DNA of 64,000 nucleotides from Ceratorhiza oryzae-sativae (Eukaryota > Basidiomycota > Agaricomycetes > Cantharellales > Ceratobasidiaceae): contig JARWMV010000020.1 of the NCBI GenBank assembly GCA_030998015.1, positions 1 through 64,000 on the forward strand. The letters are read 5' to 3'. Of this stretch, positions 1 to 64,000 are shown piece by piece (the first letter of the stretch is position 1; each line of letters starts with the position of its first letter). The notes beneath the pieces are model-generated. The model was not told the DNA's origin. It was given only the letters and a program-made list of their open reading frames with translations, and ran no database searches. The translations under genes were made by a program, and so were the position numbers.

Positions 1-306
1 AGACCCTTTCCCAAGTCTATTGGAATAGGAAGGTGACCTCTGTTGCTCAGCTACTTAAGGGCAATGAGCAACCCCACCTCTTGTCAACGAAAGAGATTAG
101 AGAACCAAAGCTTGTTACGACGTGTGAGGGACCTGGCTATGCAAGGTTTCACAGAGGCGCGTATAGGGCAATGATATCTCATGGCTGTGGATAGGTGGAG
201 TAGGATTGGGGAAGGCAATGGGGAGTTATCTCGAGACAACGACAACAGTGTTCCAGAAGTATCCCAGATGACACTGAGACTTACGATTGCCAAGAACTTG
301 ACCTGA
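1..306 (-). mobile_element. T-family gypsy element, 5' internal leader (runs off left edge)
   Basis: This stretch is the reverse complement of the leader that follows the 5' LTR in the complete T element at 44533-44840, with many transitions. The translated 69-aa shadow frame (84-293, minus) matches the 44546 frame nearly residue for residue, which shows homology but not coding. The primer-binding segment next to the LTR is complementary to LTR sequence, as in the intact copy. The rest of this element lies outside the window. Confidence 0.85.
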
Positions 307-682
307 TGTCAACGACGACAAGTCAGGCAACAAGGAAAATAGTAAGAAAATAAAAGAACTTGTATTCAACAAGAGGTCAAGTTCTTGCGGAGTCCTCTGC
401 GAACTTGACCTGGTTTATATACATTGTACAAGCCACATCATAACAAACAAGTCTGTACAGTGAGTCACGACAGATAAGAGATAGAAGCAGTAGAAGCAAC
501 TGTGGAACTGTGGAATTTCACACTGGAGTTGAAATACATCTTGGTTACCAGTCTGGAACATTCCATGAGTCACATGACACAGATATACCATAAAAGGCAA
601 GTATGTTTTGAAGATGATCTCATAAAATGTAGTAAATTGAGAAAATATTATAGAGTGGATATATGCGTGTCAGTTTGTGACA
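307..682 (-). repeat. 5' LTR of T-family element
   Basis: The 376-bp LTR is the reverse complement of the T LTRs at 44156-44532 and 50722-51098, with TG...CA ends. It interrupts the G-element pol frame exactly at its right end (683). The expected 5-bp target duplication on the right is TAAAG (683-687); the left partner is outside the window. A TATA motif and the self-complementary primer segment seen in the complete copy are recognisable. Confidence 0.88.
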
Positions 683-1433
683 TAAAGCAATTTCCTTTGT
701 ACCTGGTCTGAGATTAATCTCTACCCTGGCTGGGTAATTACCAAGTCTGCCATCTAATCCAAAAGCTTCAAAGTTCTTCTTCACCACCTTTTGCAAGCTT
801 TTCTTCTGATCTGGAGTCAAATTGTCTCCCCAATGTACCTCTGCCAAGAGTCTTTCCTTAGGGACTGGCTCTGGGTCAGGCAGTTCAGTGGTTTTAGGGC
901 CTCCTTCTGGCTGCTTTGAGAGTTCAATCTCTTCAGCAGTAGGAGAAGGTACTTTGACTTCCTTCATAAGAGTATTTATTAGATGTGCCTTGGCTTCTCC
1001 TGCCTTCCTAAGTTCTTCAGGCAAATCTTTTTCTTTATCCAATGCAATCTTGGGGTCATGCATATATCCTATGACATGTCCTTTGGGTAAATGCACTGGC
1101 CTCTGAGAAAAATTAGTTATCTGAATAGTCTTAGTAGCAGGAGTGATGATGCTGTCTGTAGTTCCATGGACATCCAGAGTTCCATTATTACTTTCTAGAC
1201 TACCTTCAATAAAACCTTCTTGCTGTCCTTCCTGGAATTCAACTAGAATAGGCACTTGTGTAATGAATTCAGCCTTTAAAAATACATCCCTAGCTAATTT
1301 AACTGGGGTAGCACCTTCAGGCCCTTTCTTTAAGGCTTTCTTCTTAGAAGATTTTTTCCTGTGAAAGGCTCTTCTCTCGAGGTTTGTCTTGAAGTCTGGT
1401 CTAGTGTAAACTTGAAATACATTTCCAGCTTCA
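683..1433 (-). pseudogene. pol: G-element pol, protease C-terminal region to start of RT (truncated by T insertion)
   Basis: This is the downstream part of the G-element pol on the minus strand. It encodes the linker after the aspartic protease and ends just where reverse transcriptase would start (residues ARVEINLRPGT, the usual pre-RT strand). The frame is the same as the protease ORF at 2208-2834 once the 782-bp solo LTR and 5-bp duplication (1434-2220) are removed. The T-element LTR at 682 cuts it, so RT, RNase H and integrase of this copy must lie beyond the left edge. The apparent start codon of the open frame (1468) is inside the LTR and is not a real start. Confidence 0.8.
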
Positions 1434-2215
1434 TGTCGTGACCCTCTGGAGGCTCCCTTGTGGAGCACTTAAGTAGTGGCTGCGTTTACGGTTTGGTGCT
1501 ATGCAGTATGTATTGAGCGTTCTAGTTACAGTGTTTGTTATGGTCTATGGTGGTTGACAAGATAAAGCAAGCTGAGGTGTCCAGTCTTGCTTTATCCTCC
1601 TTATATATACCTGTGGCTGCGGTGGCTGCGGACGTATGATCTAAGCACACTCCGCAGTAGGTGTAGGTTATGTACAGTACTACGGGTTAGGTAATTGTTT
1701 GTCTTAAGTTTGTGCGGCTCCGAATCTTATAGAGCCGCGCGAGGTCCGAGGGGTAGGCGCTGAGGTCACGTGATCCTGCCGTAAGCGCCGAGATCACGTG
1801 ACAACTCGCTCCTCACTCCAAGTAACATGAGAGAGAAATGCTGGAGCGAGTTCAGGGTAACAACCGTAAGCGCTGAGGTCACGTGACCCTTCTGTAAGCG
1901 CCAAGATCACGTGACAACTCGCTCCTCGCTCCAAGTAACAAGGGAGAGAAATGCTGGAGCGAGTTCAGGGTAACCACCGTAGGCGCTGAGGTCACGTGAT
2001 CATGCTGTAAGCGCCAAGATCACGTGATAACTCGCTCCTCGCTCCAAGTAACAAGGGAGAGAAATGCTGGAGCGAGTTCAGGGTAACCACCGTAAGCGCC
2101 GACTAAGCGCCGAGGTCACGTGACCTTGTTTATGGCTTGTTCCGCTTAGGAAAAATGCCATAAATCTGTAGAAATATTTGGTTGTTTTGTTATGTCCGTT
2201 TGACGGGTCATAACA
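1434..2215 (-). repeat. Solo LTR of R family with 5-bp target duplication CTTCA
   Basis: The sequence matches the R LTRs at 36213-36889 and 52051-52727 in reverse orientation, bounded by TGTCGTGACC on the left and GGTCATAACA on the right. CTTCA occurs directly on both sides (1429-1433 and 2216-2220), so this is a clean insertion followed by LTR-LTR recombination. At 782 bp it has one more copy than R-C's LTRs of the tandem ~100-bp module that contains TCACGTGA palindromes. It sits inside the protease part of the G-element pol. Confidence 0.93.
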
Positions 2216-2885
2216 CTTCATCCAATCTTGGTTCAGTTCCTAATTCAATCACTTCAGCAGACCTACCAGAGTTGCCAAAGAGTATTCTGCTAGGAGAGGA
2301 AAGACAATCTAAAGAGATTCTATATTGGTTAGAAAAGTCATTACCCAGAATGAAAGGTACTTTCATTCCTTTCACTACATAGGCTTCTACCTGCATCTTT
2401 ACAGGTCCATCCTTAGTAGGGAAGGTTAAGTCTAATACTACATATCCTGTAATACTAGTTTTACCAGTCACTTGAATAAGATTTATCTTTTGGCCAGATT
2501 TCTCTTTAGGAGGTTGTTTTAAGCTAGTCAGAAAATTATAGCTAATCAGGGTAATATCAGAGCCTGAGTCAACAGTAATTTCTGTTAAGCCTTCTTCATT
2601 CCCTACCCTAGCCATAGCTACTGTAGGTCTAGTTCCCAAGAAATGAGTTCCTGAAGGACGTTCCATCACCTTTTTAAGAGTAATAGTTTTATCCTCAGGG
2701 ATTGATTTAAGGTCAAGAGGCTCATTCCTGGTAGATAATTGAATAGAAAATGATTTGGTAGCCATTGTTTGATTTGCTAATGCATTATAATTGTGTACTG
2801 CCTGTATATCCTGGTCATCTGCATTTACTCCCAAGTCCTCTGTCTCATTAGATTCAGAAGGCTGGGAATTAATTAAAAATCCAAA
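2216..2885 (-). pseudogene. pol: G-element pol, retroviral-type aspartic protease region
   Basis: The minus-strand frame opens near 2885 and runs to the solo-LTR junction. Its centre carries ITVDSGSDITLIS, the D-S-G catalytic motif of retropepsins, followed by the usual hydrophobic strands and VPFILGNDF, the I-L-G-x-D/N-F/W element of gypsy proteases. The frame is -1 relative to gag, which ends at 2873 on TAA directly after a run of five T residues. It continues into 683-1433 after the solo LTR. The domain looks intact, but the gene is broken by the LTR and by the T insertion. Confidence 0.85.
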
Positions 2886-4900
2886 TCAAAAGAAGAGCTA
2901 GAAGAATCAGATTCTTCCTCTGGGTCTTCAGATGTCTCATTTTCAGATAGTTCAGGATCAGAATCATTGCAGGCAGCTTCATATTCAGCATAAGCAGTTT
3001 GTTCCACTTCAATAGTTTCAGCAAAATAAACTTGGACATTGTTAGCATTAGATTTATTATGCTTGCACTCCTTGTCATAATGCATAAGACTTCCACAATG
3101 AATACAGCCTCTCATTCCTCTAGCTTTAGGAGTCCCTTTCTTATGTTTGGAAACATTAGAATTGTCTGGAGGGAAGGGCCTCTTATAGCCTTTGAATTTA
3201 TCAGGCTGCTTTGACTTGAACTTAGAGTTAGAAGAATTTACTGCATGAGCACTAGCTTTGTGACCATGCTTTTTCTGATGCTTTTCAGCCTTCAAAGCTT
3301 TGATCACCTCCTTGACTGTGTCATAGGTAGCTTGGTTGTTCATGTGGCAAGGCCAATCTTGCAATAAATCTTCTTGTTCCTTAATTCTAGTCACATAGGT
3401 GGACCAGTCTGCAATATCCTCATGGTTGACTATAGTTCTCCATTGTGTAGGAGCTGACCTAGCTACTTCAGCAATGATAGTGAGGTCATCCCAATCTTCA
3501 ACCATGTCAAGCAGTTTCTTTTTGCGAAGTGCATACTGAACTGGTGTTTCTTTATTGTTGCCTGAATCCTTGAACCTGGCTGCCAAAGCTTTGTTCCTAG
3601 CCTTGGTAATCCAAGTAGGAGTCCAAAAGAAACTAATTAAGCGAGCTCTCATCTGATTCCAATCTGTAGACATTCTAAGCCTTTGTTCCTCATTGAACTG
3701 ATACCACCATTGTTTAGCATCTCCAGTAAACCTGAATGGGATAGTCAGGGTGAGTCTGTTGTTCTCATTTAAACCCATGGCTATATAACGATTGATTTGA
3801 TCTATCCACTCATATAGTTCATCTGGATCACCATCATACTCTGGTATCACTTCAGGCTTCAATTTCATGTCTAGATGAGGTCGATTATTTTGGTTGTTAT
3901 TGTTACCATTTCCTCCAGCTCCTCTAGGGCCTTCTGGGCCTGGTGGACCTGGTGGACCTTGTGGACCATCTCTTCCATCCCTGCCATCCCTTCCAGGGGG
4001 ACCTTGGTCTCCTGGACGTCCTGGAGGGCCTTGAATCCAAGGATAAGGACCATTAGGAGGATTTCCAGGGGGCCCTGGAGGTCCAGGTGGTCCTGGTGGT
4101 CCTGGTAGTCCTTGTGGCCTAGGAGTATTGGGTGGAATAGGTGGAATGGGAGGAATATGAGGAATATGTCCTCCTCCTTGCTGAGGGTAACTTTGACCTA
4201 CTGGAGGGTTAGGTGGCCCCTGTCCTCCTCCTGGAGGATTGGGTGGACCTGCACTCCCTCCTGAGAAATTCCTACCACTAGAGGCAGGAGGTCCAGTGGG
4301 AGGAGGTCCTGGTGGCCTCCTAGGTGGAGTAGAAGCCAGACCAGAGAATCCTGGTCCTAGATTTATCACAAAGGGTTGATAAGGATCAAACCTCTGAGTT
4401 CTAAATGTTTCAGCTTCAGTAGGTCTAGAGACTTGTGGCATATGTATGCTAGCATCAGCAGGTAATTGTGACTGAGGTACTAATGGCTGGAAACCTAATA
4501 AGGTATTCCCTTCAGGACTATAAACTGGCATCTTTGAAGGATCTCCAGTCATAGTTACAGAAGGTCCAGTAGGCTCTCTAAAACCTTCAGCCCTATGATC
4601 TTCTGTAGGCCTGCCAGCTTCAGCATCTGAAGTTCTATTAGAACTCCTATGCCTAGGTCTCCTAGCTTCTTCCTCAGAAGAGTCTTCTTCACTAGTAGTA
4701 ACAATAAGGGGAACAGCCCCTTGAGGAACAGTCCCAGAGTCATCCCTTACTGGCCTAGAAGGGGTTATTGGCTCCCTAGGTGGGTAAGGAGATGCTGGTC
4801 TTCCAGTATACTGTTCATGGTGGAAACTCTTCCTCAATAGTGACTGCATGACCTTTGCTAAGTCGACCCCTAAAAGGTTCCTTCCTAATAGCATTGTCAA
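2873..4900 (-). CDS. gag: G-element Gag with collagen-like repeat, capsid region and CCHC zinc knuckle
   Basis: The 675-aa open frame is the main Gag block of the G gypsy element. Residues ~1-210 are Pro/Ser/Thr-rich; ~210-330 are Gly-Pro rich with [13 protein letters not shown] and GRDGRDG triplets, i.e. collagen-like; ~340-520 form a retrotransposon capsid domain ([13 protein letters not shown], then DAKQWWYQF). A knuckle [14 protein letters not shown] follows near residue 605 and the C-terminus is acidic and Ser-rich. Two further frames upstream (4815-5330 and 5278-5664) overlap in shifted frames, so the true N-terminus is probably further upstream and the listed ATG may be internal. Overlap with pol is short. 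Confidence 0.75.
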
Positions 4901-5664
4901 AGGATTGACAAGGTCTAGCAGGTTTATTTACCAAGGGAGAGTCCTGGTCCTGATCAGTATCATCCTCATTTACTTCTCCAATAGTGGGTAAAGCTGAAGG
5001 ACCAGCTTCAGTCACTTGAGCAGGAGGTAATAGAGGTTCTAGCACTCTTCCTGATTGCCTAGGACCTACTCCTATGCGTCTAGGATAGTCTTTCTCTACA
5101 GGAGTAAATGAAGTTCCTAGATAACTCTCTAAGTAAGTAGAAGGACCTCTAACTCCCAGAATGCAAGTAGCTTCTATTTGAGAAACTGATTCTGGAGTAA
5201 ATAGAGCTTGTAGTCTCTTCTCACTTGGAGTCCTTATAGGAGTAATTGCACCTAAAGCTTCTGGTCTAGCTGGAGAACTAGTTACAGGGCCAATGAAGCT
5301 CTTCCTGAGCCATAGCTGAAGTAGATGCAAATCCAGAAGGTTGAATTGCAGTCATGGTAGTATCCTCAGCAGAATCATCTGCTATCCTTGTGATATCTTC
5401 CACTTCCTGCTCTTCTATTTGAACTAGCTCCTCTCCACCACTCACTGGCTCATCTGGATCCTCCTGAACTTCTAGAGGTTTGAATTCTAGACGACCAGTA
5501 GGAGATCTAATTGAGTCAATAGTATGCTTAGGATGAGGGGCTGGAGCATATTCTGGAGTCTTGGATCTGCTTTCAGAATTTTCCCACATTATTTCATTGA
5601 GCTCCCTTTGCTTCCCTTTACCAAGGTCTTGCATAGCTTGGTGTTCAATAAAGAGGTAAGCCAA
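4815..5664 (-). pseudogene. G-element Gag N-terminal extension, frame-shifted
   Basis: Two overlapping minus-strand open frames (5278-5664 and 4815-5330) lie between the leader ORFs and the main Gag block in different frames. They are low-complexity, rich in Glu/Asp, Ser and Pro, and carry no recognisable domain. Continuous coding across three frames with 50-85-bp overlaps suggests one ancestral reading frame broken by small indels, not three genes. I do not recognise the protein. Confidence 0.45.
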
Positions 5665-6407
5665 AAAGCGCTCAACTTCATCCCTGAATAATACACAAGC
5701 AACTTCATGCTGTTTCTTACTGAAAGCAAAATGCTTCCTAGTTTCAGGGAATGCAGGAACATCTGGGTGAGGTATAGGATGCCTGCTCCTAACAGGGAGC
5801 GTTGGGACTTGAAAGCAGAGAGCTTAGTCCTAAAACTCCTATGCCTGTTCAAGTCAATGAACATGACAGGTTCTCCAGATGCAGACCAAGACCATTCTGG
5901 CCTAAATGTACATAAATAATCCAATTCTTGTAAGAGATCCTTGAAGAATTCTCTACACCCAATAGATGGATATTTAATGTGCATTACATGGGGATGAGGA
6001 CGTTCATATATCTTCCTACCTACTGCTCTAACTAACCTTCTCCTATCTGCTATCTCTGGATGCATCCTTGTTAGGTTTGTCATCCTAGTAGCAGCAGGTT
6101 GGTAAGTCAGATGCCTTTGCTCTCTAGGAGTAAGAGCGATATATGAACTAGATTCATTTGGAGGGATTGGCAAATATTGTTCATAATCTACAGTATCTTG
6201 GTGATGATAACTATAGTCTGATTGAACATGCCTGCCTCCTGCATCACTTCCTACCATTGAATCTGATGCATAAGGCTCTTCAGGTGGCAATGGGTGGTGT
6301 GTACTGTCCCAAAAACTTCCAGGGACATGCACAGACATATTTGAAGTACTGGCCATAACAGTTCTTCTCCAAATCAGGATGAATTTGTACTTAGGAATAA
6401 TTTTCAA
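5589..6407 (-). CDS. G-element leader ORF 2, unknown
   Basis: An open frame of up to 272 aa lies between the first leader ORF and gag. A Met near residue 18 (MASTSNMSVH) is a better start than the first Met. The first ~190 residues look protein-like, with Tyr/His-rich and Arg-rich segments (ADRRRLVRAVGRKIYERPHP); the last ~80 residues are probably read in a wrong frame, since the frame at 5664 takes over. No known domain was recognised. It may be an N-terminal part of Gag rather than a separate gene. Confidence 0.4.
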   Translation of the reverse strand: MKIIPKYKFILIWRRTVMASTSNMSVHVPGSFWDSTHHPLPPEEPYASDSMVGSDAGGRHVQSDYSYHHQDTVDYEQYLPIPPNESSSYIALTPREQRHLTYQPAATRMTNLTRMHPEIADRRRLVRAVGRKIYERPHPHVMHIKYPSIGCREFFKDLLQELDYLCTFRPEWSWSASGEPVMFIDLNRHRSFRTKLSAFKSQRSLLGAGILYLTQMFLHSLKLGSILLSVRNSMKLLVYYSGMKLSAFWLTSLLNTKLCKTLVKGSKGSSMK

Positions 6408-6831
6408 AATATGTTTCAGTTACAAATTGATAAATGGCTTGATAAACTGTATCCCAGTAGCTGGTATGGGGTGACCAGAAAGACCTAATAAATGTGTGTT
6501 GAACTTTTATTGGTTGTGGTTGATCAGGAAGATGTTGAATATAGACTTCAAATTCAAGTCCAGCACTTAGAGCACTTGATACTGAATTTATTGGAATATA
6601 TGGCCTATAATTCCTAAAGGTAAATGTCAGAGTAATATGTGGGGGTGGACCACCAATACTACTATAACCTAAAACAGTAATTGTAGGGTTTGGGGCTTGA
6701 ATCCAGACAGGATCTATCTCAAGAGCCCAAGATATGTTGTTGTATTCTGTGGTAAGAAAGGTATTTCTATACACAGAGTGGTCAAAATTGAGAAATTCCG
6801 TTTTGGGCAATAGATTGACCAAAAATGGCAA
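6391..6831 (-). CDS. G-element leader ORF 1, unknown 146-aa protein
   Basis: This is the first open frame after the primer-binding site of the G element. It is rich in aromatic residues, Pro and Thr, with beta-strand-like alternation (ITLTFTFRNYRPYIPINS), and lacks a signal peptide or membrane segment. The 17-bp overlap with the next ORF is in a different frame. I do not recognise it. It could be an extra element-specific protein or the start of a longer Gag. Confidence 0.4.
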   Translation of the reverse strand: MPFLVNLLPKTEFLNFDHSVYRNTFLTTEYNNISWALEIDPVWIQAPNPTITVLGYSSIGGPPPHITLTFTFRNYRPYIPINSVSSALSAGLEFEVYIQHLPDQPQPIKVQHTFIRSFWSPHTSYWDTVYQAIYQFVTETYFENYS

Positions 6832-6855
6832 TGTTAGTTGATAGTTACTTGATGT

Positions 6856-6878
6856 AAGGACCTGGGTCGCTTCACCAA
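6856..6878 (-). promoter_or_regulatory. Primer-binding site of G element
   Basis: Immediately inside the G LTR the minus strand reads T then TGGTGAAGCGACCCAGG. This is the form of a site complementary to a tRNA 3' end (tRNA ...GGGTCGCTTCACCA), starting one base after the LTR. It fixes the orientation of the G element and shows that the LTR at 6879-8185 is its 5' LTR. Confidence 0.75.
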
Positions 6879-8185
6879 TGTTACGGGTCAGGGTACACTT
6901 GAATATCTAGAGCTTAAGCAAATGTAGATATGTTAGTATACACTAATCGTACTCAATACTTCTTAGACTAGAGTAAGAAGGCTCAAAGTAGTTGCAATGC
7001 ATCAAGTAACACTCAAGGTAGTCTTAATCTTTCACAGTGTAAACTGACTAATTTATAGGTATAAAGAGCAAGACTACTATGGTCAGGTTCCCTTAGATAT
7101 CTTAAATGTAGTTCAGCCCTAGTCGCTTGGACTAACTGATACTAATCTTAATACTAGGCTTAAGTGATAGCTTATAGGATAGATGGTGGGCTGCCTAATG
7201 CGTGTACTTCCTCAGCTACAGGTACTTAGATTTCCTCTAATAGCTGGTACTTAATGTCACGCTCAATCAGGCAATATTGTATCCTTATATATCTCTGTAT
7301 ATAAGATACAATGAATCAGACAGTATATAACTAATATGGTACTTTATTCCTCAGTACTAGTTATATAAGAAATCACACACAGACAAGAGAAATAGAAAGA
7401 GAAAAGAAACCAATAACCGGTCTGGGTTGAGTAGTGAAGGGAAGGTGGTCTGGAAGGGCCTCAGAGGAGGTCCTTTTATACCCTGAGGAGGGCATTCCAG
7501 AGCCAAATAGATACATGCATGCCAGTGCGATCATCAAAAGAGGGTACTGCTATACTTGGGGTACACCCTAGCCCAGTATAGGATAAAAGAGTAAAGACAG
7601 GGTGTGGATCGAAGGCATTGATGCATCTGAGACCTGCTATTGGCTTGTAGATCATATTATCATAGTATATACATGTAATGAATGGAGGCTACATCTCAGT
7701 GAGTCATAAAGTGAGTCAGAGAAGCTTCTGGATCAATTTGGGAAGCTCTCCTGACTCACTGGAGTCATTAGATCTTGATTGATGGTCCAGTAAGATTCTA
7801 ATGATCTTCGGGCCATTCCGGCGCGAGGATCCGGTGGATCGCGACGATCTTCAGGCAGCAGATACCGCCGAAGATTAGCTATCGATAGAGCACAAGATCG
7901 CTTTGATAGCGTAAGCGGTTGCCGAGATATGAGTGGTGCGATATTGTAATCAATATCTCCTGATAAGAGGAAATATCGCAACCTCTGTATCTCTCTGAGA
8001 TCTTATCGTAAAAACTTAATAAAATATGCGTTGGAGAGCGGGAAATTTGTACTATTTAATAGAACGGAAAATAGTACAATTCAGAGTGCATACAAATTCA
8101 AGTATTTCACAATTTAATTACAGAGGCATCGCTTGAGGTTGGCAGAGCCAACTAAAATAATAGAAAATGTTAGTGATCCATAACA
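6879..8185 (-). repeat. 5' LTR of G element (1307 bp)
   Basis: On the minus strand the LTR runs from TGTTATGGATC (8185) to CTGACCCGTAACA (6879). Three near-identical solo copies occur at 19801-21109, 26076-27384 and 55564-56868, which define its ends. The sense strand has a TATAAAAGG box and an AATAAA poly(A) signal ~125 bp downstream. An 82-aa open frame in the U3 part (7733-7981, minus) is conserved in all copies. The element is inserted in the gag gene of R-A; the right duplication is CCCAG (8186-8190), its partner lying off the left edge. Confidence 0.92.
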
Positions 8186-8765
8186 CCCAGTCATAAAGGA
8201 AAAGACCATCTGGAAACTAAGGAAATTAACACAAACCAAGAGTGCATTGGATTATGCTACCCAATTCCAGATCCTGATCCAAGAGGTAGGCTGGAACCAG
8301 GAAGCCCTCAAGGACCAATTCAGGGAAGGGTTAAAACCTGAAGTACGACAAGAGATTTTAAGGATTGAAGTACTGGCAAATGAGGCTGAAGGTCCATCAT
8401 ATACCTTAGATCAATTAATCAACTTTGCCTGCAAAATGGACAACATGCAGTTTGCAAACCAGAAAAAGAATGCAAGGACCAGCAACTCATCAAATTCAAC
8501 CTGGGCACCAGCAAAATACAAACAAGGGGGGAACAAGCCTTTAGGGATCAGTGGCAAACAGGGGAATACCCAAACCAACAACATGGTAAGGATACCAAAC
8601 AGTGAAAAGGACAGGCGAAGGAAAGAAGGACTCTGTATCAAATGCGGTAAATCAGGGCATGTCCTGAAGGAGTGCCAAGGCCAGTGGACCTACAACAAAG
8701 CTAAGATACAAGGGAAGGCCAGCAGACAAGTTGAGGAAGAAAGCAGCTCTGAGTTGGAAAACTAA
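8186..8765 (+). pseudogene. gag: R-A Gag, C-terminal part (split by G element)
   Basis: Gag of the R gypsy element resumes here after the G insertion. It contains the end of the capsid domain (the LDYATQFQILIQEV segment) and one CCHC knuckle CIKCGKSGHVLKEC at about 8632-8676, the nucleic-acid-binding part of Gag. The N-terminal half of this copy lies to the left of the window. The same region occurs at 17115-17893 and 37240-38008. Gag stops at 8763-8765, 17 bases before the pol ATG, which is in the -1 frame. Confidence 0.85.
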
Positions 8766-8782
8766 TTGGTCCTACCACTTCC

Positions 8783-11700
8783 ATGTTGGAGGACCCCAAT
8801 ATAACCCCTACTGCAGATGTATGTTACCTCAAGAAGTCTAGTAATCAATCAATAATATACACTACAGTAGAGGGAATCATGGAACCAGCAAAGACACTGA
8901 TTGACTCAGGATCTTCAACCAACTTCATCAATAAGGCCTATTCAAGGGAAAAGGGGATTCCAACCACTCCCCTCAACTGCAAGAAATCAATTGTGGCCAT
9001 TGATGGAAATGAAATCAAGGATGCCATAGAAGAAAGGGCAGAACTAAACATTGAAGTGGAAGGGAAGACACTGAAATGTTCCCTTTAAGTGATGACCCTA
9101 GGTGACACAGACATAGTCCTAGGGAAAGAATGGCTTGAAGAAGCAGAGCCTATCATAGATTGGAAAGACCTTACCATCTCATACCCAGATGAAATCAAGG
9201 CAAGGGCAGCAAGTGAAAGCCTACAAATCCCAGAAGAATTTAGGGATTTTGAAGACCTATTTGGGGAAGAAGGTTTCTGAGAACTTCCACCCCACCAAGG
9301 TAACCTAGACTTCAAAATGGACCTGATCAAGGGAGCAGAGCTGCCAAAGCCTGCAAAGAGGTACAGTATGTCGCCAGCAGAAACAAAGGCGCTCAGGGAG
9401 TACCTAGAGGAGGAACTAAGAAACGGGAAAATAAGGCCCAGCCAGTCAGTTGTAGCTGCACCCTGTTTCTATGTGAACAAAGCAGATGGAGGGCTTAGGT
9501 TGGTAGTCGACTACTGTAAGATGAATGACATCACCAAGCCAGACAGGTTTCCACTTCCAATCCAAATAGAATTGATTGAGAGACTGAAGGATGCAACCAT
9601 CTATTCAAAAATGGATGTTCGATGGGGGTTCAACAACATCAGGGTAAAAGAGGGAGACGAATGGAAAACAGCTTTCAGGACAGGAGAAGGCCAGTTTGAA
9701 TGCTTGGTCATGCCATTCAGAGTAAAGGAAGGACCAAGAACCTTTACAAGGTTCATGATGGAAAAGTTCCATGACATAATAGATGATTATGTGGTAATCT
9801 ACATGGACGATGTACTAGTGTTTTCCAGAAACAGGGAAGAACACATACAACATGTCAGGGAAGTGTTAAGAAGAATGAGGGAAAACCACCTCTTCCTCAA
9901 ACCACACAAGTGTCAGTTCTTTGTGAAGGAGGTAAGCTTCATTGGAATTGTCATATCCCCAGAAGGGATATCGATGGAAAAGGAAAAGGTAAAGGCAGTT
10001 CTAGAATGGCCAGAACCTAACACAGTAAAAGAAGTCCAAGCCTTCCTAGGCTTTGTGGGGTTCTATAGAAGGTGGATAGAGAAGTTTAGTACCTTAGCCA
10101 AACCCCTCACAGATCTCACTCAAAAAGATGTCAAATTCCTGTGGGAAAGAAAACAACAGGAAGCATTTGAAGCTATCAAAGAAGCAGTAGCAAGAGAACC
10201 AGTCCTAATCCACCCAAACCCAAACAGGCCATACATACTGGAAACAGATGCCTCAGGAGTGGCCATGGGGGCGGTACTAAGCCAAAAGGGTGATGACAAC
10301 CGATTGCATCCAATTGCCTTCCTATCAAAGAGCTTCACCCCACCAGAGAAAAATTATGACACCTACGACAAGGAGTTGCTTGCAATTGTTAGGTCCTTAG
10401 AGCACTGGAGGTTATACCTAGAAGGGACAGAGGAACCTATTGTGATATACACTGACCATAGGAACCTCCAGTACTGGCAAAATGCCCAGATGTGGAATAG
10501 AAGGCATGCCAGATGGTATCTCACTCTGGCACCCTTCAATTTTCAGATTGTGTATAGACCAGGGAAACTCTCACAGAAGCCAGATGCCCTTTCCAGAAGG
10601 AGCAACCATGGGGATACCCCTATGGAACCACAGATCATGATTGCAGAAGAAAAGTTCATAGGTTTCATGGCAGAAGTACAGGGGAATTTCTGGGAAGAGC
10701 TTAAAGAAGCTCAGGAAGAAGACAAATCTATCAGATCCTTAAGGCTGAGTGTGGCAAATAAAGAACAACTACCACCCTCAGTACAGAAGGAATTTAGACA
10801 GTATGAAATGAAGGAGGGCCTATTAAGGTATGACAATAGGCTCTACATCCCAGATGACAAGGACTTGAGGTTGAGTCTCCTTGAGGAGTGCCATGACGCC
10901 CCTGTGGCAGGTCATCAGGGACAAGCCCGAACACTAGAATTACTATCAAGGGATTACTATTGGCTAGGAATGAAGGCCCAAGTAAACCAATATGTGGAAT
11001 CTTGTGAAACATGTCAAAGAAGCAAAGGACACAAACAAGGCACTCCCCTGAAGTCCTTACCAATCCCATGGAAACCATGGGCAGATGTCGCATATGATTT
11101 CATTGTCAAATTACCTGTCTCAAAGGGGTACGACAGTATCTTGACAGTTGTAGATTGCTTCTCCTGGCAGGCCCATTTTGTACCATGTCTGGAGAGCACC
11201 AATGCAGAAGAACTGGCAGAAATATTCATAAGGGAGTATGGAGACATCACGGACCCCAGAAACCACTGTCTCAGACCGAGGGCCAACCTTTAACAGCCAA
11301 TTCCTAAAAGCCCTATACAAAGGAATTGGGACAAAGCCCAGATTCTCCACTGCTTCCATCCAGAAACAGATGGTCTGTCGGAAAGGACAAATCAATGGGT
11401 AGAAGGGTTCTTAAGAACCTTCTGCAATTATAGACAAGATGATTGGGTAAAATGGTTACCCATTGCCGAATTCTGCCATAACAACCATGTAAATGCTACA
11501 ACAGGACAAACCCCATTTGAAACAGTATATGGAAAAAACCCAAGATGGGTTGTCCAGAGGGAGAAGAACCATCTGAGGCACCGCTGCAGACAACATGCGT
11601 AATCAAATGGAAAAGGTATGGGATGAGGCAAGAGCCTCAATGGAATTACACCAACAAATGGAAAAGAAAGGGAGGGAATTCAAGGTAGGAGACAAGGTTT

Positions 11701-12190
11701 GGCTGCTCCTAACAAACCTCTTGTCCAAGAGACCCTCCAAGAAACTGGACAACCGAAAAGGGGGGCCTTTTGAAATCACAGAAAAGATCTCATCCCATGC
11801 ATATTGCCTGGACCTACCTAAAACCATACGTGTACACAATGTATTCCATGTAAATCTCCTCTTGCCATTCACAGAAGATAAAGACTTCCAAAGAAGGCAG
11901 GCCAAACCACCACCAATCATAACGGAAAAAGGAGAGGAGGAATACAGGTGGACCACATTGCAAATTATGAATGGCAGAATGGCAAGCTGTTTTACCAAAT
12001 CAGATGGAAGGGCTACGACCCAATAGAAGACACAATGGAACATGCCAGCAAGTTTGCTGACATGAAAGAGGTTCTAAATGACTTGCAAAGGCGCTTACCA
12101 GATGCACCAATGCCAGTCAAGACAAGTCAACACTCAGGTGACTCGAAAGGCAGGCCAAAGAGAACCAAACAAGGATCTGGAAAGCTTTAA
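8783..12190 (+). pseudogene. pol: R-A Pol: protease, RT, RNase H, integrase, chromodomain (decayed)
   Basis: Order: aspartic protease (LIDSGSSTNF, ~8900), RT (YMDDVLVFSRN at ~9802), RNase H (ETDASGVAMG, ~10240), HHCC and DDE integrase (from ~10880) and a chromodomain near 11940-12080 (NGKLFYQIRWKGYDP). This domain order identifies a chromodomain Ty3/gypsy element. Compared with R-C the copy has TAA at 9086, TGA at 9278 (from CGA), Arg-to-Cys/Trp changes at CpG codons, and frameshifts near 11240 and 11580-11940. RT through early integrase is still open (9317-11293, 658 aa). The chromodomain probably tethers integration to chromatin marks. Confidence 0.92.
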
Positions 12191-12277
12191 AAAGAGCCAT
12201 CCAGGATACCCAAGAAAGGCCAGAGCCCGCTCTACCACCTCACTTGCACCACAATACACCTGCAAAACCCCAAAAAC

Positions 12278-13099
12278 ATGCCTTTCGTCACTCACCCAGT
12301 TGCACATTCCAACTGTTACACACCACATGCTGAAAATCAGGTGGCCCCACTTTGGCAGCCACCCACCACTAGGTGGCCAGCACCCTACCCTGGCAGGGAA
12401 AATTGTCCTAAACTAGGGATGTACTGCTCCAGTGTGGAAGACGCCCAGAGGTACGCTGAACGACTGTTGCCAGGGGCTAACCTAGTGTACATCCCAAAGA
12501 AGTTAAGGGATGAAAGGAACTGGATCGACAATGACAAGTACCTGGATCCCAGGTTAGGAGTCCTGACATGGCATGGAAGCTGGAAGCCAACGACGAGAAA
12601 CGCCTTGCTAAGAACACCAATGTATGTTGCTGACAATATCATGGGACCAACAGTCAATGTGGTGACCAAGGCAGCAAGACAACAGAGGAGGGCCACAGGC
12701 CAAATAGCAGACAGGGGGGACTGGGAGGTGGAGCGCTGGGCAAAGGCATTGCTGGAAGAATGGAAGCTGACACCAGCTGCACCGTATGTGGGACTGCTCA
12801 AAGCAACTACCACTGATGAGATGTTTACTGCTATCAGGACAAAGCAGGCAAACATGAGCAACTTCCGAAATTGGGTGAAGGTGCACCCAAACAAAAACAC
12901 CAATTACAACACTGATATGACAAGCCTTACATCAAGCCTAGAATCACTGGTTGTGGCTGAGGAAGAAGCCAAGCCAGAAATAAAGGAATCCACCCTGGAC
13001 CCAGCTGCAGAACAAGCCAAACAGGACTGGGACCAGTGGGAAAACAAGCTTGTTGAAGCTCTGGAGGAGGTGCCACTGTTGGAACCAACCCCCATATGA
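12278..13099 (+). CDS. orfX of R-A, unknown 273-aa protein
   Basis: The frame is open in this copy, starts ~90 bp after the chromodomain stop, and is conserved in R-C (41536-42354) and, broken, in R-B (22719-23539). It has a Pro-rich N-terminus (PPTTRWPAPYPGREN), a central helical part with DAQRYAERLLPGANLVYIPK and an acidic C-terminus with a coiled-coil feel (KQDWDQWENKLVEALEEVP). No known domain was recognised. It is the first gene of the 3.25-kb module that also holds orfY and rep, so a role linked to that module, such as a structural or accessory protein, is possible but unproven. Confidence 0.6.
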   Translation: MPFVTHPVAHSNCYTPHAENQVAPLWQPPTTRWPAPYPGRENCPKLGMYCSSVEDAQRYAERLLPGANLVYIPKKLRDERNWIDNDKYLDPRLGVLTWHGSWKPTTRNALLRTPMYVADNIMGPTVNVVTKAARQQRRATGQIADRGDWEVERWAKALLEEWKLTPAAPYVGLLKATTTDEMFTAIRTKQANMSNFRNWVKVHPNKNTNYNTDMTSLTSSLESLVVAEEEAKPEIKESTLDPAAEQAKQDWDQWENKLVEALEEVPLLEPTPI

Positions 13100-13177
13100 C
13101 CACTTTGCCTCCCACGGATTTTCTCCTGAATGTATAAGAGTTTTTTTTTTACACACCAAACTTAATACATTTCCTTT

Positions 13178-13719
13178 TTACTCTCTATTTTTACGTTTGC
13201 CCTTGAGGGGCCAGGTATAGGGCTTCTTGCCTTTTTTATCCTTCTTATTGGTCTGAACAACTGTCCAGGTAGTGGGCTGCAGCCAAGGAGCCTCCCCCCC
13301 TGGGAAGTTGGCCATGTAGTTCTGGAAACACCCAGAACCAGATGCTGCAAAGGGCAAAGCCTCATCAAACAAGGGAGCAGAGCCCTCCTTGAAGAATTCG
13401 GCAAGAGCAGCCTGGTGAGACTGCTCCTCAAAGGACTTGTAGTCCTGATCAATGAGCACCCAGACACACTCAAGGGTGGCCTCATGGGCCTGACCATCAA
13501 GGAGGATGTGCTCTTCTACAGAACAAGTTAGCTACATGAGAACAATGAAGAACAAGCACACATACCTGGCACCCCACAGAAGAACCAATCCCCAACACCT
13601 CCATAGAAGTCTTCAAGGGAGGCGTCGCACACAGCATCACAGTAGGCGCAGTACTCCCCCTCAGGGAGAGACCAGCAGGTGCAGTCAAGGGGATTGTAGT
13701 TAAGGGAAATAACGCACAT
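13178..13719 (-). CDS. orfY of R-A, spliced 163-aa Cys-rich protein
   Basis: Exon 1 is 13719-13566 and exon 2 is 13515-13178, separated by a 50-bp intron (13516-13565) with GTATGTGTG donor and CTGTAG acceptor. The join restores one frame and the same intron lies at the same place in R-B and R-C. Exon 1 is Cys- and aromatic-rich (NYNPLDCTCW, EYCAYCDAVC); exon 2 has SGSGCFQNYMANFPGG and ends in a Lys-rich tail (KKDKKGKK, KGKRKNRE) that may bind nucleic acid or act as a nuclear signal. The gene converges on orfX and diverges from rep. The function is unknown; it holds the position a capsid gene would have in a CRESS virus. Confidence 0.6.
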
Positions 13720-14243
13720 AGTAAAGACAGGATGAGGAAGGAAAACAACAAAAACCACAAACATTAAAAAATCACAGTGCAAGACAATAACTTGCACAAA
13801 CATCAAAACAAGGTCTGGTCAGGTGACACCAACAGACACGTGACCATCTGCCAGAAATCAAACAACAAAGCACAGTAATCACATGACCTAGCCTAGTCAT
13901 GTGACCACCTGCCAGAAAACAAACAACAAAGCACAGGAATCACATGACCAAGCCTAGTCACGTGAATATACGCTATCCCCTAACTACCATAGGGGTTGGA
14001 GAGGGGGCACCGACTGAAGTGGAGGAGTGGAGGCCCCAAGCATAGCAAGGAGAAAGGCTGATGCAGGGGAACACAGGAAGGGCACCCCTTGGAGATGTGT
14101 CATAACCAGCACAAGCCTACATCAGGAAACCATGTGACCACAACAACCAGAGAGGGTATATCTAGGGGACACCTTTGGGGGTTAAGGGGGCTATCATCTC
14201 ATGCCCTCCCCACAAGACACATCTACTTCTAAAAACACCAACA
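13720..14243 (+). promoter_or_regulatory. R-A intergenic region between orfY and rep; candidate origin/promoter
   Basis: This divergent intergenic region holds two tandem ~61-bp units ending in TAGTCA(C/T)GTGA followed by a small hairpin: CCCCTA, 7-nt loop, TAGGGG near 13976-13996. R-C has the same arrangement and R-B has one unit fewer. A TATA-like GGTATATCTAGG lies near 14156, upstream of the rep frame. Repeats plus hairpin between divergent genes resemble a CRESS-virus origin, but no canonical nonanucleotide was found. Confidence 0.4.
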
Positions 14244-15529
14244 ATGCTAAGCGAAGATGGCTTGAACGTGGGAACACCCCAGCCAAACAAATCAAGCACA
14301 GGGCGGAGGTTGGCATCGCCATTGCTGGCGCCCTCGGAATCAAGCCAAGCCCCCTCACCCACTTCTACGCAGCTTACGCTGATGGATTGTGGGTCCGAAG
14401 AGCTGACCGAAACGCATGGGCCCCCTGATTCTGTGTCCAGACCAGGGCAGTGCTGCTGACCTGGTCGAAGCTACACAATCAGCCCTCAAGTGGGCTCGCT
14501 GCCCAATACAAGGCATTCTGCTGCCACCAACCCAATCACTGGGCAACCTTAGCCATGGTCGAATGGCACAACCCGGAGGAGCCGAACTATGACCCAACCC
14601 AGCCCCTGCATGTCCATGCCCTCTCCATCAGTCAGGAACGGAAGGGTAGGTGGAACACCCAGAATGCAGGGTTCTGGGACTTCAAGGGGCAACACCCCAA
14701 CATACAGCCCAAAGACCTCAAGGACAGACCAGGAGGCAACCCAGCAAGGGATGCCTTCAACTATCTCTGGAAGGACGTCAGAGCTAATGGCGAGGAGATA
14801 GAGGATCTGATGGCAGGGGACCTGACCTTGGAAAGGTTGGAGGAGATCTTGGTGAAGGGAAAGGGCAGAAAACAGTCAAGGATGGAGGCAGACTTGGAGG
14901 ATGGGATGGAGATTGTTGCCTCAGCAACAAAACAGGAGTACTACCAGGCGTTCAAGTGCCTCCACCCCCTCCAGATGGTGACGACATGGAACTTGGTACA
15001 AGCATATGCCAAGTACACATACAAGGAAGACCAGGGTTGCATGCCTGCAATCCCTGTGGAGTTAGAGGTCCCAGAAGACTGGGAGCACATCGACCAAGCA
15101 GACAGATGGTTTGCCAAGGAGGTCAAGAAGAGGGGAAGAGGGGTGCGCCATCGCATCCTGGTGATAGAAGGAGAAACTGGAACAGGGAAAACGGCATATG
15201 CACGATCCAAGGGCTGCCACAGCCAGATGTGCAATGTGTGGAATATGGGCAACTTGTCAGAAGATGCCAACATTTGGATCCTGAACAACATGGTCCAGTC
15301 AAACGGGAAGTACTCGCTCAAGGCCCTGAGCCAGTACAAGGTGGACTTCACAGGCAGGTACGTGCACATGAAATCAATGAAGGTATGGCCAACAGTTATT
15401 CTGGGAAATAGCTGGTTGGCAATCATGAAATGTTGGTCAGACATAGAGGGGGAAGAAGGGTACTTATGGGTATCAAGAAATGTGGAATGGGTGTATGCAG
15501 GAGGAAAACCATTTTTTGTATTCCCTTAG
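14244..15529 (+). pseudogene. rep: R-A rep: CRESS-DNA-virus-like Rep (HUH endonuclease + SF3 helicase)
   Basis: Rolling-circle motif I is LLTWSK, motif II HVHALS, motif III YLWKD (candidate catalytic Tyr), with FWDF...HPNI between II and III, resembling the GRS segment of geminivirus/genomovirus Reps. The helicase half has Walker A GETGTGKT near 15170-15193, a Walker B-like WILNN and motif C VILGN. In known Reps the Tyr nicks the origin and the helicase unwinds it. The copy has a 1-bp deletion near 14412 that breaks the N-terminus, and both Walker B acidic residues are Asn (WILDD in R-B and R-C), so it is inactive. The downstream frame is open from 14450. Confidence 0.85.
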
Positions 15530-15647
15530 AATAATTTACTGTACTGAACAACTTCTGCTATGCCCATCCAAACAGTTGGGGCATTCTGAGAAGAAGCAGA
15601 CAAATCCTCACCCCTAAATAACCTCCACAACAAAGAAAAGAAAAACA

Positions 15648-15772
15648 ATCTCACATAACAGAGAGGTTAAGGGGTCTAGCCTGACTCAGCCTGACCTCAT
15701 CGAACAATACCGAATCAGCCAAAAGGTTGTTGGTTCAAGTCCAGCACCCTTAACCTCCTTGGTGCATGAGAT
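15648..15772 (+). other. tRNA-like / nested hairpin element before the R-A polypurine tract
   Basis: Nested complementary segments: ATCTCA (15648) with TGAGAT (15767), and GAGGTTAAGGG (15663) with CCCTTAACCTC (15747), enclosing a tRNA T-arm: GTTGG, 7-nt loop TTCAAGT, CCAGC (15729-15745). The loop is a textbook B-box-like T-loop. The D- and anticodon-arm region is not convincingly cloverleaf. The structure is conserved in R-B (split by a solo LTR) and R-C. It could be a degenerate intron-containing tRNA or an element-encoded RNA structure near the 3' LTR. Confidence 0.45.
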
Positions 15773-15824
15773 TCCTTTTGCATCAGGAACTAAACCATGT
15801 CTTGAGGTCCCCCAAGACATGTCC

Positions 15825-15838
15825 AAAGGGGGGGATAA
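15825..15838 (+). promoter_or_regulatory. Polypurine tract of R-A
   Basis: The run AAAGGGGGGGATAA lies directly before the LTR TG at 15839, the position and composition of a plus-strand priming tract. The same run precedes the 3' LTRs of R-B and R-C. Confidence 0.8.
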
Positions 15839-16505
15839 TGTTATGACCTGTCAAACGGACATAACAAAACAACCAAATATTCTTACAGATTTATGGCATT
15901 TTTCCTAAGCGGAACAAGCCATAAACAAGGTCACATGACCTTGGCGCTTAGCCGGCACTTATGGTGGTTACCCTGAACTCACTCCAGCATTTCTCTGCAT
16001 TGTTACTTGGAGCAAGGAGCAAGTTGTCACGTGACCTTGGCACTTACAGCAGGGTCACATGACCTCAGCGCTTACGGTGGTTACCCTGAACTTGCTCCAG
16101 CATTTCTCTCCATTGTTACTTGGAGCAAGGAGCGAGTTGTCATGTGATCTTGGCGCTTGGCAGGATCACGTGACCTCAGCACCTACCCCTCAGACCTCAC
16201 GTGGCTCTATAAGATTCAGAGCTGCACAAACTTAAGACAAACAATTACCTAACCCATAGTACTGTACATAACCTACAACTACTGCAGAGTGTGCTTAGAT
16301 AATACGTCCACAGCCACTGCAGCCACAGGTATATATAAGAAGGATAAAGCAAGACTGGACGCCTCAGCTTGCTGTATCTTGTCAACCACCATAGACCATA
16401 GCAAACACTGTAACTAGAACACTCAATACATATTGCATAGCACCAAACTGTCAACACAGCCACTACTTAAGTGCTTCACAAGGAAGCCTCCAGAGGGTCA
16501 CAACA
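15839..16505 (+). repeat. R LTR shared by R-A (3') and R-B (5')
   Basis: The 667-bp LTR starts with TGTTATGACC and ends with GGTCACAACA. A polypurine tract lies on its left and R-B leader sequence on its right, with no second LTR between the two internal regions. It contains tandem modules with CACGTGA-type palindromes, TATATATAAG near 16330, and many TG/CA replacements of CpG relative to the R-C LTRs. The shared LTR indicates a tandem array formed by unequal LTR recombination. Confidence 0.9.
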
Positions 16506-16550
16506 CATAGGGAACTAGAAAAGGCAATCACAAGTATAAATCAGTGTCAA

Positions 16551-17893
16551 ATGTCACTAACACAGCAAGAAGGAAACATGGACTGGATGGTAAGATCAAT
16601 GGAAACATCCAACAAAAATGTCCTCTGTGTGGCAAAGAACCAGGACAACCTAAAAGTGGAAATGGGGAACCTGATAAAAGAATTAAAGGACATCTCCATG
16701 GAAATAAACCAGGTATTGGGAACACAAGAGCAAAAGCTTGAACGCTTAGAGAAGAAAGCTGAAAATACAGGGGAGATCCTGACTGCACTAGAACAACAGG
16801 TAACCAACCTGGGAAATGAGCTCCAGAAAACAACTGAAGCAGGAAGGCCAAGGAGAAGGACAGATGAGACCAGGGGAAGAACTAGGGTGGTCATAGGAAG
16901 CCCCTCACAATCCCCCTCAGCCTCCCCAGTACAAACACCCTTTCTGGGAAGAACCTTCCAGGCTGAGTCCACAATAAGACCCTGAACAGAACCTCCATCC
17001 CAAGCAAACCAACCTACCCTTGTTGCAAACCACACTCCTAAGGAGGCACAACTAGGAAGACCCAGCAAATTTAACAGGAAAAAAGGGACAGAAGCAGAGA
17101 ACTTCATAATCAGCATGGAACTTTTCTTTGCCAACTATGATGAATCAGCCTTTGACAACCAAAAAAAGATATCTGCTGTGTTAATGAATATGGAGGACAG
17201 GGAAGCAGCAAACTGGGCACAACCTTACTGCCAGAAACTACTAGCAGGCAAATGCACAGGGATCCTTGCATCCTGGAAGGATTTCAGGAAGGGATTCCTG
17301 GATGCCTTTAATGACCCAGTCATAAAGGAAAAGACCATCTGGAAGCTAAGGAAGTTAACACAAACCAAGAGTGCATTGGATTATGCTACCCAATTCTGGA
17401 TCCTGATCCAAGAGGTAGACTGGAACCAGGAGGCCCTCAAGGACCAATTCAGGGAAGGGTTAAAACCTGAAGTACGACAAGAGATCTTGAGGATTGAAGT
17501 ACTGGCAAATGAGGCTGAAGGACCATCATATACCCTAGATCAACTAATTGACTTTGCCTGCAAAATGGATGTCATGCAGTTTACAAACCAGAAAATGAAT
17601 GCAAAGACCAGCAACTCATCAATTTCAACCTGGGCACCAGCAAGGTACAAACAAGGGGGAAAGCCTTCAGGGACCAGTGGCAAACAGGGGAATACCCAAA
17701 CTAACAATGCGGTAAGAATACCAAACAGTGAAAAAGACAGGCAAAGGAAAGAAGGACTCTGTATCAAATGCAGTAAATGAGGGCATGTCCTGAAGGACTG
17801 CCAGGGCCAGTGGACCTATGACAAAGCTAAGATACAAGGGAAGGCCAGTAGGCAAGTTGAAGAAGAAAGCAGCTCCAAGTTGGAAAACTAATT
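16551..17893 (+). pseudogene. gag: R-B Gag
   Basis: The N-terminal ORF (16551-16985) is a 144-aa acidic/basic coiled-coil-like region (EQKLERLEKKAENTGEILTALEQQV); after a stop the capsid region is open at 17115-17780. The capsid starts with ENFIISMELFFANYDES and ends at a CCHC knuckle broken by TGA at 17778 (in R-A this codon is TCA). The coiled-coil N-terminus is not present in R-C, whose leader is unrelated up to ~37215. Gag would form the virus-like particle core. Confidence 0.85.
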
Positions 17894-17908
17894 GGTCCTA
17901 CCACTTCC

Positions 17909-19800
17909 ATGTTGGAGGACCCCAATATAAACCCTACCACAGATGTATGTTACCTCAAGAAATCTAGTAATCAATCAATAATATACACTACAGTAGAGGG
18001 AATCATGGAACCAGCAAAGACACTGATTGACTCAGGATCTTCAACAAACTTCATTGATAAGGCCTATTCAAGGGAAAAAGGGATCCAAACCACTCCCCTC
18101 AAACACAAGAAATCAATTGTGGCCATTGATGGAAATGAAATCAAGGATGCCATAGAAGAAAGGGCAGAACTAAATATTGAAGTGGAAGGGAAGACTCTGA
18201 AATGCCCTTTATGTGATGACCCTAGGCAACACAGACATAGTCCTAGGGAAAGAATGGCTTGAGGAGGCAGAACCTATCATAGATTGGAAAGACTTACCAT
18301 CTCATACCCAGACAAAATCAAGGCAAGGGCAGCCAGAGAAAGCCTACAAATCCCAGAAGAATTTAGGGATTTTGAAGACCTGTTTGGGGAGGAAGGTTTC
18401 CAAGAACTTCTGCCCCACCAAGGAAATCTGGACTTCAAAATGGACCTGATTTAGGGAGCAGAGCTGCCAAAGCCTGCAAAAAGGTACAGTATGTCACCAG
18501 TGGAAACAAAGGCACTCAGGGAGTACCTAGAGGAGGAACTAAGGAACAGAAAGATAAGGCCCAGCCAGTCAGTTGTAGCTGCACCCTGTTTCTATGTAAA
18601 CAAAGCAGATGGAGGGCTTAGGCTGGTAGTCAACTACCATAAGATGAATGACATCACCAAGCCAGACAGGTTTCTGCTTCCAATTCAAATAGAACTGATT
18701 GAGATACTGAAGGACACAACCATCTATTCAAAAATGGACATTTGATGGGGATTCAACAATATCAGGGTAAAAGAGGGAGACAAATGGAAAACAGCTTTCA
18801 GGACAGGAGAAGGCCAGTTCGAATGCTTGGTCATGCCATTCAGAGTAAAGGAAGGACCAAGGGCCTTTACAAGGTTCATGATGGAAAGGTTCTGTGACAT
18901 AATAGATGATTAAATGGTAATCTACATGGACAATGTACTAGTGTTTTCCAGAAACAGGGAAGAACACATACAACATGTCAGGGAAGTGCCAAGAAGAATG
19001 AGGAAAAACCACTGCTTCCTCAAACCACACAAGTGCCAGTTCTTTGTGAAGGAGGTAAGCTTCATTGGAATTGTCATATCCCCAGAAGGGATATCAATGG
19101 AGAAGGAAAAGGTAAAGGCAGTCCTGGAATGGCCAGAACCTAAAACAGTAAAAGAAGTCCAAGCATTCCTAGGCTTTGTGGGGTTCTATAGAAGGTGGAT
19201 AGAGAAGTTTAGCACCTTAGCCAAACCCCTCACAGATCTCACTCAAAAAGATGTCAAATTTCTGTGGGAGAGAAAACAACAAGAAGCATTTGAAGCTATT
19301 GAAGAAGCATTAGCAAGAGAACCAGTCTTAATCCACCCAAACCCAAACAAGCCATACATACTGGAAACAGATGCCTCAGGAGTGGCCATGGGGGCAGTAC
19401 TAAGCCAAAAGGGCAATGACAACCAATTGCATCTGATTGCCTTCCTATCAAAGAGCTTCACCCCACCAGAGAAAAATTATGACACCTACAACAAGGAATT
19501 GCTTGCAATTGTTAGGTCCTTAGAGCACTGGAGGCTATACCTAGAAGGGACAGAAGATCCTATTGTGATATACACCAACCATAGGAACCTCCAGTACTGG
19601 AAAAATGCCCAGATGCGGAATAGAAGGCATGCCAGATGGTATCTCACTCTGGCACCCTTCAATTTTCAGATTGTGTATAGACCAGGGAAGCTCTCACAGA
19701 AGCCAGATGCCCTTTCCAGGAGGAGTGACCATGGGGACACCCCTATGGAACCACAGATCATGATTCTAGAAGAAAGGTTCATAGGTTTCAAGGCAGAGGT
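17909..19800 (+). pseudogene. pol: R-B Pol part 1: protease, RT, RNase H
   Basis: Homologous to R-A pol with heavier damage. The protease keeps LIDSGSSTNF; a base loss near 18212 shifts the frame; TGA replaces CGA before the RT core (18743); a stop lies at 18911-18913; and the RT catalytic box reads YMDN instead of YMDD. RNase H (ETDASGVAMG, ~19365) remains readable. The pattern is mostly G-to-A and C-to-T changes. A G solo LTR interrupts the frame at 19801, after RNase H and before integrase. Confidence 0.9.
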
Positions 19801-21109
19801 TGTTACGGGTTAGGGTACACTTGAATACCTAGAGCTTAAGCAAATGTAGATATGTTAGTATACACTAATCGTACTCAATACTTCTTAGACTAGAGTAAGA
19901 AGGCTCAAAGTAGTTGCAATGCGATCAAGTAACACTCAAGGTAGTCTTAATCTTTCACAGTGTAAACTGACTAATTTATAGGTATAAAGAGCAAGACTAC
20001 TATGGTCAGGTTCCCTTAGATATCTTAAATGTAGTTCAGCCCTAGTTGCTTGGACTAACTGATACTAATCTTAATACTAGACTTAAGCGATAGCTTATAG
20101 GATAGATGGTGGGCTGCCTAATGCGTGTACTTCCTCAGCTACAGGTACTTAGATTTCCTCTAATAGCTGGTACTTAATGTCATGCTCAATCAGGCAATAT
20201 TGTATCCTTATATATCTCTGTATATAAGATACAATGAATCAGACAGTATATAACTAATATGGTACTTTATTCCTCAGTACTAGTTATATAAGAAATCACA
20301 CACAGACAAGAGAAATAGAAAGAGAAAAAGGAAACCAATAACCGGTCTGGGTTGAGTAGTGAAGGGAGGTGGTCTGGAAGGGCCTCAGAGGAGGTCCTTT
20401 TATACCCTGAGGAGGGCATTCCAGAGCCAAATAGATACATGCATGCCAGTGCGATCATCAAAAGAGGGTACTGCTATACTTGGGGTACACCCTAGCCCAG
20501 TATAGGATAAAAGAGTAAAGACAGGGTGTGGATCAAAGGCATTGATGCATCTGAGACCTGCTATTGGCTTGTAGATCATATTATCATAGTATATACATGT
20601 AATGAGCGGAGGCTACATCTCAGTGAGTCATAGAGTGAGTCAGAGAAGCTTCTGGATCAATTTGGGAAGCTCTCCTGACTCACTGGAGTCATTAGATCTT
20701 GATTGATGGTCCAGTAAGATTCTAATGATCTTCGGGCCATTCCGGCGCGAGGATCCGGTGGATCGCGACGATCTTCGGGCAGCAGATACCGCCGAAGATT
20801 AGCTATCGATAGAGCATAAGATCGCTTTGATAGCGTAAGCGGTTGCCGAGATATGAGCGGTGCGATGTTGTAATCAATATCTCCTGATAAGAGGAAATAT
20901 CGCAACCTCTGTATCTCTCTGAGATCTTATTGTAAAATCTCAATAAAATATGCGTTGGAGAGCGGGAATTTTGTACTATTTAATGGAACAAAAAATAGTA
21001 CAATTCAGAGCGCATACAAATTCAAGTATTTCAGAATTTAATTACAGAGGCATTGCTTGAGGTTGGCAGAGCAGACTAAAATAATAGAAAATGTTAGTGA
21101 TCCATAACA
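19801..21109 (-). repeat. Solo LTR of G family, target duplication GAGGT
   Basis: The 1309-bp sequence matches the G 5' LTR at 6879-8185 in the same orientation with TGTTAC...CATAACA ends as read on plus. GAGGT flanks it (19796-19800 and 21110-21114). It lies in R-B pol. The conserved 82-aa frame in U3 is at 20657-20905 (minus). No other G sequence is present, so it is a recombination-derived solo LTR. Confidence 0.95.
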
Positions 21110-21114
21110 GAGGT

Positions 21115-22633
21115 ACAGGGAAACTTCTGGGAGGAGCTTAAAGAAGCTCAGGAAGAAGACAAATCTATCAGATCCTTAAGGCTGAGTGTGGCAAATAAAG
21201 AACAACTACCACCCTCAGTACAGAAGGAATTTAGATGGTACAAAATGAAGGAGGGCCTATTAAGGTATGACAATAGGCTCCACATCCCAGATGACAAGGA
21301 TTTGAGGTTGAGCCTCCTTGAGGAGTGCCATGATGCACCTGTGGCAGGTCATCAGGGACAAGCCCAAACACCAGAATTACTATCAAGGGATTACTACTGG
21401 CCAGGAATGAAGGCCCAAGTAAACCAATATGTGGAATCTTGTGAAATGTGTCAAAGGAGCAAAGGACACAAACAAGGTGCTACCCTGAAGCCCTTACCAA
21501 TCCTGTGGAAACCATGGGCAGATGTCACATACAATTTCATTCTCAAATTACCTGTCTCAAAGGGGTACAACAGCATCTTGACAGTTGTAGATTGCTTCTC
21601 CTGGCAGGCCCATTTTGTACCATGTCTGGAGAGCACCAATGCAGAAGAAATGGCAGAAATATTCATAAGGGAGGTATGGAGACATCATGGGACACCAGAA
21701 ACCACTGTCTCAGACTGAGGGCCAACCTTTAACAGCCAATTCCTAAAGGCCCTATACAAGGGAATTGGGACAAAGCCCAGATTCTCTGCTGCCTTCCATC
21801 CAGAAACGGATGGACTGTCAGAAAGAACAAATCAATGGGTAGAAGGATTCTTAAGAACCTTCTGCAATTATAGACAAGATGATTGGGTAAAATGGTTACC
21901 CATTGCCAAATTCTGCCATAACAACCATGTAAATGCTACAACAGGACAAACCCCTTTTGAAACAGTATATGAAAAAAACCCAACATGGGTGGTCTGAGAG
22001 GGAGAAGAACCATCTGAGGCACCTGCTGCAGACAGCATGTGTAATCAAATGGAAAAGGTGTGGGACAAGGCAAGAACCTCAATGGAATTACACCAACCAA
22101 TGGAAAAGAAAGGGAAAGAATTCAAGGTAGGAGACAAGGTTTGGCTGCTCCTAACAAACCTCTTGTCCAAGAGACCCTCCAAGAAATTGGACAACCAAAA
22201 AGGGGGCCCTTTTGAAATTGCAGAGAAGATCTTGTCCCATGTGTATTGCCTGGACTTACCTAAAACCATACATGTATACAATGTATTCCATGTGAATCTC
22301 CTCTTGCCATTCACAGAAGATAAAGACTTCCAAAGAAGGCAGGCCAAACCACCACCAATCATAACAGAAGAAGGAGAGGAGGAGTATGAGGTGGACCACA
22401 TTGCAAATTATGAATGGCAGAATGGCAAACTGTTTTACCAAATCAGATGGAAGGGCTACAACCCAATAGAAGACACAATGGAGCATGCCAGCAAGTTTGC
22501 TGACATGAAAGAGGTTCTAAATGACTTGCAAAGGTGCTTACCAGATGCACTAATGCCAGTCAAGACAAGTCAATCCTCAGATTACTCAAAAGGCAGACCA
22601 AAGAGAACCAAACAACAATCTAGAAAGCTTTAA
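21115..22633 (+). pseudogene. pol: R-B Pol part 2: integrase and chromodomain
   Basis: Pol resumes after the solo LTR. The HHCC zinc-binding part (HDAPVAGHQGQ ... CEMCQRSKGHK) and the first half of the DDE core (to 21718) are open. TGA then replaces the CGA of the SDRG motif (Asp intact, Arg lost), and further stops follow near 21996. The C-terminal part (22037-22633, 198 aa) is open and contains KVGDKVWLLLTN and a chromodomain (NGKLFYQIRWKGYNPIEDT). This copy is dead. Confidence 0.88.
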
Positions 22634-22718
22634 AATGAGCCATCCAGGATACCCAAGAAAAGGAGAGCCTGCTCTACCACTGCACTTGCACCACAATACA
22701 CTGGCAAAGTCTCAAAAC

Positions 22719-23539
22719 ATGCCTTTCACCACTTGCCAAATTGCACATCTCAACCATTACATGCCACTTGTTGAAAATCAGGCAGCCCCACTTTGGCAGC
22801 CACCCACCACTAGGTGGCCAGCACCTTACCCTGGCAGGGAAAATCACCCTAAACTAGGGATGTATTGCTCTAGCATGGAAGACACCCAGAGGTACACTGA
22901 GCAACTGTTGCCAGGGGCTAACCTAGTGTACATCCCAAAGAAGTTAAGGGATGAAAAGAACTGGATCAATGATGACAAGTACCTGGATCCCAGGTTAGGG
23001 GTCCTGATATGGCATGGAAGCTGGAAGCCAACAACAAGAAAAGCCTTGCTAAGAACACTGATGTATGTCATTGACAATATTGTGGGACCAACAGTTGACA
23101 TGGTGGCTGCGGCAGCAAGACAACAGAGGAGGGCCTCAGGCCAAATGGCAGACAGGGGGACTGGGAGGTGGAGCGCCAGGCCAAGGCATTGTTGGAAGAA
23201 TGGAAGTTAACACCAGCTGCACCATATGTGGGACTGCTTGAGGCAACTACCACTGATGAAATGTTTACTGCTATCAGGACAAAGCAGGCAAACATGAGTG
23301 ACTTCCAAAATTGGGTGTAGGTGCACCCAAACAAAAACACCAATTACAACACAGACATGACAAGCCTTATGTCAAGCCTAGAATCACTGGTTGTGGCAGA
23401 GGAAGAAGCAAAGCCAGTGATAAAGGAACCCACCCCAGACCCAGCTGTTGAGGGAGCCAAACAGGACTGGGACTGGTGGGAAAACAAGCTTGTCGAAGCT
23501 CTGGAGGAGGTGCCACTGTTGGAACCAGCACCGATGTGA
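22719..23539 (+). pseudogene. orfX of R-B (frameshifted)
   Basis: The start context (ACATGCCTTTC) and the sequence match orfX of R-A. The frame is lost near 23155 by a missing base and a TAG occurs near 23320 where R-A has an open codon; the acidic C-terminus is readable at 23321-23539. Conservation of the N-terminal half with mainly conservative changes supports homology. The function is unknown. Confidence 0.55.
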
Positions 23540-23616
23540 CCACTTTGCCTCTCACAAACCTTTTCTCAAATGTATAAGAGTTTTATTTTACATATCAACC
23601 TAATACATTTTACTCT

Positions 23617-24149
23617 CTATTTACATTTGCCCTTGAGGGGCCAGGTATAGGGCTTCTTGCCCTTGTTATCCTTCTTATTGGCCCAAACAACTGACCAGGT
23701 GGTGGGCTGCAGCCAAGGGGTCTCCCCCTCCAGGAAGTCAGCCATATAGTTCTGGAAACACCCAGAGCCAGATGCTGCAAAGGGCAAAGCCTCATCAAAT
23801 AGGGGGGCAGAACCCTCCTTGAAGAATTTGGCAAGAGCAGCCTGGTGACACTGCTCCTCAAAGGACTTATAGTCCTGATCAACAAGCACCCAGATGCGCT
23901 CAAGGGTGGCCTCATGGGCCCAACCATCAAGGAGTATGCACTCTTCTACAGAGCAAGTAAGCAACATGAGACTGACAAAGAAGAGTCACATGTACCTGGC
24001 ACCCCAAGGAATAACCAGTCCCCAACACCCCCATAGAAGTCCTGAAGGGAGGTGTCGCACACTGCATTGCAGTAGGCACAGTACTCCCCCTCAGGGAGAG
24101 ACCAGCAGGTGCAGTCAAGGGGATTGTAGTTGAGAGTGGTAACACACAT
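23617..24149 (-). CDS. orfY of R-B, spliced 160-aa protein
   Basis: Exon 1 24149-23996, 50-bp intron 23946-23995 (GTACATGTG donor, CTGTAG acceptor), exon 2 23945-23617. The join is open throughout even though rep, orfX and pol in this copy are all broken. Protein features are as in R-A: Cys-rich start (NYNPLDCTCW), SGSGCFQNYM and a basic end (KKDNKGKK). Retained splice sites and frame in three diverged copies argue that this is a real gene. The function is unknown. Confidence 0.6.
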
Positions 24150-24608
24150 AGTAAAGACAGGATGAGGAAGGAAAACAACAAACCACAGACATTAAAAAAT
24201 CACAGTGCAACATGATAACTTGCACAAACATCAAAACAAAGTCTGGTCAGGTGACAGAAACAGACATGTGACCACCTGCCAGAAAACAAACAACAAGGCA
24301 CAGGAATCACATGACCTAGCCTAGTCACATGAATATACACTATCCCCTAACTACTGGAGGGGTCGGAGAGGGGGCACCAACTGAAGATGGAGGAGAGGCC
24401 CTGAGTGTAGCAAGGAATAAGGCTGACACAGGGGAATGCAGGAAGGGCACCCCTCAGAGATGTGTCATAACCAGCACAAGCCTACATCAGGAAACCACAT
24501 GGCCACAACAACCAGAGAAGGTATATCTAGGGGACGCCCTTGGGGGTAAAAGGGGCTATCATCTCATGCCCTCCCCACAAGATGCATCTACCTCTAAAAA
24601 AACCAACA
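24150..24608 (+). promoter_or_regulatory. R-B intergenic region between orfY and rep
   Basis: Corresponds to the R-A and R-C intergenic regions but has a single copy of the ~61-bp unit (near 24270-24330). The hairpin CCCCT, 9-nt loop AACTACTGG, AGGGG is retained at about 24342-24360. CpG in the palindromes is replaced (CACATGA instead of CACGTGA). A TATA-like GGTATATCTAGG lies near 24519. Confidence 0.4.
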
Positions 24609-25894
24609 ATGCTAAGCAAAGAAGGCTCAAATGTGGGAACACCCCAGCCAAATGAATCAAGCACAGGGTGGAGGTCAGCATCGCCATCACTGGTGCCCTC
24701 AGGATCAAGCTGAGCCCCCTCACCTCTTCTACACAGCCTACACTGACAGATTGTGGGTCTGAAGAGCTGACCAAAACTGCACCAGCCCCCCAATTCTGCA
24801 TCCAGACCAGGGCAGTGCTGCTGACCTGGTCGAAGTTATGCAATCAGCCCTCAAGTGGGCTTGTTGCCTGATACAAGGTGTTCTGCTGCCATTGGCCCAA
24901 TCACTGGGCGACTTTAGCTGTGGTCGAACAGCACAACCTGGAGGAGCCAAACTATGACCCAACCCAGCCCCTGCACATCCATGCCCTCTCCATCAGTCAG
25001 GAACAGAAGGGCAGGTGGAACACCCAGAATGTGGGGTTCTGGGACTTCAAGGGGCAACACCCCAACATTCTGCCCAAGGACCTCAAGGACAGGCCAGGAG
25101 GCAACCTGGTAAGGGATGCCTTCAACTATCTCTGGAAGGATGTTGGAGCTAACAGCAAGGAGATCAAGGATTTGATGTCAGGGGATCTGACCTTGGAAAG
25201 GTTAGAGGAGATCTTGCTGAAGGGAAAGGGTGGAAAACAGTCTAGGATGGAGGCAGACTTGGAGGATGGGACAGAGATTGTCACCTTGGCAACAAAGCAG
25301 GAGTACTACCAGGTGTTCAAGCACCTCTGCCCCCTCCAGATGGTGACAATGTGGAACTTGGTACAAGCATATGCCAAGTACACATGCAAGGAAGACTGGG
25401 GTTGCATGCCTGCAATCCCTGTGGAGTTAGAGGTCCTGGGAGACCAGGAGCACATTGACCAAGCAGACAGATGGTTTGCCAAGGAAGTCAAGAAGAGGGG
25501 AAGAGGTGTGCACTATTGCATCCTGGTGATAGAAGGAGAGACTGGAACAGGGAAAACAGCATACGCACAATCCAAGGGCTGCCACAGCTGGATGTGCAAT
25601 GTGTGGAACATGGGGAACTTGTCAGAAGATGCTGACATTTGGATCCTGGATGACATGGTCCAGTCAAATGGGAAGTACTTGCTCAAGGCCCTCAGCCAGT
25701 ATGAGGCAGACTTCATGGGCAGGTATGCGCATGTGAAATTGATGAAGGTACAGCCAACAGTTATTCTGGGAAATAGCCAGTTGGCAATCATGAAGTGTTG
25801 GTCAGACATAGAGGGGGAAGAGGGGGACTTATGGGTATCAAAAAACATAGAATGGGTGTACTCAGGGGGAAAACCATTCTTTGTATTCCCTTAG
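24609..25894 (+). pseudogene. rep: R-B rep: CRESS-like Rep with in-frame stop
   Basis: Same protein as R-A rep. The N-terminal frame has a small deletion near 24725, and TGA replaces the CGA codon at 24872. From 24878 the frame is open for 338 aa: motif II HIHALS, motif III YLWKD, Walker A GETGTGKT, Walker B WILDD and motif C VILGN all intact. Motif I LLTWSK lies just upstream of the stop. Catalytic residues are therefore better kept here than in R-A, but the stop between motifs I and II prevents a full protein. Confidence 0.85.
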
Positions 25895-26012
25895 AATAAT
25901 TTATCATATTGTACAACTCCTGCTACACCCATCCAAACAGTTGGGGCATTCTGAGAAGAAGCAGACAACTCCTCACCCCTGGATAACCTCCATAACAAAA
26001 GAAAGCAAAACA

Positions 26013-26075
26013 ATCTCATGTAACATAGAGGTTAAGGGGTCTAGCCTGACTCAGCCTCACTGCATTGCATGATAC
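26013..26075 (+). other. tRNA-like element of R-B, 5' half
   Basis: Contains ATCTCAT and GAGGTTAAGGG, the left halves of the two stems seen in R-A and R-C. The right half, including the T-arm, lies after the G solo LTR at about 27405-27450. The insertion separates the two halves by 1.3 kb. Confidence 0.4.
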
Positions 26076-27384
26076 TGTTACAGGTCAGGGTACACTTGAA
26101 TATCTAGAGCTTAAGCAAATGTAGATATGTTAGTATACACTAATCATACTCAATACTTCTTAGACTAGAGTAAGAAGGCTCAAAGTAGTTGCAATGCAAT
26201 CAAGTAACACTCAAGGTAGTCTTAATCTTTCACAGTGTAAACTGACTAATTATAGGTATAAAGAGCAAGACTACTATGGTCAGGTTCCCTTAGATATCTT
26301 AAATGTAGTTCAGCCCTAGTCGCTTGGACTAACTGATACTAATCTTAATACTAGACTTTAAGCGATAGCTTATAGGATAGATGGAGGGCTGCCTAATGCG
26401 TGTACTTCCTCAGCTACAGGTACTTAGATTTCCTCTAATAGCTGGTACTTAATGTCATGCTCAATCAGGCAATATTGTATCCTTATATATCTCTGTATAT
26501 AAGATACAATGAATCAGACAGTATATAACTAATATGGTACTTTATTCCTCAGTACTAGTTATATAAGAAATCACACACAGACAAGAGAAATAGAAAGAGA
26601 AAAGAAACCAATAACTGGTCTGGGTTGAGTAGTGAAGGGAAGGTGGTCTGGAAGGGCCTCAGAGGAGGTCCTTTTATACCCTAAGGAGGGCATTCCAGAG
26701 CCAAATAGATACATGCATGCCAGTGCGATCATCAAAAGAGGGTACTGCTATACTTGGGGTACACCCTAGCCCAGTATAGGATAAAAGAGTAAAGACAGGG
26801 TGTGGATTGAAGGCATTGATGCATCTGAGACCTGCTATTGGCTTGTAGATCATATTATCATAGTATATACATGTAATGAACAGAGGCTACATCTCAGTGA
26901 ATCATAAAGTGAGTCAGAGAAGCTTCTGGATCAATTTGGGAAGCTCTCCTGACTCACTGGAGTCATTAGATCTTGATTGATGGTCCAGTAAGATTCTAAT
27001 GATCTTCGGGCCATTCCGGCGCGAGGATCCGGTGGATTGCGACGATCTTCGGGCAGCAGATACCGCCGAAGATTAGCTATCGATAGAGCACAAGATTGCT
27101 TTGATAGCGTAAGCGGTTGCCGAGATATGAGCGGTGCGATGTTGTAATCACTATCTCCTGATAAGAGGAAATATTGCAACCTCTGTATCTCTCTGAGATC
27201 TTATCGTAAAAACTTAATAAAATATGCGTTGGAGAGCGGGAATTTTGTACTATTTAATGGAACGGAAAAATAGTACAATTCAGAGCGCATACAAATTCAA
27301 GTATTTCACAATTTAATTACAGAGGCATTGCTTGAGGTTGGCAGAGCAGACTAAAATAATAGAAAATGTTAGTGATCCATAACA
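26076..27384 (-). repeat. Solo LTR of G family, target duplication GATAC
   Basis: A 1309-bp G LTR in minus orientation, flanked by GATAC (26071-26075 and 27385-27389). It is inserted between R-B rep and the R-B 3' LTR, inside the tRNA-like element. The 82-aa U3 frame is at 26931-27179 (minus). Confidence 0.95.
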
Positions 27385-27518
27385 GATACTGAATCAGCTG
27401 AAAGGTTGTTGGTTCAAGTCCAGCACCCTTAACCTCCTTGGTGCATGAGATTCCTTTTGCATAAATGATCTAAATCATGTCTCAAGGTCCCCCAAGACAT
27501 GTCCAAAGGGGGGGATAG

Positions 27519-28075
27519 TGTTATGACCCATCAAACAGACATAACAGAGTAACCAAATATGTTTACAAATTTATGGCATTTTTTCCTAAGCAGAACAAGC
27601 CATAAACAAGGTCATGTGATTGTGGTGCTTAACCAGTGCTTATGGTGGTTACCCTGAACTCACTCCAGCATTTCTCTCCATTGTTACTTGGAGTGAGGAG
27701 CAAGTTGTCACGTGATCTTGGCACTTACAACAGGATCACGTGACCTCAGCACTTACCCCTTGGACCTTGTGTGGCTCTATAAGATTTGGAGCCACACAAA
27801 CTTAAGATAAACAATTTCCTAACCCATGGAACTATATATAACCCATACCTACTGTGGATTGTGCTTAAATAATACATCTGCAGCCACTGCAGCCACAGGT
27901 GTATATAAGGGGGATAAAGCAAGACTGGACACCTCAGCTTGCTTTATCTTGTCAACCACCATAGACCATAGCAAACACTGTAACTAGAACACTCAATACA
28001 TACTGCCTAACACCAAACTGTCAATGTAGCCACTACTTAAGTGCTTTGCAAGGAAGCATCCAGAGGGTCACAACA
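27519..28075 (+). repeat. 3' LTR of R-B
   Basis: A 557-bp R LTR, TGTTATGACC to GGTCACAACA, preceded by the polypurine run AAAGGGGGGGATAG. It lacks one tandem module compared with R-C. The sequence after it (CTCAC...) belongs to the Plavaka gene, so 28075 is the right border of the R-A/R-B array; the matching left border is outside the window. Confidence 0.92.
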
Positions 28076-28884
28076 CTCACCATGCCAGTTAGGTTTTTCA
28101 AGATACATCACAACATCCCAGACACCAGTCTTACATGACCAGCCTGCATCATCAAGGGACATCAGGCTTGCTCACACTACTTCTTGCCAGGGGGCATCAA
28201 GGGGGGCAAACAGAGGAGTCAGGTGGTGGAGGTAAAGCCTGTGCCATATATTGATCCAGTGGTTTTCTGACAGCATCACATTGTATCCAGGGACATTGAA
28301 CCATTTGTTCAGGAAGTCAGCTGCTGCCAACCTTATATCCAAAGTGCCATAGTTGCTGATCACATCTTGAACATGCAGGTTCAGCCTTGTTGGGTTCTTG
28401 GCCATTTGTCTAACAGGGTCCAGATGATAGGTGTTTGCTTCTGATACCAAGTTTGAACTGTTCCCCTCCTTGCTGTCCAACTGACCAGCCCCAATGCTGC
28501 TGCCTCTAGCCCATGCAACGTCACTTGCCATGCTGCTGGACAAATGGCCCACCTCAGTGTTATTTGCCATGTTCCCTCCAAGATCCTCAAGCAGCCAAGT
28601 AATGACTGATGTCTCCACTGGCTCACACTTGTCCTCTACCTCTACCCCACACCTGTCCAGGTCCTCTTGTCCATCCAGAACTGGGACTTGTGGCAAAGGC
28701 AGGATGCCCTTTGACTCAAGCCACTGGTTCATCACCTCACAGTGTATACATATCACCTCAAGGCACTGTATGTGAGTTGTCATTTGCAGTAATGGCCTCA
28801 CCTGATTTGAGTGTCACCAGGGATCTTTTGCATACTCAATGTGTAGGTGCTCCAGCACCTCAGTGCTGTATCTGTCAGGTGTAC
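28076..28884 (-). pseudogene. Plavaka transposase, C-terminal piece
   Basis: The minus-strand frame (28172-28801 plus flanking codons) contains STEVLEHLHIEYAKDPW followed by a linker and a C-terminal block (NPTRLNLHVQDVISNYG ... FNVPGYNVML) typical of the end of Plavaka-type KDZ/CACTA-like transposases of Agaricomycetes. The gene is cut at 28076 by the R array and at 28884 by an S LTR. Stop codons occur (TGA after EYAKDPW), so it is not functional. Confidence 0.7.
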
Positions 28885-29300
28885 TGTCATGGCCTAGACC
28901 ATGACACAGATTTTATTATGATTTTTGTATATTTTATAAAATCTCTCCTTTTCATATTTTTGGACAAGTCCTGTTTAATTGGATATATGCATAGAATTAC
29001 TTACATGATCATGTGACCTTGTTGTTGTTTATGTTCTGTTTGTACCTTCTGGAATATTCTGTTACATGGCACCATTCTCACATTGTACAATAGTTGTCTT
29101 GCACCATATGTGTATTTGATATAGCTCATTGTATGAATATATAAGGGAGAGTCTGAGAGCCTTAAGCCTCAGAACTCAACCTCCTGTCGTATCCCCTCTA
29201 CTACCTGTGTGACTTACCAGTCCATAGTCCCTGCCCAGTCCTCTTAAGGACAAGTGCACTTACTACTCTACCTCCTTGTGTCTTATTGCACCCTCACTGC
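28885..29300 (+). repeat. S-family LTR (probably solo), inserted in Plavaka
   Basis: Starts with TGTCATGG-N6-CCATGACA, shared in inverse orientation with the element ending at 33818. Contains AATATATAAGG as TATA box near 29135 and a pyrimidine-rich downstream part. The right end is less certain: TGTAC on the left and TGTCA on the right differ, so no clean target duplication is claimed. No internal retroelement sequence adjoins it. Plavaka coding sequence flanks both sides. Confidence 0.7.
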
Positions 29301-30532
29301 ATGTCACACCTTAGATGTTGTCAGTAAAGCCTCCGGCATTGCTGCCCATAGGCTTGTCATCACCACTTAGGTGTTTGACGTTACTGTTCAGGTCGTAGCT
29401 CTGACATGTACCAAGCTGGCATATAGAATGTGAGTAATGTTTCAGCATGTGTATTTTTGGAATTTTGTTGAGTTGCACTGATGATGGGTAGAAACCTTTG
29501 TTGACCATGAGATCCTTGAGCTGATGAAAGGTCTCCAGTGTGCTGTCTAGCTCCTCAAGATTGGTGCTGGTCATTGTCAACAAATGCACATGGCAGATGA
29601 ACTCGATGGCCAACATCACAAGTTTCGTGAGCTTGGGAGTCAAGTCTCCAACAACCAAGGGCAAGAACTGTTTGAGCATTTCTTTGCTCTCTTGTCCTGT
29701 CCATTGCTGAACCTGACTAATACCTTTCCCAAAGTGTGTCATCCCTGCAGCTTGAGTAGTCACAATGAACCAACTATCAAACTTCTTAATGCCAATGAGA
29801 TACTGAATCCAACAGACTAGATGCAACTTGAAGACCCCCTGGTATAGTTGATGTAGCAAGTCCAGCATGAGACTTGTGGTAAAGTCAGTATCCAGTAAGC
29901 ATGCCCACCATGGCCACACTGGCTTCAGGCTAAGATGTTTTAGTTCAACCATAGATTTATAGTTGAAGTAGGCATGTATCGCATTAAGTGTTTCATTGTG
30001 GTCACACAACAACATCTGGTTGTTAATATCTCCTTGCCCCTTCTGCTTTGTCACACATATTGGGCAGCTTCCCTCAGATGTACACACCATCAGGTTCTGC
30101 TCAGGCCAGTCAGCAACATAGGCCACTACCATTGGATATACTCAACAAAGCTGGCCATCTGCACACCACATGTCAACTCCATTTTCTGACACCTCCTTCA
30201 GCAGTTGGAGCATCATCTCCATTGATTGGTGAATTAGCTCCACCTTCATTTGCCAGTGTTCATCATTGTCTGCAATATCTTCGAATATGTCAACCAGTAA
30301 GTACCCTAGTAAAACTGTTGCACACTGTGATGGCTTACACCACACATCTTTGCCAATGTTCCCTATGGTTGCATACATAGGGTATGCTTTCTGGCCTCCA
30401 CACATGGTTGAAATCTTTGTTTGGTTGCTTGCAACTATCAGAGGGATGAGCAATGCAGCCCCTCCTCTCCCTTGTAGTTGTATCTTTTTTGGATAGGTCA
30501 GCTTCTCTACTTTCTTACACCAAGTATAGATA
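29301..30532 (-). pseudogene. Plavaka transposase, central catalytic-region piece
   Basis: Two open frames (30142-30453 and 29311-30132) read through the core of a Plavaka transposase. Family-like segments are YATIGNIGKDVWCKPSQ, GVDMWCADGQ, the CxxC of SCPICVTKQKG, DLLHQLYQGVFKLHLV, QVQQWTGQESKEM and IPKIHMLKHYSHSI. A single stop separates the frames. Upstream the frame continues to 30531, where it meets TA and the terminus of the 24-kb TA-flanked unit; the remaining N-terminal part resumes at 54876. Confidence 0.85.
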
Positions 30533-30885
30533 CACTGGGCAACAAATCAAGTGGGACATGTGACCATCTGACAAAGAATCAACTGTAAAAGATGAAGGAT
30601 AGACAATATCAGACACATGTGTTAATAGAACATATAGCTATATGCCATATGATTTCCCTGGCAAAATTTCAGGACAACAGCTTGACTCTATGGCAAGATA
30701 ATGTTTGGAGAAATTTTTGGCTGTCCCATTTGATTTGACAATTCATACCTGGATGCTCATGCTGGGTAAAAACAGGCTAGCCTGCTCATTTCCTGGTCAA
30801 TTTATCTAAAACAAAATATGGCAGACATCTTTTGAACACCATAAGTATGTTTTCAGAGTTTCAGCAAGTTGGGATGCACTAATAG

Positions 30886-31338
30886 AAATAAAGATGTCAA
30901 GCAGGAATCTGGTGCCCCGGAATTCTGGCTTCTGGCAGCAAAAATTCTGGCATATTCCAGTGATGCCAGTGCCAGCACAGCACCAGAATCACCCTACAGC
31001 TCTTGGTTCCCACCCAGCATGCTGGTGGATTCCTGTGTTTAAGCACTGTTGTTCCAGCACAGTTCTGGTGGAATTCTGGCAAACTGCTGGCAAACTTCCC
31101 ACAGTTTTGGTGCAAAGCTGAGGAACATAATGTACAGTGAGGTCAACATTTGACAAACAGTGCACGTAACATTGCAGTAAGGTTGACATTTGACAATGGG
31201 TGCAGGTAAGAGTGTTCAGTTCATGCAAGAAGAAGGATACGTGTGTAGAGCACAGGTCATCATTGGGCACAAGTAAATACATCATAAGAAATCAAAAAAC
31301 CAACATGAGAATTGTATAATGGCAGCAGCAACCCCCAC
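30886..31338. repeat. Subterminal region with GCCAGAAT/ATTCTGGC repeats, no gene
   Basis: Multiple inverted copies of TTCTGGC/GCCAGAA and CCAGCA lie at 30900-31110; similar sequence lies near the other end at 53545-53765 in inverse orientation. Such clusters are typical of subterminal transposase-binding repeats. No coding frame is supported; 31116-31338 shows nothing I recognise. Confidence 0.5.
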
Positions 31339-33202
31339 TTAGCCTGTCATCTTTGCCTTTGCCTTCTCCTTGCTGTGCAACAGGAGGGCCAATGTTCCAG
31401 GCTTCACAAGGCCCGCCTTCAAGTATGAACCAAGGGTGGCAGTAGCTTGGATCATGTGCAGGGAGAGGTTATGACGGTGCTTGGAAACAAGGGAACTGGC
31501 AAAAGAGAATGCACACTCAACATCTATGCTCAAGGCTGCATACCAATGTAGTTAGTATTGGCTTAATTGTTCAAGTAACTACATACCAGGGCAGGTTAGA
31601 ACATCAAGGGCCATCTGGGTGAGCCCATTCTCCTTGTTGCCACAACTGCACTGGCTGTACCACCAGACAAGTGGGTTGAACAGCATGCACTTCCCATCAA
31701 CCATGTTGAATACAGGTGTACCTGACAGCACTTGTGATGTTAGAGGCAAACCATAGATTACTTGAATTAGTGTTTAAGACTAACTGTTAACAAAGTCCTT
31801 AATCAGGGACAATGATGGTGTAGCTGAGTGCTCAACATTTGATAAGACATGATCCATAAACGACTGGTTGTTACATGGTTAGCAGTGGAACAGAGCTAAA
31901 GGAGGTGGACATGATGTACACTAAACCTGTATGATATCTTGCTTGATGGTTCTTCCACTGGGGGCTCAGGTACAACATGCTTTGGTTGATAGTGTTCATG
32001 CCAGATGGCTTCAGCAAGTTGGATCACCTTGTCAATCCACTCTTGCTCCCACTCAATGGCCAAGAGGTAGTTAACCCACATCAATGGATGCAAGACTAAA
32101 GGCAAGTAATTAGCAGTGGAGACAGAGAGTAAGCAAGACACATATGCAATGCAAGCTGGTAGAGGGAAGACTTGTTGGTTTTCTGATAATACTGGTTGAG
32201 GACAACCTGGGCATGATTGGCAGTGTGGCAGAGATAAAGTGGGATAGATTTATTGTTTGAGATACAGCTGTAAACCTTGTTGAGCACATCATACTGAACA
32301 ATGATGTCAGCAAGGAGGGTGACCTTTGCCTTAGACAGCTGTTCAGTGGTGATTCATAGTGGCTACAAGTCTGGTTGAGCCACAAATTGTGATTAAAGAT
32401 CAAAAAAACACTCACCCGTAATATGGTCAAGAGTCCCCAAATGCAGGCACAGTCCTCTGGGAGGAGTCGTTTGCCTTGAGGGGTGAAGGGGTGGTGGTAC
32501 TGGTAATGCATGCTTTAAATTGGTTAACAAGGACGCCACAGACACAAGGTAAGCACACTGTAGACACAAGGAAGCTTGAGTACATACAGGCCAGGCCATG
32601 TTTGCTCAGCATCAGTCAGAGACTCCTTGATCAAGTTCCAATGTGTTACAACATTGCGGGAGAGGCTCTGCAGGGCAGGTGTTTTGGTCTCCTGGCACAA
32701 TGCCTTGAATGCTGCCTTTGCATTTGGCATGTAGTGCAGGTGCTTTGCTTTGTGTGCAACCTAGAGGTAAGCAATCAGCATCATTGAACAAAATATGATA
32801 AACAGTTCAGGCTGACCTTATGAAAACATTTGGTCACACAACAGAACTTGTCATCTTCCAGTGACCCTGACTCTATGTTGGGCAAGCTGGACTCCTCTTT
32901 GTTGCCAACTCCATTGAGCATGCTCAACAGAGCATTGCCATTGTCCTCAGGGTTGGACTACAGGTAAATGTTATTATACCAATTTCCAGAGCAATGGTTT
33001 GGACTTACCTCATCTTGTGGTAGGTCCTGGAAGTTGTCTTCATTGTTGTCAATACCAGCTCATGCTGCTTGCTCAAGTTGTCTCTGCTTGATGCAGAAGG
33101 GGAGGGTGATGGCCTAATCCAAGGCCAGACATGATGATTGGTCAGCACCAACACAAACAAACAACAGACATAAACGTACCTGGGTGACAAGATTATAAAC
33201 AT
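31339..33202 (-). pseudogene. hAT-family transposase, C-terminal half (fragmented or intron-containing)
   Basis: Reading the minus strand, segments in order are THWNLIKESLTDAEQ (catalytic-core region, ~32640), LNQYYQKTNKSSLYQLALH (~32170) and the dimerisation domain DVECAFSFASSLVSKHRHNLS (~31500), ending at 31339. These are hallmarks of hAT transposases. The frames are separated by 50-150-bp non-coding stretches, some with GTAAG-like donors on the minus strand, so introns are possible, but stops are also present. I call it a probable pseudogene. Confidence 0.7.
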
Positions 33203-33298
33203 GCAATATACAGAAAATGTGACAGGTTGGCCCAGTCAGTCATGCAAGACCAAGTTTTGCAAAGTGTTCCATCATTGTCTTGTGATTCAAGGCATTGT

Positions 33299-33818
33299 TG
33301 TAAAAGTCACGCCCACACAACTAAGGCCAAACACTTGTGAGGCGATGGCGGACCTATAGGCTACAACAGCCGGAGGTCAAACTGCAACGTCTAAGGTTGG
33401 ACGTGCAGGGAGCAAGGGGTTCAGAGCGATGAGATGCAGGGGATAGAGTAGGGGCACTTGTTGCAAAGGCAACTGGGCAAATACCAAATGGCTTGGCGAC
33501 CACTGGTGAGAAACTGGATGGTAGAACAGGAGGTCAAGTTCTGAGGCTTAAGGCTCTCAGACTCTCCCTTATATATTCATGGCTGAGGCAGTACAAATCA
33601 AATACCAGGACCAATAAGAAGCTAACAGTGCCACGTCACTACAGAACATTCCGGTAACACCAAACATTGAGCCAACAACAACATGGTCACGTGACATGAA
33701 GGTAAATAAAACCGCATATATCTGAATAAACGGGACTTGTCCAAAACATTGTAAAAAAGGAAGTTATAAAATATAGAAAATTCATAATAAAATCGTGCTC
33801 ATGGTCTAGGCCATGACA
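33299..33818 (-). repeat. Solo LTR of S family, target duplication ATTGT
   Basis: A 520-bp LTR in minus orientation: on plus it runs from TGTAAAAGTCACGCCC to ...GGCCATGACA. ATTGT flanks it (33294-33298 and 33819-33823). Its sense strand starts with the same palindromic TGTCATGG-N6-CCATGACA as the copy at 28885 and shares the ATATATAAGGGAGAGTCTGA promoter region (33560-33590 on plus). Confidence 0.88.
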
Positions 33819-35345
33819 ATTGTTGCCAATGGTGCCCCATACCTGTTACATGTAGATCATTGTAATTGCATTAGTAAATCTAGAATATAACAAACTCACC
33901 CAATGTTCAATGCCACACTTGCATAGGACTGCATTTACCACCTGGGTGAGATGAAACCAGTATGAGACTTGGCAAAACTGAATAAAATCTGTAGATTTAA
34001 TATATACAAAGGGGTACAAACATGTACCTGAGACATTCAAGGACACATTGTTCAATTTCAACAGGCGTATTGGGGGTACTCTCCTTAAACTTGAACAATA
34101 CAAGCCCTAAAAAGTCAAACCCATTGCTGCTTTGGAATAAATCAAGTGCAATGTGGAAAACTCCAACATGATCCTACCCAGTATATAGTGAATATCATAA
34201 GCATAAATTAAATGTGTTGTCAAACACACCTTGAGTATGTCAGTTATGTCTTTTTGTGTTGCTTTGTAGAGGGGCTGCACATCTTTTGATAATGTTCCAC
34301 AAGTTGGCTTATGCTTCCTTGCATTGGATGCAGAAGGGGCTGCAGCTAAAAGGGAATGAGAATGAATTACCAACAAGTGGCGTGCCAAGATATGTACATG
34401 ACAATTGTTAATCATCAGGAATGGGTGGCCACTCTCTGCTACCCAGAGCACAAACAACTTGCAAACTTGTTTGCAAGTGAGCCAGCCTGTACTGCCAGTA
34501 ATTCCAAACTTGCCAAGATGTTTTGTTTTTCCCTTTTTGCCAGGACATTGTGTGTTATGCAACGCAAGTGATCCAGTATCTGAGGCGCCAACATGCTGGT
34601 GGGCCATGAAACCCAGATCACATCTACAAAAATGTAGTTTGATGAATTTATCGCAAACAGAGAATCACATATATGTACTTTGTGCATTCATACCCATGCC
34701 CCTTGATGGTGCCATCCTTATTATATATGATGACAGGGGGCTTGTAACCCTTGTAAGCTACCAATTCCATCTTATGGAATTGCCTGATGCACTCCACTTG
34801 AAGGAGGAAGGTTAGTATTTAGCCCACAACATGATAAAAGAGCTACTAACCAAGTTCTATTTCAGCAGGATTCTTCTTGTGATTCAAGCATGTCTGATCC
34901 TGCTGGTTATGTTTACTTTTACTGGTTGTTTCACTCTGCAAGGGTGTGACAGACTCCATTTGTGTTGGAGTGGAGGTGCAGCTACTTGCATTGCCATTGT
35001 AAGGAGTGTCCTTTTGATGGCAAGACAAGGACACTCTCACTTGCTCTATTTCTGTATATTAGTACTAGCTAGTCTACATAGAATGAGCTTACTGATAAGT
35101 GGGCTGCTGAGATTGCTTTCAGCTCTTGAACGTTTGTGCAGTTGCAACCCAGGTACTGCCAGTTTCCTTTGTGGTTCAATGATGATAGATTCTTCGGAAT
35201 TGGAGTTGGCGGGTGTTGAGGTTGGCATGAGAGCTATCAACCAAGGGGGGTGCTCAGAGATGGCGTTGATCCAGTCAAGAATTGCACTGTTACAAGTGGG
35301 TGCAGATAAAGTCTTGAGGTCTGGGAGTCTCATTTTGTAGGCCAC
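33819..35345 (-). pseudogene. Uncharacterised coding-like remnants upstream of hAT gene
   Basis: Minus-strand frames at 35046-35345 (LDWINAISEHPPWLIALMP), 34846-35040 and 34107-34607 lie in order and might be the N-terminal exons of the hAT gene, interrupted by the S LTR. They show no BED finger or other domain I can name, and frames on the opposite strand are equally long. Confidence that these code is low. Confidence 0.25.
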
Positions 35346-36212
35346 TAATGTGACAGGAAGAGAAATGGAAAATGGTCCACGCAGGGCATGGGTTTGATTG
35401 TGAGGTAAGATTCACAGTGCATACAGACAGTCTAGGCCTTCCATATCTACCCCAATAAGAACATGTATGCAATATTTCAGTGTGATATTTGCTGAGTGGG
35501 GGTATATATTTGCATTAATACATATGCACAGGCATGCACCACCCTTGTTTGGCTGTTTGTGGTTAGAGTGCCTGGTGCTTCATGGCATGTCTGAGTGTGG
35601 CCACCACTGCTGCCCACTTGTGTCTTGGCCTTCTTGCATGTTCATTGCAAGGTAAGCATGTATCCACATCAATGAAGGCTTGATACTTACCGTGTTTGTA
35701 GTTTTTCCACCATTGTAAGGGTTATGGACAAGGAAGCAAGTTGGGTGAAATGGCTGCCACTTGCACCAGCAACTGGCAGTCGCAGGATCACTTACAGGCT
35801 GTACAACTGGGTACTACAGCAGGGCAACGTGTTGGCTGCCACCACTCCTGTTGGGTGGTTTGTGTTCCCAGCACACTGTTGGGGGCAATTGCATCTTTTT
35901 TGAACTGAGCCCCTGGCAAAGCAAAGGCTGGTGAGTACACCCCTACCGCTACTGAGCTGCTGGCTGATGTTCCCAAATCTGCACAACAGTGTTGCCCACT
36001 TGCATGCAGATACAACAATTGCCATCTTTATTCCAGCTCTTGACTAGGCCACTGGTTTTTAGGTTGGCAGCCCTACCACGACACACCTTTACAGAGCTGT
36101 CTCCCCAGTGCCCTTGATAACATGTCCAGATTTATCACCCACTTGTTCTCTTTCCCCAACATTCCTCCTACAATATTTGCCACCTACATGCTTCACCACA
36201 CCCAGCCTCACT
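35346..36212. other. No supported gene; remainder of TA-flanked unit left of R-C
   Basis: Only short open frames on both strands with no recognisable domain. The last bases (36208-36212, TCACT) are the target duplication of R-C. Confidence 0.5.
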
Positions 36213-36889
36213 TGTTATGACCCGCCTAGCAGACATAACCTAACAACCGAATATTGTACAGATTTATGGCATTTTTCCCAAGGCAGAACAAACCATAAAC
36301 AGGATCACGTGATCTCGGCGCTTACCCAACGATTAAGTGCCGGTGGTTACCCTGAACTCGCTCCAGCGTTTCTCTCCCATGTTACCTGGAGTGAGGAGTG
36401 AGTTGTCACGTGATCTCGGCACTTACCAACGATTAAGCACCGGTGGTTACCCTGAACTCGCTCCAGCGTTTCTCTCCCATGTTACCTGGAGCGAGGAGCG
36501 AGTTGTCACGTGACCTCGGCGCTTACCCAACAATTAAGCGCCGGGTGCTTAAGTCCAAAAAGTCACATGACCCTCGGACCTCATGCAGCTCTATAAGATT
36601 CGGAGCCGCACAAACATAAGACAAACAATTACCTAACCCATAGTACTGTACATAACCTACACCTACTGCGGAGTACGCTTAGATAATATGACTGCAGCCA
36701 CTGCAGCCACAGGTATATATAAGGAGGATAAAACAAGACTGGACGCCTCAGCTTGCTTTATCTTGTCAACCACCATAGACCATAGCAAACACTGTAACTA
36801 GAATGCTCAATACATACTGCATAGCACCAAACCGTCAACGCAGCCACTACTTAAGTGCTCCACAAGGGAGCCTCCAGAGGGTCACAACA
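36213..36889 (+). repeat. 5' LTR of R-C
   Basis: A 677-bp LTR. It holds two full tandem ~100-bp modules (about 36300-36540), each with TCACGTGA, a hairpin of type GGCGCTTA-loop-TAAGYGCC, and an inverted pair AACTCGCTCC/GGAGCGAGTT. The promoter is TATATATAAG at about 36713. It starts TGTTATGACC and ends GGTCACAACA. Confidence 0.95.
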
Positions 36890-37046
36890 TTATAAAGCAA
36901 GCTCTTAACTTAACTAGTGGTGAACATAAGTATACTGCACAGATACTAAGGGCTGAGTACACGAGAAAACCAGCTAACTCCTGTGATACATAAGAGAACA
37001 TAAGGAAACTATGTCACAGAGACCATAAACTCGATCTCAAAGCAGA

Positions 37047-38008
37047 GTGGCAAATAGTAGGCCACAATCACCCAAACCCATTGCTTCCCCAGAGGCTGAA
37101 GGTAACCCAGATGAGACCCTCCAAGGAATGCCAGGGGGGTTGCCAGAAAACCCACGACCAGTGGCTCAACCCAACCCCACTCGGGCCCCCATCCTGGGAG
37201 GGGAAATAGGGGAAGGAAGCAGAGAACTTCATAATCAGCATGGAACTTTTCTTTGCTGACTATGACGAATCAGCCTTTGATGACCGAAAAAAGATATCTG
37301 CTGTGCTAATGAACATGGAGGATGGGGAAGCAGCAAACTGGGCACAACCTTACCGCCGTAAACTACTAGCAGGTGAACACACAGGTATTCTTGCATCCTG
37401 GAAGGATTTCAGGAAGGGATTCCTGGATGCTTTTAATGACCCAGTCATAAAGGAAAAGACCATCCGGAAACTAAGGAAATTAACACAGACCAAGAGTGCA
37501 TTGGATTATGCTACCCAATTCCGGATCCTGATCCAAGAGGTAGACTGGAACCAAGAAGCCCTCAAGGACCAATTCAGGGAAGGGTTAAAACCCGAAGTAC
37601 GACAAGAGATCTTAAGGATTGAAGTACTGGCAAATGAGGCTGAAGGTCCATCATATACCTTAGATCAATTAATTGACTTTGCCTGCAAAATGGATGACAT
37701 GCAGTTTGCAAACCAGAAAATGAATACAAGGACCAGCAACTCTTCAAATTCAACCTGGGCACCAGCAAAATACAAACAAGGGGGGAACAAGCCTTTAGGG
37801 ACCAGTGGCAAACAGGGGAATACCCAAACCAACAACATGGTAAGGATACCAAACAGTGAAAAGGACAGGCGAAGGAAAGAAGGACTCTGCATCAAATGCG
37901 GTAAATCAGGGCATGTCCTGAAGGAGTGCTGAGGCCAGTGGACCTACGACAAGGCTAAGATACAAGGGAAGGCCAGCCAACAAGTTGAGGAGGAAAGCAG
38001 CTCTTAGC
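37047..38008 (+). pseudogene. gag: R-C Gag
   Basis: The Pro-rich N-terminal ORF (37047-37259) is out of frame with the capsid ORF (37240-37932), because a TAG precedes the capsid frame. The capsid begins at SMELFFADYDESAFDD and the CCHC knuckle is CIKCGKSGHVLKEC. TGA at 37930-37932 comes from CGA, judged by CAA in R-A and CAG in R-B at the same codon. The leader before ~37215 is unrelated to that of R-B. Confidence 0.85.
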
Positions 38009-38036
38009 TGGAAAACTAATTGGTCCTACCACTTCC

Positions 38037-41000
38037 ATGTTGGAGGACCCCAATATAACCCCTACCGCAGATGTATGTTACCTCAAGAAGTCTAGTAATC
38101 AATCAATAATATACACTACAGTAGAGGGAATCATGGAACCAGCTAAGACGCTGATTGACTCAGGATCTTCAACCAACTTCATCGATAAGGCCTATTCAAG
38201 GGAAAAAGGGATTCCAACCACTCCCCTCAAACACAAGAAATCAATTGTGGCCATTGACGGAAATGAAATCAAGGATGCCATAGAAGAAAGGGCAGAACTA
38301 AACATCAAAGTGGAAGGGAAGACACTAAAATGCTCCCTTTATGTAATGACCCTAGGTGACACAGACATAGTCCTAGGGAAAGAATGGCTTGAAGAAGCAG
38401 AACCTATCATAGATTGGAAAGACCTTACCATCTCATACCCAGACGAAATCAAGGCAAGGGCAGCAAGTGAAAGCCTACAATCCCAGAAGAATTTAGGGAT
38501 TTTGAAGACCTATTCGGGGAAGAGGGTTTCCGAGAACTTCCACCCCACCGAGGTAACCTAGACTTCAAAATGGACCTGATCGAGGGAGCGGAGCTGCCAA
38601 AGCCTGCAAAGAGGTACAGTATGTCACCAGCAGAAACAAAGGCGCTCAGGGAGTACCTAGAGGAGGAACTAAGAAACGGGAAAATAAGGCCCAGCCAGTC
38701 AGTTGTAGCTGCACCCTGTTTCTATGTGAACAAAGCAGATGGAGGGCTTAGGTTGGTAGTCGACTACCGTAAGATGAATGACATCACCAAGCCAGACAGG
38801 TTTCCACTTCCAATCCAAATAGAATTGATTGAGAGACTGAAGGATGCAACCATCTATTCAAAAATGGATGTTCGATGGGGGTTCAACAACATCAGGGTAA
38901 AAGAGGGAGACGAATGGAAAACAGCTTTCAGGACAGGAGAAGGCCAGTTTGAATGCTTGGTCATGCCATTCGGAGTAAAAGAAGGACCAAGAACCTTTAC
39001 CAGGTTCATGATGGAAAAGTTCCGTGACATAATAGACGATTATGTGGTAATCTACATGGACGATGTACTAGTGTTTTCCAGAAACAGGGAAGAACACGTA
39101 CAACATGTCAGGGAAGTGTTAAGAAGAATGAGGGAAAACCACCTCTTCCTCAAACCACACAAGTGTCAGTTCTTTGTGAAGGAGGTAAGCTTCATTGGAA
39201 TTGTCATATCCCCAGAAGGGATATCGATGGAAAAGGAAAAGGTAAAGGCAGTTCTAGAATGGCCAGAACCTAACACAGTAAAAGAAGTCCAAGCCTTCCT
39301 AGGCTTCGTGGGGTTCTATAGAAGGTGGATAGAGAAGTTTAGTACCTTAGCCAAACCCCTCACAGATCTCACCCAAAAAGATGTCAAATTCCTGTGGGAA
39401 AGAAAACAACAGGAAGCATTTGAAGCTATCAAAGAAGCAGTAGCAAGAGAACCGGTCCTGATCCACCCAAACCCAAACAGGCCATACATACTGGAAACAG
39501 ACGCCTCAGGAGTGGCCATGGGGGCGGTACTAAGCCAAAAGGGTGATGACAACCGATTGCATCCAATTGCCTTCCTATCGAAGAGCTTCACCCCACCAGA
39601 GAAAAATTATGACACCTACGACAAGGAGTTGCTTGCAATTGTTAGGTCCTTAGAGCACTGGAGGTTATACTTAGAAGGGACAGAGGAACCTATTGTGATA
39701 TACACTGACCATAGGAACCTCCAGTACTGGCAAAATGCCCAGATGTGGAATAGAAGGCATGCCAGATGGTATCTCACTCTGGCACCCTTCAATTTTCAGA
39801 TTGTGTATAGACCAGGGAAACTCTCACAGAAGCCAGATGCCCTTTCCAGAAGGAGCGACCATGGGGATACCCCTATGGAACCACAGATCATGATTCCAGA
39901 AGAAAGGTTCATAGGTTTCATGGCAGAAGTACAGGGGAATTTCTGGGAAGAGCTTAAAGAAGCTCAGGAAGAAGACGAATCTATCAGATCCTTAAGGCTG
40001 AGTGTGGCAAATAAAAACAACTACCGCCCTCAGTACAGAAGGAATTTAGACGGTATGAAATGAAGGAGGGCCTATTAAGGTATGACGATAGGCTCTACAT
40101 CCCAGATGACAAGGACTTGAGGTTGAGTCTCCTTGAGGAGTGCCATGACGCCCCAGTGGCAGGTCATCAGGGACAAGCCCGAACACTAGAATTACTATCA
40201 AGGGATTACTATTGGCCAGGAATGAAGGCCCAAGTAAACCGATACGTGGAATCTTGTGAAACGTGTCAAAGAAGCAAAGGACACAAACAAGGCACTCCCC
40301 TGAAGTCCTTACCAATCCCATGGAAACCATGGGCAGATGTCGCATATGATTTCATCGTCAAATTACCTGTCTCAAAGGGGTACGACAGTATCTTGACAGT
40401 TGTAGATCGCTTCTCCCGGCAGGCCCATTTTGTACCATGTCTGGAGAGCACCAATGCAGAAGAACTGGCAGAAATATTCATAAGGGAAGTATGGAGACAT
40501 CACGGGACCCCAGAAACCACTGTCTCAGACCGAGGGCCAACCTTTAACAGCCAATTCCTAAAGCCCTATACAAAGGAATTGGGACAAAGCCCAGATTCTC
40601 CACTGCTTTCCATCCAGAAACAGATGGTCTGTCGGAAAGGACAAATCAATGGGTAGAAGGGTTCTTAAGAACCTTCTGCAATTATAGACAAGATGATTGG
40701 GTAAAATGGTTACCCATTGCCGAATTCTGCCATAACAACCACGTAAATGCTACAACAGGACAAACCCCATTTGAAACAGTATATGGAAAAAACCCAAGAT
40801 GGGTTGTCCGAGAGGGAGAAGAACCATCTGAGGCACCCGCTGCAGACAACATGCGTAACCAAATGGAAAAGGTATGGGATGAGGCAAGAGCCTCAATGGA
40901 ATTACACCAACAAATGGAAAAGAAAGGGAGGGAATTCAAGGTAGGAGACAAGGTTTGGCTGCTCCTAACAAACCTCTCGTCCAAGAGACCCTCCAAGAAA

Positions 41001-41447
41001 CTGGACAACCGAAAAGGGGGGCCCTTTGAAATCACAGAAAAGATCTCATCCCATGCATATCGCCTGGACCTACCTAAAACCATACGTGTACACAATGTAT
41101 TCCATGTAAATCTCCTCTCGCCATTCACAGAAGATAAAGACTTCCGAAGAAGGCAGGTCAAACCACCACCAATCATAACGGAAAAAGGAGAGGAGGAATA
41201 CAAGGTGGACCACATTGCAAATTATGAATGGCGGAATGGCGAGCTGTTTTACCAAATCAGATGGAAGGGCTACGACCCAATAGAAGACACAATGGAACGT
41301 GCCAGCAAGTTTGCTGACATGAAAGAGGTTCTAAATGACTTGCAAAGGCACTTACCAGACGCACCAATGCCAGTCAAGACAAGTCAGCACTCAGGTGACT
41401 CGAAAGGCAGGCCAAAGAGAACCAAACGAGGATCTGGAAAGCTTTAA
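38037..41447 (+). pseudogene. pol: R-C Pol: protease, RT, RNase H, integrase, chromodomain
   Basis: Protease LIDSGSSTNF (~38155); RT VDYRKMND and YMDDVLVF (~39050), both intact; RNase H ETDASG (~39497) and YTDHRNLQYW; integrase with HHCC (HDAPVAGHQGQ to CETCQRSKGHK) and SDRGPTFNSQF (~40527); C-terminal KVGDKVWLLLTN and chromodomain (GELFYQIRWKGYDPIEDT, ~41240-41300). Small deletions shift the frame near 38480, 40013 and 40561, so full Pol cannot be made, but all catalytic residues checked are present. Confidence 0.93.
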
Positions 41448-41535
41448 AAGAAGCCATCCAGGATACCCAAGAGAGGCCAGAGCCCGCTCTACTACCTCAC
41501 TTGCACCACAACACACCTGCGAAACCCCAAAAAGC

Positions 41536-42354
41536 ATGGCTTTCGTCACTCACCCAATCGCACATCCCAACCGTTACACCCCACTTGCTGAAAATCAGGT
41601 GGCCCCACTTTGGCAGCCACCCACCACCAGGCGGCCAGCACCCTACCCTGGCAGGGAAAATTGTCCTAAACCAGGGATGTACTGCTCCAGTGTGGAAGAC
41701 GCCCAGAGGTACGCCGAACGACTGTTGCCAGGGGCTAACCTAGTGTACATCCCAAAGAAGTTAAGGGATGAAAGGAACTGGATTGACGATGACAAGTACC
41801 TGGATCCCAGGTTAGGGGTCCTGACATGGCATGGAAGCCAGAAGCCAACAACGAGAAACGCCTTGTTAAGAACACTGATGTATGTCGTCGACAATATCGT
41901 GGGACCAACAGTCGACGTGGTGACCAAGGCAGCAAGGCAACAGAGGAGGGCCACAGGCCAAATGGCAGACGGAGGGGACTGGGAGGTGGAGCGCCGGGCA
42001 AAGGCACTGTTGGAGCAGTGGAAGCTGGCACCGGCGGCACCGTATGTGGGACTGCTTGAGGCCACTACCACTGATGAAATGTTTACTGCCATCAGGTTGA
42101 AGGAAGCAAACTTGGCCGACTTCCGTAACTGGGTGAAGGTACGCCCAAACCTGCACGGTTACGACACAGATATGTCGAGCCTCACGGCAAGCCTGGAGTC
42201 CCTGGTGGTGAAGGAGGAGGAGCCAAGAGTAACAATAAAGGAACCAACCCCGGACCCGGCCCAAGAGGGAGTCCAAACGGATTGGGCCAAATGGGAGGAT
42301 GAACTGGCAGGCGCCTTGGAGGAAGTGCCCCTGCTGGCCCCGGAGCCCTTGTGA
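41536..42354 (+). CDS. orfX of R-C, unknown 272-aa protein
   Basis: Open from ATG 41536, 89 bp after the chromodomain stop, and conserved with R-A and R-B orfX. The open frame extends upstream to 41335 within the chromodomain region in a different frame, but conservation starts at MAFVTHP. Features: Pro-rich N-terminus, central AERLLPGANLVYIPKKLRD, RRAKALLEQWK, and an acidic C-terminal third. It ends 81 bp before the convergent orfY stop. Function unknown; not recognised as a retroelement protein. Confidence 0.62.
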   Translation: MAFVTHPIAHPNRYTPLAENQVAPLWQPPTTRRPAPYPGRENCPKPGMYCSSVEDAQRYAERLLPGANLVYIPKKLRDERNWIDDDKYLDPRLGVLTWHGSQKPTTRNALLRTLMYVVDNIVGPTVDVVTKAARQQRRATGQMADGGDWEVERRAKALLEQWKLAPAAPYVGLLEATTTDEMFTAIRLKEANLADFRNWVKVRPNLHGYDTDMSSLTASLESLVVKEEEPRVTIKEPTPDPAQEGVQTDWAKWEDELAGALEEVPLLAPEPL

Positions 42355-42435
42355 TTATTGGGCCTATCACATGTTTTTTTGGAATGTCTTAAGAATAATT
42401 CTCATAATCATATAATAATACATTTCAAAATGTTT

Positions 42436-42977
42436 CTATTTTTTCTTGCCCTTGAGGGGCCGGGTATAGGGTTTTTTTGCCTTCTTATCCTTCCTAGTAG
42501 TACGGGCTGCAGAACCACCGGCCCGGTTCTCAGGCAACAGCCAGGGGGCCTCCCCCCCTGGGAGATCGGCCATATAGTTCTGGAAACATCCAGAACCAGA
42601 AGCCGCAAAGGGTGAGGCCTTGTCGAACAAAGGGGCCGAGCCCTCCTCAAAAAACTCAGCAAGGGCAGCCTGGTGTTGCCGCTCCTCAAATAACTGGCAG
42701 TCCTGATCAACGAGCGCCCAGACACGCTCAAGGGTGGCCTCATGGGCCCAACCATCAAGGAGGATGCACTCTTCTACAGAACAAGTTAGCTACATGAGAA
42801 TGACGAAGAACGAACACACATACCAGGCACCCCACAGAAGAACCAGTCCCCAACACCTCGATAGAAGTCTTCAAGGGAGGCATCGCACACAGCATCACAG
42901 TAGGCGCAGTACTCCCCCTCAGGGAGAGACCAGCAGGTGCAGTCAAGGGGATTGTAGTTAAGGGAAATAACACGCAT
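42436..42977 (-). CDS. orfY of R-C, spliced 163-aa Cys-rich protein
   Basis: Exon 1 42977-42824, 50-bp intron 42774-42823 (GTATGTGTG ... CTGTAG), exon 2 42773-42436. Exon lengths (154 and 338 nt) are identical to R-A. N-terminus NYNPLDCTCW and EYCAYCDAVC; exon 2 SGSGCFQNYMADLPGG; C-terminus strongly basic (RKDKKAKKPYTR, KGKKK). The small size, basic tail and position opposite rep fit a CRESS-virus structural gene, but no capsid fold can be claimed from sequence alone. Confidence 0.62.
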
Positions 42978-43474
42978 AGTAAAGACGGGATGAGGAAGGA
43001 AAACAACAAAACCACAAACATTAAAAAATCACAGTGCAACACAATAACGTGCACAAACATCAAAACAAGGTCTGGTCAGGTGACACCAACAGACATGTGA
43101 CCATCTGCCAGAAAACAAACAACAAAGCACAGGAATCACATGACCTAGCCTAGTCACGTGACCACCTGCCAGAAAACAAACAACAAAGCACAGGAATCAC
43201 ATGACCTAGCCTAGTCACGTGAATATACGCTATCCCCTAACTACCGGAGGGGTCGGAGAGGGGGCACTGACCGAAGTGGGGGAGCGGAGGCCCCAAGTGT
43301 AGCGAGGATCAAGGCCGACGCGGAGGAACGGATGGGAGGGCACCCCTCGGAGATGCGTCATCACCAAAAAAGGTCATGTGATCACAACAAATGCAAGACG
43401 GAGTCATGTGACAATTAAAACGGACCTTGCAGCTTATATAGACAAGCACAAGGCCCGAGATAACCTGCACTCTC
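42978..43474 (+). promoter_or_regulatory. R-C intergenic region: 61-bp tandem repeats, hairpin, TATA (candidate origin)
   Basis: Two exact-period 61-bp direct repeats (43097-43157 and 43158-43218), each with CACATGACCTAGCCTAGTCA and ending at CACGTGA. Directly after follows a hairpin CCCCT (43234-43238), 9-nt loop AACTACCGG, AGGGG (43248-43252). TTATATAG near 43434 is a TATA candidate ~40 bp before ATG 43475. Layout (iteron-like repeats plus hairpin between divergent genes) is that of a CRESS-virus origin; the loop does not match the common nonanucleotide. Confidence 0.45.
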
Positions 43475-43700
43475 ATGCTCTCTTCCCAGTCCCCAAATAT
43501 CTCTAAAACCATAAATGATGCTAAGCAGAAATGGATCGAACGCGGCAACACCCCAGCCAAGCGGATCAAGCGAAGGGCGGAGGTCGGCGTCGCCATCGCC
43601 AGCGCCCTCGGTATCAAGCCGAGCCCCCTCACCTGCTTCTATGCGGCCTATGCTGACGGATCGAGGGTCCGAAGAGCTGACCGAAACCGTGCCGGCCCCT
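43475..43700 (+). CDS. Overlapping ORF in the rep 5' region (alternative frame)
   Basis: An ORF starting at ATG 43475 runs in a different frame from rep and is open to 44062. The first ~70 residues (AKRIKRRAEVGVAIASALGIK) are matched with conservative changes in R-A (14201-14428) and partly in R-B, and are rich in Arg/Lys like a nuclear signal. It might be an accessory protein overlapping rep, or the true N-terminal exon of Rep joined by splicing. Chance openness in GC-rich DNA remains possible. Confidence 0.3.
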
Positions 43701-44155
43701 CGGTTCCGCGTCCAGACCAGGGCGGTGCTGCTGACCTGGTCGAAGCTATGCAATCAGCCCTCAAGTGGGCTCGTCACCCGATACAAGGCATTCTGCCGCC
43801 AACGGCCAAATCATTGGGCGACTTTGGCGGTGGTGGAACACCACAACCCCGAGGAACCGAACTACAACCCAGCCCGGCCCCTCCATGTCCACACCCTCTC
43901 CATCAGTCAGGAGCGGAAGGGCGGCTGGAACACCCAGAACACCCGGTTCTGGGACTTCGAGGGGCAACACCCCAACATCCTGCTGAAGGACCTCAAGGAC
44001 GGACCAGGAGGCAACCCTGCAAGGGAGGCTTTCAACTACCTCTGGAAGGATGTCGGAGCTAACGGCAAGGAGGTAGAGGAGCTGATGGCGGGGGACCTGA
44101 CCTTGGAAAGGTTGGAGGAAATCCTGGTGAAGGGGAAGGGCAGGAAAAGGTCGAG
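43515..44155 (+). pseudogene. rep: R-C rep, endonuclease half (split by T element)
   Basis: Residues ~1-60 are Ser/Pro-rich; FRVQTRAVLLTWSK at ~64-77 holds motif I; PLHVHTLS at ~122-129 motif II; FWDFEGQHPNI at ~145-155 resembles the GRS segment known from geminivirus and genomovirus Reps; YLWKD at ~175-179 motif III with the candidate nicking Tyr. No stop occurs before the T insertion at 44156. The helicase half resumes at 51104 in the same frame. Apart from the insertion no inactivating change was seen, unlike the other two copies. Confidence 0.87.
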
Positions 44156-44532
44156 TGTCACGAACTGACACGCATACATCCACTCTACAATATTTTCTCG
44201 ATTTTCTACATTTTATGAGATCATCTTCAAAACATACATGCCTTTTATGGTATATCTGTGTCATGTGACTCAGGGAATGTTCCGGACCGGTAACCAAGAG
44301 GTATTTCAACTCTGATGTGAAATTCCGCAGTTCCGCAGTCGCTTCTACTGCTTCTATCTCTTATCTGTCGTGACTCACTGTACGGACTTGTTTGTTATGA
44401 TGTGGCTTGTACTATGTATATAAACCAGGTCAAGTTCGCAGAGGACTCCTCAAGAACTTGACCTCTCGTCGAATACAAGTTCTTTTACTTTTCTTACTAT
44501 TTCCCTTGTTGCCTGACTTGTCGTTGTCGACA
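44156..44532 (+). repeat. 5' LTR of T
   Basis: TGTCACGAAC to GTTGTCGACA, 377 bp. TATATAAA at 44417-44424 and the self-priming complement TCAAGAACTTGACCT at 44450-44464, about where the transcript should begin. Confidence 0.93.
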
Positions 44533-44534
44533 TC

Positions 44535-44549
44535 AGGTCAAGTTCTTGA
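44535..44549 (+). promoter_or_regulatory. Self-priming primer-binding site of T
   Basis: AGGTCAAGTTCTTGA just inside the 5' LTR is perfectly complementary over 15 nt to LTR positions 44450-44464, i.e. near the predicted 5' end of the element's own RNA. No tRNA-3'-end complement (TGG...) is present. This is the arrangement known for Tf1-type self-primed elements. Confidence 0.7.
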
Positions 44550-44824
44550 CAATCGTAAGTCTCAGTGTTGTCTGGGATATGTCTGGAACGCTGTCGGCGT
44601 CGTCTCGAGATAACTCCTTGTTGCCTTCCCCAATCCCACTCCACCTATCCACAGTCACGAGATATCGTTGCCCTATACGCGCCTCTGTGAAACCTTGCAT
44701 AGCCAGGTCCCTCACACGTCGTAACAAGCTTCGGTTCTCTAATCTCTTTCGTCAACAAGAGGTGGGGTCGCTCATTGCCCTTAAGTAGCTGAGCAACGGA
44801 GGTCACCTTCCTATTCCCATAGAC

Positions 44825-45220
44825 TTGGGAAAGGGTCTATTTTTTCCTTTTATCTTGCTCTTGCTCGAGTACGTCTCTGACGGAACGCACGGCCCTCAAG
44901 TGGCACAACCTTTTACAGAAGATCAGCGCTGCCATCTGTGTGGGTGGTTCGGACACCTATCGATCCACTGCTTCACCCTCAACTCAGTCGAAAGTATCCT
45001 TGAAGAAGCAGGGCACATCAATTTTAGCCGAGTAGTAATTATCAAAGTCTGCCCCCAGAGAGTTGGACGTGCCCAACAAGCCTTCGTCACCGAGCCAGGT
45101 GCCCCTGAGTGCAAGATCTGCCGTTGGCCAAACAAAGCCACCTTCCCCGCGCGCTGCCCCTATTGTCCTAAGAAGGACAAATTCCTCTATTACTACACCA
45201 TCACTCGCAACCAGCTCTAA
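44825..45220 (+). CDS. T leader ORF: CCHC-knuckle and CxxC protein
   Basis: A 131-aa open frame (probable coding part from ~44890) with CHLCGWFGHLSIHC, a CX2CX4HX4C knuckle, followed by CKICRW and ARCPYC pairs that could form a second zinc site. It lies upstream of gag, which has its own knuckle. The downstream leader frames overlap or follow directly in other frames. I do not recognise the family; it may be an element-specific nucleic-acid-binding protein or a split N-terminal Gag extension. Confidence 0.4.
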   Translation: MGKGLFFPFILLLLEYVSDGTHGPQVAQPFTEDQRCHLCGWFGHLSIHCFTLNSVESILEEAGHINFSRVVIIKVCPQRVGRAQQAFVTEPGAPECKICRWPNKATFPARCPYCPKKDKFLYYYTITRNQL

Positions 45221-45225
45221 GCTTG

Positions 45226-45795
45226 AGAACCTTGGTCAACAGCTTCTTCGTCACCTGTTAAACACTATCGAAAACTTCCAAGACAGGTACCGTTATTACC
45301 GGAATAAGTACGAAGAAACCTGTGAAAAACTTCACGAAGCCGAGGCCCGTTGCGCATACTTAACTGAGCGTTTGCGCGAACACCAGGAGGACTACCTATC
45401 CCTCCTCCAAGACCATCTCAGACTAGAAGCTATAGTCCGAGAAACAGTTGAACCCCACAAGTACGCCTTCCCCGTCTTCTCAACGCCGTCAGACCTTCCT
45501 CACCCCACCTTTCTAAGTGGCACGGGCTCGCCAATTCAGGAAGAAACATCCCTTCCAGCAGCCCAAGCCAATCCTCCCCAAGGAGACACTCCTGCGGGAT
45601 CAAACTAAATTGAAGAGGGTGGAGTGCCCATACCATTGCCAAGACACCAAAAGTTGGGACTTGGACGATACCTGGCTAAGATTTGCGGGGATCAGAAACT
45701 TCGAAATTTATAGACTCGTGCGGGGGAAAGAAATCCTATATTACCAAAACAATTCCCAATTCCCTGTACTTCCTTACCGTCTCCGTCGCCTTTAG
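45226..45795 (+). CDS. T leader ORFs: coiled-coil protein and small basic ORF
   Basis: The frame open from 45063 (likely coding from ~45226) to 45608 has a heptad-rich stretch (QQLLRHLLNTIENFQDRYRYYRNKYEETCEKL begins at about 45237; positions 45237-45440 are coiled-coil-like). A second frame, 45517-45795, overlaps it and is basic and aromatic-rich (TWLRFAGIRNFEIYRLVRG). Both end before the gag ATG at 45820. Continuous coding character across three frames suggests either several small ORFs or one frame broken by indels. Confidence 0.35.
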
Positions 45796-45819
45796 AATTC
45801 TATCAAACCTTCTCTAAAA

Positions 45820-47211
45820 ATGGCGTCACAACCTCCTGCCCCTGCTTGGGCGAATATGTCTGATGAAGATAAGGTCATCTATATGCTTCGATCAATGGAC
45901 GAACTGCGAGAGCGAACCAATAATCTCCAAAATGATATTGGGGACGTCGAACACAATAATAAGACCTACACAGATTCACTCAAGGCCAAACTTACCACGA
46001 ATCAGACAAAAATAGATGCGGATGTGGCCGGACTAGCCACCAATGTCAATAACCTAGTGGGAATGTTAGCCATTCTTCAAACTACTATCACGCGCATTGA
46101 AGCGCAAATCAACACCTCCATGGGTGGCTCAGGCACTGTCCAAGTACTAGCTCCCACAGGTACAGCCCAACCACAACCAACAGCACCTGCTCCTTCTGGA
46201 GGGTCGACTGCAAAGGTTAAGATGGCCACCCCTCAAAAGTTTGATGGCACAAAGCGGGAAGACGCCATCTCATTCAGAATTGCATGTGCCTGATATATCA
46301 ATACAAACATGAGTGGGCACTCGGCTGACCAAGTAGTCGCCTTCATCACCTCTTATCTCGAAGGGTCAGCAGCGGAATGGGTTAACTCGTATGAAGAATT
46401 CGAAATTCTCAACCCTGGAACTGCAATCCCCTGGCTTCACAATGCCAATTTATTCTGGCAGGAATTCACCACCCGATATGGGGACCTGAACCGCACTGAA
46501 AATAACCACGACAAGTGGCGGAAGTTGAAACAATCCAAGACGGTTCAGGACTATCTCACCCTATTCAACTTATATTCCACAGGCCTCAACTACAACGATG
46601 CCGCCATGCGTGATCAGTTCTATGATGGGCTGTCGTCAGACGTAACAGATAGCATGGTGGCCCAAAACTATGATCCCCGCACAAAAACATTTGCCCAGCT
46701 CACACAGCGGGCCCTGGAAATTGACCGCCACCTCATTTCCTTTGGCAGCAAGAGGACATCTCATGGGGGTAATAAGTCCAGCAGCAACAATGCTTCGACT
46801 AGCAGGCCCACGAATAACCCCCAAAGCGCCCCCCAAAAGGAGAAATTCAAGAATGGGGAACGCATATACAAGATTAAAGATGGCAGGGCTGTAAAAGGTC
46901 AAATTGTAGCCATTGGCCCTAATACAAAGGGCTTCACGGTTCCAACCGTCCGCTATGATGGCAGTAATACCAACGTACAAGAATCCTTCAAGGACATAAA
47001 GAAGGACAACCATCCGCCGGCGGCCCCAAAGGCAAAGGATCCAGACGCAATGGATCTGGATAGTGCAGGAAAAGGAAAGGGGACGAACACCTGCTATAAC
47101 TGTGGAGGACGGGGCCATATTGCAGCCAAATGCCCCTCAGCCAAGATGTCAGGATACGAGGCAGTGGTTGAGGATGTAGAAACAACCGATGATGAGTCGG
47201 TAAAAGAATGA
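45820..47211 (+). pseudogene. gag: T Gag (one in-frame TGA)
   Basis: Open frame from MASQPPAPAW with an N-terminal coiled coil (~residues 20-90), capsid region (KFDGTKREDAISFRIACA, then EWVNSYEEFEIL and FWQEFTTRYGDLN), a basic linker and a knuckle CYNCGGRGHIAAKC near the end. A single TGA at ~46291-46293 lies inside the capsid, probably from CGA. The gag stop overlaps the pol start as ATGA at 47208-47211. Confidence 0.88.
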
Positions 47212-50200
47212 GCTCAAACCGTGCCAGGGGGGCGGTCTTGGGCGCTATGTTACAAAATGCGCATAATGAAAATAAAAATATGGAAATGGAATGTATGTCG
47301 TTAGGAAACCAATCACAACTACAGTTTTTCTTTCATGCATTCCCTCTGCGCATAACCCCCAAACACAAGTCTGCATATAACATGAAAAAATTCAACGGAT
47401 GGGCCATGATAGACTCAGGGGCCACGTCAGTATTTATACATGAAGATTTGATTAAACAATACCGTATTCCTACCGTTGCCCTAAAAACACCCAAGAAATT
47501 GAGGGTAATCGATGGAAGGGAGATAGACTCTGGGTCTGTGACCCATTACTGCACCTTTGAGTTGTGCATTCAGGAGCACCGAGAAATCCTCAGTGCCTAT
47601 GTTGTGAACGTCGGCAAAAACGATTTAGTCCTGGGCATGTCATGGCTCAAATTCCATAACCCCAACATTGATTGGGATGGGAAGGACATGAAGTTCAACT
47701 CACCAATATGCCTGAAGCACTGCATCACAAAACCCTTGCACGTGCGTGCAAATGAACCTAAGGAGCTTCAGCTGGACTCCTTAGACTCCCTCCCAACAAA
47801 ATATAAAGAATTCCAGAAAATATTCGCCGAAGAAGACGACGTCCAACCATTACCACCCCATAGGAAGTGGGATATGGAAATAGATTTAAAACCAGACGCC
47901 AAGCCAAGGCATGGTCCCATATATAGCGTGGGTGTCAAGGAAGATGCAGAATTACGCAAAACCTTGGATCGCCAACTAAAAGCAGGGCATATCAGACCCT
48001 CAAGGTCACCAATGGCATCCCCAGTCATATTTGTCAAAAAGAAGAATGGGAAGCTGCGCATGTGCATTGACTACCGTCGGCTAAACGAAATGACTGTCTC
48101 CAATGTGTACCCACTCCCACGCATCAATGATATTGTGGAAACCTTGCAGGGGGCAAAGATATTCACCAAGTTTGACCTAAAGTGGGGTTTCAACCTCATA
48201 CGAATTTGGGAAGGAGACGAATGGAAGGCCGCTTTCAAGACCAAATACAGGCTGTATGAGCCTCTAGTTATGCAATTTGGTCAAAAAAATGCACCAGGAA
48301 CCTTCATGGCCATGATCCAAGAAGAATTCCAGGACATCGAAGGCATTTACGTTGTAATTTACATGGACGACATATTAGTATTCTCCAAAAACCAGGAAGA
48401 ACATGAAACATGTCAAGGAGGTCTTACGTCGCCTCCAAAAAGCTGGCCTATATTGCGCCTTGGAGAAATGTGTTTTCGATGTCACTGAAGTCGATTACCT
48501 GGGAATAGTAGTGACTCCCCAGGGAATTAAAGTAGACCCAGCCAAGGTCGAAAAGGCTGTTGAATGGCCAACCCCTACCAACCCAACCGAAGTCCTGGAA
48601 GGGTTGGGGTTTGCAAATTGGTTGAGACACTTCATAAAAGACTTTTCAAAATCACAAGATGTCTTTATGAACTTGTCAAAAAGGACGTAAAATGGGAATG
48701 GACAGCAGAAAGGGATCAAGCATGGAATCTGTGAAGCAAAAATTAAAAGAAGCCCCCCTCCTAATTCAGCCAGAACCCAACAAACCATTCATTTTGGAAA
48801 CCGACGCCTCAGGCTATGCCACAGGCGCTGTATTACTGCAATATGGAGAGGACGGAATGCTCCACCCAATTTCCTATTACTCCAAGGCAATGGTCCCAGC
48901 AGAAAGAAACTACGATATCTACAACAAAGAAATGCTGGCAATTATCAAGGCCCTTAAACACTGGCGTCATTTGCTAGAAGGGGCCGAACACCCAGTAAAC
49001 ATTGTCTGTGACCACAAGAATTTGGAGTATTGGAAGACAAATCGGCCACTGAACGGTCAAGTCACACGGTGGCATGAGTTTTTATCCAGGTTCGAATTCA
49101 AGATTTTGTATATTGAAGGGGCAAAGAATGGCCGGGCAGACATACTCTCTAGGCTGTCTAGACACATCCCTAAAGAGGGGGGTGAGAGCCAAGCTCTGCT
49201 TGCACAAAACCAATTTTTGGAATTAAAATCCCTGTGGTTACAAGCAATCACACCAGACCATGACCTGGAACAACTCATTAGGGACGCTATCCCAGGGGAT
49301 GAGCACCTGTCAAAAGTGCTAAAAGCCCTAGATGACAATGAGAAGGTCAAAGATTGGGAATGGGATGAAGGACTCTTACGACACAAGGGCAGAATCTATG
49401 TCCCAAATAACAAAGAACTTCGCAAACTGGTCATTGAAAGCTGTCATGATAGTCCAGCAGCAGGACACCCAGGACAGTTCAGAACATATGAGCTGTTAAA
49501 TCGCAAATACACATGGTTATCAATGAAAAAATCAGTCAACGAATATGTCACACACTGCGAGTCATGCATCAGGAACAAGCACAGCAACCAAGTCCCCCCA
49601 GGGCTCTTAAACCCAATACCTGCACCAGAAAAACCTTGGGAGGAAATTACCTACGATCTGATTACCGGGCTACCCTTGTCAGAGGGATTTGATGCCATAT
49701 TTACAGTTGTTGACCGCCTGACAAAAATGGTCCACTTTATTCCATGTCAATCGGAAGCCAGTGCTATGGATTGCGCCAACCTGTTCCTAACATATGTATG
49801 GAAACTCCATGGGTTACCACGGAAAACAATCTCAGACCGTGGCCCCAACTTCGCATCCAAATTCTTAAGGCACTTATACAAACGACTGGATATAAAACCC
49901 TCCTACTCCACAGCATACCACCCTCAGACGGATGGCCAGTCTGAACGAGCCAACCAAGTAGTGGAAGGGTACATCAGACACTACGTATCAGACAGACAAG
50001 ATGACTGGGTCTTGCTCCTACCATTAGCTGAATTTGCCTACAATAATGGTGTCAACGCCTCAACTGGCAAATCACCATTCTTCGCAAACTACGGTTTCCA
50101 CCCAAGGCTAGCAGTCGGGGACAGGGAGGAACCAGAACTCCCCTTAGCGGACAACCATGCAGAATGGCTCCAAAAGGGCCATGACGAACTTAAGGCAGCC

Positions 50201-50734
50201 CTGGAAATAGCGAACCAGAGGATCAAGGAATACTATGACCAGAAGCATCGGATTCCTGAAGCTATTAAGGTTGGAGACAAAGTCTGGCTTGATACCAAAA
50301 ACATACGGACACAGCAGGCCTCCAGGAAACTGGCCCACAAAAGAGTTGGACCATTCAAGGTGGTAGCACAACATGGCACAAATGCCTACAAATTGGACCT
50401 ACCGATAACCATGAAAATACACCCAGTATTTCATGTCTCACTCCTGACCAAATATAAAGACGACCCCTATGGCCGTCAGGTTCCCCCACCACCACCTGTG
50501 GTAACTCCTGAAGGGGAAGAAGAGTTCGAAGTGGAACAGATCATAAAGTCACGATACAACAAACAATCTAACGTCTTCGAATACTATGTCAAGTGGCTTG
50601 GCTATGACGAGCGACAGTGGTTAACCTATGACGACCTGGTGAATGCACCAGAACTCATCGCTGACTATGTCAAGTCGCACCCAAAGGCACCCCAGGACCC
50701 CTGTGCCTTGAAGGGGGGAAGTGTCACGAACTGA
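47208..50734 (+). pseudogene. pol: T Pol: protease, RT, RNase H, integrase, chromodomain (two frameshifts)
   Basis: Protease MIDSGATSVFIH (~47407); RT CIDYRRLNEM and YMDDILVFSKN (~48360); RNase H ETDASGYATG (~48800); integrase HHCC (HDSPAAGHPGQ to CESCIRNKHSN), YDLITGLP, SDRGPNFASKF and QSERANQVV; GPY-like KVGDKVWLDTKN; chromodomain ~50525-50690 (YYVKWLGYDERQW). Frameshifts near 48405-48410 and 48690 break RT and the RT-RNase H join; 48692-50734 is open. Closest in organisation to Tf1/Tf2-type fungal elements. Confidence 0.92.
50711..50721 (+). promoter_or_regulatory. Polypurine tract of T
   Basis: AAGGGGGGAAG directly before the 3' LTR TG at 50722, as expected for plus-strand DNA priming. 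Confidence 0.8.
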
Positions 50735-51098
50735 CACGCATACATCCACTCTACAATATTTTCTCGATTTTCTACATTTTATGAGATCATCTTCAAAACA
50801 TACATGCCTTTTATGGTATATCTGTGTCATGTGACTCAGGGAATGTTCCGGACCGGTAACCAAGAGGTATTTCAACTCTGATGTGAAATTCCGCAGTTCT
50901 GCAGTCGCTTCTACTGCTTCTATCTCTTATCTGTTGTGACTCACTGTACGGACTTGTTTGTTATGATGTGGCTCGTACTATGTATATAAACCAGGTCAAG
51001 TTCGCAGAGGACTCCTCAAGAACTTGACCTCTCGTCGAATACAAGTTCTTTTACTTTTCTTACTATTTCCCTTTTTGCCTGACTTGTCGTCGTCGACA
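50722..51098 (+). repeat. 3' LTR of T
   Basis: A 377-bp LTR nearly identical to 44156-44532. The few differences (e.g. TCCGCAG/TCTGCAG, CTGTCGTG/CTGTTGTG) are mainly C/T at CpG, pointing to recent insertion. Confidence 0.93.
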
Positions 51099-51103
51099 TT
51101 GAG

Positions 51104-51752
51104 GGCGGAGGCAGACCTGGAGGACGGGGCGGAGATTGTTGCCTCAGCGACAAAAAAAGATTACTACCAGGCATTCAAGCGCCTGCGCCCCCTCCAGATG
51201 GTGACGACGTGGAACTTGGTACGAGCATATGCTGAGTACACATATAAGGAGGACCAGGGATGCATGCCTGCAATCCCAGTGGAGTTGGAAGTCCCAGAAG
51301 ACCAGGCGCACATTGACAGGGCGGACCGATGGTTTGCGGAAGAGGCTGAGAAGAGAGGGAGGGGCATGCACCATTGCATCCTGGTGATCGAAGGCGAAAC
51401 AGGAACTGGGAAGACGGCGTATGCGCGATCAAAGGGCTCCCATAGCCGGATGTGCAACGTCTGGAACGTGGGGAATCTGTCGGAGGACGCCGACATCTGG
51501 ATCCTGGATGACATGGTCCAGTCAAACGGGAAGTACTTGCTCAAAGCCCTGAGCCAGTACGAAGCAGACTTCACAGGCAGATATGCTCATGTGAAGTCAA
51601 TGAAGGTACAGCCAACGGTGATCCTGGGGAATAGCCGGTCGGCCATAATGAAGTGTTGGACAGACATAGAGGGGGAAGAAGGGGACTTATGGGTATCCAA
51701 AAACGTAGACTGGGTATACTCAGGAGGGAAGCCATTTTTTATTTTTCCTTAA
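51104..51752 (+). pseudogene. rep: R-C rep, SF3 helicase half
   Basis: Continues the frame of 43515-44155 after the T element. Walker A GETGTGKTAYARS near 51394, Walker B DIWILDDM near 51490, motif C VILGNS near 51621, all with the expected acidic and Asn residues. The C-terminus SGGKPFFIFP is shared with both other copies. About 200 residues are open to the stop at 51752. In CRESS viruses this ATPase domain acts as the replicative helicase. Confidence 0.87.
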
Positions 51753-51848
51753 AAAATAAAAATAAATTATCTTTGTATAAGCTGTTTTTATTCACAGACC
51801 ATGTGTTGAGAAGTAAGCTTAAACAAGGAAATAAGCAAGGAGAAAGTA

Positions 51849-51973
51849 ATCTCATGTAGCGTAGAGGTTAAGGGGTCTAGCCTGACTCATCATCTCCTAG
51901 CTAATCAATTACACATTGAAAGGAAGGTTGTTGGTTCGAGTCCAGCGCCCTTAACCTCCTTGATATATGAGAT
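51849..51973 (+). other. tRNA-like / nested hairpin element of R-C
   Basis: ATCTCAT (51849-51855) pairs with ATGAGAT (51967-51973); GAGGTTAAGGG (51864-51874) pairs with CCCTTAACCTC (51948-51958); the T-arm is GTTGG TTCGAGT CCAGC (51930-51946). TAGCGTAGAGGTTAAGG (51858-51874) resembles a tRNA A-box of the Ser/Leu type. A full cloverleaf could not be drawn by hand. Confidence 0.45.
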
Positions 51974-52050
51974 ACCTTTTAGAAACTTTTAGAACCCAGA
52001 AAAGAACCATGCCTCGAGATCCCCCAAGACATGTCCAAAGGGGGGGATAA

Positions 52051-52727
52051 TGTTATGACCCGCCTAGCAGACATAACCTAACAACCGAATATTGTACAGA
52101 TTTATGGCATTTTTCCCAAAGCAGAACAAACCATAAACAGGATCACGTGATCTCGGCGCTTACCCAACGATTAAGCGCCGGTGGTTACCCTGAACTCGCT
52201 CCAGCGTTTCTCTCCCATGTTACCTGGAGCAAGGAGCGAGTTGTCACGTGATCTTGGCGCTTACCAACGATTAAGTGCCGGTGGTTACCCTGAACTCGCT
52301 CCAGCGTTTCTCTCCCATGTTACCTGGAGCAAGGAGCGAGTTGTCACGTGACCTTGGCGCTTACCCAACGATTAAGCGCCAGGTGCTTAAGTTCAAAAAG
52401 TCACATGACCCTCGGACCTCGCGCAGCTCTATAAGATTCAGAGCCACACAAACATAAGACAAACAATTACCTAACCCATAGTACTGTACATAACCTACAC
52501 CTACTGCGGAGTACACTTAGATAATATGACCGCAGCCACCGCAGCCACAGGTATATATAAGGAGGATAAAACAAGACTGGACGCCTCAGCTTGCTTTATC
52601 TTGTCAACCACCATAGACCATAGCAAACACTGTAACTAGAACGCTCAATACATACTGCATAGCACCAAACCGTCAATGCAGCCACTACTTAAGTGCTCCA
52701 CAAGGGAGCCTCCAGAGGGTCACGACA
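52051..52727 (+). repeat. 3' LTR of R-C
   Basis: A 677-bp LTR preceded by the polypurine run CAAAGGGGGGGATAA. Hairpins GGCGCTTA/TAAGCGCC with 9-nt loop CCCAACGAT lie at 52155-52179 and 52356-52380. Ends GGTCACGACA, followed by duplication TCACT. Confidence 0.95.
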
Positions 52728-53545
52728 TCACTTGTTGGTTGCACTCTATGTGTTCCACCTCCTCTGGCCAATGGGGAGCTGCTTCCCAGCTGCTTGTGGC
52801 TTGTCTGGTCACCACCTCTACATCTCTGCATTCACAAATGCCTCCTTGGCCATTCTCAGCATGCTAGACCTCCTTTTGTGCTTGGGGGACCAATTCCCAG
52901 CTGCCCATGGCTTGCCTGACCACTGCCTCTACATCTCTGCATGCTTAAACGTGTCTTGTCGTACCCAGCTGCACTTGTTGGTTGTGTTCTGCATGCTCTG
53001 CCTCTGGCTGATGGGGAGCCTCTCCCTGGCTGCTTGTGGCTTGTCTGGTCACTGCCTCTACATCTCCGCATTCATGAATGCCTCCTCAGCCATATCCTGT
53101 GTGCCCTACCTCCTCCCACACTTGGGAAAGCGATTCCTGGCTACCTGTGGCTTGTCTGGTCACCACCTTTACATCTCTGCATTCATGATTACCTCCATGG
53201 TAATCTGCGCTGATACTTGTGAGCACAAGATCTGCAGCTACCTCAAGCAGCTCCTTGGTGGCAAGCCTGATTGCCTGTGTGACTGCAAGGTGGTAGTTTG
53301 TTACTTTCTATTGTTCCACCTTATCTGTGTCCTTGTCCCCCATTTGTTGCCTTGAGTACAGCCCACATATCATGTACTTACAGTTGATGCCTGAATGATA
53401 ACATATATTACTTGAATCCTTGAAATTACATGAGTTGTTGCAACATATTCATGTGATTTAAACTCCCTGCAACTAATTTGGTACTGAATCATGTTCAACG
53501 TGCTGGTACACTTCCTTCCCTGCCCTCCCTCCCTTGTGCACACCT
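52728..53545. repeat. Degenerate tandem repeats (~111-128 bp, about four units), no gene
   Basis: Units beginning with CCAGCTGCTTGTGGCTTG-like sequence start near 52783, 52894, 53021 and 53133, each containing CTCTACATCTCTGCATTC. The 220-aa open frame over this stretch starts in the LTR, is hydrophobic and simply reflects the repeats. 53366-53545 shows nothing recognisable. Confidence 0.6.
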
Positions 53546-53783
53546 AATTTCCCACATTCCCACATTCCTGCACTCCCGCGTTCCTGTGTTCCTGCATTCT
53601 TGCATTCCCGCATATGCCAGTATTCTGGCAATGCAGGAAGTTCCTGCAATTGCCAGCATGCTGTGGGAATCTGGCACTCCCATGTGCTGGGGCCGGAGCC
53701 AGAGCTGGAACCAAGAAATGATTGTGAGTTCCAGCATGCCAGTGCCAGATTCCAGCATTTTTCCAGCTTGACATCCTTAAATA

Positions 53784-54521
53784 GAAAGTTATAGGCTGTT
53801 GAAGATGCTAGGTTTGCATGCTCTCCCACCCCTTGTTTCACACTGATTTAGGCAGTTCATCTAATACAAATGACATTAAGACATTCAATGATCATTTATA
53901 AGCTCTAAATGCATGAATGAAACCAGCTAAGAGGCACATACAGGAGTGGAAGTAGCTGGGATACATTTCCATGCATACACCCAATGGAATAAACCAGTCA
54001 TGCTGAGGGCAGGAGTTCAGCTGGAAGTCTAAAAGCTACATGGAGTATAGTACCCCTGGGAGGGAATCTTTGATCTCAGTTTCAAGGGGACAGGGTAAAG
54101 ACAAGGAAAGTTACAGACCATGCAGTACAAAAATTGGACTTTTTGATCAGATTTACTATGGGATTGAAGACAATTTGCACTGCATGGTCTGTAACTTTCC
54201 TTGCCTTTGCCCTGTCCCCTTGAAACTTAGATCAAAGATTCCCTCCCAGGGGTACTATAATCCATGTAACTTTTAGACTTCCAGCTGAACTCCTGCCCTC
54301 AGCATGACTGGTTTATTCCATTGGGTGTATGCATGGAAATGTATCCAAGCTACTTCCACTCCTGTATGTGCCTCTTAGCTGGTTTCATTCATGCATTTAG
54401 AGCTTATAAATGATCATTGAATGTCTTAATGTCATTTGTATTAGATGAACTGCCTAAATCAGTGTGAAACAAGGGGTGGGAGAGCATGCAAACCTAGCAT
54501 CTTCAACAGCCTATAACTTTC
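53784..54521. mobile_element. Fold-back element with 343-bp arms, TA duplication
   Basis: Arms 53784-54126 and 54179-54521 are near-perfect inverted repeats separated by a 52-bp spacer. Ends are TA|GAAAGTTATAGG and CCTATAACTTTC|TA. It lies inside the right arm region of the TA-flanked unit and interrupts sequence that is continuous in the left arm. No coding capacity; probably a MITE mobilised by a Tc1/mariner-type transposase. Confidence 0.8.
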
Positions 54522-54875
54522 TAATAGTGCATCCCAACTTGCTGAAACTCTGAAAACATACTCTTATGGTGTTTAAAAGATGCCTGCCATATTTTGTTTT
54601 AGATAAATTGACCAGGAAATGAGCAGGCTAGCCTGTTTTTACTCAGCATGAGCATCCAGGTATGAATTGTCAAATCAAATGGGACAGCCAAAAATTTCTC
54701 CAAACATTATCTTGCCATAGAGTCATGCTGTTGTCCTGAAATTTTGCCAGGGAAATCACATGGCATATAGCTATATATTCTATTAACACATGTGTCTGAT
54801 ATTGTCTATCCTTCATCTTTTACAGTTGTTTCTTTGTCATATGGTCACATTTCCCATTTGATTTGTTGCCCAGTG

Positions 54876-55453
54876 TACTGACTTGCATATTCCACCACCA
54901 GTTGGCTGTCCACATATCTCTGTACACTCTCTCTTTCTTCTCTGGCATTGTCCATACTCTTACTGGTGAATACACAAGGTCTTCTTTGAAGACCAGGTGG
55001 GTGATAATATCCTGGATCACCTCCTCCATCTTGCACATCATGAGGTACTGGACACTTGGGTTGTTCTTGTGAAGTACGTTTATTTTGTACAAGTGGAACG
55101 ATGGGCCATGTTGTAGCTGATCTGTGTTGCCATATAGTTTGCCTGTATTTGACCAGGGCACATTGCCAACATACTAAATCCCACTCTGGTGAGCACATGA
55201 GCTGGAGAGACAAATTGAACTGCTTACCAATATGCTTTGCAGATGTCAATTCTTATCCTTATCCAACATACTGCTCATCAAAAGTAGCTCTGCCATCTTG
55301 AAGTGGGCTGGGTTGCCCATACTGCCACTGGATCAAATATATGCTTCCAGATCAGCATCTGGGAGTTTGTTGTCAGAGATTGGTGCACTGGCCAACTTGA
55401 TATCAAAGTCAGTAGCTGGGTCAATCCATCCAGGGTCGGCAGGCATGTCAGGT
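54876..55453 (-). pseudogene. Plavaka transposase, N-terminal-proximal piece
   Basis: The minus-strand frame 54820-55161 contains KMEEVIQDIITHLVF and VYRDMWTANWWWNMQ, characteristic of the region before the catalytic core in Plavaka transposases. It is open to the TA at 54876, where the TA-flanked unit begins, and continues upstream (with damage) to the copia insertion at 55453. The next piece is at 61449. Confidence 0.8.
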
Positions 55454-55563
55454 TGTTGGAAGTGGGCAGTGGAGGTAGTGGAATAGGATACTATTCAATG
55501 TACAGAACGTAGTGCATATATGCAATATAAGACAATAAGACAAAAGATACAAAGGAGCAACAG

Positions 55564-56868
55564 TGTTATGAATCACTAACATTTTTCTATTATTTTAGTC
55601 TGCTCTGCCAACCTCAAGTGATGCCTCTGTAATTTTTCTTGAAATTAAATGAATTTGTATGCGTTTGAAATTGTACTATTTGTGTTTTATTAAATAGTAC
55701 AAAATCTCCTCTTTCCAACGCATATTTTATCGTGATTTTATCTTAAGAACTCAGAGAGATATAGAGGTTGCAATATTTCCTCTTATCAGGAGATATTGAT
55801 TACAACATCGCATCGCTCATATCTCGGCAACCGCTTACGCTATCAAAGCGATCTTATGCTCTATCGATAGCTAATCTTCGGCAGTATCTGCTGCCCGAAG
55901 ATCGTCGCGATCCACCGGATCCTCGCGCCGGAATGGCCCGAAGATCATTAGCATCTTACTGGACCATCAATCAAGATCTAATGACTCCAGTGAGTCAGGA
56001 GAGCTTCCCAAATTGATCCAGAAGCTTCTCTGACTCACTTTATGACTCACTGAGATGTAGCCTCCGTTCATTACATGTATATACTATGATAATATGATCT
56101 ACAAGCCAATAGCAGGTCTCAGATGCATCAATGCCTTCAATCCACACCCTGTCTTTACTCTTTTATCCTATACTGGGCTAGGGTGTACCCCAAGTATAGC
56201 AGTACCCTCTTTTGATGATCACACTGGCATGCATGCATCTATTTGGCTCTGGAATGCCCTCCTCAGGTTATAAAAGGACCTCCTCTGAGGCCCTTCCAGA
56301 CCACCCCTCCTCTACTCAACCCAGACCAGTTATTGGTTTCTTTTCTCTTTCTATTTCTCTTGTCTGTGTGTGATTTCTTATATAACTAGTACTGAGGAAT
56401 AAAGTACCATATTAGTTATATACTGTCTGATTCATTGTATCTTATATACAGAGATATATAAGGATACAATATTGCCTGATTGAGTGTGACATTAAGTACC
56501 AGCTATTAGAGGAAATCTAAGTACCTGTAGCTGAGGAAGTACACGCATTAGGCAGCCCACCATCTATCCTATAAGCTATCGCTTAAGTCTAGTATTAAGA
56601 TTAGTATCAGTTAGTCCAAGTGACTAGGGCTGAACTACATTTAAGATATCTAAGGGAACCTGACCATAGTAGTCTTGCTCTTTATACCTATAAATTAGTC
56701 AGTTTACACTGTGAAAGATTAAGACTACCTTGAGTGTTACTTGATTGCATTGCAACTACTTTGAGCCTTCTTACTCTAGTCTAAGAAGTATTGAGTATGA
56801 TTAGTGTATACTAACATATCTACATTTGCTTAAGCTCTAGATATTCAAGTGTACCCTGACCTGTAACA
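55564..56868 (+). repeat. Solo LTR of G family, target duplication AACAG
   Basis: A 1305-bp G LTR in plus orientation, flanked by AACAG (55559-55563 and 56869-56873), inserted in the copia 3' LTR. TATAAAAGG near 56270 and AATAAA near 56398 show the promoter and poly(A) signal in sense orientation. The 82-aa U3 frame is 55768-56016. Confidence 0.95.
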
Positions 56869-57137
56869 AACAGTGATAATAGTAACTAGGTAGATAAGAG
56901 ACAAAGCTATATGCAGTACAATAGTAACCAAGTCACAATTGTTTGTCCTTACAACACTCCCCCTCAAACATAAGACAAGGTCATCAAAGTAGAAAAGATA
57001 CAAGAGAAAACTGGAGCCAGGAGAGGCTTAGTAAAGCTGTCTGTGAGGTTATCAATGCCAGCAATGTGGGGCATTACAATCTCTTTGTTTTCAATATGTT
57101 CTCAAATAAAATGATGACAAATATCAATGTGTTTTGA

Positions 57138-58313
57138 TCAAATGTGAAATTGCAAGTCTTGAGCAAGGGTGATGGCAGAGCAAGAGTTGGTAAGCACTGG
57201 AGTAGTGTGTGTTTGCTCAAATCCAAGTTCGGCAAGAAAAGAGTGCAACCATAGCACACGTTGAATGCCATAAGACATAGCCATATATTCAGCTTCCATA
57301 GACAACAGCAACACAGTTGCTTGCTTCTTTGAACTCCAAGCAATTGGACCCGATGCAAGCAGAAAGACCATGCTGGAAACCAACCGGTGGTCAAGCACGT
57401 CAAGTCCCCAGTTGGTGTTGATGTAGCCAACTTTGGCTATCTTGCTGCCATCCGCTAGGCCATCATAGGTAATAGATTGGTCAGCTGTGCTGACAGTGTA
57501 GCGAACAATGTGCTTGAGCATGGTAATATGCTCAGGACCATAGCAGGTTGAAAACTGAGCTAAATGTTGGAAAGTGTATGTAATATCCAGTTGGGTACCT
57601 AAGGCAGTGTACATGAGTGTGCCTATTATTGTAGAGTACTTGTAGTCCAGTGATTCACCTGTATATTGGTCCAGTACTGTAGTACAAGACATGGGGGTAT
57701 TTATATTTTGGCAGTTTTCCATACCTGCATGTTTTGCAACTGACTTGATGTATGTGTCTTGTGAAAGCATGACAGTATGCTTGGATTGATTCCTTGTAAT
57801 TTGGAAACCCACAAAGTGGTTCAGCTTGCCTAAGTTGCACATGTCAAATAAGCCCATTAGCTCCCCCTTGACGTGCGCAGAGTACCCTTTAGAGGTAAAA
57901 ATGGCAACATTGTCAACATGGAAGGCTAGAATTGACAGCTTTTCACACTGTAGACAGTGATAGACACAAGAATCAGAAAATAAGCGCATATATCCAAGAG
58001 ATAGCAGCACTTTGTGCAAACAGCAGTTCCAGACTTGCCCAGATTGCTTCAGACCATATAGCATTTTGAGGAGTTGCAGCACCTTGGGCATGCCGTCACT
58101 AAAGCCAGGTATCTGCTCCATGTATATTTCTTCCTCTAACTTGCCATTTAGGTATGCTCCAACAACGTCTACCTGTGTCATATCCAAGTCTAGGATGGCA
58201 GCAATTGCACAAAGGCAGTGAAAAGTATCTAGTCATAGTACCAGTGCAAAGGTGAGGTGATAATCAATACCCTCCACTTGAGAGTATCCCTTGGCCACTA
58301 ACTGGGCCTTGTG
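57138..58313 (-). pseudogene. pol: Copia RT and RNase H
   Basis: The frame 57138-58187 (349 aa) has QVDVVGAYLNGKLEEEIYM, LYGLKQSGQVWN, the catalytic box changed to HVDN (YVDD expected), GTLMYTALGT, and RNase H with GYINTNWG (Asp expected at both Asn positions) and SSKKQATVLLLSMEAEYMA. The Asp-to-Asn changes are all G-to-A on the coding strand. The first RT strands lie upstream of the ORF start in 58188-58313 with a stop. Confidence 0.88.
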
Positions 58314-59826
58314 TCACATGACATTCCCATTAGCATTGTGTTTGTGATTCAGCACCCAGCCACACTTGATGGCTTTCTTCCCAGCTGGTAAGTCAACTAG
58401 TACAAACATTCCTGCAGCTTTCAGCTGAGCAACTTCAATTTTGGTTGCTTTGCACCATAACTCCTGGTCAACACCTTTCATTGCCACATGGTATGTAGGC
58501 TTGTTGTTTGGATCATCTGTAGTGGCCTCAAAAGCCAAATCCATAACAACAAGCAGGCTGTATGCATTGTCAAATGTTGCGTCCTTGCTAACAATGTGTG
58601 TGTAATCCTTGATTGTTTTGTTTGAGGCTTCACACTTCAAGCTATCACTAACATACAGCCCATAAGCATCAAAATGAGCATTCAGGTTCACGGTCTTGCT
58701 GTGTTTAGCAACTAGATCATACAGGACAGGCAGGAGGTTTCGTAGCAAGTGTTTGACTATATCAGGTAGGGACGGCAGTGCTGCAACCTTGGTAGGTGCG
58801 CTAGGGGTTTCTGGTGTCAATTTGACAATGACTGTCAGTTCTGCCTTTGCAGGAGCAGGTGCAGGCTCTGATTCAGCTTTGGACTCGGGTTTGGATTCTG
58901 GTTCTTCCTCCCCCTTGACAGGCACATGGGCAGTTGGCTTGTTGCTGTCTGGCTCTTTGGCTTGTGGTGTAGGTGGAAACTTCATGTTTCTAGACACCAG
59001 CACCATTTGCTGCTCATGGCTCCAATAGCACCAGGCTTTCCCACCAACATTGATACCAACAAAGGTACATTTGTATGATTTTGCATCCAATTTTGTATTC
59101 TTCCCACTCTGATCTAGGACCCAGCATGGTGACCCAAACTCACATAGAGTAGTGACATTAGGTTTTACACTGTACATAAGCTCATAGGGGGTCTTCTTTT
59201 CAACTAGAGAGCATGTATAGGTGTGGTTTTTGAGATAACAAGCATGGCAGAATGCTTCTACCCATAGGTATTTGGGGAGCTGGGCTGCAAGCCACATGGC
59301 ACACCCTTGATCCACTATGGTTTGGTTTAAGTGTTCAGCAATTCTGTTCTGGGCTGACAAGTGGGGGGTGGCAGTTTTGAAGGAGGTGCCCTGGGAGGCA
59401 ATATGGGCTAGTAGGGGCACATTCAGGTATTCTTGGCCATTATCGAATCACACTGTGCAGAGTTTTCGATTATGTAGGTTAGCTATAAAAGCTTTGTAGT
59501 CCTTGTATTGGTCTTGGACTTCAGTCTTGTCATGCATAAAATAGAGCATTGTGAATCATGTAGCTATGTCTGTGAATGAGATGTAGTACTTGTATCCTCT
59601 GATAGCAGCAACAAAGGCAGGTCCCCAGACATCCAAGACTGTAATATTGCCAACCTTCTCCACTTTGGTTTCAGACATGGCTGGGAAGGGGAGCAACCTT
59701 GTGCTTTCCTCACACGCAGGCCTCACAGAAATGTTCTTGTGGTGCCGATCCCTTCAGCTCCATCCCCTTGACCATTCCTTCCTTTGCCATCACTCAGAGC
59801 AACTCCATTGACATATGTCCCAATGC
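58314..59826 (-). pseudogene. pol: Copia integrase
   Basis: The N-terminal zinc region and catalytic core (59420-59826) contain several stops and frameshifts. The open frame 58314-59420 starts near the end of the core (RIAEHLNQTIVDQG, including the catalytic Glu), then WVEAFCHACYLKN, KTPYELMY, a chromatin-distal Glu/Lys/Pro-rich linker, and the beginning of RT (KWCVLNHKHNANG-like). Typical of copia integrase C-termini. Confidence 0.85.
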
Positions 59827-60330
59827 TCAATGCCACTTGTCCCATGTTTGCACTACCAGGGCGACTTCTTGTCTAGGCTCTACCAGGCATTTGACTTTGA
59901 GTCCAACCACATATAGGGAGCCTTCCCTGACATGTTGCTTGATTGCTTTCCTGATCTGCACCCCCTTAGAGATGCAGATTATCAATGCATTGCTGGATTT
60001 ATTGAATTTCATGCCTGCATCGGTCATCTGGCCCTTGGAGAGCAGATTGTGCGGTGCACTTGGCACATGGGCAACGTCTTTGAGGTGCAGCATTGTACAC
60101 TTGCCTTTAGATCCTAGTAATTCCACCACAACTTTGCCTCAACTGGCAATTTGGGCTTTGCCACCTATGCCACCAACCTGAGAGTTTGGTGTGGCAACAT
60201 AGTTTGAGAATAGTGTTTTGTCTGACACTACATGTGTCCACAATCCACTGTTGAGTAGCCATGCACTGGCAGGGATGGATCTGGTATAGGCCATGCACGC
60301 CATCTTGACAACTGCATGCAATTCATCACT
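59827..60330 (-). pseudogene. pol: Copia protease and pre-integrase region
   Basis: The frame near 60139-60321 reads LLNSGLWTHVVSDKTLFSNYV, in which the expected D-S-G of the aspartic protease is N-S-G. The frame 59827-60129 holds LKDVAHVPSAPHNLLSKGQ, the conserved strand before integrase. One frameshift separates the two. Inactive by loss of the catalytic Asp. Confidence 0.8.
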
Positions 60331-60379
60331 CTTGCCTTTGGCTCAGCCTCCATGTCATTGATGGTTTCTTCCAGGCTTG

Positions 60380-61176
60380 TATGCACCTCCCCCTTCAGCC
60401 CAGCACTCTGCAATCTTGTGGCCCTTCTTTTTACAGTTGTGGCACATGTTGCTGTCTTTGTTGCTTGAGCTCAAGCAATTAGAGGATGGCTTGGAGTACA
60501 TCATGACCTCCAATCTGGTCATGGCACCTTGTTTGTGTCATTCTTCATCCATCAGGCAAGCTAGTAAGTCAGACACATATGTATTGTGTTCTTCTGTCTT
60601 GGATTGATCTACGCACCAGGATATTGTACCTATAAACAATTGCCAACCAGCAGGCAGCAATCCAACAACTTGTAGCACATAATCAAGCTTGTTCAAGGTC
60701 TTGCCAAGGATGGTAAGTTCATCCATTGCAATGTGTAGTTTGCACATATGGTCTTCAAGCAACTGATTGTCATGCATAGCCATGCAATAGAAGTGATTTC
60801 AAGCAGATAGGAGACCCAGAAGGGACAATGATTTATAGAGTGAGTTGAGGTGGTCCCAGCACTCCTTAGAAGATTTGAATCAGACAAGTTGGATGGAGAT
60901 AGCATCAGAGCAGTGTAAATGAATTGCGCTAAGTGCTTTTCGATCACTCAACACCCATTTTGTGTCACTTGATCCTGGGTTGGGTTTTGTTCCATCAACA
61001 TAGTCATATAGGCTGCAGTCAACCAGAATATCAACCATTTGCATACGCCAGATGATATAATTGTCTTGGCTGGTGAGTTTGTTGATTTTGTACATGCCAG
61101 ACCTGACTGATAGCAAGATTTTGGGGGTCTCAGAGCTAGCAGGGGGTGGCAACATCATAGTATTGGATGGAGACAT
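60380..61176 (-). pseudogene. gag: Copia Gag with CCHC knuckle
   Basis: ATG at 61176; LTSQDNYIIWRMQMVDIL is the N-terminal Gag motif of copia elements. A break near 60790-60880 separates it from LEDHMCKLHIAMDELTILG and LLPAGWQLFI. The zinc knuckle CHNCKKKGHKIAEC is near 60410-60450. Stops and frameshifts make it non-functional. Confidence 0.82.
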
Positions 61177-61237
61177 GGTAAGGCAGCAATGCGATAGATA
61201 AAGTGGATAATTGGTATTTCAGCTCGTAAGTTATAGT

Positions 61238-61255
61238 CTGCCAGGGCTCATAACC
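61238..61255 (-). promoter_or_regulatory. Copia primer-binding site, half-tRNA(iMet) type
   Basis: Directly inside the 5' LTR the sense strand reads GGTTATGAGCCCTGGCAG. Its complement contains GGGCTCATAACC, the anticodon-loop region of initiator tRNA-Met with CAU anticodon, not the 3' CCA end. Use of a cleaved initiator tRNA half is established for Drosophila copia and several Ty1/copia elements. Confidence 0.7.
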
Positions 61256-61448
61256 TGTTGGAAGCAGGCAGTGGAGGTAGTGGAATAGGATACTATTTGA
61301 TGTACAGAATGTAGCGCATATATGCAATATAAGACAATAAGACAAAAGATACAAAGGATCAACAGTGATAATAGTAACTAGGTAGATAAGAGACAAAGCT
61401 ATATGCAGTACAATAGTAACTGAGTCACAATTGTTTGTCCTTACAACA
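61256..61448 (-). repeat. Copia 5' LTR (193 bp)
   Basis: TGTTGGAAGC to CTTACAACA on plus; identical in length and nearly identical in sequence to the split 3' LTR (55454-55563 + 56874-56956). Confidence 0.93.
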
Positions 61449-62103
61449 CAGGTTGTGAAGAACTAATGGTCACGCCTTGTGTGTTGTTGGGTGGCAATGA
61501 TGCCTCAGCTTCTGCTGGTCTTTGGGGATCAATTGGTGAGGGGGCTGGAATCAGCTTGGCAACTGAAGGACATGGAGGTTGCATGCATTTGGCATCAGAA
61601 GTATTGATGAACACAGTGTGTGATCTCAGGTGTTTTGCTGGGTGTTCTGGCTCCACCAGCAACATTGCCACCTGTGGTTGGTGTTTTGGATGCAGGGCAA
61701 TTGGCTCACCATTCGCACACACCTCTGTGTGCTCCTGCATTGAATCTTCCAGCTCTCTGGCCTTGGCTTCCTGACAAGGATGCCATTTGCTCACATGCTG
61801 GCTTTGGGCTGCCTTGTTTGGCAGCATCTTTGGGCAATAGAAGCAGCAAGAGGGGTAAGTTGTAGCTACTTGAATGGGGTTGTGTGCTGAAGACATGGCT
61901 GAATTGGTGTTTGCAGATGTTTTGTTGTGTTGCATTGGAACAAGCCTAAGAGGTTTATACAAGAGAGGGGCAACATGATGAAGATTCAAATGAATTAGAG
62001 AGTTATGTTCAGACATGTCAAGGGAGAACAGAATGGCTAAGGTAAAAATTGGTGTATTTGCAAATACTTGCACAAAACTGACTTGTTCATCTTGCAGATC
62101 CAT
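61449..62103 (-). pseudogene. Plavaka transposase, N-terminal piece with C2H2-like finger
   Basis: The minus-strand ORF starts at 62103 and is open to the copia insertion. It contains CCFYCPKMLPNKAAQSQHVSKWHPC, a C2H2/C-type finger in the position usual for Plavaka N-termini, followed by a Pro-rich acidic linker. The four Plavaka pieces sum to ~3.3 kb of coding sequence, a normal length for this family. The first ~40 residues may precede the true start. Confidence 0.65.
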
Positions 62104-63127
62104 GACTTGTGTGCTCTCTAATATATTCTATTCTTCTCTTTCTGCTGTGCTTGTAAGATCAAATTCTAAATCACTTGCAGCCAATTCCAACATTGCCCAC
62201 ATACAACCAACCTTTTTCAGCTCCCCAAATCCTGTAATGTGCTGAGGTGGATTCAAACACAACAACCCCATTGGCAAATCCTCAACCCACCCAATCAAAC
62301 TGCTTTTGGTGTACAACCCCATTTTCAACCATTGACAAGTTGACTGTAATGGACTGGTCTGTGGCTGCTGTTCCCTTTTGTCCCAAGGCAATTTTGAGCT
62401 CCCTGATGAACCCTCACTGCCCATTGAGTTGGGACATCCAGACATGGTGGCTTTGTCCATTCTCAAGCTGCACTTGGTGAGCTCCACTTCATCATGACAG
62501 TCTTGACTGGCTTTTCTTTTTGCCTACAACATATTGCATCCTACTGCAGGTAAATTAAATCATTTAAACCCTGACTTGTAGATTGCTGATGCTTGGATTT
62601 CCACTCCAGCTCCTTGCTGTGGCTGAACTGGCATGCTGACGCTCTACCCTGCACATCGACCATAGACGATCACCAGCTACTGTTTGGTCCCCCTGTCTTG
62701 TTCTGTCAGCAGACTTGTCCAGGCCAACAAATACCCCAATCAAATTCTCAACCCAGTATGGTGAGTGCCTGATGTCAATGGTGACCTGACATAGACTAAT
62801 ATTTCATATATCTGATTTTTGCTTGACAGTTCTGTTGTTGGTACAAGCATCAGGTGCTTTGTGACCCCATTATGCACTGTCTTATCATTGTATGCCCCCC
62901 TACATTCCCCAAGTATGCACCAATCTTATTGTCTTGATTATGTATATAAGGCATGTGTTTTGCTACTGAATACATTGCTCTTGTGTTGACTTTCAACAAG
63001 TTCTGCCAATTTTTGCTCATCGCCCATTTAACTCCACTCCACCATTACTCATCATGACCAGCAAGAATTCAAATTTGCTGGTTTTAGGTTGGAATGGCGT
63101 CTCTTGCATAACATTGCTTGATGCCCA
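62104..63127. other. No supported gene; 5' flank of Plavaka
   Basis: A 119-aa minus-strand frame (62128-62487) has no recognisable domain. A TATATAAGG motif near 62943 on plus could be a promoter or old LTR fragment. Nothing else is recognised. Confidence 0.4.
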
Positions 63128-63313
63128 CTCGGCCAATCCCCGAAAATCTAGTTAGCACGTGATAATGCCCCGCTGTCTAAGTATGTTTCTGAGCACTAAC
63201 CAGAGGCTGATAGCACCGGTAGCCGTGCTACTTCGGATCTAGCAAGTGCTGAGAAGCATACTTAGACCTGTGGAGCTAGTATATGCTAGCTAAATTTTCG
63301 GGGTTTGGCTGAG
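63128..63313. mobile_element. Small fold-back MITE-like element
   Basis: Imperfect inverted repeats run from CTCGGCCAATCCCCGAAAAT on the left to the inverse on the right (ATTTTCGGGGTTTGGCTGAG). Internal arms share GTCTAAGTATG and GAGCACT. Length ~186 bp, no coding capacity. No clear target duplication was found. Confidence 0.6.
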
Positions 63314-63804
63314 CAGTTGTAGACCCTAAATCCACACCACATCAATTGTCACTCCATCTCACAGTATGAACCTCATCCATGACATGCACTCTGACAGCAC
63401 CCTCAAGCATATGCACCTGCTATTTTCCCGTGCTCATCTTCACCTGCTCCAGTTGTCTGTGTAAGATTTGTGTCAGACCCTGAAGGCATAAGCACCAATT
63501 GACTGCCTCACACTCATCCACTTTCGGCCACGACCACCCCAACTTAAACTGGTATTGTTTGCCTCCTAGATCCTGCTCTTGCTGCCCTTTTCTCTCCTCC
63601 TAGACCCTAGATGCCACTGACCAAAGCCACGGACAACGATATTTCGATTAGGACACCCATGGTTGACTTAGACAATTCAATGCTCACTGGAGTATTGATT
63701 GGATCAGTATCATTCAAGATATTTAAACCCCCCTCTCTACGCCCTAACTTCCTCATCCCCAGCGATTCTAGTGCCTCATTCCCCCACATTGTCCTTTCTT
63801 TCAT
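63314..63804. other. Probable 5' flank of the gene at 63805
   Basis: Pyrimidine-rich stretches occur before 63600. A 65-aa plus-strand frame (63611-63808) ends at the downstream ATG and may be an upstream ORF or chance. No repeat family seen elsewhere in the window is present. Confidence 0.3.
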
Positions 63805-64000
63805 ATGACTTCAAGTTGTCTCCAATCCCTCCGTGATCTCATCGCTCAGGACGCAGCTGCTGCCGATGTCAAACTACCTGCTGCCTCACCCGAACCAACA
63901 ACTGAAAAGGTACGTTTGTCAATATGTTAACTCTTTCCTCAGGGTCTAACATCATACGTGTTACTCAGGGCACTCGCTGTGGCAAAGCACCCCTTGACAC
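63805..64000 (+). CDS. Putative host gene, 5' end with intron (runs off right edge)
   Basis: ATG 63805 starts an open exon of 35 codons (MTSSCLQSLRDLIAQD, then Ala-rich) ending at AAG, followed by GTACGT at 63910. A 59-bp intron ends at TTACTCAG (63968) with CTAAC 20-25 bases upstream as branch point. Exon 2 continues GTRCGKAPL and leaves the window. An alternative acceptor at CCTCAG (63942) is also open. The product is not recognised; a retroelement Gag start is an alternative. Confidence 0.4.

Follow-up and report, generated by a model that had tools for sequence, protein, structure and literature searches.

Mobile DNA is usually divided into branches that keep elements moving by reverse transcription apart from rolling-circle elements, and the DNA circles of retroelements are mostly regarded as dead ends. 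The Genomoviridae and Geminiviridae have two divergent genes around an intergenic region, and their Reps carry HUH motifs I to III and SF3 helicase motifs, six motifs in an order typical of CRESS-DNA viruses. Chromoviruses (chromodomain Ty3/gypsy elements) have a reverse transcriptase (RT), RNase H, integrase, chromodomain, polypurine tract (PPT), long terminal repeats (LTRs), and a 5-bp target-site duplication (TSD). In the fungus Tuber melanosporum, a geminivirus-like transposon present in many copies (Liu et al. 2011, PMC3198968) carries a Rep-like gene together with transposase ORFs and has terminal inverted repeats; the main text of that article uses none of the words LTR, retroelement, reverse transcriptase, retrotransposon, and gypsy. 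Terminons of bdelloid rotifers (PMC6431247) are retroelements able to carry rolling-circle Rep genes, and circular intermediates have been suggested for them, but they are giant telomeric Penelope-like elements without LTR affiliation, and the available text of the article does not describe their Reps as CRESS-type. LTR retrotransposons of bdelloids also contain captured accessory genes, but their extra ORFs are of the GDSL, DEDDy, coiled-coil, and membrane types, and the whole word Rep is absent from the main text (PMC5408684). Our literature search, mostly at the level of titles and abstracts and with most subscription papers and all preprints outside its reach, found no Rep in an LTR retrotransposon.

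We analyzed a window of 64,000 nt from Ceratorhiza oryzae-sativae (contig JARWMV010000020.1), which contains three copies (R-A, R-B, and R-C) of a chromodomain Ty3/gypsy family termed R. In this family, orfX and the PPT are ∼2.7 kb apart, and the stretch between them holds orfY, which is spliced and antisense, followed by an intergenic block and by rep, which is Rep-like (Table 1). RT, RNase H, and integrase scored over their Pfam cutoffs, the R-A chromodomain was just under its own, and LTRs, PPT, and TSD are all present. Unlike chromoviruses, R has a tRNA-like sequence preceding the PPT and three additional genes in its 3' part, orfX, orfY, and rep. With the Genomoviridae and Geminiviridae, R shares a Rep with HUH and SF3 motifs, the best Foldseek rows, and the divergent two-gene layout; it differs from them in that rep lies inside an LTR retrotransposon and exceeds no profile cutoff, that TAATATTAC is missing from the intergenic region, and that orfY (163 amino acids [aa]) was not recognized as a capsid protein. 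In R-A, the block at 12278 to 15529 consists of orfX, antisense orfY, the repeat-bearing intergenic region, and rep, and this order was found again in R-B and R-C. The preliminary description had reported the same features between chromodomain and PPT and had read their equal position in all three copies as a family trait; both points held, the second also genome-wide. The LTRs of R-C are identical at 653 of 677 aligned positions, and its rep is interrupted at 44153/51102 by a nested second gypsy element.

Table 1. Features of the R elements in the window
Feature	Position	Strand	Basis or remark
R-A gag zinc-knuckle ORF	8247..8762	+	Pfam zf-CCHC_5, E 8.6e-4, below cutoff
R-A reverse transcriptase, RNase H, integrase N-terminal part	9317..11293	+	Pfam RVT_1, RT_RNaseH, Integrase_H2C2 above cutoffs
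R-A integrase C-terminal part and chromodomain	11595..12190	+	Pfam SH3_Tf2-1, E 3.4e-19; Chromo, 23.0 bits versus cutoff of 25.1
orfX, third ORF of the gypsy lineage, seems to predate the rep insert	12278..13099	+	Also in T family, directly before PPT
orfY exon 2, basic C-terminal tail	13178..13515	-	Gene model; DNA aligned in 7 copies
orfY exon 1, Cys-rich (13719-13566), and 50-nt intron (13565-13516)	13516..13719	-	Gene model; DNA aligned in 7 copies
Tandem repeats of ~61 bp with TCACRTGA/TCATGTGA motifs	13838..13968		Copy number differs between copies
Conserved core of the intergenic region (putative origin, two-way promoter, or both)	13940..14099		R versus S conservation
ORF upstream of rep, protein-like conservation	14201..14428	+	Window copy: in rep frame, ends at TGA before motif I
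rep	14453..15529	+	HUH motifs I-III, SF3 helicase motifs; window copy without Walker B DD, in-frame stop upstream
tRNA-like sequence with B-box-like motif, conserved before PPT	15663..15757	+	Motif in 31/32 tails
Polypurine tract (PPT)	15824..15838	+	Sequence
R-A 3' LTR	15839..16505	+	LTR comparison
rep of copy R-B	24818..25894	+	Genome search with rep, window comparison
Complete copy R-C	36213..52727	+	LTRs 36213-36889 / 52051-52727; TSD TCACT

A genome search with rep recovered it in at least 113 places on 71 contigs (114 match rows, with two pieces of one rep joined), and orfX gave 141 matches, some of which are pieces of a single copy. We then evaluated what follows the C-terminal part of the integrase, using 145 of 150 rows and omitting 3 overlapping or second pieces of listed copies and 2 distant matches (54% and 63%). 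Among the matches listed, at least 118 of the 128 integrase copies with ≥77% identity had orfX downstream, at least 85 had rep, and at least 123 had one or the other; 5 had neither among these matches, and a later search found rep ∼2.4 kb downstream of one of these 5 (C233:1281789). The tails of rep run into the common PPT and LTR in 31 of the 32 cases examined, the PPT starting 230 to 302 nt past the rep frame. The preliminary description had named, as an outcome that would refute the capture, that most R copies lack the block and that the three in the window derive from one segmental duplication; genome-wide, neither part was found. The duplication was rejected because the copies are spread over 71 contigs and because R-C is flanked by LTRs and a TSD (TCACT) of its own. 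A Rep-like gene has very probably been captured and maintained by this retrotransposon.

The window copy of rep contains the strings noted initially (LLTWSK, HVHALS, YLWKD, and FWDF..HPNI) and an SF3 Walker A motif (GETGTGKT), but it looks decayed, as its Walker B reads WILNN and an in-frame TGA lies upstream of motif I. In 31 rep copies from the genome, HUH motifs I to III (LLTW[SL], H[VI]H[AT]L, and YLWK), the Walker A lysine, and VILGNS were each found in all copies, with the HUH motifs in order, and WILDD was found in 26. A pattern scan of a 16-row alignment that includes several fragments matched motif I in 9 rows (P0001, which has FLTWS, escaped the pattern), motif II in 13 (one HVQAL), motif III in 14 (one FLWK), and motif C, with a pattern that was too narrow, in 5. 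Many listed rep matches contain stops and are therefore decayed copies. The transversion N/S ratio of rep was 0.154 for 26 copies, and a comparison of two allele classes (65 pairs from 18 stop-free copies) gave 0.099; rep is under purifying selection. A CRESS-like virus fragment that integrated into an ancestral gypsy element and has since been a functionless passenger in its copies would agree with the many decayed copies, including the Walker B loss in the window, and with the lack of any experimental sign of activity. This explanation is already weakened, and we consider it improbable, given the ratio of 0.099, the retained motifs, the occurrence of the block in two families with RTs 67% identical, and a noncoding core as conserved as coding sequence.

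The profile search proposed in the preliminary description did not yield a Rep profile, or any other Pfam model, above its cutoff for rep. The best one was Gemini_AL1_M (E 0.001, 19.5 bits versus a cutoff of 24), which matched 16 of 70 rep family members at E ≤ 1, weak nSTAND3 matches being commoner; its match to one member (P0009) spans model positions 11 to 106 of 107, terminating within the Walker A region. PF00799 gave no match to rep in a search whose controls were silent as well, and a six-frame PF08283 search did not recover the rep copies. A first structure model (pLDDT 34.3) was uninformative. A second, still poor model (pLDDT 44.7) placed five named viral Reps, four of them labeled genomovirus, and two unnamed entries in the first seven Foldseek rows (E 1.2e-3 to 7.7e-3), row 8 following at E 0.13, which agrees with the initial pointer to genomoviruses and geminiviruses; compared against PDB, the same model had no Rep among the listed entries. 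By sequence, one PDB search was empty and two gave only a RAD1/RAD17 entry (E 0.53 and 0.39), plasmids gave two weak matches (E 3 and 10), and PHROGs and bacterial and archaeal genomes gave nothing useful. Viral contigs scanned with a Rep alignment or, at the level of pattern matches, with a Walker A pattern provided no lead, and L119 (2,491 bases), the only contig inspected after a scan with a nonanucleotide-based pattern, was without a Rep-like ORF. The lack of a profile over cutoff, the more numerous nSTAND3 matches, and the poor structure model would suit a fungal P-loop protein with HUH-like motifs by chance, but this is made quite unlikely by the six motifs conserved in CRESS order in the family, by the lead of viral Reps in the Foldseek ranking, where a gap separates them from the remaining rows, and by the Gemini_AL1_M match, which covers nearly the whole model up to the Walker A region. 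Kinship of rep with the Reps of CRESS-DNA viruses is likely, though not proven.

We then looked into the intergenic region and orfY. The orfY model comprises 163 aa and a 50-nt intron (GTATGT...CTAAC...TAG), and an S-family copy matched no Pfam family over its cutoff. The core is 77% identical between R and its sister family S, versus 55 to 57% for the adjoining noncoding stretch, and exceeds the integrase (72 to 73%) and the HUH part of rep (71 to 72%). It contains a hairpin, CCCCT(9)AGGGG (13977 to 13995), with no covariation support beyond shuffles. A search confined to the nonanucleotide TAATATTAC at ≤1 mismatch gave no match between orfY and rep; genomoviruses also have variant nonanucleotides. 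The ORF upstream of rep overlaps, in most copies, the N-terminal extension of rep in another frame. Geminivirus Reps push the host cell into S phase, and the R Rep could serve the retrotransposon in this way or as a DNA-binding regulator of a two-way promoter and the LTR, instead of by rolling-circle copying. The TCACRTGA motifs common to the intergenic repeats and the LTR and the absence of a canonical origin sequence point in this direction; we nevertheless regard it as somewhat unlikely, since all 31 copies examined retain the helicase lysine as well as the catalytic Tyr and His, which goes beyond the needs of a mere binder.

In the S family, the orfX-orfY-rep block occupies the same place, and rep is present at three of the four loci examined. 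Compared with R, S loci L029 and L030 showed identities of 44 to 48% for orfX, 37 to 64% for orfY pieces, and 69 to 71% for rep, and L031 and L032 showed 68% over the length of rep; with RTs 67% identical and reps 68 to 71%, the divergence of pol is similar to that of rep. A third, related gypsy family, T, with a chromodomain above the Pfam cutoff, has orfX directly before the PPT at four loci (at one of them, L037, the PPT and the beginning of the LTR were read by eye) and no recognizable orfY or rep at any of the four. Weak T-family matches were judged to be chance: one to rep (E 0.012) lies inside the L036 integrase, and one to a 23-residue orfY piece (E 0.01 to 0.02) lies inside a shared 1.3-kb repeat. 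The protein OrfX itself matched no Pfam family over its cutoff. Since T has orfX without recognizable orfY or rep, the added unit would be orfY, the intergenic region, and rep. The preliminary description had proposed that an LTR element captured a virus-sized replicon; a Rep-like gene is indeed a stable trait of this chromodomain gypsy lineage, but the 3.25-kb block is probably not a single captured replicon, and we rejected this origin on account of T.

We propose that a chromodomain Ty3/gypsy lineage of the fungus, with orfX already aboard as a third gene, gained between orfX and the PPT a divergent two-gene unit, made of orfY, a shared control region, and an HUH-SF3 Rep with genomovirus Reps as nearest look-alikes. 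The unit would thereafter have traveled as part of the retrotransposon, as it sits within the LTRs and TSD, and the orfY intron would survive reverse transcription because it is antisense to the RNA of the element. Rep would nick the conserved core on extrachromosomal element DNA, rolling-circle replication would amplify this DNA so that more copies persist or integrate, and orfY, whose small Cys-rich product has a basic tail, may help or regulate. Taken as a whole, this account is on balance probable; to rolling-circle amplification as the job of Rep, judged from sequence, we give slightly less than even weight. The account suggests that two very distinct modes of multiplication may be joined in one mobile element. 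A retrotransposon with a replication gene of single-stranded DNA virus type, selected and inherited by at least two families, would naturally unite both branches in one chimera. The R and S elements would make copying of retroelement DNA circles testable and offer a datable route for viral genes to enter and stay in genomes, and the related orfX-bearing family without rep shows the form of the element without the insert.

Some pairs of R copies were 96 to 100% identical in gag-pol, whereas identity dropped, with abrupt switches, to 79 to 87% in rep and to 72 to 82% in the orfX end and orfY, so parts of the module move between elements and alleles are shuffled. Together with a tandem module-LTR array at L013, these switches might indicate that orfY, the intergenic region, and rep form a semi-independent replicon, able to excise or copy itself, for which the retrotransposon is no more than transport. 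We find this hard to accept: one PPT and LTR type follows 31 of 32 rep copies, the break points mapped in L013, L019, L022, and L027 lie outside the intergenic core, and recombination during reverse transcription explains the mosaics. Junctions made by Rep at the core were considered, and the mapped break points are elsewhere. A more specific form of our proposal, with R and S as dual-mode replicons in which a captured genomovirus-like Rep would copy extrachromosomal DNA by rolling circle from the core after reverse transcription, so that retroviral and single-stranded DNA virus replication would meet in one element, while rep and orfY alleles are reshuffled among near-identical backbones, is tentative and rather doubtful. 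ARAGORN and Rfam were both negative for the tRNA-like sequence at the 3' end of the element. The named relatives all belong to Ceratobasidium.

The window carries three copies of the chromodomain Ty3/gypsy family R. In R-A, a gag zinc-knuckle ORF is followed by RT-RNase H-integrase, the integrase C-terminus with the chromodomain, orfX (the third ORF of this gypsy lineage), the antisense gene orfY, an intergenic region, rep, a tRNA-like sequence, a polypurine tract (PPT), and the LTR. The 5' end of R-A is absent from the window, and its likeness to R-C, preceded by sequence of a different repeat family, starts at 8185. The two R-C LTRs differ at 24 positions, all of them transitions, a pattern characteristic of C-to-T decay; the Walker B change of the window rep is consistent with such decay too.

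Features located in the window (C20:1-64000)
Feature	Positions	Remarks
R-C	36213-52727	complete copy, TCACT duplications on both sides
Other gypsy element	44154-51101	nested in R-C rep
~61-bp tandem repeats	13838-13968	intergenic region
Intergenic core	13940-14099	77% identical, R versus S
Upstream ORF	14201-14428	upstream of rep; in the rep frame in this copy
tRNA-like sequence	15663-15757	between rep and PPT; 11-bp acceptor-like stem, B-box-like motif
R-A 3' LTR	15839-16505	contains ~100-bp tandem repeats

We searched the genome (48.8 Mb, 253 contigs) and found at least 113 rep sites, spread over 71 contigs (from 114 matches, as two are pieces of one); a query from the sister family S gave 151 matches. 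Comparison of coordinate lists placed orfX within 6 kb upstream of 91/113 rep and the integrase C-terminus within 8 kb of 90/113, with 15/113 lacking both nearby. Among 128 R-family integrase matches in these lists, 118 have orfX downstream, 85 have rep, and 5 have neither. The same PPT and LTR were reached by 31 of the 32 rep tails examined, the sole exception being R-B, which is interrupted ahead of the PPT. These counts bear out the preliminary description of the rep block as a family trait rather than a chance neighbour. At locus L013 (1-10000), two units of module (orfY, intergenic region, and rep) plus LTR stand in tandem, spaced 3.94 kb, and an LTR end abuts orfX in mid-gene.

We then read family S, 72-75% identical to R in the integrase C-terminus and 67% in RT, at four loci. 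L030/L031 and L029/L032 match R in their succession of orfX, orfY, and rep (rep 68-71% identical), L034 has all three as a broken set, and L033 has orfX and a scrap of orfY, rep being absent from its 5 kb; L031 and L032 end 3' in the same kind of PPT. Since S has it too, the module is older than family R. The third family, T (L035 to L038; integrase/chromodomain ~60% to R), has orfX (E values of 4e-9 to 6e-4), then PPT and LTR where read, and no recognizable orfY or rep at these loci. The integrase tree supports R+S (95/95) and R+S+T (100/97); the nested window gypsy falls outside this clade, and its integrase-to-LTR gap is too small for the module. Family T speaks against the proposal that the whole 3.25-kb block was taken up as one replicon. 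Most simply, orfX would be the older gene, and orfY, intergenic region, and rep would have been inserted later between orfX and PPT in the R+S ancestor, the alternative being that T lost them. All four T loci share one 1.3-kb repeat, 90-97% identical among them, within or close to the element 3' region.

orfY is spliced and antisense (one copy; aligned DNA from 7 copies), whereas the HUH-helicase frame of rep, a sense gene, is intronless. Because an antisense intron stays in the element's own RNA, this anatomy fits spread through gypsy RNA.

Rep motifs are retained across genome copies, and in relatives where the row reaches the motif. With ~8,000 candidates scored per sequence search, the matches were Ceratobasidium proteins, the best eight sharing 70-79% identity across 86-99% of the query, and unnamed records, mostly metagenomes. 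Ceratobasidium sp. AG-Ba belongs to the Cantharellales, an order of basidiomycetes. None of 87 proteins from one search had a precomputed Pfam domain. Among 70 family members, 37 gave weak matches to nSTAND3 and 16 matched Gemini_AL1_M below its cut-off (best E value, 0.001). A second structure model (pLDDT 44.7) gave nothing of use against the PDB. Against viral models, its rows 1 and 4 to 7 were RepA/Rep of genomoviruses and a dragonfly-associated circular virus, and rows 2 and 3 were unnamed entries, before E values jumped from 7.7e-3 to 0.13; no row reached 0.001 and TM-scores were low. As to the earlier assignment to the Reps of circular single-stranded DNA (CRESS) viruses, kinship is likely, and the protein is a candidate member only. 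The upstream ORF shows protein-like conservation and, in the majority of copies, shares its DNA with the N-terminal extension of rep but is read in a different frame; this frame is open in 18/28 copies as anchored, the second codon position takes the fewest transversions, and Ceratobasidium gene model P0030 reads a similar sequence.

Selection was counted on transversions only, a change that C-to-T decay does not make. The nonsynonymous/synonymous ratio of rep was 0.154 (26 copies, 325 nonindependent pairs) and, between two allele classes, 0.099 (65 pairs, likewise nonindependent; codons after 70). orfX gave 0.536 (14 copies) and RT gave 0.574 (13 copies), RT being a poor yardstick because it offers few differences to count and frameshifts make them noisier. 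In eight pairs from seven aligned copies, gag-pol is 96-100% identical, while identity in some pairs drops to 72-82% for the orfX end/orfY and 79-87% for rep, remaining high in the other pairs. Such sharp switches along the copies imply that parts of the accessory region were exchanged among near-identical backbones.

Between R and S, the intergenic core (77%) is more alike than integrase (72-73%), the HUH part of rep (71-72%), or the adjoining noncoding stretch (55-57%). It has a hairpin with a nine-base loop; covariation gave this hairpin no support beyond shuffles, the intergenic region folds no better than shuffles, and TAATATTAC is absent from it. The core may be an origin and may also be a two-way promoter. 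Linkage, conservation, and selection are all that stands as shown; most likely, Rep made by the module would act at this core on extrachromosomal element DNA. Rep could instead be a regulator or affect the cell cycle, or the module could be a hitch-hiking replicon or a passenger. The nearest precedents found were Liu et al. 2011 (PMC3198968), a giant-transposon review (PMC6431247), and a bdelloid LTR paper (PMC5408684); the literature search listed no Rep in an LTR retrotransposon.

ARAGORN and Rfam found no tRNA at the tRNA-like sequence, the B-box-like motif of which is kept in 31/32 rep tails; L032 has a similar sequence. The intergenic and LTR tandem repeats have TCACRTGA motifs in common, and their copy numbers vary.
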